28,038 nt of DNA from positions 1 through 28,038 of IMG/VR virus record IMGVR_UViG_3300028610_000790. One strand, written 5' to 3'. The stretch comes from a virus. Both the position numbers and the translations under genes were made by a program. Below, piece by piece: positions 1-28,038 of the stretch (within the stretch, counting starts at the first letter, position 1; every line of letters begins with the position of its first letter). The notes under the pieces are model-generated. The model was not told where the DNA came from, did not search any database, and worked only from the letters and a program-made list of their open reading frames with translations.

Positions 1-258
1 CTTCATATCGTGCTCACATAGTGAGTCAACGTGAACTTGCCCTCCCGCTGTCCCTTCCCGCATCTCCCGGCGGACGGCGCAATCAGCCTTCACGTTTTCA
101 ACATAACAACTCGGAGCCCACCGCTGAGTTTCTGCCCCCTGTTTAAGGCCCTCTTCATTGAACTTCTTACTCGCCAACACCCAATCGGTATCCATTATCT
201 CTTCGAGGTCAACGCGAATCTTCTTCAACCGCTCCAGCGTCTTCTGTAGGTTAGTCAT
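1..258 (-). CDS. Hypothetical phage protein, cut by the left edge
   Basis: The first 86 codons of a gene that continues past the window start. The protein begins MTNLQKTLERLKKIRVDLEE: a charged amphipathic helix, likely a short coiled coil over residues 3-25. Cys residues follow near residues 53, 61 and 81. The ATG overlaps the stop of the upstream 33-codon membrane gene (251-258), so the two are translationally coupled. No family is recognised. The start is supported by the overlap and by an unbroken frame to the edge; the C-terminus and function are not visible. Confidence 0.6.
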   Translation of the reverse strand, partial: MTNLQKTLERLKKIRVDLEEIMDTDWVLASKKFNEEGLKQGAETQRWAPSCYVENVKADCAVRREMREGTAGGQVHVDSLCEHDMK

Positions 259-352
259 AGAACCCCACACCTAAGGCCAAGCATACATAAATCGCAATAG
301 CAACTGCCAGAAAAAAGAAACCACCCAAGGGGTCTTTGTTTTTATCAGTCAT
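251..352 (-). CDS. 33-residue single-pass membrane protein
   Basis: A tiny protein beginning MTDKNKDPLGGFFFLAVAIA, followed by a few more hydrophobic residues and a short GFYD tail. Residues 10-29 form one transmembrane helix with a charged N-terminus. Its ATG overlaps the stop of the preceding gene (ATGA at 349-352), and a GAGGAG ribosome site sits in the last codons of that gene. Its stop overlaps the next start. Coupling on both sides makes it a credible gene despite its size. Role unknown; small phage membrane peptides include lysis and superinfection-exclusion factors, but nothing here decides. Confidence 0.65.
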   Translation of the reverse strand: MTDKNKDPLGGFFFLAVAIAIYVCLALGVGFYD

Positions 353-687
353 GGGGTCTCCTCAAGGTCATCTGGCGTGGTGCAGCACACGGCGCAGTCA
401 AACTTGCCGGGACGTACCGTTATCGCTCTCTGCCGACCATGCTTGGAGCAAATGATATCACCCTCATCATCTGCATCCCTCATAGACCAGTCCACCATCC
501 GCTCTGCCTCAGCGAGGGCGAGGACAGTCTGGGCATAGCTGCCATAAAAGTGAAACGGGTCAAAGCCCACGGGATTACCAGGAACCGGTATCACATTACC
601 CGGCCTTAACTGGTCGGCCATCCTGGCCTCAAAATCCCGTAGTCTCGCCGCTATCCCCGTCCAATCAGTCTTTTCCTCATCCGCCAT
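349..687 (-). CDS. Hypothetical protein with C-terminal Cys pairs
   Basis: A 112-residue soluble protein. Residues 5-30 look helical and charged, a proline/glycine-rich stretch (GNVIPVPGNPVGFDP) follows, and the last third holds a C...C..CC arrangement (CSKHGRQ then CAVCC) that could bind zinc. AAGGAGATATC precedes the ATG at 687. It is the first gene after the weak promoter at 726-754, and its last codons carry the ribosome site of the next gene. No family recognised. Confidence 0.7.
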   Translation of the reverse strand: MADEEKTDWTGIAARLRDFEARMADQLRPGNVIPVPGNPVGFDPFHFYGSYAQTVLALAEAERMVDWSMRDADDEGDIICSKHGRQRAITVRPGKFDCAVCCTTPDDLEETP

Positions 688-725
688 GATATCTCCTTCT
701 CAACTGAGTACGTCAGCCACATTCA

Positions 726-754
726 AACTTACCGCCTATTAAATACCCCGTCAA
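726..754 (-). promoter_or_regulatory. Weak sigma70-like promoter upstream of the left-end genes
   Basis: On the minus strand TTGACG (754-749) is followed after 17 bases by TAAGTT (731-726), a poor -10 match. The -35 overlaps the stop of the gene ending at 751. It shares CCTTGAC and a TATTTAATAG element with the candidate near 21541-21569 (TATTTAACAG there), which raises confidence that both are phage promoters. It would drive the genes from 687 leftwards. Confidence 0.35.
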
Positions 755-993
755 GGGGAAAGATTTTCCGACTTAACCGCCGGATTCACCTTCAACCTCG
801 CTTGGACATATTTCCTGGCCGCCACGATATTCCGCGTCGCACAATTCGGACATAGCGTTAGCCCAGTCCCAGTCGTCCACTTATCACATTCTGGGCAGGT
901 GTGAGCGTGGTTCGCGCCAATAAACGCCCCCGAATTCCGCAGTTGCGCTGGAATCTTTTTCCAGTTCTCGTCTTTGTAGTGCAATGTGATCAT
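751..993 (-). CDS. Small zinc-ribbon protein
   Basis: An 80-residue protein with two CxxC knuckles, CPEC and CPNC, about 15 residues apart: a rubredoxin/zinc-ribbon arrangement. The C-terminal third is basic (ARKYVQARLKVNP). I chose the ATG at 993 because GGAG lies 9 bases upstream; an in-frame GTG at 1002 is the alternative. It lies 27 bases after the previous gene. Such ribbons bind nucleic acid or protein partners; the target is unknown. It looks like the last gene before the 726-754 promoter. Confidence 0.7.
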   Translation of the reverse strand: MITLHYKDENWKKIPAQLRNSGAFIGANHAHTCPECDKWTTGTGLTLCPNCATRNIVAARKYVQARLKVNPAVKSENLSP

Positions 994-1020
994 ATTATTC
1001 ACTCCGCTAAACGCCGCTGT

Positions 1021-1350
1021 TTAGTCGCCCGCCTCAATTGCGCCAGCTATATCTTCACAACTCTTTACCCTTCGCGGATAATTCTCTCCAACCCACACCT
1101 CACGCTGTTGTTGAACTATCCCCACACACCGCTCCCGCTCGGCCTTCACCTTTGCTTCACATGCGGCGTCAAGGTCGACTTGGGTGAAACATGGCGGGGA
1201 GGGACCACCACACACGATACAGTCATCAATATCACATTTCGCCCCATCCTCCAGCGCCTTGATCCGGGCCTCGTGGTTATCAAAATTAGCAGCTATATCG
1301 CGAACAAACTCCACGAAGCTGTCGGCGAAGACTTCCATTGCTTTACTCAT
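1021..1350 (-). CDS. Hypothetical helical protein with Cys cluster
   Basis: A 109-residue protein. The N-terminal third is helical and charged (MSKAMEVFADSFVEFVRDIA). The centre has a Cys-rich segment (CDIDDCIVCGGPSPPC) that could coordinate a metal. The C-terminal half is again helical, with a glutamine run around VQQQREVW. The ATG at 1350 is chosen for its GAGGAG site 5 bases upstream; a GTG at 1362 is possible but leaves no ribosome site. No family recognised. Confidence 0.65.
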   Translation of the reverse strand: MSKAMEVFADSFVEFVRDIAANFDNHEARIKALEDGAKCDIDDCIVCGGPSPPCFTQVDLDAACEAKVKAERERCVGIVQQQREVWVGENYPRRVKSCEDIAGAIEAGD

Positions 1351-1358
1351 CTCACTCC

Positions 1359-1442
1359 TCACATTCCTTGCGCTCGTAGCGCACAGCTAACCGGCACCAG
1401 CAACAGCACCGCCAAGATTAGAAGCATGCGACGGTAGTTCAT
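1359..1442 (-). CDS. 27-residue hydrophobic peptide
   Basis: Sequence begins MNYRRMLLILAVLLLVPVSC and ends ALRAQGM. It has a positive N-terminus and one hydrophobic stretch, then Cys20. This resembles a signal/lipoprotein leader, but the position -3 to Cys is Pro, so the lipobox is imperfect. The ATG overlaps the upstream stop (ATGA, 1439-1442) behind a G-rich site. It sits between a two-pass membrane protein and a soluble gene. A small lysis or membrane peptide is possible; this is inference. Confidence 0.5.
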   Translation of the reverse strand: MNYRRMLLILAVLLLVPVSCALRAQGM

Positions 1443-1702
1443 AGCAGACCCCCACATTCCGGGCAGATGAGGCAGTAAATGGCATCGGCAATTCCAATGA
1501 GCACCACCCCCGCAAGGGCCGTCACCATACCCATCCCTGTACTAAATAGCAACCAGAGCCAAGAGCCCGCGATCTCATCGCGTATCCCCCCCCAGCCACG
1601 CCAAAAAACAACCAAAGTCAACGGCTGTCCCAGGATACAGAGACCCGCCACCACAGCTACGCCCCGACTTATGGGGTTCAAACATTCCCAAAACTCAATC
1701 AT
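1439..1702 (-). CDS. Two-pass membrane protein with terminal CxxC
   Basis: An 87-residue protein. Residues about 13-34 and 46-76 are hydrophobic and give two transmembrane helices joined by a short polar loop (RGWGGIRDEIAG). The C-terminus, CLICPECGGLL, carries paired Cys like half a zinc ribbon. GGAAGGTGAAGG precedes the ATG at 1702. Its stop overlaps the 27-residue peptide gene, so both are probably made together. No family recognised. Confidence 0.65.
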   Translation of the reverse strand: MIEFWECLNPISRGVAVVAGLCILGQPLTLVVFWRGWGGIRDEIAGSWLWLLFSTGMGMVTALAGVVLIGIADAIYCLICPECGGLL

Positions 1703-1754
1703 CCTTCACCTTCCTTTCCTATTTCGATTTCCAGCCGAGGCCGGTCTGAGTAAC

Positions 1755-2201
1755 TCACCCCGAGCCTCCGTTGTGAATTGGATATATTTCGTCCATAGAC
1801 CGGGCAAAACTTTCCCAAGTTGTCGTGTACCACACATCGTCCTCAACATCAGCTAACGAGCTAAGTTGATTAGCCAAGGTCCCATACATGCCGATCTGCC
1901 ACCGACCGCAGTCTACGCGCCACACCAACACCGGCTCCCAAGTGTCGTGATCTCCGTTTAGCTTCTCGAACTTGACCCAATCTTCAATCAGCTTGTTCCA
2001 CCACTTTTTGAGCTTATTCTTGGTCGGCTCGGTCGCACACCGCTTGACCTCAATGTAAAACGGCTTACAGTGAAGAATGTCGGGCTGCTCATAGCCTCTT
2101 CGGGCTTGCCCAAAAGACCGCCGAGCATTTGGGAACCATCGGCGCCAGAGTCTCGCGGCCTCGTTCTCACCGTCTTTACCTTTTCTTCTGTTATCTGTCA
2201 T
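1755..2201 (-). CDS. PD-(D/E)XK endonuclease, resolvase-like
   Basis: A 148-residue protein with the compact layout of archaeal/phage Holliday-junction-resolvase-type nucleases: basic N-terminus with KGKDGENEAARLW (Glu12 or Glu14 as the helix acid), Asp41 in QPDIL, and Glu51-x-Lys53 in FYIEVKR. These are the acid, PD and E-X-K catalytic elements that bind magnesium. The remainder has aromatic, basic segments suited to DNA binding. AGGGGGCGACA precedes the ATG, which overlaps the stop of a 29-codon micro-gene. By family it could resolve branched recombination or replication intermediates. A repair or restriction nuclease is an alternative, since the fold does not fix the substrate. Confidence 0.72.
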   Translation of the reverse strand: MTDNRRKGKDGENEAARLWRRWFPNARRSFGQARRGYEQPDILHCKPFYIEVKRCATEPTKNKLKKWWNKLIEDWVKFEKLNGDHDTWEPVLVWRVDCGRWQIGMYGTLANQLSSLADVEDDVWYTTTWESFARSMDEIYPIHNGGSG

Positions 2202-2287
2202 TGTCGCCCCCTATCCGTGGGCTTGTCTTTAGGCGTATATATACTCCTAAAGAAGGGGTTTTCGCTAAATCTTATCTGGCCTTCCAT
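2198..2287 (-). CDS. 29-codon micro-gene ahead of the nuclease
   Basis: Codes for MEGQIRFSENPFFRSIYTPK and nine further polar residues. A perfect GGAGG site lies 5 bases before the ATG at 2287; another ATG at 2290 is too close to it. Its stop overlaps the nuclease start (ATGA, 2198-2201), and it begins 15 bases after the deaminase stop. It may be a real peptide or a leader whose translation opens the nuclease ribosome site. No similarity recognised. Confidence 0.55.
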   Translation of the reverse strand: MEGQIRFSENPFFRSIYTPKDKPTDRGRQ

Positions 2288-2301
2288 CATGCCCTCCTGG
2301 G

Positions 2302-2694
2302 TTAAACCTCAAGCTTAAACGCATCGGGGAGTAGCTCTGAGATTGTGGCTATTTCCACCTGATCCGTTTCCGTACAACATGCAATAACAACCGCGTCGGG
2401 CGATTCGGCGTACTCCCATATCCATTGACGGCACCAACCACACGGGAACCAGGGACGATCAGTACAAGCCACGGCAATAGCCTGAATCGTTGTGGAATCA
2501 GCCATTAGAGCATGAATCGCCGACATTTCGGCATGGATGGCGTGGTGTATATCTGTTTCAACGTTGTATCCACCACAGACCCTGCCATTTACACCCAGAA
2601 CGGCAGCACCCACCCTGTATCCCGACAGTTTGGGGTGTGCCCGTCGAGTTTGCTTTCTCGCCAGATTGATTAGCTCACCATATTTCTCTTCCAT
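2302..2694 (-). CDS. cdd: Cytidine deaminase
   Basis: A 130-residue zinc hydrolase of the cytidine/deoxycytidine deaminase family, which converts (deoxy)cytidine to (deoxy)uridine in nucleotide salvage. The zinc site is complete: His54-Ala55-Glu56 supplies a ligand and the proton-shuttling Glu, and Pro84-Cys85-x-x-Cys88 the other ligands. SGYRVGAAVLGVNGRV is the usual substrate-pocket strand. Length matches the small homotetrameric enzymes. The ATG at 2694 overlaps the methyltransferase stop (TAATG) and has AGGAGG 7 bases upstream, so a longer reading to 2769 is not needed. The neighbouring methyltransferase suggests a DNA-metabolism cluster. Confidence 0.85.
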   Translation of the reverse strand: MEEKYGELINLARKQTRRAHPKLSGYRVGAAVLGVNGRVCGGYNVETDIHHAIHAEMSAIHALMADSTTIQAIAVACTDRPWFPCGWCRQWIWEYAESPDAVVIACCTETDQVEIATISELLPDAFKLEV

Positions 2695-3884
2695 TAGAAC
2701 AACTCCTCCTGCCTCAGCCGGTCCTCTGCGATTTTCACGTATGCTGGATTCAATTCGATTCCACACCATTTACGGCTCAGTTCTTTTGCCCGCTTGCCGA
2801 CTGTGCCAGAGCCAAAGAATGGATCGAGCACGATGCCGCCTTTGGGAGATCCCGCCAGAATACATGGCTCAATCAGCTTTTCGGGGAAGGTGGCAAAATG
2901 GGCTTCAGGGAATGGCCGGGTCGCAATTTCCCAGACCGAGCGCTTGTTTGCGCCACAAGCCCGTTGTTCTTCTTTGGTTATTTTGTCCCAACGGTCATTA
3001 AATCCGGCGTGTCGGCGTCCATGACCCCGTTGTTTGTCGCTATGTTTTCCGCCGTAGGAGCGGGCATCCTTGTAAATAGTCGTACCATTCCCGGTATCTA
3101 TATATTTCGCTGGCTCTTTTATCGCGGCCGCATCATAGAAATAACGGCCGCTCTTACTCATCAGAAACAGATACTCATGCGCCCTTGTCGGCCTGTCTGT
3201 GACGGATTCTGGCATCGGGTTGGGCTTACTCCAAATTATGTCAGAGCGCAGATACCAGCCGTCAGCACGAAGCGCAAAAGCAACCATCCAAGGTATTCCA
3301 ACGAGGTCTTTGGGCTTAAGGCCCGGCGCCCGAGCCGTTGGTGGGAGATAATCGCCCTGTGCGGATGGCGCCGATGAGCCCTTCACGATTTCTCGCTGTG
3401 TCCCTTGCCCTCGATTCTGTCCGCCGTAGTTTCCCCACGATCCACAGTAAGAGTCCCCCAGATTCAACCACAGCGTCCCGTCGTCTTTAAGTACCCGCCG
3501 GACTTCGCGGAATACCTTGACCATCTTGGCGGTATATTCTTCCGGCGTCGATTCGAGGCCTATCTGTTGGTCAATGCGGACAGCACCGCACTTGTAACAA
3601 TTGGGACCAGTAAAGCGTCCCGCGTGTTGTCGCTGACCCGATGTCGGTTTGTTCGTCTGTCCGGCCTCATCGGGGGGCTGGTGGTCACACTTAGAATCGC
3701 CACCCTTCCAGCTCGCCGTCCCGTAGTCACGCAAACCCCAATATGGCGGCGACGTGATGCATGCCTGAATCACAGCATCTGGCATGGTTTTAAGCACAGT
3801 CAAGGCGTCACCACAAACAACTCGGCCAATAAGGTCCTCCGGCCAGACCAGTTCATCGGGCGGCTTGTTGACGATGAGGGTCAC
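2694..3884 (-). CDS. Site-specific DNA methyltransferase (N4/N6, beta-type order)
   Basis: A 396-residue amino-methyltransferase. The catalytic motif IV TSPPYW is at residues 44-49, and the S-adenosylmethionine motif DPFFGSG is near the C-terminus (about 354-360). That IV-before-I order is typical of beta-class enzymes, which methylate adenine N6 or cytosine N4. Between them a segment with C66-x-H68 and C96-x-x-C99 looks like a zinc-binding insert. The start is a GTG at 3884 overlapping the stop of a 36-codon membrane gene (GTGA); a TTG at 3917 is less likely. No partner restriction enzyme is adjacent, so an orphan methylase protecting phage DNA or marking it for regulation is the simplest reading. 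Target sequence unknown. Confidence 0.87.
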   Translation of the reverse strand: MTLIVNKPPDELVWPEDLIGRVVCGDALTVLKTMPDAVIQACITSPPYWGLRDYGTASWKGGDSKCDHQPPDEAGQTNKPTSGQRQHAGRFTGPNCYKCGAVRIDQQIGLESTPEEYTAKMVKVFREVRRVLKDDGTLWLNLGDSYCGSWGNYGGQNRGQGTQREIVKGSSAPSAQGDYLPPTARAPGLKPKDLVGIPWMVAFALRADGWYLRSDIIWSKPNPMPESVTDRPTRAHEYLFLMSKSGRYFYDAAAIKEPAKYIDTGNGTTIYKDARSYGGKHSDKQRGHGRRHAGFNDRWDKITKEEQRACGANKRSVWEIATRPFPEAHFATFPEKLIEPCILAGSPKGGIVLDPFFGSGTVGKRAKELSRKWCGIELNPAYVKIAEDRLRQEELF

Positions 3885-3991
3885 CGCACCACCCAAACCG
3901 TCACCACCCAAACGCAACAGGCACAGACAAGTACCACCAAAACGACTGGCATAATCCAGTCAACCCAACTCGTGAATATACCAGGTTTCAT
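3881..3991 (-). CDS. 36-residue single-pass membrane protein
   Basis: Begins MKPGIFTSWVDWIMPVVLVV and continues LVCACCVWVVTVWVVR. Residues 13-35 form one very hydrophobic, valine-rich helix with three Cys. AAGGAGA lies 5 bases before the ATG, and the stop overlaps the methyltransferase GTG (GTGA at 3881-3884). That coupling also fixes the methyltransferase start. Function unknown. Confidence 0.65.
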   Translation of the reverse strand: MKPGIFTSWVDWIMPVVLVVLVCACCVWVVTVWVVR

Positions 3992-4023
3992 TGAGTCTCC
4001 TTGTCGTTCATATTTCTTCCGTA

Positions 4024-4281
4024 TTATGGTTTCCTCATCAAAAACTCTTTATTGCCCAATTTCGATAGGTACTTCAAGATCGAAACCCACCAAGCATGGT
4101 TACAGCGACTGCAAATCAGTTTCAACCCCGACAGCCGTATGCCCAATTCCAGATCACCCCTCGCATAGGCCTGTACGCACTTTATGCTATTGTCGTGATC
4201 TACTGTTACTGTCCTAGTCCTGCATCTGGGACAAGTAGGCGACGGGCTATATGCTCGCATTTGCCACGGCGCGGGACTCAC
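4024..4281 (-). CDS. Zinc-ribbon protein
   Basis: An 85-residue protein with a classic two-knuckle ribbon: CPRC at about residues 17-20 and CSRC at about 58-61, separated by a polar strand-rich region with a further Cys (IKCVQAYA). The C-terminus WWVSILKYLSKLGNKEF is amphipathic. The start is a GTG overlapping the replication gene stop (GTGA) with GGAGGGG 8-9 bases upstream. Being coupled to a replication protein it may bind nucleic acid or that protein, but this is inference. Confidence 0.68.
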   Translation of the reverse strand: MSPAPWQMRAYSPSPTCPRCRTRTVTVDHDNSIKCVQAYARGDLELGIRLSGLKLICSRCNHAWWVSILKYLSKLGNKEFLMRKP

Positions 4282-5138
4282 GGCAAATCCCCTCCAATAG
4301 GGCTGAAGTCTGTACCTGACCCACTCCGGCGTTTAGTGGCATAGTGGGCGTCCTCTTCGCCCGGTGTTAGGTAGTTAGGATATGGTCGCCAATCGTGGCT
4401 GACCTTCTGGCTTTCTGGCTTACCCAGCCAATTGTTGATGAACCGGCCCCAGCGCTTCTTATTGGCCTTTTCCGGATTCCCAATAAGCCAGGCTCGCATT
4501 CGGCCAAGTTCTTGCTTGAGCCACTTCAGGTTTTCAGGAAGGATCAGGCCCGGTCCGCTTGGGTCTTCTCTGATAGATTTAGCCATACTCAGCGCCTTAT
4601 CCCAGTTTTCCCGAACCCAGTCCTCAAAACCGGCAACGCCCGTTTTGACTGGTTTGGATTTCATGGGTCCCGCCATTACTTCTTCTTTTTTCTCATTCTT
4701 TTTCTTATTAACCTTATTGTTTGTGCCGATTCGCTGCCGATTCGCTGCCGATTCGCTGCCGATTTTCATGCCTTTTTTTTCTGGGGCCAGTTGGTAAGTA
4801 TCGTATTCCCTTATGGTTATCATGGTTTTTTGGGTGTCGATTTTGGTGTCGATTTCTGGGGCAATTTCGTAGTTAGGACCCACTAACGGAGTGGAAAGGT
4901 CTTTTAGGTAGTCTTGCACCTTACATCTGGACCAGCGCCAGCGTTCAGCCAGCCCAATCTGAGAGGTTAGTATCTGGCCGCGTTCGATCACGACACGGCC
5001 GACAACCCCGCGTTTATGGTTAGCCATTAATAACAAGTCTATCCATGCCTCGTATTTAGTGAAGGCCCGCTTTTCTTCGAGCGGATAATGTTTCCACTCG
5101 CAAATCTGCCGGTGTAGCGATATCCAGCCACGAGCCAC
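4278..5138 (-). CDS. Phage replication initiation protein, helix-turn-helix type
   Basis: A 286-residue protein. Residues 1-90 (MARGWISLHRQICEW, then YEAWIDLLLMANH and RWRWSRCKVQDYLKDL) resemble the N-terminal winged helix of phage replisome-organiser/DnaD-like proteins. A basic linker around 120-160 (NKVNKKKNEKKEEV) precedes a helical C-terminal part (FINNWLGKPE) typical of the same group. Such proteins bind the origin and recruit host helicase. A GTG start follows GGGGAGG directly after the upstream stop. The linker is encoded by an 11-bp tandem repeat and an A8 run, both prone to slippage. No helicase or loader gene is recognisable beside it; the call rests on domain resemblance. Confidence 0.65.
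   Translation of the reverse strand: MARGWISLHRQICEWKHYPLEEKRAFTKYEAWIDLLLMANHKRGVVGRVVIERGQILTSQIGLAERWRWSRCKVQDYLKDLSTPLVGPNYEIAPEIDTKIDTQKTMITIREYDTYQLAPEKKGMKIGSESAANRQRIGTNNKVNKKKNEKKEEVMAGPMKSKPVKTGVAGFEDWVRENWDKALSMAKSIREDPSGPGLILPENLKWLKQELGRMRAWLIGNPEKANKKRWGRFINNWLGKPESQKVSHDWRPYPNYLTPGEEDAHYATKRRSGSGTDFSPIGGDLP
4725..4764. repeat. 11-bp tandem repeat, 3.6 copies, inside the replication gene
   Basis: GCCGATTCGCT repeats head to tail on the plus strand (4725-4735, 4736-4746, 4747-4757, then a partial copy). It is perfect. Eleven is not a multiple of three, so each copy is read in a different frame (SESAANRQRIG on the coding strand), and gain or loss of one copy would shift the frame. 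A run of eight T (A8 in the mRNA) follows at 4773-4780. Confidence 0.9.
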
Positions 5139-5369
5139 CTACAGCCTCCCCAGTAGCCGGATAGCCTTCTCTGGTGGGGCATCAAGAAAGTCCTTGATCG
5201 TGAACGGTGTCAGACTTGGCCGCTGGGCGCGATCTTTCTTTATTCTGTGACCGGAGTAGCGATCCAGATTCTTACATCGTAGCGAACAGAACCGATGCTT
5301 CCCATTTCGCCGCCTAAAGTCCTTGTTGCACTTGGTGTATGCACATTGTAAGATCACGGCGGGTTTCAT
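5139..5369 (-). CDS. Small treble-clef-like zinc protein
   Basis: A 76-residue basic protein with C9-x4-C14 and C28-x3-C32 (QCAYTKCNKDF and RFCSLRCKNLD), spaced like a treble-clef/FLZ-type zinc finger that recognises nucleic acid. Many Lys/Arg follow (GHRIKKDRAQRP), then a helical tail. It is coupled to the preceding coiled-coil gene (ATGA, 5366-5369), and its stop abuts the replication gene GTG, so it probably belongs to the same replication-associated operon segment. No named family assigned. Confidence 0.7.
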   Translation of the reverse strand: MKPAVILQCAYTKCNKDFRRRNGKHRFCSLRCKNLDRYSGHRIKKDRAQRPSLTPFTIKDFLDAPPEKAIRLLGRL

Positions 5370-5548
5370 TTGCCGTAGCTCCCCCCAAGCGTAAGCCTCT
5401 TGATCTGCTCGTTTACTTCGGCGAGTTGTTCCCGATATGTTTTGACAAGTCGCCGGTCACCTGCGGCCCCAGAGCCTCGGTAGTGCGCAAGGAGCTTCTC
5501 CAGTTCTTTGCGTTGTTTGTTTAGCCGATCTACGTCTGCCTGTGTCAC
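5366..5548 (-). CDS. 60-residue coiled-coil protein
   Basis: Almost entirely heptad-patterned helix (VDRLNKQRKELEKLLAHY and YREQLAEVNEQIKRLTL) with a glycine hinge (RGSGAAGD): a helical hairpin. The start is a GTG at 5548 with AAAGGA about 9 bases upstream. The end is coupled to the next zinc gene. It probably dimerises or bridges another phage protein; no family recognised. Confidence 0.65.
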   Translation of the reverse strand: MTQADVDRLNKQRKELEKLLAHYRGSGAAGDRRLVKTYREQLAEVNEQIKRLTLGGSYGK

Positions 5549-5578
5549 CCGTGAATCCTTTCACAATGTATATGCACA

Positions 5579-5824
5579 TTAAGCGTTTGCGATTATTTCA
5601 TCGACTATCTTGATTACTCTTTCCGGGCTGGCGTGTTGAATGTTGAGTGGAAGGGGTATTCGCGTGATCGCTCTGGCTTTTGCTTCGTCCACCATCCTGT
5701 CTCCAATCCGATGTAGGCGGTACACCTTGGCGCGTCGGGCCTGGCGCTTCAGGAAACACCTACGGTTCTTACATATAATCTTCTGACCGCCAGTCAACGG
5801 TGAGCCGCATTCTTCACAGTTCAC
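5579..5824 (-). CDS. Small zinc-finger protein
   Basis: An 81-residue protein beginning with a compact C3-x2-C6 and C18-x4-C23 zinc knuckle, then a very basic helix (KRQARRAKVYRLHR) and a C-terminal helix ending VIKIVDEIIANA. I place the start at the GTG at 5824, ten bases past the upstream gene's stop; a TTG at 5863 would overlap that gene by 32 bases. The last 12 codons and stop are repeated, diverged, at 21496-21531, which points to a lost paralogue. Confidence 0.65.
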   Translation of the reverse strand: MNCEECGSPLTGGQKIICKNRRCFLKRQARRAKVYRLHRIGDRMVDEAKARAITRIPLPLNIQHASPERVIKIVDEIIANA

Positions 5825-5831
5825 TTCTTTT

Positions 5832-6173
5832 TTACCACCACAAATCCTGAAAGTACTTCCCAAGCAATTTTAGACCGTTATCAATCCGGGCCTGGTTTTT
5901 TTTCATTTCATCCATGGAAAGATCATTCTCCTGGAAATGGTCTGCTGCTTTTTCTAATGCGAACATCATCTCATCAAGATATTTATCCCATTGTTTCTCT
6001 GTCAAAGTACCAGGGTGACATATGGTAACTTCCCTAAATCGTCTTAGACGAGGCAAAAGCCAACGCGCCATTTCTACATCAAGGTTCCAGGTTACACTAT
6101 CATCAAAACCCCGATAACGGCGTTGCCAAAAATGTCTCCACCAGCGCCAATACCTCTCTCCGCGCGTCTTCAC
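5832..6173 (-). CDS. Trp/Arg-rich hypothetical phage protein
   Basis: A 113-residue protein with an unusual aromatic-basic N-terminus (ERYWRWWRHFWQRRYRGFDD), then WNLDVEMARWLLPRLRRF and a charged helical C-terminal half with Met/Glu-rich DEMMFALEKAADHF. This is a recurrent pattern in phage early regions, with no known role that I can name. The GTG start overlaps the upstream stop (GTGA) with GAGG 7 bases upstream. It shares the start-proximal sequence AAGTGAAGACGCG with the next gene upstream. Confidence 0.7.
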   Translation of the reverse strand: MKTRGERYWRWWRHFWQRRYRGFDDSVTWNLDVEMARWLLPRLRRFREVTICHPGTLTEKQWDKYLDEMMFALEKAADHFQENDLSMDEMKKNQARIDNGLKLLGKYFQDLWW

Positions 6174-6409
6174 TTCTTCGCCTCATTCAACTGCTTCAAA
6201 AAGTCGGCTATGTCGAGTAGACAATCGTGGGAGAAGATGGCGTAATAGTCGGTCCGCCCAAATATGAATCGTTTCCAAGGCTTGTAGTATTCAACTCGCC
6301 CCAAGCCACTGTCGGTTTTAATGCCTACATTGTTGCAACAATACCAAACATTAGGCCCCCGCCCCTGTGGGATTTCCTCAAAATGAATGTACTTATACCG
6401 CGTCTTCAC
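6170..6409 (-). CDS. Hypothetical protein, paralogue of the gene at 18014-18265
   Basis: A 79-residue protein: TRYKYIHFEEIPQ, then VWYCCNNVGIKTDSGLGRVEYY, then WKRFIFG and a helical tail DIADFLKQLN. The protein from 18014-18265 has the same plan (TKYMYVNFEG, W-x-C, LG, W/F strand, helix ending in F-x-x-x), so the two are diverged copies of one small beta-alpha family. The GTG start has GGAGG 6 bases upstream inside the previous gene. Function unknown. Confidence 0.7.
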   Translation of the reverse strand: MKTRYKYIHFEEIPQGRGPNVWYCCNNVGIKTDSGLGRVEYYKPWKRFIFGRTDYYAIFSHDCLLDIADFLKQLNEAKK

Positions 6410-6591
6410 TTTATGCCTCCTCTGCGTTTCCAGCGACAGGAGTCGTGATAACTAAGCTGGTCATACACGGGCCACAACTTATCAGCCCAACTACCCAGTT
6501 CGACCGGCTTATCACAATAACAACAGATTGGCATACCCTCCAGTTCGATATCGACTTGATGATTCCGCAACCACTCAGCGTCAATCTTCAT
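6406..6591 (-). CDS. 61-residue Cys-containing protein
   Basis: Begins MKIDAEWLRNHQVDIELEGM; ICCYCDKPVELG and YHDSCRWKRR provide four Cys and a His that could hold one zinc. The ATG at 6591 overlaps the ASCH gene stop (ATGA) and is preceded by GGGAGG. A longer reading from 6657 would only translate the ASCH gene's tail out of frame. No family recognised. Confidence 0.68.
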   Translation of the reverse strand: MKIDAEWLRNHQVDIELEGMPICCYCDKPVELGSWADKLWPVYDQLSYHDSCRWKRRGGIK

Positions 6592-6953
6592 CCCGCGCCT
6601 CCCGGCCCGTCTGTGTACTCGAACTCGATGCGGGTGATTATATCGTCTTTCTCGCAACGGTTGTGTCTACAGAACATCTCAACAAACTCAGCCTGCATCA
6701 TATTATGGAAGCCCTCACAACTTATGTCATGTTCATATAATGCGATCTGCCAAAGCCGCTCCCGTCTTACAGTCACAATCCGAATCGGCGGCCCGATCTT
6801 CTTGACCTTCTCGCCCTTCTTGAGGCCCATACCTTTGATGATTGGCTGTACCAGATCATATTCTCTGAGGAACTTCCACCCCAGCCGTCTTGTGACGGTC
6901 TTGGTTTGATTGCGAATCTGCTCAGTCGTGAATGCGAAGCTCATGTTTCTCAT
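6588..6953 (-). CDS. ASCH-domain protein
   Basis: A 121-residue protein opening MRNMSFAFTTEQIRNQTKTV, then TRRLGWKFL. The K-T-V-T-R-R-L-G-W signature, the mid GLKKGEKVKKIG turn and the strand IRIVTVRRERLWQI are typical of phage ASCH (PUA-like) proteins, which bind RNA or modified nucleosides. The C-terminus reads TDGPGGAG, the shared junction tail. Its ATG overlaps the upstream stop (ATGA); a second ATG at 6944 is also possible. It lies beside a Gp37/Gp68-like gene, a pairing that suggests an RNA- or nucleotide-related role (inference). Confidence 0.75.
   Translation of the reverse strand: MRNMSFAFTTEQIRNQTKTVTRRLGWKFLREYDLVQPIIKGMGLKKGEKVKKIGPPIRIVTVRRERLWQIALYEHDISCEGFHNMMQAEFVEMFCRHNRCEKDDIITRIEFEYTDGPGGAG
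6601..6614. repeat. Gene-junction repeat, copy 1
   Basis: CCCGGCCCGTCTGT on the plus strand, at the end of the ASCH gene. In the coding direction it gives T-D-G-P-G and then a GGGAGG ribosome site for the next gene. Matches 7223-7236 exactly and 6960-6973 with one mismatch. Confidence 0.85.
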
Positions 6954-7216
6954 ATCTCACCCGGCCTGTCTGTTAGCTTCTTGGCCGCGTAGCGCTTTAC
7001 GTCGCCCCTATCTTCCACTACAACCAACAAGTCGCGTTGTAACAATGCCCACCACGTAGCAAGACTCGGGCGACGATAGCCTTCACGACCAGAGAGTTCC
7101 CCAACCCACGAAACGCGTTCAGGGGTAAGATGCGTTGCGTCACACCACCTAAGCAAGTCCCCGCCTCTTAATCTGTCTAACATCTTTTGCTGAACTGGGG
7201 ATAGTGTAGATTTCAT
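6950..7216 (-). CDS. Small winged-helix-like protein
   Basis: An 88-residue protein. LSPVQQKMLDRLRGGDLLRW looks like a first helix pair; RPSLATWWALLQRDLLVVVEDRGDVKRYAAKKL looks like a recognition helix followed by a beta wing. This fits a small DNA-binding winged helix, but the match is structural impression only. The ATG at 7216 overlaps the stop of the previous gene. The C-terminus LTDRPGEI is a variant of the TDGPG tail. Confidence 0.65.
   Translation of the reverse strand: MKSTLSPVQQKMLDRLRGGDLLRWCDATHLTPERVSWVGELSGREGYRRPSLATWWALLQRDLLVVVEDRGDVKRYAAKKLTDRPGEI
6960..6973. repeat. Gene-junction repeat, copy 2
   Basis: CCCGGCCTGTCTGT; one mismatch to the copies at 6601 and 7223. In the coding direction it gives T-D-R-P-G and supplies GGGTGAG just before the ASCH start. 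Confidence 0.85.
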
Positions 7217-8163
7217 AGCTTACCCGGCCCGTCTGTGTGTTGAACGCCGTCAAGGAGTCGCCCAGCCCTCTTCTTGCCGACGCGCTCAAGATACATATCG
7301 CCTTTTCTGAAATGTCCATCCTCCACCAAATCGTTGCGAAGCTGTATAACACGCCCAGACTTCAAATCTCGCGGGAGATTGCCGCCTTCCCATGATGGCT
7401 TCTGTTCATAGTTGGCCCACTCTCCCCACTGCTTGAACATGAACTTGCATCGGCCCTTGCAGTCATCTCTAATCTTACGCGCCCAATCAGGATGCATAGG
7501 ACGAGCGCCGGGGCCAGACTCGCCGCCGATTACGACCCAATCAAGGCAATGATCAGTATCGTCCAGACCAACGCTGTCATGCGAATCTGAATTGATACAT
7601 TCCCATATACCGCTCAAAGCATTTGTTTCAAAACGTGCGCCTTCATAATCATGGCATATCTTAGTCAAGTCTACTGGCCCCAGCATCGGCTCAATCGAGA
7701 CGCCGTGGTGTGCGGCCGCTATCTGTAGAAGAAAAGGTATTCTGTCATTGGCACTCTTCTGATCTTCCACAGAGACCATAGGCCAGATGTTGCCCGGTAA
7801 TTCGCCAACACAATGTTGGTCAAAATACTCAAGCATCCGATCCGCCCGCTTTGTCAAGAATATATATGTATGCTGCGGTATATAGCCTATAGCATCACCA
7901 ACTCTGTCGATAAAGAAAAACGGCACATCTTCGTGGAACAGGTCACCCGTAAAGGCTATCCCGACAACTTGCGGCTCCTTGATTCGCGCGAGGCTTGCCA
8001 TATCTATTTCGAGTCGTTCGGGATGCAGTGTGACACCCATTGGCTTGTGGAACCGCTTAAGGTAGGCCTGAGCATAGCAGTTTGCACAACCGGCGCTGAT
8101 TGGCGTACAGCCCTCTACACAGGTGATATTCCAGTCAAGGTATTCGATATTACTCCGGCCCAT
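7213..8163 (-). CDS. Gp37/Gp68-like (DUF5131) phage protein
   Basis: A 316-residue protein. The N-terminal Cys cluster, CVEGCTPISAGCANCYAQAY (about residues 15-34), is the hallmark of the Gp37/Gp68 (DUF5131) family, which is built on a radical-SAM-like TIM barrel. VGIAFTGDLFHEDVP, YIFLTKRADRMLEYF and WVVIGGESGPGARPMHPDWA are further conserved blocks. Members are common in phages beside small ASCH or Zn proteins; the reaction is not established. AGGAGGCGATA precedes the ATG, which overlaps the upstream stop by 14 bases. The C-terminus ends TDGPGKL. Confidence 0.85.
   Translation of the reverse strand: MGRSNIEYLDWNITCVEGCTPISAGCANCYAQAYLKRFHKPMGVTLHPERLEIDMASLARIKEPQVVGIAFTGDLFHEDVPFFFIDRVGDAIGYIPQHTYIFLTKRADRMLEYFDQHCVGELPGNIWPMVSVEDQKSANDRIPFLLQIAAAHHGVSIEPMLGPVDLTKICHDYEGARFETNALSGIWECINSDSHDSVGLDDTDHCLDWVVIGGESGPGARPMHPDWARKIRDDCKGRCKFMFKQWGEWANYEQKPSWEGGNLPRDLKSGRVIQLRNDLVEDGHFRKGDMYLERVGKKRAGRLLDGVQHTDGPGKL
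7223..7236. repeat. Gene-junction repeat, copy 3
   Basis: CCCGGCCCGTCTGT at the end of the Gp37/Gp68-like gene, giving T-D-G-P-G and a GGGTAAG site before the next start. Looser relatives (GATGGGCCGGAG and similar) occur at the junctions near 8152, 8535 and 11746. Confidence 0.85.
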
Positions 8164-8530
8164 TATCGCCTCCTAACGACCTTACGCATTCCCTGAGAAC
8201 CTTACCCCACCTCGGTTCTTTGACTTCTCCCCATTCAATTCGCATACTCCGACCGATCCACTTGTACCACCAGACCTTCAGGCTCGTCAGCTTGTGATGA
8301 AAGTTGGGGGCGCCTTCATTGCCACACCACGAACAGTTATCTTTCTCACACCAACAAAACCGGTGCATCATAAAGGTCTCGTTTTCAAAGTCGTGGCCAT
8401 AGCCATACGACCCGCCCAGCCCGCCAAAACCCTGGTCGATATCTTCACCGGCGGCTTCAAGAGCGCGGGTTAGTTCGCGCAAACCATTAGAAACGGCGTC
8501 CCTGCTTCGTTCCGGCAAAACAACTACCAT
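8150..8530 (-). CDS. Cys-rich hypothetical phage protein
   Basis: A 126-residue protein: helical N-terminus (NGLRELTRALEAAGEDI), a glycine/aromatic stretch (GFGGLGGSYGYGHDFENETF), a possible zinc site (FCWCEKDNCSWCGNEGAPNF), then KVWWYKWIGRSMRIEW. This block order is seen in many phage early proteins of unknown role. I use the ATG at 8530, four bases after GGAG; in-frame ATGs at 8545 and GTG at 8554 are alternatives. It ends DNGPE, a relative of the shared junction tail. Confidence 0.7.
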   Translation of the reverse strand: MVVVLPERSRDAVSNGLRELTRALEAAGEDIDQGFGGLGGSYGYGHDFENETFMMHRFCWCEKDNCSWCGNEGAPNFHHKLTSLKVWWYKWIGRSMRIEWGEVKEPRWGKVLRECVRSLGGDNGPE

Positions 8531-8531
8531 C

Positions 8532-9194
8532 TCACTCCGGCCCATCGGGTTCACCTTTCATTTTCTCTTCGAGGCGTTGCCCAACCTCACAACCACAGTA
8601 ATGACGATAGTCGTAGCCGGACAATTCATTCTGGCAATCGACGAAGGGATGCCCGGTGTTACGACACTCGTCACAATAGGAATCGTCATCTTTTTTGTCG
8701 TCCCCGCCTTTCTGCGCTTGGGTGCTATCTTTCAAAACTTTACGAGCATGCACAATATCGCCACGTGTTATGCTTGGTGATGACGATAAGCCGACATACG
8801 AAACGGGGCCAGACTGACACGCCACAACTTCGCATTTAGCGAACGGGGCTAACGCCCCCACCAACCCATCCCGCTCGGCGCGGAGTTGGTCGCGCCCAGC
8901 TACGGCATGGGTTAGTTGCTGTGTTCCAAATATCTTATACCATGCATTTTGTTCGGTCTTTGCCTCCCCCAACTCCCGCTCAAGCTCCTTGATGCAATGT
9001 TCCATGCGGGCTACACTACCCGGCCTTTTACCGGATATCGCCTTTCGAGCTATTTGTCGCATGGCCGGCTTGTGTTTGCTCCTTATAATTTCATACAGCG
9101 CAGTCTCAAGTTCGTCGGTGCGTTCTTCAGCGTTAAAGACTTCGGCATTGCGTTGAGTCTCATCCATCACTTTCCTCATTTCATTTGCCGTCAC
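8532..9194 (-). CDS. Coiled-coil protein with C-terminal zinc finger
   Basis: A 220-residue protein. Residues 1-110 are charged helix with heptads (ETQRNAEVFNAEERTDELET, CIKELERELGEAKTEQ, RDQLRAERDGLVGAL). The end carries YCDECRNTGHPFVDCQ and HYCGCEVG: a DnaJ-like or ribbon Cys arrangement. The start is probably the GTG at 9194, directly after the previous stop; ATG at 9179 lacks a site. Its last codons (PDGPE) form the next gene's ribosome site. No family recognised. Confidence 0.65.
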   Translation of the reverse strand: MTANEMRKVMDETQRNAEVFNAEERTDELETALYEIIRSKHKPAMRQIARKAISGKRPGSVARMEHCIKELERELGEAKTEQNAWYKIFGTQQLTHAVAGRDQLRAERDGLVGALAPFAKCEVVACQSGPVSYVGLSSSPSITRGDIVHARKVLKDSTQAQKGGDDKKDDDSYCDECRNTGHPFVDCQNELSGYDYRHYCGCEVGQRLEEKMKGEPDGPE

Positions 9195-9419
9195 TCATCG
9201 TCGGCCTCGGGGATACGCGTGGTTATCGCACTCTCGACAACGATATTGCTTGTTTGGTGGGTATGTCCAAACCCTTACACCTGTATCATTTCTGTGTCGG
9301 AATAGCCCACAAAAAGAATAGAGCGTATCGGGATAATTGGGATGACGCCGGAGTCCACCCCAATGCCAACGACGAAGGCCCTTAGCCTTCCACCATAGTT
9401 TTTTGTCTGTCTCGTTCAT
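9195..9419 (-). CDS. 74-residue basic aromatic protein
   Basis: Begins MNETDKKLWWKAKGLRRWHW and ends with a C-x-x-C pair (YRCRECDNHAY); FCGLFRHRND adds Cys and His, so one zinc could be held. Very basic and Trp-rich, suggesting nucleic-acid contact (inference). The ATG at 9419 has GAGG 7 bases upstream inside the previous gene's tail; a longer reading to 9521 would run across that gene. Confidence 0.65.
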   Translation of the reverse strand: MNETDKKLWWKAKGLRRWHWGGLRRHPNYPDTLYSFCGLFRHRNDTGVRVWTYPPNKQYRCRECDNHAYPRGRR

Positions 9420-9421
9420 TT

Positions 9422-9745
9422 CTATTCCTCGCTTTCCCTGCACTGCTTGATGGCGGCGGTGAGGACATCTGGAGGAATAAGAATCATTGGAACTATTGCA
9501 CCGTCTGACTCTCTCACCCAATCGTCCACGCCATATTTATCGTTTAGCCACTTGACCAGCTTCTTCTCGTCGATCAGGTGCGGAGCGATGATGGGTTCCA
9601 CATATCTCTCGGCAAGCGTCGCCTTTAGAACGCCATAAACTGAAGCGTCCACTTTGAATATCCAACCATCCGGCCTAACCCTTATCCATTTGGTTTCAAC
9701 CAACTTATTGACTATCTCCTCCGCTATCTTCTTGGCGTCACTCAC
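9422..9745 (-). CDS. Hypothetical protein
   Basis: A 107-residue protein, mostly helical at the N-terminus (AKKIAEEIVNKLVETKW), then strands (IRVRPDGWIFKVDASVYGVL) and a helical end (VLTAAIKQCRESEE). LIDEKKLVKWLNDKYGVDDW could be a small DNA-binding helix pair. The GTG start overlaps the upstream stop (GTGA). Its last codons contain the GAGG site of the next gene. No family recognised. Confidence 0.65.
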   Translation of the reverse strand: MSDAKKIAEEIVNKLVETKWIRVRPDGWIFKVDASVYGVLKATLAERYVEPIIAPHLIDEKKLVKWLNDKYGVDDWVRESDGAIVPMILIPPDVLTAAIKQCRESEE

Positions 9746-10149
9746 CCGGCACGCCCCAGGTGGGCGGTGTTAGCCCAACAACGGATAGCATAAACACACA
9801 GCTTCTTCAAAATCTTTTCATGTTCTTCGGTTGCTTCGCGCCACCTATCTGTTGTGAAGGACATTTGAAGGCCGCTCAAGAGTGTATCATCACGTAGCTC
9901 ATCAACGATGTGGCCTGGTAGCTCAGCCTGTGACAAGTCCACATCCACTTTCGGCGCTTTGGCCGCGATGATGGCCTTATGTTTTTTCGTTAGCTTTCGG
10001 CCAGTTGCCAGACGATAAATGGTCTGCCATTCGGTGTCTGTCATTTCGTCTGCCGTTCGGGAGACTGGACCATCGGCGGCCATACAGCGATCATCAACCG
10101 ATTCGATTATTGCGGCGATTTGATTAAGGCAGTCATCAGGCTTCGGCAT
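9742..10149 (-). CDS. Hypothetical helical protein
   Basis: A 135-residue protein from the ATG at 10149 (MPKPDDCLNQIAAIIESVDD), chosen for GGAGG 6-7 bases upstream. It is largely helical; DTEWQTIYRLATGRKLTKKHKAIIA resembles a short DNA-binding helical segment, and the C-terminus EEHEKILKKLCVYAIRCW is amphipathic. It overlaps the 45-codon upstream gene by 14 bases. It ends GRAG over a CCGGGTGAG junction, a weak relative of the repeated element. Role unknown. Confidence 0.65.
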   Translation of the reverse strand: MPKPDDCLNQIAAIIESVDDRCMAADGPVSRTADEMTDTEWQTIYRLATGRKLTKKHKAIIAAKAPKVDVDLSQAELPGHIVDELRDDTLLSGLQMSFTTDRWREATEEHEKILKKLCVYAIRCWANTAHLGRAG

Positions 10150-10273
10150 CTGGTGCCTCCACGTAGACTTTGACGCACTTGTTAACATAGCCGAGCTTTT
10201 TCTCGTTGGAGGACCAGACTATAATTCCGTGGACTTCACGCACCACCCAGCCGACATGTTTCATCTTCTTCAT
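10136..10273 (-). CDS. 45-residue hypothetical protein
   Basis: Begins MKKMKHVGWVVREVHGIIVW, followed by SSNEKKLGYVNKCVKVYVEA: alternating hydrophobic residues suggest a small beta-hairpin domain. The ATG overlaps the upstream stop (TGATG) behind a GGCGGGAAG site. The 14-base overlap with the next gene places that gene's GGAGG site inside this one. Coupling on both sides supports a real gene. Function unknown. Confidence 0.6.
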   Translation of the reverse strand: MKKMKHVGWVVREVHGIIVWSSNEKKLGYVNKCVKVYVEAPDAEA

Positions 10274-10527
10274 CACTTCCCGCCTTCCGCATGTTGAAAG
10301 GCATCCTTAATCTTGGCGCTGATTTCCGCATCCGATTGGGCCATATCGACTTCGATTATTTTGGGTTGCGGTGGACAGGTGTGGTGATATTCCATGATGT
10401 GTTTTCCGCCGGGACAGCCACATCCCGGTTTTGGATGAGTGCACGCCAGGCCGCAATCAGGGCAGGTAGCCCCATAAAAACTGCGTGACTGGTCAAACTT
10501 CTTGCGTTCTTCTGATTTGTTATCCAT
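10273..10527 (-). CDS. Small zinc-type protein, Cys/Pro-rich
   Basis: An 84-residue protein with CPDCGLACTHPKPGCGCPGG in the middle, then His-rich IMEYHHTCPPQP: up to six Cys and two His that could bind one or two zinc ions. N- and C-termini are charged helices. The ATG at 10527 follows AAGGAGG with 6-base spacing; an in-frame ATG at 10584 is rejected for lack of a site. The target of this finger is unknown. Confidence 0.7.
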   Translation of the reverse strand: MDNKSEERKKFDQSRSFYGATCPDCGLACTHPKPGCGCPGGKHIMEYHHTCPPQPKIIEVDMAQSDAEISAKIKDAFQHAEGGK

Positions 10528-10528
10528 A

Positions 10529-10579
10529 TCATTCCTCCTTCTGGTCGAGTTCGGCGGCGATGGGGTCATTCTGGGACAC
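10529..10579 (-). CDS. Possible 16-codon leader peptide
   Basis: GTG start giving MSQNDPIAAELDQKEE. GAGGAGG lies 8 bases upstream in the end of the previous gene, and its last codons contain the AAGGAGG of the next gene. The arrangement bridges two genes that would otherwise be 38 bases apart. It could be a coupling leader rather than a functional peptide. Confidence 0.3.
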   Translation of the reverse strand: MSQNDPIAAELDQKEE

Positions 10580-10760
10580 TGCATTCCTCCTCTATGTGAA
10601 TGGTGATATCTACTTCATGCCCACCTTGAATAAGATCAATCATATCTGACATGTCAGATGGGATACGCCCCTGCGTAGCCATTTCGATTGTAATGGCGAT
10701 ATTGCGATCTTCTACCTTTAAGGCAGTAAGCACCATATCACCTAACTTGATTTGCTTCAT
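10566..10760 (-). CDS. 64-residue acidic protein
   Basis: Begins MKQIKLGDMVLTALKVEDRN and ends with Glu-rich IHIEEECSVPE. Predicted strands at both ends flank a helix (SDMSDMIDLIQGG). A perfect AAGGAGG five bases before the ATG at 10760 decides the start over the in-frame GTG at 10775. One base separates it from the upstream stop. No family recognised. Confidence 0.65.
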   Translation of the reverse strand: MKQIKLGDMVLTALKVEDRNIAITIEMATQGRIPSDMSDMIDLIQGGHEVDITIHIEEECSVPE

Positions 10761-10761
10761 A

Positions 10762-11109
10762 TCAACCTCCTTCACATTCCGCGTCGATGTCGGCGAGCAG
10801 GTCGCGGCGCAGGGTCGTCAACCTCCCCACACATTCAGCGCACCATTCACAGTCATGTTTCTCCATCCCCAATAAGTCGTACGGTGGCGATTGTTTTCGG
10901 TGGTACGCTTCTTGGGCTCTTGCATATCCCACGCACGGCCCGAACTTGTTGAAGACAAGGACGGCAACATCAGCCTCGGCTTCGTCCTGACAAAAATATG
11001 TCCAGTCCCGCTCATTCATAACAAACCAATCGGGATTGTCAGAAAGCGGGTCTTCGTTCTTGTATTTCTTAAACGATGGTTCTGGCATCACTATCGGATT
11101 AGTTGGCAT
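10762..11109 (-). CDS. Hypothetical protein with C-terminal Cys cluster
   Basis: A 115-residue protein. SDNPDWFVMNERDWTYFCQDEAEADVAVLV suggests an alpha/beta core, and HDCEWCAECVGRL carries three closely spaced Cys plus His that could bind metal. The last residues ECEGG overlie the AAGGAGG ribosome site of the next gene. GGGAGG lies 7 bases before the ATG at 11109, which overlaps the upstream gene by 19 bases. Role unknown. Confidence 0.68.
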   Translation of the reverse strand: MPTNPIVMPEPSFKKYKNEDPLSDNPDWFVMNERDWTYFCQDEAEADVAVLVFNKFGPCVGYARAQEAYHRKQSPPYDLLGMEKHDCEWCAECVGRLTTLRRDLLADIDAECEGG

Positions 11110-11396
11110 TTCGTACCTCCCAGCATATAGTAGTTAAGCAAACAGTAGTCGGCGCGGAGAGCGTCGTTGGCGGGGGTGGGGGCACAAAACCAGGCACCGG
11201 AACCTTCTAACGCCAAGTCTGTGTAAACCTTCCCCCTCATGCGACGAAAGAGGTTACATGATAATTCCGTGGACGGCATCCTATTGATAGCCATACAAAT
11301 CCCGTACCCAGCCAAGTAGCGTTGCGCCTCAGACCTCTCTTCTCTCTCCGTCCCATACGCTACGGCCATTGTCCACCAAACCTGTTTCTCAGTCAT
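11091..11396 (-). CDS. Hypothetical protein
   Basis: A 101-residue protein beginning MTEKQVWWTMAVAYGTEREE. Mixed helix and strand with four Cys dispersed, aromatic C-terminal NDALRADYCLLNYYMLGG. The ATG at 11396 lies 8 bases inside the end of the upstream gene behind a GGAGG site. No family recognised. Confidence 0.65.
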   Translation of the reverse strand: MTEKQVWWTMAVAYGTEREERSEAQRYLAGYGICMAINRMPSTELSCNLFRRMRGKVYTDLALEGSGAWFCAPTPANDALRADYCLLNYYMLGGTKCQLIR

Positions 11397-11733
11397 GGCC
11401 GGCCTCCGGGGGCTTACTCCAATAGTCCTTGCATTGCTTCTTAAAGGTGGTTAGTCGCTCTTCGGCTTCACGTAACATACCTTCTTGGCGACCAATTCTA
11501 ATCCGGAGATTTTGCGCTGATTGACTTTTCTGTTGAAGTAGATATCCCAGCGCGGCACGGAGGGTAGGCAGATAAGCAGCATCAATCGATTCCTTTGGTG
11601 TGCGGCGAGGCTTGCCAGTATGGTAGCTTTTATCTCCCGCAATATAGATACATGCTTCAGTTTCCTTGTCAACTTCAACTGACTGAGGCCAATCATAGTG
11701 TCTTCTTACTCTCCACCAAGCTTGTGTAGCCAT
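11389..11733 (-). CDS. Hypothetical protein with coiled coil
   Basis: A 114-residue protein. An aromatic, basic N-terminus (MATQAWWRVRRHYDWPQSVE) leads to a short strand region, then a long coiled coil from about residue 70 (YLLQQKSQSAQNLRIRIGRQ, then LREAEERLTTFKKQ). The ATG at 11733 has GGAGG about 8 bases upstream. The reading back to 11832 would run antiphase through the previous gene. Unknown function. Confidence 0.65.
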   Translation of the reverse strand: MATQAWWRVRRHYDWPQSVEVDKETEACIYIAGDKSYHTGKPRRTPKESIDAAYLPTLRAALGYLLQQKSQSAQNLRIRIGRQEGMLREAEERLTTFKKQCKDYWSKPPEAGHD

Positions 11734-11737
11734 CACA

Positions 11738-12082
11738 TCATCCTCCTGCCGGGCCATCGGTTGTGTCTGATCCCGGCTCTGCGTCTTGAAGATTGTGATC
11801 GATGATAAACTCCTCAGCCTCAGCGCCGACAAGGGTATGGGTCATATTGCTGGGGAGATTGACAGTGATTCTGGGCTGGGGGAGTGGGCATTTGGCGTAT
11901 GCTTCCCGAAGCGCGTCACCCAGAGCACCGACGCCATAAAAATGTATTGGCAAGCCGCCGCCGCTCAGATTATAGACTTTTTGGGCCAATAGAGAGAAAC
12001 AATAATTTAGGCTTTCTTCGGCCTCCCGGTACTTTGCTGTCGCCTCTTCAAGGGTCGTGACTATCCGTTCTATCTCACTCAT
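11738..12082 (-). CDS. Hypothetical protein ending TTDGPAGG
   Basis: A 114-residue protein: N-terminal coiled coil (IERIVTTLEEATAKYREAEE), a glycine-rich centre (LSGGGLPIHFYGVGALGDAL) and strands ITVNLPSNMTHTLVG. The C-terminus TTDGPAGG is a copy of the shared junction tail, and the same bases carry the GGAGG site of the next gene. The ATG at 12082 overlaps the upstream stop (ATGA) with GAGG 7 bases before it. Confidence 0.65.
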   Translation of the reverse strand: MSEIERIVTTLEEATAKYREAEESLNYCFSLLAQKVYNLSGGGLPIHFYGVGALGDALREAYAKCPLPQPRITVNLPSNMTHTLVGAEAEEFIIDHNLQDAEPGSDTTDGPAGG

Positions 12083-12675
12083 TCCTTGACCTCACTTTCG
12101 GCAAGCGCGGCCTGGAGCTTCCTGACGGTGGTGAGGTCTGTTATGTATGGCAAATTGGCCTTTATTGCTTCCTCCAACCGCTCGATCTGGGCGGTGAGGG
12201 CGACAATACGCTTATCAGCCTCGACTATCACAATCTTAGCGGGGTCAATTTTAGCTATGTCCAACATAGCCTGCCGGACCTTTCCTGATTGTCGGCTATG
12301 CACAACATATTGCAGGGTGGTCGGTTCAATTAGAGCAGCCCTTTCCTCCAACCGCTCAATCCAGGCGGCTTGCCGCTCGATGGTCTCGGCCATGTCGGGC
12401 GCGGAACGTACTATCCATTCCGCCATTTCGTGGGCGAGGGCGAGAAGATCAGCATTCGCCTTGACTTCTTCCAGTGTTGACTTTGGCGTCGCATTCGTGA
12501 TATATGCGATGGTCCAAGTCATTCCTACTTCTTGACCCGGTGGAAGACAAGTATTGATGGTAGGAGCGTCATTGTCTGCGTTATAGCCTGTTTTATATGG
12601 TCCCGGTGTAGCAATGCCCAACAACTCCCCGATTCTCTGGACTAACTCATCCGGCGTGTGTTTATCTTTGGTCAT
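12079..12675 (-). CDS. Coiled-coil protein, relative of the gene at 15356-15823
   Basis: A 198-residue protein. N-terminus KHTPDELVQRIGELLGIATPGPYKTGYNAD, then NADLLALAHEMAEWI and two leucine-rich coiled-coil blocks (ERQAAWIERLEERAALIE and LTAQIERLEEAIKANL). It ends QAALAESEVKE. The KHT...GP[YW]K block, the N-A-x-L-[IL]-A block and the ALAESE end recur in the protein from 15356-15823, so they are diverged paralogues of a common phage family without a known role. It follows the upstream gene by 12 bases, with AGGAA before the ATG. Confidence 0.7.
   Translation of the reverse strand: MTKDKHTPDELVQRIGELLGIATPGPYKTGYNADNDAPTINTCLPPGQEVGMTWTIAYITNATPKSTLEEVKANADLLALAHEMAEWIVRSAPDMAETIERQAAWIERLEERAALIEPTTLQYVVHSRQSGKVRQAMLDIAKIDPAKIVIVEADKRIVALTAQIERLEEAIKANLPYITDLTTVRKLQAALAESEVKE
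12092..12111. repeat. 20-bp repeat in the paralogue tail, copy 1
   Basis: TCACTTTCGGCAAGCGCGGC here and at 15366-15385 with one mismatch. It encodes the shared C-terminal AALAESE of two otherwise diverged proteins, so this end was either duplicated recently or kept under selection. Confidence 0.8.
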
Positions 12676-12687
12676 CTGCTATTCCTT

Positions 12688-12903
12688 TCATCCGGACCGC
12701 TTGGGTTGACCAATCAATGTCCAGTTGATACCGTCATTGCCCGGAAAGGCTTCGCCTAAGCGCGTCCTAAGCCCCTCCTCGAAGGCTCTCCGCACAAAGT
12801 CAACTTCTGCATCGCCTTCGTAGCGCAACTGTGACGGCTTGGTGTCTACGTTGAACTCAAACTCAATCGTACAAAACCATCGTTCTTGTTCTGCGTCTGG
12901 CAT
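12688..12903 (-). CDS. 71-residue hypothetical protein
   Basis: Alternating strands at the N-terminus (ERWFCTIEFEFNVDTKPSQL), a helix (EVDFVRRAFEEGLRTRLGEA) and a final strand (INWTLIGQP): a small beta-alpha-beta fold, ferredoxin-like in outline. AAGGG lies about 10 bases before the ATG. A hairpin (12921-12943) sits just upstream of that site. No family recognised. Confidence 0.65.
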   Translation of the reverse strand: MPDAEQERWFCTIEFEFNVDTKPSQLRYEGDAEVDFVRRAFEEGLRTRLGEAFPGNDGINWTLIGQPKRSG

Positions 12904-12920
12904 TATTCTATCCCTTCATC

Positions 12921-12943
12921 GGGCGGTAGCAGGACCACCGCCC
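12921..12943. other. Intergenic hairpin
   Basis: GGGCGGT (12921-12927) and ACCGCCC (12937-12943) form a perfect 7-bp GC-rich stem with a 9-base loop, in the 48-base gap upstream of 12688-12903. No T run follows on the transcribed strand, so it is more likely an mRNA processing or translation-control structure than a terminator. Confidence 0.65.
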
Positions 12944-12951
12944 AGCGTGTG

Positions 12952-13143
12952 CTACAGTTGAATGCTGACGTTGCCGTCACTATCAGTCACAGTAGTAACC
13001 AAGTCTGTGACGACAACTACTTGGCCAGTTTCACCGGCGTTGAACCCGTACATCCGATGCAGTTCTTCGGCGTACGACTCAGCCACAGCACCAGTCACTT
13101 CCATTTTGGCATCCGAATCAGATATGATCGTCAGCTTGCACAT
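12952..13143 (-). CDS. 63-residue hypothetical protein
   Basis: Beta-rich (MCKLTIISDSDAKMEVTG, then QVVVVTDLVTTVTDSDGNVS) with a short central helix (VAESYAEELHRMYGF). AAGGG lies 7 bases before the ATG at 13143, two bases after the recT-like stop. Being next to the recombination pair it may be an accessory factor, but nothing in the sequence shows this. Confidence 0.65.
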   Translation of the reverse strand: MCKLTIISDSDAKMEVTGAVAESYAEELHRMYGFNAGETGQVVVVTDLVTTVTDSDGNVSIQL

Positions 13144-13145
13144 GA

Positions 13146-14138
13146 CTAACCCTTCAAAGTCTGCAGGTGAGCGTGGTAAGCGATCAGTTTCTCAGGTTCG
13201 ACCTCTTCATGCTCCAGATCAAGATACCCGACGTGCTCTGTGCGCAGGTCAGGAACCTTCTTGCCCAGCTTGAGCGTTTCCTCAAGGGCTATGATCTCTT
13301 TGGCGAGTTTGACCTTTGACGGCGAACCGTTGCTGGCTTTAGTCTCAAGATCATCGGCCAGCTTCTCGGTGGGCGTTCGTTTGTCAGAGGCCTCGTCGAT
13401 CACTTCGGCAACGACCTCATGTACCGTCTGGGGCGCACCAACAGCCGCTGCATTATCTAAGTCAAGCACGGTGGCAAGTTCGGCTGTCATGGGTAGCAGT
13501 TTACAGAGGCGACGCAGGACCGTCTTCCGGCCCATTTCGTCAAAGTGGTTTGTCCAGGCGTCTTTATCACCACCCGGCGCCTTCTTGCGAATAGCATCTA
13601 CATCCAATCTGGGCATTACCTCAAACTTCGACGGGATGTTCTGGTCCCGGAAATGGGCAATTGCGTAGAAGTAGACACTCTCGCCCCGATTTTCCGGGTC
13701 TTCAAACGGGATATGTACGAGGCCCGGAGTCAACCCGTAGTTGTATGTAAAGCTGTCCTGTTCGTAAACGACTCGCGTCTCAAGGTCGACAATCTCACCT
13801 GATTGCCGCACCTTCTTGGCGAGACCCCGGTAGCCGGGCATCCAGGCGACCTGTCCCTTGAATGGTATCAGGTGACATTCTTGGGCGGGTGTGTCCGGTA
13901 CTAATCCGGTATCAGCACAGTAGAGCAAGGCCGACAACATGCTACCCTGACTACATGCGAGTAGCTTCGGGTTCTTCCGCACCGAATTGACCATTGCGGA
14001 CATCAGCACATCCGGCGACATCTTCCCCTGAATAGCCTTCTCAATATCTGGCCGGAAGCCAGTGAATATCGATCGGCAAGTGGCTATGTCTGTGAGAGGC
14101 TGGTCCGGTCTTAAGGCGACTGCATTATTGTTTGCCAT
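13146..14138 (-). CDS. recT: RecT-family single-strand annealing protein
   Basis: A 330-residue member of the RecT/Bet annealing family, which coats single-stranded DNA left by a partner exonuclease and pairs it with a complementary strand. Seen: LLACSQGSMLSALLYCADTGLVPDT, ECHLIPFKGQVAWMPGYRGLAKKVRQSGEI, the aromatic MPRLDVDAIRKKAPGGDKDAW segment and the GRKTVLRRLCKLLP motif. These follow RecT order over residues 50-230; the rest is a charged, poorly conserved tail. The gene overlaps the YqaJ exonuclease gene by 14 bases, the usual recE/recT-type pairing. AGGTAGG precedes the ATG. Confidence 0.92.
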   Translation of the reverse strand: MANNNAVALRPDQPLTDIATCRSIFTGFRPDIEKAIQGKMSPDVLMSAMVNSVRKNPKLLACSQGSMLSALLYCADTGLVPDTPAQECHLIPFKGQVAWMPGYRGLAKKVRQSGEIVDLETRVVYEQDSFTYNYGLTPGLVHIPFEDPENRGESVYFYAIAHFRDQNIPSKFEVMPRLDVDAIRKKAPGGDKDAWTNHFDEMGRKTVLRRLCKLLPMTAELATVLDLDNAAAVGAPQTVHEVVAEVIDEASDKRTPTEKLADDLETKASNGSPSKVKLAKEIIALEETLKLGKKVPDLRTEHVGYLDLEHEEVEPEKLIAYHAHLQTLKG

Positions 14139-15147
14139 TGGGTTTACCTACCTTTCGTCTTGGGGGTGTGAACCGGCGATATCCCGGCTTGACCTCAGAG
14201 TGATTGGGTAGTATGGACTGTATCTCGGCCTCAACCTCGTCAGGGTCAACCGCGTGAAGCGCAACGGCGTAAGCGACCGCTTTCCAGTCGATCTTAACAC
14301 CGTCCTTTGTCCGCTTCCAGGTGTACCGATACTCTGGACCGCTCAGGACAGAGGCCAACCCCAAGAAGTTCTTGATTTCGTTTTCACATTCGAGCTTATT
14401 GGCTTCAAGCTCGTCGATCTGAGTTCTGAGTTCCAAGAAGCGTGTGGCGAACACGTGAACTGCCTCGTCGGCGAGCTTCTCTTCGTCGACGTGAGAGGGG
14501 TACAAAGCGGCCAGCATCTTCTTGGCCGACTCCGATCCGTCGATCTCCGGTGGGGTTTTTGTCAAAACATGATCCCGCCAGAAATCTCCCTCAATGGCAA
14601 TCAATCCCCGGATCAGCTTGTCATTCCGAGGCACCCGGTAGATTCGGAAATCGTTTCCGCCGATCAGAACCGCAACGTCACACCACTGGCAGTGGGTGAC
14701 CGCCATATAGTGTTGACACTGCAGGTTGTAGGCTTGGGGGATTTCGTCGCTGTCCGGCTCACCCCACATCCAGGCAAACCTGATATCAGTCGTCTTGATC
14801 TCAAGCAGACCTGCCGGCTTCTCGGAACTTCCGTTAAGGACGAACCGGTCGGGGTGCGCAATCATAAAGTCGTGTTCAGGATGCCGAAGCATCGAGGACT
14901 GAGAGAGTTTAGCTCCGCGCTCGTCGGTATACCACTCGGCTATGACCGGCTCTAAGCGAAGCCCCGCCTCCATCCGGTTGCTCATAGCGAGAGGCTCAGA
15001 CAGGCCGAGCTTGTCCATGTAAACATCGTGAGATGTTCCAAAGGGTGACAGGCCGCACAGCTTGGCGGCATCACTCCCACCGATACCAGTCATTCTGTTG
15101 GCCAGAAACTCGGCTCTGGCTTTTGGGTTTAGGATGTCATTTTGCAT
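14125..15147 (-). CDS. YqaJ-type viral recombinase exonuclease
   Basis: A 340-residue nuclease of the YqaJ/lambda-exonuclease (PD-(D/E)XK) family that resects double-stranded ends 5' to 3'. GIGGSDAA (21-28) with SPFGTSHDVYMDK is the family's entry motif. Asp100 (HPDRF), Glu116-x-Lys118 (LLEIK) and the Q143-x-Q145-H-Y-M helix are the catalytic set. The C-terminal third is helical (TQIDELEANKLECENEIKNF) as in longer phage members. ATG at 15147 follows GGGGGAA. With the overlapping recT it forms the phage's end-resection and annealing module. Confidence 0.9.
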   Translation of the reverse strand: MQNDILNPKARAEFLANRMTGIGGSDAAKLCGLSPFGTSHDVYMDKLGLSEPLAMSNRMEAGLRLEPVIAEWYTDERGAKLSQSSMLRHPEHDFMIAHPDRFVLNGSSEKPAGLLEIKTTDIRFAWMWGEPDSDEIPQAYNLQCQHYMAVTHCQWCDVAVLIGGNDFRIYRVPRNDKLIRGLIAIEGDFWRDHVLTKTPPEIDGSESAKKMLAALYPSHVDEEKLADEAVHVFATRFLELRTQIDELEANKLECENEIKNFLGLASVLSGPEYRYTWKRTKDGVKIDWKAVAYAVALHAVDPDEVEAEIQSILPNHSEVKPGYRRFTPPRRKVGKPNGKQ

Positions 15148-15322
15148 GGCTTTCCCCCTTAGTGATAAGTCCAAGAATCGCCAGCGGCACCAATTGGGGG
15201 AGTGCCTTCTCGGCGAGCCTCAGTAGACCCTCCACGTATTCGTCCGGTTGAAGTCTGACTTCTTTGGCGCGATCTTCAAGCCATTCCGAATACGGGGGGC
15301 TGATTGTGATGAGTAGTGGCAT
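15137..15322 (-). CDS. 61-residue hypothetical protein before the exonuclease
   Basis: Begins MPLLITISPPYSEWLEDRAK: a first strand, then helices (LQPDEYVEGLLRLAEKALP), similar in outline to ribbon-helix-helix proteins, then a hydrophobic stretch (LVPLAILGLI). AGGAGG sits 5 bases before the ATG. Its end overlaps the exonuclease gene by 11 bases. A small regulator or a membrane-associated peptide are both possible. Confidence 0.65.
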   Translation of the reverse strand: MPLLITISPPYSEWLEDRAKEVRLQPDEYVEGLLRLAEKALPQLVPLAILGLITKGESHAK

Positions 15323-15355
15323 GTTGCCTCCTGGTCTAAAGGTTTGTCGTTGCTA

Positions 15356-15823
15356 TCAATCAAGTTCACTTTCGGCAAGTGCGGCGCGGGCCCTACTACC
15401 CCCATCGTCGAGTACATCGGGGCCATCAATTTCAACTCTCCCTATGGGAATATCATTAACAGGTAGAGACTCGGTTACGGTTTCCTCGTAGCTCTCCAGA
15501 TCTGCATAGAACTCTAATGCCTCCCGCAACCGCTCGATGGTGGCTTGTTGAATCGGGGCGCTGGCGATTAGGCGAGCGTTGGCGTGACATTCGTCAACGT
15601 CAATACTGCCATAATTGATCTTTTCCATATACGGCTCCGCAACAGCACCGATTGAACCGGGTTTCTCAACTCGTATTGCCGGATATTCGTCGCCCCATTC
15701 GCCAATAACGACAGTTGCAACGGGGCAATCTGCCGGTATACTCCAAACCTGTCCGCATTTGCATTTGCCCTCGTTGGCGGTACAGACCTTCCACGGCCCC
15801 TGCGTGTGTTTATCTTCTACCAT
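15356..15823 (-). CDS. Hypothetical protein of the HTxGPW phage family
   Basis: A 155-residue protein: DKHTQGPWKVC at the start, a Cys cluster (NEGKCKCGQVWSIPADC), strands, then the conserved DECHANARLIASAP helix and a coiled segment (ATIERLREALEFYADL). It ends RARAALAESELD. The GPW and N-A-R-L-I-A-x-A-P blocks are frequent in phage proteins of unknown function; the gene at 12079-12675 is its paralogue. AGGAGATAGAA precedes the ATG. An 11-bp inverted repeat lies just upstream. Confidence 0.72.
   Translation of the reverse strand: MVEDKHTQGPWKVCTANEGKCKCGQVWSIPADCPVATVVIGEWGDEYPAIRVEKPGSIGAVAEPYMEKINYGSIDVDECHANARLIASAPIQQATIERLREALEFYADLESYEETVTESLPVNDIPIGRVEIDGPDVLDDGGSRARAALAESELD
15366..15385. 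repeat. 20-bp repeat in the paralogue tail, copy 2
   Basis: TCACTTTCGGCAAGTGCGGC, matching 12092-12111 in 19 of 20 positions and encoding the AALAESE tail. Confidence 0.8.
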
Positions 15824-15840
15824 TTCTATCTCCTGGTTAA

Positions 15841-15890
15841 AAGTCGTTGCTCTCTCTATCTCTGTGTGGACCGACCGCCAGCAACGACTT
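15841..15890. terminator. Long-loop inverted repeat, weak terminator or processing site
   Basis: AAGTCGTTGCT (15841-15851) and AGCAACGACTT (15880-15890) are perfect 11-bp arms around a 28-base loop, in the 107-base gap between two genes. On the transcribed strand the stem is followed by TTTTAACC, a short T run. It could weaken read-through from the winged-helix gene into 15823, or be an RNase site. No promoter is visible after it. Confidence 0.4.
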
Positions 15891-15930
15891 CCTTTTCAGG
15901 AGGCCGATCAGCGGCCAGCCCACAATACTG

Positions 15931-16275
15931 TCACATCAAAGTCCTCTGTGTCGGGTGAGCTATCACATGGACATCCGCGTCGAAGCCTGAAGTCGTCTTG
16001 CGTGTCAAGTTTCGCTTGACGACCAGACCGGCCTGCACGAGTTCTCCCCGGCGAGGCCGAACCGTGTCACCGCTCATACCCAATGCAATCTGAATCTCCT
16101 GGTCTGTAGCTCCGGCAATGCCCTGATGTTGGAAAAAGTCGTATACTTTGCGCCGACCGGTCCCAACCGTCAACTTGATCCGCTCAGCCGCCGCCCTGCT
16201 TGTCTCTGAGTGGGACTGGTACGGAGGGATCTTGCCGCTTTGCAGAAGATCGAATTGTCGGTCAGGGGGCGTCAT
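15931..16275 (-). CDS. Winged-helix DNA-binding protein
   Basis: A 114-residue protein. GRRKVYDFFQHQ, then GATDQEIQIALGMSGDTVRP and RRGELVQAGLVVKR, form helix-turn-helix plus wing of the MarR/phage replication-adaptor kind; N-terminal SHSETSRAAAERI is a common lead-in in phage versions. It probably binds DNA as a regulator or origin factor. The ATG at 16275 overlaps the upstream stop (TGATG) behind GGAGG; a reading from 16305 is not needed. No operator can be assigned to it. Confidence 0.78.
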   Translation of the reverse strand: MTPPDRQFDLLQSGKIPPYQSHSETSRAAAERIKLTVGTGRRKVYDFFQHQGIAGATDQEIQIALGMSGDTVRPRRGELVQAGLVVKRNLTRKTTSGFDADVHVIAHPTQRTLM

Positions 16276-16583
16276 CACTCCTCCACAAATCCCCACAGAT
16301 AGCACATGGCGGCAAGGAGGGCAGGAATCGCATGGCCCCCACCGTGCATAATTGATATTCTACGCAGAATTGGTAAACACCTTAGCCGTGTTGGATTACT
16401 TAGAATCCCCGGCTCGACCGCATGTGCTGGGCAATCTCCACAAGAGTCTTGTCTGTGAGACCTATATTCCCTACAAAAACCACAACCCAGCTTGTACGTA
16501 ACCCTATATCTTAGTTCGCGCTCCAACAACTCGTCATACTTCTCCAGCGTCGCGTCTACGGCGCGTTGTAATTTGGTCTTCAT
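16275..16583 (-). CDS. Cys-rich hypothetical protein with hydrophobic C-terminus
   Basis: A 102-residue protein: basic helical start (TKLQRAVDATLEKYDELLER), a four-Cys site (CGFCREYRSHRQDSCGDCPA) likely to bind zinc, and a C-terminal hydrophobic helix (AIPALLAAMCYLWGFVEE). The last codons contain the GGAGGAG site of the winged-helix gene. The ATG follows AAGGGATAAGG, four bases after the upstream stop. No family recognised. Confidence 0.68.
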   Translation of the reverse strand: MKTKLQRAVDATLEKYDELLERELRYRVTYKLGCGFCREYRSHRQDSCGDCPAHAVEPGILSNPTRLRCLPILRRISIMHGGGHAIPALLAAMCYLWGFVEE

Positions 16584-16587
16584 GGCC

Positions 16588-16800
16588 TTATCCCTTTATT
16601 CTGTCTAACATGACAACCAAAACGCCGAACAGGGCCATGATTGCGAGAATTATCAAGACCAAAGCCAGCCCGATCCAGAGTGGCGATAACACCCACCACC
16701 AAGACCAGTCGATAACATCACACAGTTTCAAGACGATGAACGCCACAGTCAGTAAGCCAGCGAACCCGATCCCGCTACTACTTGAACTTGATTCACTCAT
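16588..16800 (-). CDS. Two-pass phage membrane protein (Fragile-X-F type)
   Basis: A 70-residue membrane protein: Ser-rich N-terminus, then GIGFAGLLTVAFIVLKLCDV and IDWSWWWVLSPLWIGLALVL. The D-W-S-W-W-W-V-L-S-P-L-W-I block is the signature of phage proteins often labelled transmembrane Fragile-X-F (Tmemb_185A-like). Two helices at residues 10-30 and 38-66. The role is not known. The ATG overlaps the stop of the 45-codon gene upstream. Confidence 0.75.
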   Translation of the reverse strand: MSESSSSSSGIGFAGLLTVAFIVLKLCDVIDWSWWWVLSPLWIGLALVLIILAIMALFGVLVVMLDRIKG

Positions 16801-16934
16801 ACAGTCCTCCGGTTATTTACAGCGGCGAGGCCGGGGACTTCCACCCCAGCACGGGACATTGCTTTCAACGCTGGCCAAGTCAGCGATTTTGCCAATATCC
16901 CTACACTTAGCGTAGTTCCGTCTTTAATGCTCAT
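16797..16934 (-). CDS. 45-residue hypothetical protein
   Basis: Begins MSIKDGTTLSVGILAKSLTW and continues through an amphipathic segment to NNRRTV. The stop overlaps the next ATG (ATGA), and its last codons hold the CCGGAGG ribosome site for that gene, which argues that ribosomes pass through here. Its own site (GAGTGGCGG) is poor. Function unknown. Confidence 0.5.
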   Translation of the reverse strand: MSIKDGTTLSVGILAKSLTWPALKAMSRAGVEVPGLAAVNNRRTV

Positions 16935-16955
16935 TCCGCCACTCGCCGCGTGTTT

Positions 16956-17198
16956 TCATCCTAATATCCTGTATTCCCCCCGCATAGCGGCCCTTGCTAT
17001 ACCGATGCCTTCAATGATTAGTCCAATGGCCGCAAGGGTTAATATCACCGCAAACATCCCAGCCGCCCCGCTCCCATCCAGCATACTGCAAATGTGATAC
17101 ACCCCACCGCCGAAAAGAAAAGAAGCGACTACACCGGATACGGCCAGAGCTACACCTCTAATAAACTGACACATCATATCTCTCTTTTTATTTGTCAT
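16956..17198 (-). CDS. Two-pass membrane protein
   Basis: An 80-residue protein with a basic N-terminus (TNKKRD), a first helix (FIRGVALAVSGVVASFLFGG) and a second (GMFAVILTLAAIGLIIEGIG), ending ARAAMRGEYRILG. The ATG overlaps the HNH gene stop (ATGA) and has GGAG upstream. Could be a holin-like or exclusion protein, but it is far from the peptidase gene. No family recognised. Confidence 0.68.
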   Translation of the reverse strand: MTNKKRDMMCQFIRGVALAVSGVVASFLFGGGVYHICSMLDGSGAAGMFAVILTLAAIGLIIEGIGIARAAMRGEYRILG

Positions 17199-17578
17199 GC
17201 TGCTTCTCCGTATCTTTTCCTCAATTCCTCGCGTGCTTTGCTCCAGCGGTCGTCAGGGGTCCCCCCAAGGGCATTCAGCACACGAAGCATGAATACCCGA
17301 CCGATCACACGCTCCTCGCCCTTACCGTGGCCGTTGTGGGCGGCATGGTGACAGAACTGACAAAGCATAATGCCATTCTCAACATGGTTCACCTGGCCAC
17401 GCTTTGACCTGTACCGTATGTGATGAGCGACGAATCTGAGTATAACAGGCAAGAACAGCAGGCCGATTGCGATAAGGTCTTTTATCACCTGGGCATGGAA
17501 AGGATTCCGACATTGCTCACCATCCAATGCGAACACGCGCCTCTTGAAGGCACCGTTACGTTTCGTCGGGCGGCTCAC
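17195..17578 (-). CDS. HNH endonuclease
   Basis: A 127-residue protein. The beta-beta-alpha-metal motif is clear: AHHIRYRSKRGQVNHVENGI with His52-His53 and Asn68, then CQFCHHAAH with Cys73, Cys76 and His77/78/81 as zinc and catalytic residues. An unusual hydrophobic insert (VIKDLIAIGLLFLPVILRF, 31-49) lies between the first Cys and the HH pair. HNH proteins cut DNA for packaging, repair or homing; no intron or terminase is nearby to choose between them. The GTG start overlaps the upstream stop (GTGA) behind AAGGGAGG. Confidence 0.8.
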   Translation of the reverse strand: MSRPTKRNGAFKRRVFALDGEQCRNPFHAQVIKDLIAIGLLFLPVILRFVAHHIRYRSKRGQVNHVENGIMLCQFCHHAAHNGHGKGEERVIGRVFMLRVLNALGGTPDDRWSKAREELRKRYGEAA

Positions 17579-17766
17579 GACGGCCCTCCCTTGGTGATTT
17601 GTGCAGTGACCAAAACAACTTGCCAGAAGCCTTTCGTTAGATGTTGTTGTCCAAAACTGAATGCTTCTGGTTCGGATTTGAAATACAGCGGTCGCTTGCC
17701 ATTGCCGATGGACACAACAACCGGGCGTAAATACGCGGTCTCAAAATCAAGTATGAGATACTTCAC
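17575..17766 (-). CDS. 63-residue protein with DFET-like start
   Basis: MKYLILDFETAYLRPVVVSI resembles the first exonuclease motif (D-x-E-T) of DnaQ-type nucleases, but the protein is too short to hold the other motifs, so it is either a relic or an accidental likeness. The GTG start overlaps the stop of the 21-codon gene (GTGA) with GAGGG 4 bases before it. It is coupled to the HNH gene downstream. Confidence 0.6.
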   Translation of the reverse strand: MKYLILDFETAYLRPVVVSIGNGKRPLYFKSEPEAFSFGQQHLTKGFWQVVLVTAQITKGGPS

Positions 17767-17828
17767 CCCGCCCTCCAGTAGCCGTCTAACTCTATCAAGC
17801 GCTTCCGGAACTTCGCCTGTGAGGTCAT
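17763..17828 (-). CDS. 21-codon micro-gene B of a duplicated pair
   Basis: The peptide is MTSQAKFRKRLIELDGYWRA plus a final Gly. Start overlaps the 46-codon gene stop (ATGA) with AAGGGG 8 bases upstream; stop overlaps the next GTG (GTGA). The core SQAKFRKRLIELD repeats DQTKFRKCLIEGD of micro-gene A; the DNA (17790-17819 against 17973-18002) matches in 26 of 30 positions, all differences being transitions. Confidence 0.55.
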   Translation of the reverse strand: MTSQAKFRKRLIELDGYWRAG

Positions 17829-17965
17829 GGGGTTTCCCCTTCTTTCAATTCCCTCACCAGTCGATCCATCCCCCGTCTCTGTATTTGAGGCGCCACCGTC
17901 GTGAAGTAGGCCCGAAATCCAAAGCGCCGTATCATTTCAATGATATGTCTGATTAACTTAGTCAT
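17825..17965 (-). CDS. 46-residue basic amphipathic protein
   Basis: MTKLIRHIIEMIRRFGFRAY, then FTTVAPQIQRRGMDRLVREL and KEGETP: strongly basic, helical, amphipathic. AGAGGGCGACC precedes the ATG. It sits between the two duplicated micro-genes, overlapping the first by 8 bases and the second by 4. It could bind nucleic acid or membrane; no family recognised. Confidence 0.65.
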   Translation of the reverse strand: MTKLIRHIIEMIRRFGFRAYFTTVAPQIQRRGMDRLVRELKEGETP

Positions 17966-18017
17966 GGTCGCCCTCTATCAGGCACTTCCGGAACTTTGTC
18001 TGATCGCGGGGGGTCAT
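17958..18017 (-). CDS. 19-codon micro-gene A of a duplicated pair
   Basis: The peptide is MTPRDQTKFRKCLIEGDHD. The ATG overlaps the stop of the upstream gene (ATGA, 18014-18017) with AAGGTGG 8 bases before it. Its end overlaps the 46-codon gene start and carries that gene's ribosome site. Related to micro-gene B at 17763-17828. Confidence 0.5.
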   Translation of the reverse strand: MTPRDQTKFRKCLIEGDHD

Positions 18018-18265
18018 CGACAATTCCACCTTTTCATTGCTTTTGATCGCCTGGACATGAATGCGGCTATGTTGCGGAGTATCCTAAAAGACACACTCAC
18101 CTTAGGCTTTTGCTTGAACCAAAAAGTAGCGTCTCCCCACTGTCCCCTTATGCATCCAAGGTCGTTACCCGTACGGTTACTTATGCAAGTCCATTCCAGT
18201 GTATCGTCGGGATGATGAACCCCCTCAAAATTCACGTACATATATTTTGTCCTACAGCCGTTCAT
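18014..18265 (-). CDS. Hypothetical protein, paralogue of the gene at 6170-6409
   Basis: An 83-residue protein: CRTKYMYVNFEGVHHPDDTL, EWTCISNRTGNDLGCIRG, a strand (DATFWFKQKPKVSVSF) and a basic helix (RILRNIAAFMSRRSKAMKRW). It shares domain order and key residues (T-[RK]-Y, F-E, W-x-C, L-G) with the protein from 6170-6409. The ATG overlaps the upstream stop (TAATG) behind GGGAGGG. Confidence 0.7.
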   Translation of the reverse strand: MNGCRTKYMYVNFEGVHHPDDTLEWTCISNRTGNDLGCIRGQWGDATFWFKQKPKVSVSFRILRNIAAFMSRRSKAMKRWNCR

Positions 18266-18501
18266 TACTCACCCTCCCCAATACAATCACTCGGTGGTTC
18301 CACGTCGCCATAATCATCCCTTGCTTCGTGGAACCCCCACAGTTCGGCGCAATTATCATCGTAGCCGCATATTGACAGGACCTTCATTTCTACGGACAGA
18401 CAATAGTGTAGACCATCGTCGACATACAAGTCTCCCGGCATCTCTTCAGACTTGGCCGCACAGACTATCGTCTTCTTGTCTGCCCTAATTCTAACTGACA
18501 T
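18265..18501 (-). CDS. Hypothetical phage protein, IVCAAK type
   Basis: A 78-residue protein: TIVCAAKSEEMPGDLYVDDG, then LHYCLSVEMKVLSICGYDDN and CAELWGFHEA. The V-C-A-A-K-S-E...P-G-D-x-Y-x-D-D...H-Y block is one I associate with small phage proteins of unknown role. ATG at 18501 is preferred over a GTG three bases before it. The ribosome site is weak and is buried in a hairpin (18505-18532). Confidence 0.7.
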   Translation of the reverse strand: MSVRIRADKKTIVCAAKSEEMPGDLYVDDGLHYCLSVEMKVLSICGYDDNCAELWGFHEARDDYGDVEPPSDCIGEGE

Positions 18502-18504
18502 CAC

Positions 18505-18532
18505 GTCTGGCCCTGGTAGGAGCGGGCCGGAC
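18505..18532 (-). promoter_or_regulatory. Hairpin covering a ribosome site
   Basis: In the transcribed direction GTCCGGCCC, a 10-base loop and GGGCCAGAC form a 9-bp stem with one mismatch, ending 3 bases before the ATG at 18501. The only purine-rich ribosome-binding candidate (AGGG) is inside the 3' arm. Opening the stem would be required for efficient translation of 18265-18501. The rest of the gap 18502-18603 holds no start codon in a useful frame. Confidence 0.55.
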
Positions 18533-18603
18533 GAATGAAGTTGCGACAGCCTTGGACTATTACCGTCGCGCCCGACCCGCTTGTGGGGGGAACGATATGG
18601 AGA

Positions 18604-18798
18604 TTATGAAGAGTCTGCATTCCCTGTCTTTTTCACGATCCGCATAATGATATCGGTCGCATTGGGCTTACGCAAATAAATGATTTCATCTCCAGGCGCC
18701 ACTTCTCGGCCACGTCGAATTACGCGAGGCACCAAGAAATACAGGCTTCCTCCCATCCTGATTGCTCTGGTCCGATCGATCTCAACAAGATTATCCAT
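18604..18798 (-). CDS. AbrB/SpoVT-like DNA-binding protein
   Basis: A 64-residue protein. RTRAIRMGGSLYFLVPRVIR followed by RGREVAPGDEIIYLR is the swapped-hairpin AbrB fold: strand, S-x-x-F-x-V-P loop, helix and G-D-E-[IV] turn. Such proteins dimerise and bind promoter DNA, or act as antitoxins; no toxin gene is adjacent. The ATG at 18798 has AAAGG 5 bases upstream and is about 25 bases after the predicted transcription start. As first gene of the long early operon it is a good candidate for an autoregulator. Confidence 0.78.
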   Translation of the reverse strand: MDNLVEIDRTRAIRMGGSLYFLVPRVIRRGREVAPGDEIIYLRKPNATDIIMRIVKKTGNADSS

Positions 18799-18829
18799 TT
18801 TCACCTTTCGTTATATTCTTCTCATCGAC

Positions 18830-18858
18830 ACAATACGCTAAACCTTTATATCTGTCAA
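18830..18858 (-). promoter_or_regulatory. Sigma70-type promoter of the early operon
   Basis: On the minus strand TTGACA (18858-18853), a 17-base spacer and TATTGT (18835-18830), with an A-rich UP-like tract (GAAAAAAAAC) just upstream. The -35 is perfect and the -10 matches 4 of 6. Transcription would start near 18822 and reach the AbrB-like gene at 18798. This is the best promoter in the window, in its longest gene-free stretch. Confidence 0.8.
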
Positions 18859-18904
18859 GTGTTTTTTTTCATAAAACGCATTTTTATTGAAAATAGTTGT
18901 TATC

Positions 18905-18928
18905 TTACTGTCTTACTGAGAGTTACTG
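18905..18928. promoter_or_regulatory. Three TTACTG repeats upstream of the early promoter
   Basis: TTACTG occurs at 18905-18910, 18913-18918 and 18923-18928 (CAGTAA on the transcribed strand), about 50-70 bases upstream of the -35. Closely spaced iterated hexamers suggest a protein-binding site, perhaps for one of the phage's DNA-binding proteins. Spacings of 8 and 10 bases put only the last two on the same helix face. Confidence 0.4.
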
Positions 18929-18995
18929 TACGGGAAATGGTGGAGAAAACCTTAGCAATCCGGGAATGGCTAAGGGAAATACCGGGAACCTTTAA

Positions 18996-19172
18996 TCAGC
19001 CCTCTTCGTCCTCGGCTTCTTTTGGTGCCTGGGTGTCTACAATTATATAGAACCGGCCAAGTTTCTTCTTGCTGGCGTACATGGTGGCGTGGCCGCTGAA
19101 GACCCGCGCCCCCTCGATTTCGACGAGGTGCTTACCGCGCCGATGCTTGGTCTTTTTCGACTTAGCTTTCAC
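18996..19172 (-). CDS. 58-residue basic protein
   Basis: MKAKSKKTKHRRGKHLVEIE, then GARVFSGHATMYASKKKLGR and FYIIVDTQAPKEAEDEEG: a very basic N-terminus, a beta hairpin and an acidic tail. The GTG start overlaps the metallophosphoesterase stop (GTGA) behind GGGGG. It is the last gene before the early promoter region. Possibly nucleic-acid binding; no family recognised. Confidence 0.65.
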   Translation of the reverse strand: MKAKSKKTKHRRGKHLVEIEGARVFSGHATMYASKKKLGRFYIIVDTQAPKEAEDEEG

Positions 19173-20491
19173 GGCGAAGCCCCCATAAGCTGATTCAAGT
19201 ACCGATCGATGTTCACCTGCAGCCGAGCGATTGGTCCGGCAGAATAGTCCCAGACAAAGGCCATTGTGCCCCGCTTCTGCCAATTGAAGCCCTTAAGTCT
19301 ATGCCACTCATTTGGGGCAACCAGACCGGGGAGGTATTCGACGCTGACGCCCTGTTCTTCCATGGTTGCTAACGTGCTCGATCCCTTCCGGTGCTGATCG
19401 CCCAAATGCCACTCCCTATAACCGTGTTTGGTCGCCAGCCAATGCTCCGGGCATTCATTTGCCATCAGACCGGCCAAGCGGACCGGTTTGACGCTGTGGC
19501 CGTGTTCATATCCAATCAGGTTCACACCGTATCGGTGGAACTTGTAGGGTGACTCATCCGCGTGGACGGTTATGTTCTTGTCTCGCAGGTAGTAAGCCCG
19601 CAAGATTCGACCGAGCATAAATGACGTGGCCCGGTCGTGATTCCCTGGAATTATGTAGACAGTTACCGGGGCCAACTGCTTGAGTTTATCAATAATGGCT
19701 ATTGCAAGGGTCTCACCACCGATAAAGGTGTGCAGGTAAGCATCAGCGTCCGGTTGCCCCGTACCACTTGTCGTGGTCTGCCAAATTGAATCAGAGTGGA
19801 AGAAATCGTTGCCGAGGGGCAGCACAATCTCTTCAAATGGCTGATATGGCTCGGCCAGTCTCAGGATTTCATCAAGGCTGTCCATCACCATAGCCGCACA
19901 CATCTCCGGCGACCAGTCGGCATCGGCGCCCGGCGTGAAACACCGTAGCCCAAAATGCGGGTCCATCAGACAGGGTTCAAGTGAGTGACGGTGGGGTAAC
20001 TTCCCGCGGGGGCGTCGCTTAATAACCGGCACAACCGGCGATTTCGCCCTGAGCTTGTCCAGTAACTGCTCAACAGCGTCTACGACGGACTTCGGGACCT
20101 TCCGTTTCAGCCAAACCTTAATCTGGTAGTTCTGGACCCTTGTGGGCTTGTCAATGTCACCGTCCCGGACTTTCATAGTCACGTCGTAGGCATTGACTAC
20201 AGCCCGCTCGACTTCCCAGATATCCAGGTCGATTTCCGCCCGTTTCAGGGCTTCGTCTACTGTTCTGACATACTGACCGGCAGATTCGATAGTACAGGTA
20301 TCGCGCTGTTCAGTGATCTTACATGACGCACTTGGGTTGTCAACTGCAGTTTGTTCTCGCTTAATCCTGATTAGGCGATCCTGTAGCGTTGTACGCGCCA
20401 GGCTAAGCCGTTCTGCGGCGGTGGTTTTGTTACCGTCACAATCCCGCATGGCCGCAAGAATCTGCTCGTCTGTGTAGTCAGAACATTTCAT
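19169..20491 (-). CDS. Helix-turn-helix metallophosphoesterase
   Basis: A 440-residue protein. Residues 8-42 (ILAAMRDCDGNKTTAAERLS, then LARTTLQDRL) form a Fis-type helix-turn-helix. From about 165 a calcineurin-like phosphoesterase domain carries the two-metal site: Asp177-x-His179 (MDPHFG), Gly-Asn-Asp229, GNHD (283-286), HGH (330-332) and HLGDQH (362-367). The family includes SbcD/Mre11-like nucleases and phosphatases; with a DNA-binding head, a nuclease acting on DNA is the likely role. The first domain's helix may direct it to a site. The ATG overlaps the DUF5664-like gene stop. A long charged linker (50-160) joins the two parts. Confidence 0.82.
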   Translation of the reverse strand: MKCSDYTDEQILAAMRDCDGNKTTAAERLSLARTTLQDRLIRIKREQTAVDNPSASCKITEQRDTCTIESAGQYVRTVDEALKRAEIDLDIWEVERAVVNAYDVTMKVRDGDIDKPTRVQNYQIKVWLKRKVPKSVVDAVEQLLDKLRAKSPVVPVIKRRPRGKLPHRHSLEPCLMDPHFGLRCFTPGADADWSPEMCAAMVMDSLDEILRLAEPYQPFEEIVLPLGNDFFHSDSIWQTTTSGTGQPDADAYLHTFIGGETLAIAIIDKLKQLAPVTVYIIPGNHDRATSFMLGRILRAYYLRDKNITVHADESPYKFHRYGVNLIGYEHGHSVKPVRLAGLMANECPEHWLATKHGYREWHLGDQHRKGSSTLATMEEQGVSVEYLPGLVAPNEWHRLKGFNWQKRGTMAFVWDYSAGPIARLQVNIDRYLNQLMGASP

Positions 20492-20736
20492 AACTCTTTA
20501 TCCAATAGCTGACAACAACGGACAACAATAGCCGCCAGGTGGTGATGACCGTCCTTCTGGTCTAAAGACTCACCTCCCAACCACTTCCCGAGATGGCGCA
20601 GTATGGCTCCGAGATAAACGTCTGAATCTTCCGACGAATCCCAGCCGCCGTATTTCGACATACCAACGTGCAACGCCTTGTCTACTTGTTGCAGAGGACC
20701 ACTCGGCACCACTTTCAACATCAGTTTGCCTGGCAT
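20488..20736 (-). CDS. dATP/dGTP diphosphohydrolase-like protein (DUF5664)
   Basis: An 82-residue protein. KLMLKVVPSGPLQQVDKALH, then VGMSKYGGW and LGAILRHLGKWLGGESLDQK-DGHHHLAA follow the DUF5664 order (P-x-G-P-L, G-x-x-K-Y-G-x-W, L-R-H-L-x-x-W-x-x-G-E, D-x-x-[ST/D]-G-x-x-H-L). The family is related to MazG-like all-alpha NTP pyrophosphatases and includes phage enzymes removing dATP/dGTP. It is short, containing this domain only. I use the ATG at 20736 (TGATG overlap); a GTG at 20739 is equal in merit. It precedes the metallophosphoesterase in the same operon. Confidence 0.72.
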   Translation of the reverse strand: MPGKLMLKVVPSGPLQQVDKALHVGMSKYGGWDSSEDSDVYLGAILRHLGKWLGGESLDQKDGHHHLAAIVVRCCQLLDKEL

Positions 20737-21257
20737 CACAAACTAAACCCCAGCCGTAGGCGAACAGCGTACATATCCGATTTGCCCTGACCGCCGATCA
20801 AATCGCCAGCCAGCCTGACATCAAGCGGACCAGTATCGAAAGACAGCCCGGCCATGAATCCCCAGCGAGTGTCATCATTCCCGCCTGTATTGAAGAAATG
20901 CCAGGCCCCGAGGCCAGATTCAAGGGTAAGTCCGCGCCACACCTGAGCATCTTTTTCGACCAATGCCCGGACAGCGTACATTTCATCAGCACCTTCACCC
21001 CATTGAGCGTCAGAATAAAAGACGGTCGCGCTCCCGTTTTCGACCAGGTCCCTGAGAAACGGCGGTAGTCCTTTCTGAGCTACCCATTTGACCGGACCGG
21101 GTAGCCCGGAGATATCATACCCCAGGGCGTAGATCGGAGTCGGCTCAAAGTCGCCTATCAGCATCCCGAACTCGGCCCCGGCGGGTTTGTCTTGCCCAAC
21201 CGCCGGATTCAACGGTAGTAGGCAGAGGATTACAAAAATTGTGCAAAAGCGTTTCAT
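20736..21257 (-). CDS. Exported beta-barrel-like protein
   Basis: A 173-residue protein with a clear Sec signal peptide (MKRFCTIFVILCLLPLNPAV, cleavage probably after AVG, before QDKP). The mature part alternates polar and aromatic residues (ATVFYSDAQWGEGADEMYAV, WRGLTLESGLGAWHFF, WGFMAGLSFDTGPLDVRLAG) and ends in strand YAVRLRLGFSL, as in outer-membrane barrels. About eight strands fit. It would be exported by the host during infection. ATGA overlap with the holin-like gene. A phage-encoded surface barrel might block receptors or alter the envelope (inference). Confidence 0.68.
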   Translation of the reverse strand: MKRFCTIFVILCLLPLNPAVGQDKPAGAEFGMLIGDFEPTPIYALGYDISGLPGPVKWVAQKGLPPFLRDLVENGSATVFYSDAQWGEGADEMYAVRALVEKDAQVWRGLTLESGLGAWHFFNTGGNDDTRWGFMAGLSFDTGPLDVRLAGDLIGGQGKSDMYAVRLRLGFSL

Positions 21258-21478
21258 TTGCCGTTCTCCTGTTTTTTGACTTTATGGAAGATGTCGGCCA
21301 CGTAGTAGCCAATCACCATCAGCGCGATAACCACATCGGTGACGTTGGTTGCCAGTTCTTTGGCGTGTAAGAGATAGATTGTCCCCAGACCGGCAACGGT
21401 GACCAGGAACTTTGTGCCCTCCTGTGGCTGTACCAGATTCTTGATTAGATCAAGAAATGGTTGAATGTAATCCTTCAT
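21254..21478 (-). CDS. Holin-like two-pass membrane protein
   Basis: A 74-residue protein: a short amphipathic start (MKDYIQPFLDLIKNLVQ), a first helix (FLVTVAGLGTIYLLHA), a second (VVIALMVIGYYVADIF) and a charged tail (HKVKKQENGK). Size, two helices and basic C-terminus fit a class II holin, which would release the nearby NlpC/P60 enzyme. The ATG at 21478 has GAGG 10 bases upstream; the ATG at 21487 is too close to it. It is the first gene after the candidate promoter at 21541-21569. Confidence 0.62.
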   Translation of the reverse strand: MKDYIQPFLDLIKNLVQPQEGTKFLVTVAGLGTIYLLHAKELATNVTDVVIALMVIGYYVADIFHKVKKQENGK

Positions 21479-21495
21479 TGTTTCCATACCTCGCG

Positions 21496-21531
21496 TTAAG
21501 CGTTTGCGGTTATTTTGTTGACTATCTTGAC
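21496..21531 (-). pseudogene. Relic of the C-terminus of the zinc-finger gene at 5579
   Basis: 31 of 36 bases match 5579-5614, including the stop codon. It still reads VVKIVNKITANA-stop against VIKIVDEIIANA-stop. An in-frame stop lies just upstream and no start with a ribosome site is present, so it is a fragment of a lost paralogue placed 18 bases before the holin-like start. Confidence 0.75.
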
Positions 21532-21540
21532 CACACGGTC

Positions 21541-21569
21541 AGTCTGCCACTGTTAAATATCTGTGTCAA
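21541..21569 (-). promoter_or_regulatory. Candidate promoter of the holin-metallophosphoesterase operon
   Basis: TTGACA (21569-21564) with a 17-base spacer and a poor -10, CAGACT (21546-21541). GCAAAAAATCC lies upstream as a possible UP element. The stretch from CCTTGAC to TATTTAACAG resembles the region at 731-756, and TTGACA-x-GATAT resembles the promoter at 18830-18858. Confidence 0.4.
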
Positions 21570-21587
21570 GGATTTTTTGCGGTCCCG

Positions 21588-22025
21588 TTAGACTTCTATG
21601 AATAAGTTGATATATCTCGGTTCGCTACTTCGGTGGTCAATCGGGCGGAGCTTGATAAAGGCGTTGTACTTGATTGCGTCTTCAAGGCCCCTGATCCGCT
21701 TACCCCCGCCATCAGCGGTTAAACACACTTCACTACTGAGACAGACCGCTATGTGGATTGCCTTCCCCGCACCGTTGAACCAAAAGACCAGACAACCCCG
21801 CTCCGGTTTCTCGACTTCGTAGATACCGTGGAACTTATGCCAGAGCCCATCGGCCGAAAAGTCCCGGTGGATCGGTAGGGCCCCAACTGATTTCAGGCCC
21901 TCAACCACCATGCCGCTACAGTCAAATCCCGCCATTGGGTCGTCACCGCCCCAGAGGTACGGCGTGTTTATTAGGGTCTCCACGTACTTCAGAAACCAGC
22001 GCTTTGCCGCAATTAGAGAAATCAT
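21588..22025 (-). CDS. NlpC/P60 cell-wall peptidase
   Basis: A 145-residue single-domain NlpC/P60 hydrolase, which cleaves the D-Glu to diaminopimelate type of bond in peptidoglycan. TPYLWGGDDPMAGFDCSGMV gives the catalytic Cys36, GKAIHIAVCLS gives His91, and LTADGGG (about 103) the third position. There is no signal peptide, so it would need the holin or a virion to reach the wall; position beside the fibre-like gene fits a tail-associated lysin, and the holin-like gene downstream fits an endolysin. The ATG overlaps the upstream stop (TGATG) with AGGGGG 5 bases before it. Confidence 0.85.
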   Translation of the reverse strand: MISLIAAKRWFLKYVETLINTPYLWGGDDPMAGFDCSGMVVEGLKSVGALPIHRDFSADGLWHKFHGIYEVEKPERGCLVFWFNGAGKAIHIAVCLSSEVCLTADGGGKRIRGLEDAIKYNAFIKLRPIDHRSSEPRYINLFIEV

Positions 22026-24898
22026 CAATTCCCCCTCGCCAGTATCGTGTCGCCGATGTTGACAGCATCTTGATCGGGCACGTAGAACCGTTTGACCTCG
22101 AACAATTTCTCCCCGCCAAAGGTGCCGGTGATATCATAATAACCCTTGTCTGGGTCGGCGTAGTCGGCGGTGCGCCGTAGTTGTAGCTGGAACACTCCAA
22201 TCGAATCGGCCAATATCGACACGGGGGTAACCCCGACAATGACGGTCGAACTCGTGGTGTCGATACCGACCTGCCCACGAACCCTGATCGCCTCAACTAC
22301 CGCGCCAACGTAAGCCTCACCACGAGAGTTTTCAAGGATACCGTTGACGTTACAGAGGTTGGGCGCACCCGGAGCATCAACCGCCCAACCGTAGCCCGCC
22401 ACCTCCACGGAGTCGTCATTTCCACTCGCGGTCAGAGCGTAAGATTCAAAGATGTAACCCGTCTTGCGCGGCACGACAGTATAGGAACCATCTGAGAGAT
22501 GGACCGTGCGTGTGCCCGTAGCTGTCTCGCTGGCGAATGCCATAATAGGTGTTCCGACACTGTTTTGAATCGAGAAAAACACGTCACCTATCGGCGTGTC
22601 TGTTCCGCTGGTATCGTTGAAATACAGAACAAGCGCATCTGGCCCGAATCCCTGACTTGATACAGCATACCCGGACTCGGTGGTGTCAGTTGGGATCGTA
22701 ACCCAAACGCCCTGCGAGTCAGCCATTAGTTGTTCCAGTGCACCGTAAGCGGCCATGGAATCAAGGCCAGCAGCGGAACCCTGATACCCAGTCGAGTCAG
22801 CGGCAGCCCAGTCGTCGGGCATGAAGGCGACAAGTTCGCCATCTTGGAGGGTGTCATCAGGAATTACAGCAGCATCAAAATATCCACGCCCTGATGCTCC
22901 AAGTCTCCAATCAACTCCTGTAGCAGATAAATGATCAACCCAAAAAGCGGGTGATGTTGAACTCGCTCCTGCTATAATCTCAAAACCACTACGATTATCA
23001 GATTTCGTCCAAAAACCAGAACCAGTAGCACCTCTGCCTTGGGCGACAATAGCATGTCCCTCACCAGTTGGTCCACCTTGAAAATAGGCGGCATAACTGC
23101 TTGAACCTAAAGCATGAAAGTAAGCGGCATCTCCAGAAGTTGCACCGCCACTCATTGTGAATCCTACGCCTGTGGCCGATGCTGCAAAGACTGTTCCTGA
23201 ATCAACAGTAAATGAACGATAATTTATTTGTCGTGTGCCAGCTTCTAATGTATCGCCAACCGCATCGGCTATCTCTTCTTTTGTAAGCCCACTCGCCGAA
23301 CCTTGGAACGCGGACGAGTCTCCAAACCGCGCTAATGTATCACCATCCGCATTTACTGGAGACGCTATCGGATGGCCACCAGCGTCGACATTTATACTCG
23401 TATCAGTATCCAATCGAGCGAAGTAATTGTTTATCAGCATAAGCAACATGGCCACTGTATCGGCCTCAACAATTTGTGTAACGGCGGCTGGATGTATAGA
23501 TGCAACATGAGTCGCCGCCGCTGGTAGAATCTGATATTCTGAAGTAGCATCAGGATTCACAAACCAATCATCACCAACATATAGTGTTATTGAATCAGTT
23601 GCGCCGGTAAAATCTTCTATATGTTTAGATTGGCCATCACCAGTTCCACCGATAATTGTAATCATGTTTTCATTGAAAAAATCATCGGCTCGGCTGGTCG
23701 CGGCAGCCAGGATAATATACGTAGCTCCGCCACCTTGTGCTTCGCCTTCAGCAAGCGCACCAAGACCCGCTAATTCGCGCAATAGCTTACCCGAACTGGT
23801 GGCTATGTTGTGTGTAGCACCCGTTAGAATGGCATCCCATGTTGATAGATTTGAGTCGGGTAAAACCGCCGTGACATCGGTCTCTAAATTAAGAGCATCA
23901 TCGTCAACTGAGGCCACATTGACCCCACCCCACGGCAAAATACGAAGCGAGTCCCCCGTTCCCGGTGTACCCGTTAAGGCGGGAGTAAACAGTATCCAGC
24001 CGTTAGTACCGTCGTAGTCCGTGATGAGCCGAGCCTCAGACTCCTCGGTGCCAGTCATAAACAACACCAGTTGACCGTTGTAATGGTTGTCGGTTGCTTC
24101 GGCCAGGTTTGTCTGAACGCGAGTCGTGTTGTTGCCCGTAGAGTCTTCCACAACTCCACGTGGCGAAAGCTGATCCCAAACACCGTCAGCAATTTCCCGT
24201 ATTCCCGTGACGCTAAGTTCATCGCTTCCGATACAGGCCGTCCCCAACTGGCTGGACGTGATGACGTTTGCCGACATGGCCGCTACGGTTACGGTAATGA
24301 GTTCTACCTCGGCATCTGACAGAGTGCCCGTTATATCGTTGAAGTTAACACCAATATTGTCAGTAACCACCAAGACTGAGGCCGCCCTTTGAATTGTATC
24401 ACCAATAGCATCACGTCCGGCCAGTGTCCAGTTCTCTCGGTCGTCCAGTAGGTCCTTGCTACCCTGCGTCGTATCCTTGATAATAGCGAGGTCGTTGAAT
24501 GTCTGCTCCACTCCAGCCGTCACACCCCTGAGCGTGTAATTGTAGTTGGAAAATAGGTCAATGTCATTTTGAGCATCAGACGCTATCGTTACCATGATAC
24601 TGAAAACACCAACGCTGGCCGCCCCGTTGATATCTTCCCATTGGTCAGAGAATGTGATAACATCACCATTAAGGGTAGCTTGGTCATCAGCATCCTCAAA
24701 CCACGCATCAAATAATTCCGTCTGTGCAGAATCTGACACTACAATTCTTATAGAATCGGGGGTCAGCCGCGTACGACCCAGGGTATCTGACGGATTGCCA
24801 CTGATGACAACGTACTCGGCCTCCGTGACTATAAAATCTTCAGCTAATACGGAGACACAGAATGCCAAAAGAATCATTATCGTCCGTAGATATTTCAT
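22025..24898 (-). CDS. Large exported fibre/adhesin-like protein
   Basis: A 957-residue protein with a Sec signal peptide (MKYLRTIMILLAFCVSVLAE, likely cleavage after VLA). The body is Ser/Thr/Asp/Gly-rich beta structure. LFMTGTEESEARLITDYDGT and the TGATHN...SSGKLLREL block resemble modules of phage tail/appendage proteins. Residues about 560-690 form a Gly/Ala-rich segment. The last 110 residues (NVNGILENSRGEAYVGAVVE) resemble a carboxypeptidase-regulatory beta-sandwich. A Sec signal on a fibre is odd, as virion parts assemble in the cytoplasm; a host-surface adhesin is the alternative. The part near 22870-23650 looks richer in A/T than its flanks. GGAGAAGG precedes the ATG. Confidence 0.75.
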   Translation of the reverse strand: MKYLRTIMILLAFCVSVLAEDFIVTEAEYVVISGNPSDTLGRTRLTPDSIRIVVSDSAQTELFDAWFEDADDQATLNGDVITFSDQWEDINGAASVGVFSIMVTIASDAQNDIDLFSNYNYTLRGVTAGVEQTFNDLAIIKDTTQGSKDLLDDRENWTLAGRDAIGDTIQRAASVLVVTDNIGVNFNDITGTLSDAEVELITVTVAAMSANVITSSQLGTACIGSDELSVTGIREIADGVWDQLSPRGVVEDSTGNNTTRVQTNLAEATDNHYNGQLVLFMTGTEESEARLITDYDGTNGWILFTPALTGTPGTGDSLRILPWGGVNVASVDDDALNLETDVTAVLPDSNLSTWDAILTGATHNIATSSGKLLRELAGLGALAEGEAQGGGATYIILAAATSRADDFFNENMITIIGGTGDGQSKHIEDFTGATDSITLYVGDDWFVNPDATSEYQILPAAATHVASIHPAAVTQIVEADTVAMLLMLINNYFARLDTDTSINVDAGGHPIASPVNADGDTLARFGDSSAFQGSASGLTKEEIADAVGDTLEAGTRQINYRSFTVDSGTVFAASATGVGFTMSGGATSGDAAYFHALGSSSYAAYFQGGPTGEGHAIVAQGRGATGSGFWTKSDNRSGFEIIAGASSTSPAFWVDHLSATGVDWRLGASGRGYFDAAVIPDDTLQDGELVAFMPDDWAAADSTGYQGSAAGLDSMAAYGALEQLMADSQGVWVTIPTDTTESGYAVSSQGFGPDALVLYFNDTSGTDTPIGDVFFSIQNSVGTPIMAFASETATGTRTVHLSDGSYTVVPRKTGYIFESYALTASGNDDSVEVAGYGWAVDAPGAPNLCNVNGILENSRGEAYVGAVVEAIRVRGQVGIDTTSSTVIVGVTPVSILADSIGVFQLQLRRTADYADPDKGYYDITGTFGGEKLFEVKRFYVPDQDAVNIGDTILARGN

Positions 24899-25485
24899 TT
24901 ACCTTCTCCTTCTTTTATTCTCCTGACATAGGAAATGTCCGCCACACCCGTCACTGTATATGTCACGTAAATCGAAACTCGAGTGGAGTTATCATTAACA
25001 GACCCACCAGACCAGGGATCATCCAAGGTGCCAGCATCGGCTGTCAGGATTCTACTGTACCCGGTGGCATCCGTATAAGCTATTCCAGTAAGAGTAGCGC
25101 TCTTGTTACGAACACCAAGCCAGTAATCGGTACTGCCGGTTAGCGTCGCACCTATAGCGGCCTCCGCTGATATCCACGATCCCCCAGTGGCGGAAGTGGT
25201 CCCGACTGCACTATCAACAACTACGTCCGGTGAATTGGAATCGTCTGAGTAAATGAACAAAGTTACATCGTCATCACCATCCCAGTTGGTCCGCATGAAG
25301 GCCGTGATACTATCTACCGTTCCACCGGTGGCCCCCATAGTAAACTTAGTTGCAATCTTGTTGTTGCCCGTAACATCGTCCAACACAGCATAAGACCCGC
25401 CCGCCGATGTTTGTCCGAACGTGGCGGCCAGAGTCGTACCAGCTAACGACGTAATCATCAGAATTATCAGCAAGCGTAGTGTCAT
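24895..25485 (-). CDS. Exported beta-sandwich protein
   Basis: A 196-residue protein with a Sec signal peptide (MTLRLLIILMITSLAGTTLA, cleavage before ATFGQ). The mature part has the pattern of bacterial surface sandwich domains of the choice-of-anchor kind: FTMGATGGTVDSITAFMRTN, DDVTLFIYSDDSNSPDVVV, then WISAEAAIGATLTGSTDYWL. The C-terminus is basic (YVRRIKEGEGK). It overlaps both neighbours by 4 bases, so it is made together with the fibre-like protein and the dockerin-like protein; a secreted complex is possible (inference). Confidence 0.7.
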   Translation of the reverse strand: MTLRLLIILMITSLAGTTLAATFGQTSAGGSYAVLDDVTGNNKIATKFTMGATGGTVDSITAFMRTNWDGDDDVTLFIYSDDSNSPDVVVDSAVGTTSATGGSWISAEAAIGATLTGSTDYWLGVRNKSATLTGIAYTDATGYSRILTADAGTLDDPWSGGSVNDNSTRVSIYVTYTVTGVADISYVRRIKEGEGK

Positions 25486-25910
25486 CGTATAAACAGTCTC
25501 CAGATAAGTGGGGCTATGTCGGATATTGATACTCGCCCGTCCCGGTTCACGTCATACGGATCAAGGTGATGCATAATAATAGGATTCAGGGTCCACGAGC
25601 CCGCCGAGTCAGCGAGTATTATCGTAGTAGTCCACACCCTGTTACCAAAGCGAGTATACCCGAACTGAGCCACAATAGTATCTTCCGCCTCCCCTCCGCT
25701 ATCCAGCCATGAGTAGACCACCAGACTTTCGGGGTAGCAGGCACAAATCGTATCGTAGGTCTCTACAATTGGGACCTTCACACTATCGATCAATACGAGG
25801 TCTTGCCCGAATGATTTGCCCGCAAGAACAGCCAGCACCACGAAGAATACGGCGAACATCACGAAGAAGATGTACGCCCTGTCTTTTCTGTTTTGTTTCA
25901 TTTGTTTCAT
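25482..25910 (-). CDS. Exported or anchored protein with dockerin-like loop
   Basis: A 142-residue protein: basic start (MKQMKQNRKDR), hydrophobic helix (AYIFFVMFAVFFVVLAVLAG) and a possible signal-peptidase site at SFG-QD, then a beta-rich domain with a Cys pair (TICACYPESL). Near the end DVNRDGRVSISDI (120-132) is a dockerin/EF-hand calcium loop, but only one copy, where type I dockerins have two. The ATG overlaps the upstream stop (TAATG) with GAAGG before it. Single dockerin-like loops of this kind end many secreted proteins of FCB-group bacteria, a hint to the host. Confidence 0.68.
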   Translation of the reverse strand: MKQMKQNRKDRAYIFFVMFAVFFVVLAVLAGKSFGQDLVLIDSVKVPIVETYDTICACYPESLVVYSWLDSGGEAEDTIVAQFGYTRFGNRVWTTTIILADSAGSWTLNPIIMHHLDPYDVNRDGRVSISDIAPLIWRLFIR

Positions 25911-26152
25911 TAGAGTACCTTCCATGCCGCGAGTGCAAGACCCGCCAGCGCTAAAACTACTGAAGCCAACTTGCCGCCACCGATCCATCTTTGACGCCAA
26001 GCCCAAAGCGTTCTGATCTTGCTGTTCTGCTCCACGCGGACAACGTGACTGAGATCGCGTGTCTCGACGTATGTGAATTCCTGTATTTCCCGACTGGACA
26101 GCCTCTTGGCGTCTGTTAGGTATTGAGCGCGACGTGTCGTTGTTTCGTCCAT
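25910..26152 (-). CDS. Tail-anchored small membrane protein
   Basis: An 80-residue protein: helical charged N-terminus (MDETTTRRAQYLTDAKRLSS, then REIQEFTYVETRDLSHVVRV), basic RTLWAWRQRWIGGGK and a single C-terminal transmembrane helix (LASVVLALAGLALAAWKVL). This layout matches XhlA-like/holin-accessory proteins. The ATG overlaps the stop of the large virion protein gene (TAATG). Next to the export/lysis block a second holin component is plausible but unproved. Confidence 0.65.
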   Translation of the reverse strand: MDETTTRRAQYLTDAKRLSSREIQEFTYVETRDLSHVVRVEQNSKIRTLWAWRQRWIGGGKLASVVLALAGLALAAWKVL

Positions 26153-28038
26153 TATCTCGCTTTCTTTGGGGGCCGCTTTACCTTTGAAGTTGGCATACCG
26201 AAGAACGGCAGGGTGGCCCCCCAAGCTGTTTTCCGGCCAGCTTTCCAGTCTAAGAACTGGTTAAATGTAATTGGTGTACCAACATCAAAAACATAATCTC
26301 TTGTGCGTTTTGGTAGGTCCCAGCCCTTATAGCGTGAACCAAACCCGGAACCGACGGGGAGTTGAGCTAAGAGTGCAGACATGGCGGGCGACAATTTGTA
26401 GGACAGCTTCGCGGCCGGTTTCGCGCCCCATTCTGCTACCTCGAAGACAGACTTGAGTGGGCGGACATAAGCGGGTCCCCCACGGATGGTCTTTGTTTTG
26501 CCGCTTTTGTCGGTGGTCTTGTAATCGGGCGCGTCCCACCATGCACGAACAGCGAAGCCCTTACCTTCGGGGTTTTCCCAGAGATGCTTACTCTTGCCGT
26601 CTGCCTGCTGTGTCATCATATAGTTGTACAGATCAGCAGCCCCGACCATCAATATGCCACCAAGGGCATAACGTCGGTACTTTGATTTGATCGGGCCAAT
26701 CTCTCCCAAACGTAGTCTGCGGATCATCTTGTCGGTCATAAACGATTTAGCTACGTTTTTGGCGACAAGCAAATGCTCTCGTTGCCACGTCGGAGATAAC
26801 AACATACGTTGCCACCACCTACGAACATCCGGTTCAAAGTACGCCTTCACCATCCAACGATTCGTTTCAAGTAGTGACCGCTTGTAGTGTTCGCCGGAAA
26901 AGTGACCGTCGGCCTTCTTGACCACATCGCGGGCGCACTGTTCTTTAGTTAGCCCCTTCTTGAGATATTTAGGGAGCAACGCGTTGTACGTATCCACCGC
27001 AAACGATGTCTTCATGCCCGGCTGAACAACATCGAAGATGAAATCACGCATGATCTTGATAGGATATGTGGCGATGTTGCCCGCCTTGCCCGCCGGACTC
27101 GCACCCTCAAAGAACGAGTTCCGATAACCCACATCCTCATAGCCCTTAAATAATTCCAACCCCTCTTGGTGTAGTAGTCGCACGGTCGGGTCGAGTTGTC
27201 TGCGGAGTCTAAGGCCGCGCCTGATATTGAAGAACGGCACCCGGAGATTGGCGGCCTCCTGCGCCCCCAATGACATGACGTGGAAAAGACTGACACCCAA
27301 CTTCAATGACTTTGTGGCAAAGTTTAGTTGGTCGAGCTTGGTATAAGTTGGACTCTCCAGGTATGCCTTCACGAACGGGGCCAGGTCTGTGCGGACGCCG
27401 ACTGCGCCACGGAGTCGAACCAACGTGCCATCGGCGGACCTGAAAGTTAGCGGCTTGTCAAGTGCGTCGTGTGAATACCGCTCATAACCCTCGGTCAAGC
27501 CCTGCTTCTTTAGTTGGTCCCACCGCTCAATCATGCGAATCGGTCGGGGTTGTCCGGCCTTAGTGAGTTGGATCATCCCCTCTTTGGCCGCCCCGACACT
27601 GTGCAGGGTCTTAAACATCTCGCGGGACTGGTGCGCCCGCATGACCGATTCCCAGCTTTTACCAATAATCTCGCCGAGATTGGTACTGGCAGGGGTTAGA
27701 CCCTTCGCCATCCCCGCCTCAAAAGTTGGAATCTTGCGTTGCTTAGCGAGTGGCGTTGTCTTAGTAAACTTACCGTACATGAAGTCGAACGGCTTGCCGG
27801 ACTTGGGGTTAATCCACCAGTGGGAGATATGGTGCATCCCCTCCGGCATTTCAAGCCGGTCAAGAACCTTGTGTTCGTCAATAAACCTGTCGAGTTTGCC
27901 CTTTTCCTTGAGCGCCCACTCGACCATGCCACGCTCAGCCTCGGTCATCTGTCGCCAGTATTTGCTTTTTCTGCCCTGCTCAAAGGCGTGGAGCATCAAC
28001 ATCTGGCGGCTGTCCGTTAGTGTCTCTCCCTTGATCTT
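26152..28038 (-). CDS. C-terminal part of a large phage protein, cut by the right edge
   Basis: 629 codons to the edge with no stop, so the true start is outside; an ATG at 28002 is in frame but lacks a ribosome site. The sequence is basic, helical and aromatic (SRQMLMLHAFEQGRKSKYWR; FKTLHSVGAAKEGM; LNFATKSLKLGVSLFHVMSL; KMIRRLRLGEIGPIKSKYRR), with a short hydrophobic stretch (LGGILMVGAADLYNYM) and a Lys-rich end (SKVKRPPKKAR). This looks like the tail of a large polyvalent or internal virion protein delivered with the DNA. No catalytic motif is visible. Identification is by overall character only. Confidence 0.7.
   Translation of the reverse strand, partial: KIKGETLTDSRQMLMLHAFEQGRKSKYWRQMTEAERGMVEWALKEKGKLDRFIDEHKVLDRLEMPEGMHHISHWWINPKSGKPFDFMYGKFTKTTPLAKQRKIPTFEAGMAKGLTPASTNLGEIIGKSWESVMRAHQSREMFKTLHSVGAAKEGMIQLTKAGQPRPIRMIERWDQLKKQGLTEGYERYSHDALDKPLTFRSADGTLVRLRGAVGVRTDLAPFVKAYLESPTYTKLDQLNFATKSLKLGVSLFHVMSLGAQEAANLRVPFFNIRRGLRLRRQLDPTVRLLHQEGLELFKGYEDVGYRNSFFEGASPAGKAGNIATYPIKIMRDFIFDVVQPGMKTSFAVDTYNALLPKYLKKGLTKEQCARDVVKKADGHFSGEHYKRSLLETNRWMVKAYFEPDVRRWWQRMLLSPTWQREHLLVAKNVAKSFMTDKMIRRLRLGEIGPIKSKYRRYALGGILMVGAADLYNYMMTQQADGKSKHLWENPEGKGFAVRAWWDAPDYKTTDKSGKTKTIRGGPAYVRPLKSVFEVAEWGAKPAAKLSYKLSPAMSALLAQLPVGSGFGSRYKGWDLPKRTRDYVFDVGTPITFNQFLDWKAGRKTAWGATLPFFGMPTSKVKRPPKKAR

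Follow-up and report, generated by a model that had tools for sequence, protein, structure and literature searches.

Predicted Sec signal peptides across the tail module of an uncultivated SU10-like podophage clade suggest that its tail proteins are exported

Here we describe a clade of SU10-like podophages, known from metagenome contigs alone, that appears to export its tail module via Sec, with the tails joining the heads once the inner membrane opens, a reading in which we place moderate confidence. Export and signal-peptidase cleavage of the tail-module proteins are strongly indicated by the sequences; that the tails assemble in the periplasm and join the heads late is hypothesised on top of this. 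The window, that is, the whole stretch of DNA analysed, is the complete 28,038-bp IMG/VR record IMGVR_UViG_3300028610_000790, and its phage is best explained as part of this uncultivated clade.

A profile scan found a second record, IMGVR_UViG_3300028610_001249 (here L029), whose last 60 bases match the first 60 bases of the window's minus strand (27979-28038) exactly. These final 60 bases of L029 code for the first 20 residues of an ejection- or internal-virion-type protein (26152..28038, minus strand; at least 628 aa, no signal) whose 5' part lies off the window record. Since such an exact 60-bp overlap of contig ends is what one assembly graph split in two would leave, L029 and the window are probably halves of the same or a near-identical phage with a genome of about 50 kb. 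The window record itself has no capsid gene; L029 encodes an SU10-type capsid protein, an adaptor 1 without signal, an adaptor 2 with a predicted signal (MKRWKLVVAILLLPLVVCG/NSYL, the slash marking the predicted cleavage here and below) and a 944-aa protein in nozzle position, likewise with a predicted signal (MSRLVSSFLLVLLVASGVRA/EERL). A borderline score for the gene following the capsid gene in L029 (1936-2721) depends on an internal start and was judged a false positive.

A sequence-only reading of the window had proposed four genes with Sec signals, and this proposal holds: the four minus-strand ORFs (20736-21257, 22025-24898, 24895-25485 and 25482-25910) are present, and among the 43 window genes of at least 100 aa exactly these four are given predicted Sec signals by a home-made, rule-based scorer, the rules being a charged n-region, an uncharged h-region and small residues at -3/-1. 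Signal calls throughout combine this scorer with reading of the sequences, and by both the four N-termini have the n-h-c layout of Sec and signal peptidase I substrates. Two signals that the scorer missed, on the 561-aa and barrel-like proteins of the relative G023, were accepted by inspection. Shine-Dalgarno sites stand before three of the four signal ATGs in the window, and no signal-skipping internal start in these genes has such a site; with the relatives included, 15 of 25 signal-peptide starts carry a strict Shine-Dalgarno motif, and 22 of the 25 genes have no signal-skipping start with one. Chance or annotation artefact, in the form of wrong starts or spurious hydrophobic leaders, draws on occasional false positives of the scorer on other phages and on one in L029, but this explanation is refuted for practical purposes, its remaining probability being negligible, by the Shine-Dalgarno placement, by a control in which 2 of 1336 internal Met positions passed the scorer, and by signals that recur, slot for slot, among several diverged phages.

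The four genes, all on the minus strand, differ in kind. At the end of the tail module lies a 173-aa barrel-like protein (20736..21257; signal-peptide score 7.45; Shine-Dalgarno site), whose signal peptide (21195..21257) is predicted to be cleaved after residue 21 (MKRFCTIFVILCLLPLNPAVG/QDKP) and whose signal-bearing counterparts occupy the same slot in the relatives G003 (L026:13659-14141) and G023 (L040:207-707). It has no family match in Pfam or NCBIfam, its AlphaFold model, from an alignment of few sequences, reaches a pLDDT of 32, and the barrel-like proteins end in Leu, whereas outer-membrane barrels usually end in Phe. The 957-aa putative fibre or adhesin (22025..24898; score 7.28; Shine-Dalgarno site) has a signal peptide called by the scorer at 24842..24898 (MKYLRTIMILLAFCVSVLA/EDFI). 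It shares segments with fibre-block proteins elsewhere, its partial relatives being found in G023 (1105 aa, with signal), in G003, and in L001 and L002 (no signal), but it has no match in Pfam, PHROG, NCBIfam or named phages.

The third gene (24895..25485; score 6.39; signal peptide 25426..25485 by the scorer, MTLRLLIILMITSLAGTTLA/ATFG) encodes a 196-aa protein matching the choice-of-anchor R surface-protein domain NF041539 (7e-8, 32.6 bits against a cut-off of 30), in accord with the earlier description of a beta sandwich. Its signal-bearing counterpart in G003 (L026:11083-12273; 396 aa, 26% identity) has an additional DNRLRE domain (NF033679), so that both proteins match bacterial surface families above cut-off; unlike typical members of these families, they are encoded in a phage fibre block and lack a recognised C-terminal anchor. 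The fourth, a 142-aa protein (25482..25910; score 8.65), has a signal peptide at 25806..25910 with cleavage placed at residue 30 or 35 by scorer and sequence reading (MKQMKQNRKDRAYIFFVMFAVFFVVLAVLAGKSFG/QDLV), but translation could also begin at an ATG at 25925 or a TTG at 26006, which leaves its start codon uncertain. The dockerin-like character ascribed to its C-terminus is weak and partial: the Dockerin_1 match (E 0.008, 16.7 bits against a cut-off of 22.9) covers profile positions 36-53 only and does not comprise two repeats.

Further genes lie among and beside these on the same strand. A 77-aa membrane protein (21254..21487), holin-like by inspection of its translation, resembles a G023 protein (L041:6984-7337) by eye and has no Pfam match. 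An NlpC/P60 peptidase without signal (21588..22028; Pfam 2.4e-9; phrog_329, minor tail protein, 1.6e-15) is a probable endolysin or tail-associated peptidase, and a 104-aa protein without signal (25910..26224) has, from its translation, one C-terminal transmembrane stretch. The ejection-type protein has relatives in G003 (62% identity) and G021 (54%), the former matching the internal virion protein family phrog_342 weakly. Beside the module, an 83-aa ORF at 20488-20739 consists of a dGTP_diPhyd_N domain on its own (Pfam 7.9e-14) and adjoins an HTH-metallophosphoesterase exonuclease (19169-20491); in G023, too, these two genes come after the barrel gene.

The relatives carry signals in corresponding slots. 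In G003, three small genes lying between those for portal and scaffold bear them, as do adaptor 2, the nozzle and three fibre-block genes, which include the counterparts of the 196-aa and 173-aa window proteins; its tailspike (L026:5290-10701), whose start is unclear, was excluded from the count. G023, with the gene order of G003, bears signals on a post-portal gene, adaptor 2, the nozzle, and 561-aa, 216-aa, 1105-aa fibre-type and barrel-like proteins. In the truncated contig G025, adaptor 2, the nozzle and two post-portal genes are signal-bearing. Two short contigs add two signal-bearing genes after the portal (L051) and one such gene (MKKYLFLFLLLLPVMVSA/NDV, L048). The 48-kb contig of G023 encodes near-identical residues at both of its ends (L040 1-210, L041 7334-7537) and may thus represent an almost complete, terminally redundant genome.

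In a portal tree, all six signal-bearing phages group together with support of 99/99, apart from G021, from phages of the L055-L062 type and from named phages; because L048 was unlabelled in it, the tree's own count of signal origins is uninformative. The signal-bearing proteins have diverged to 20-40% identity across these relatives, with signals kept slot by slot, and inert signals would not be expected to persist over such divergence, which argues for export. The signals of the window genes look genuine and are conserved by slot, and on these two grounds export is well supported.

That these phages are SU10-like is indicated by several genes. The SU10-type capsid family PF17236 (SU10_MCP) is matched in G003 (3e-27), G023 (3e-34) and L029 (1e-11), and PF24175 (SU10_adaptor) matches two of four adaptor-2 proteins, at best with 7e-12. 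This best match, in G003, begins at residue 49, behind a predicted cleavable signal, and makes the G003 adaptor 2 the clearest case for reading these N-termini as export signals. Adaptor 1 of G003 matches SU10_adaptor just under the cut-off, and profiles of adaptor 1 and adaptor 2, compared by hhalign as a test of paralogy, do not match, so that speaking of two adaptors relies on the Pfam matches to both genes in G003. The nozzle is assigned from gene order after the adaptor and a single PHROG match (phrog_511, 1.5e-9); its profile matches known nozzles weakly (probability 40%), its AlphaFold model, from three sequences, has a pLDDT of 28, and profile searches of the PDB gave no credible relative, for the nozzle or otherwise. 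Among named phages, nozzle, portal and adaptor 2 found no match, and terminase and capsid found distant matches only. In each genome a single gene is found with the nozzle profile, which leaves no signal-free spare nozzle from which virions could be built.

The nearest structural model is the tail of Escherichia phage SU10 and the Kuravirus group, with which the clade shares the capsid and adaptor families and the order of adaptor, nozzle and ejection-type proteins. In SU10, a single adaptor ring (gp11) joins the portal (gp6) to the nozzle (gp17) (PMC9509320). The clade differs in having two adaptor-type genes, one of them signal-bearing, in bearing signals on adaptor 2, nozzle and fibre-block genes, and in a nozzle whose similarity to that of SU10 is undetectable by sequence.

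The signals are confined to one side of the particle. In the stretches read in the clade, the genes for terminase, portal, scaffold, capsid, adaptor 1 and ejection-type protein showed none. Outside the clade, the adaptor-slot and nozzle-slot genes of G021, which has a 54%-identical ejection-type protein, have no signals, and by the same scorer the tail genes of G031 and of named SU10-capsid phages have none. A general occurrence of signals on tail genes of Bacteroidota phages was not borne out by the two phages tested, Cellulophaga phage phi38:1 and Salinibacter phage M8CR30-2, which had no tail-gene signals apart from one internal-start score in a minor tail protein. Cysteine content is higher in the signal-bearing proteins than in head-side proteins (0.85% versus 0.30%), but an argument for export from disulphides was dropped, as signal-free nozzles are similarly Cys-rich.

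The hydrophobic N-termini might, instead of being export signals, be propeptides of the tail proteins, either structural or removed by a protease. A prohead protease has been proposed to account for apparent signals on major capsid proteins of Porphyromonas phages (PMC10367356), which gives the explanation a precedent; however, no prohead protease was recognised on inspection of the structural block of G003 and G023, the head proteins lack such N-termini, and the full n-h-c layout, cleavage motif included, recurs directly before the start of the domain in proteins as unrelated as the adaptor, the beta-rich nozzle and the fibres. We regard propeptides as quite improbable.

Signal-like leaders were also seen in other phages. 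L009 (5594-8870), an unrelated phage, has three adjacent tail-block genes with signal peptides, one of them Cys-rich, so exported tail-block proteins may occur outside the clade too. In another lineage, L001 bears signals on an esterase-like gene directly after the portal (3673-4515) and on a gene (14727-15320) after the capsid-position gene; the capsid-position ORF itself (12969-14711) appears by eye to be interrupted by an insert resembling an intein or homing endonuclease (LLGVFLGDGS motif). In L006, another phage, the gene at 11593-12336, which directly follows a capsid-type gene in the virion block, opens with a leader resembling that of type IV prepilins (KRIRGFSLLEIMFIVVILAV), an export signal of another kind.

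The sequence-only reading had taken the four window genes for a secreted host-surface apparatus. Its export signals are well supported; its separateness from the virion is not the favoured reading, since adaptor 2 and the sole nozzle-position gene, both expected virion parts, bear the same type of signal, and no sign was seen of the four genes forming an apparatus apart from the tail module. A non-virion apparatus displayed on the cell, for superinfection exclusion, adhesion or receptor masking, would account for the signals on all four window genes and for the bacterial surface domains of the 196-aa protein and its G003 counterpart, and it has a precedent in lambda Lom, an outer-membrane barrel encoded between tail genes (PMC12309495). 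Against it stand, besides the adaptor and nozzle signals, the segments of the 957-aa protein that recur in signal-free fibre-block proteins of other phages, and we consider it unlikely. For individual proteins the case is different: a host-surface role apart from the virion is plausible for the 173-aa barrel-like protein and possible for the 142-aa dockerin-like protein. Like Lom, the 173-aa protein is small, signal-bearing and encoded beside tail genes, and it may be a separate outer-membrane protein of this type; unlike the case of Lom, a single accessory protein, the whole tail module is signal-bearing here, and the barrel fold is putative.

Exported tail proteins would have to meet cytoplasmic heads, and for this we tentatively propose a morphogenesis in two compartments, the simplest scheme that would bring the two together and one that we hold with less than even confidence. 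The tail module (adaptor 2, putative nozzle, spike or fibre, and accessory surface proteins) would be made as Sec precursors, each passing into the periplasm, the host being probably diderm, and losing its signal to signal peptidase I. The head, comprising portal, adaptor 1, capsid, DNA and ejection-type proteins, would be built and filled in the cytoplasm, while the tail proteins would fold, and probably pre-assemble, in the periplasm, a compartment that we infer for this host. Once a holin opened the inner membrane, whole periplasmic tails (adaptor 2, nozzle, fibres) could join DNA-filled heads, the junction lying between the signal-free adaptor 1 and the signal-bearing adaptor 2. That there are two adaptor-type genes, and that the signal boundary runs between them, is in keeping with this periplasmic-tail model.

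Filamentous phages, whose coat proteins are exported by Sec and assembled at the membrane, offer a point of comparison, in that virion proteins are made as Sec precursors (here as predicted from genes); the clade differs in being dsDNA tailed phages with a cytoplasmic head and signals on tail-module proteins only. They also lend some credit to a variant in which the signals tether tail proteins to the inner membrane, with tail assembly and late cleavage beside membrane-docked heads, so that virions would mature at this membrane and not from free periplasmic tails. The same signal sequences are compatible with such tethers, but small residues at -3/-1 at most sites indicate ordinary cleavage and no assembly or secretin-type gene was seen on inspection of G023 stretches, which makes tethering improbable.

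Regarding the host, Gln occupies position +1 in about 8 of 27 predicted cleavage sites in the clade, by our own count. In Bacteroidetes, most signal-peptidase I substrates have Gln at this position (the Q-rule), and the observed share, above expectation for Proteobacteria and below the Q-rule, is a weak hint at a host of Bacteroidetes or a related phylum. Two lipoprotein-like genes, seen on inspection close to the G023 lysis block, hint at a diderm host. No related prophage turned up in two scans of genome contigs.

The nearest precedents that we found for the exported proteins are lambda Lom and proteins of Porphyromonas phages. The Nixviridae of Porphyromonas gingivalis, siphovirus-type prophages, carry five genes of unknown function with Q-rule signals (PMC10367356), and thus, like the clade, encode proteins whose Sec signals are adapted to the host and in some cases expose Gln; unlike in the clade, their adaptor and nozzle are not reported to bear signals (PMC10367356). 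In the open papers searched with specific words, we came across no mention of signal-bearing adaptor or nozzle genes. The accepted view is that tailed phages build head and tail entirely in the cytoplasm, and we know of no tailed phage that assembles from an exported tail and a cytoplasmic head. If true, a Sec-routed tail would be a new assembly pathway for tailed phages, raising the question of how the tail meets the head across a membrane. It would also be evidence that secretion signals can be acquired by conserved genes of the virion, and it carries a warning for annotation: a signal peptide does not exclude a role in the virion.
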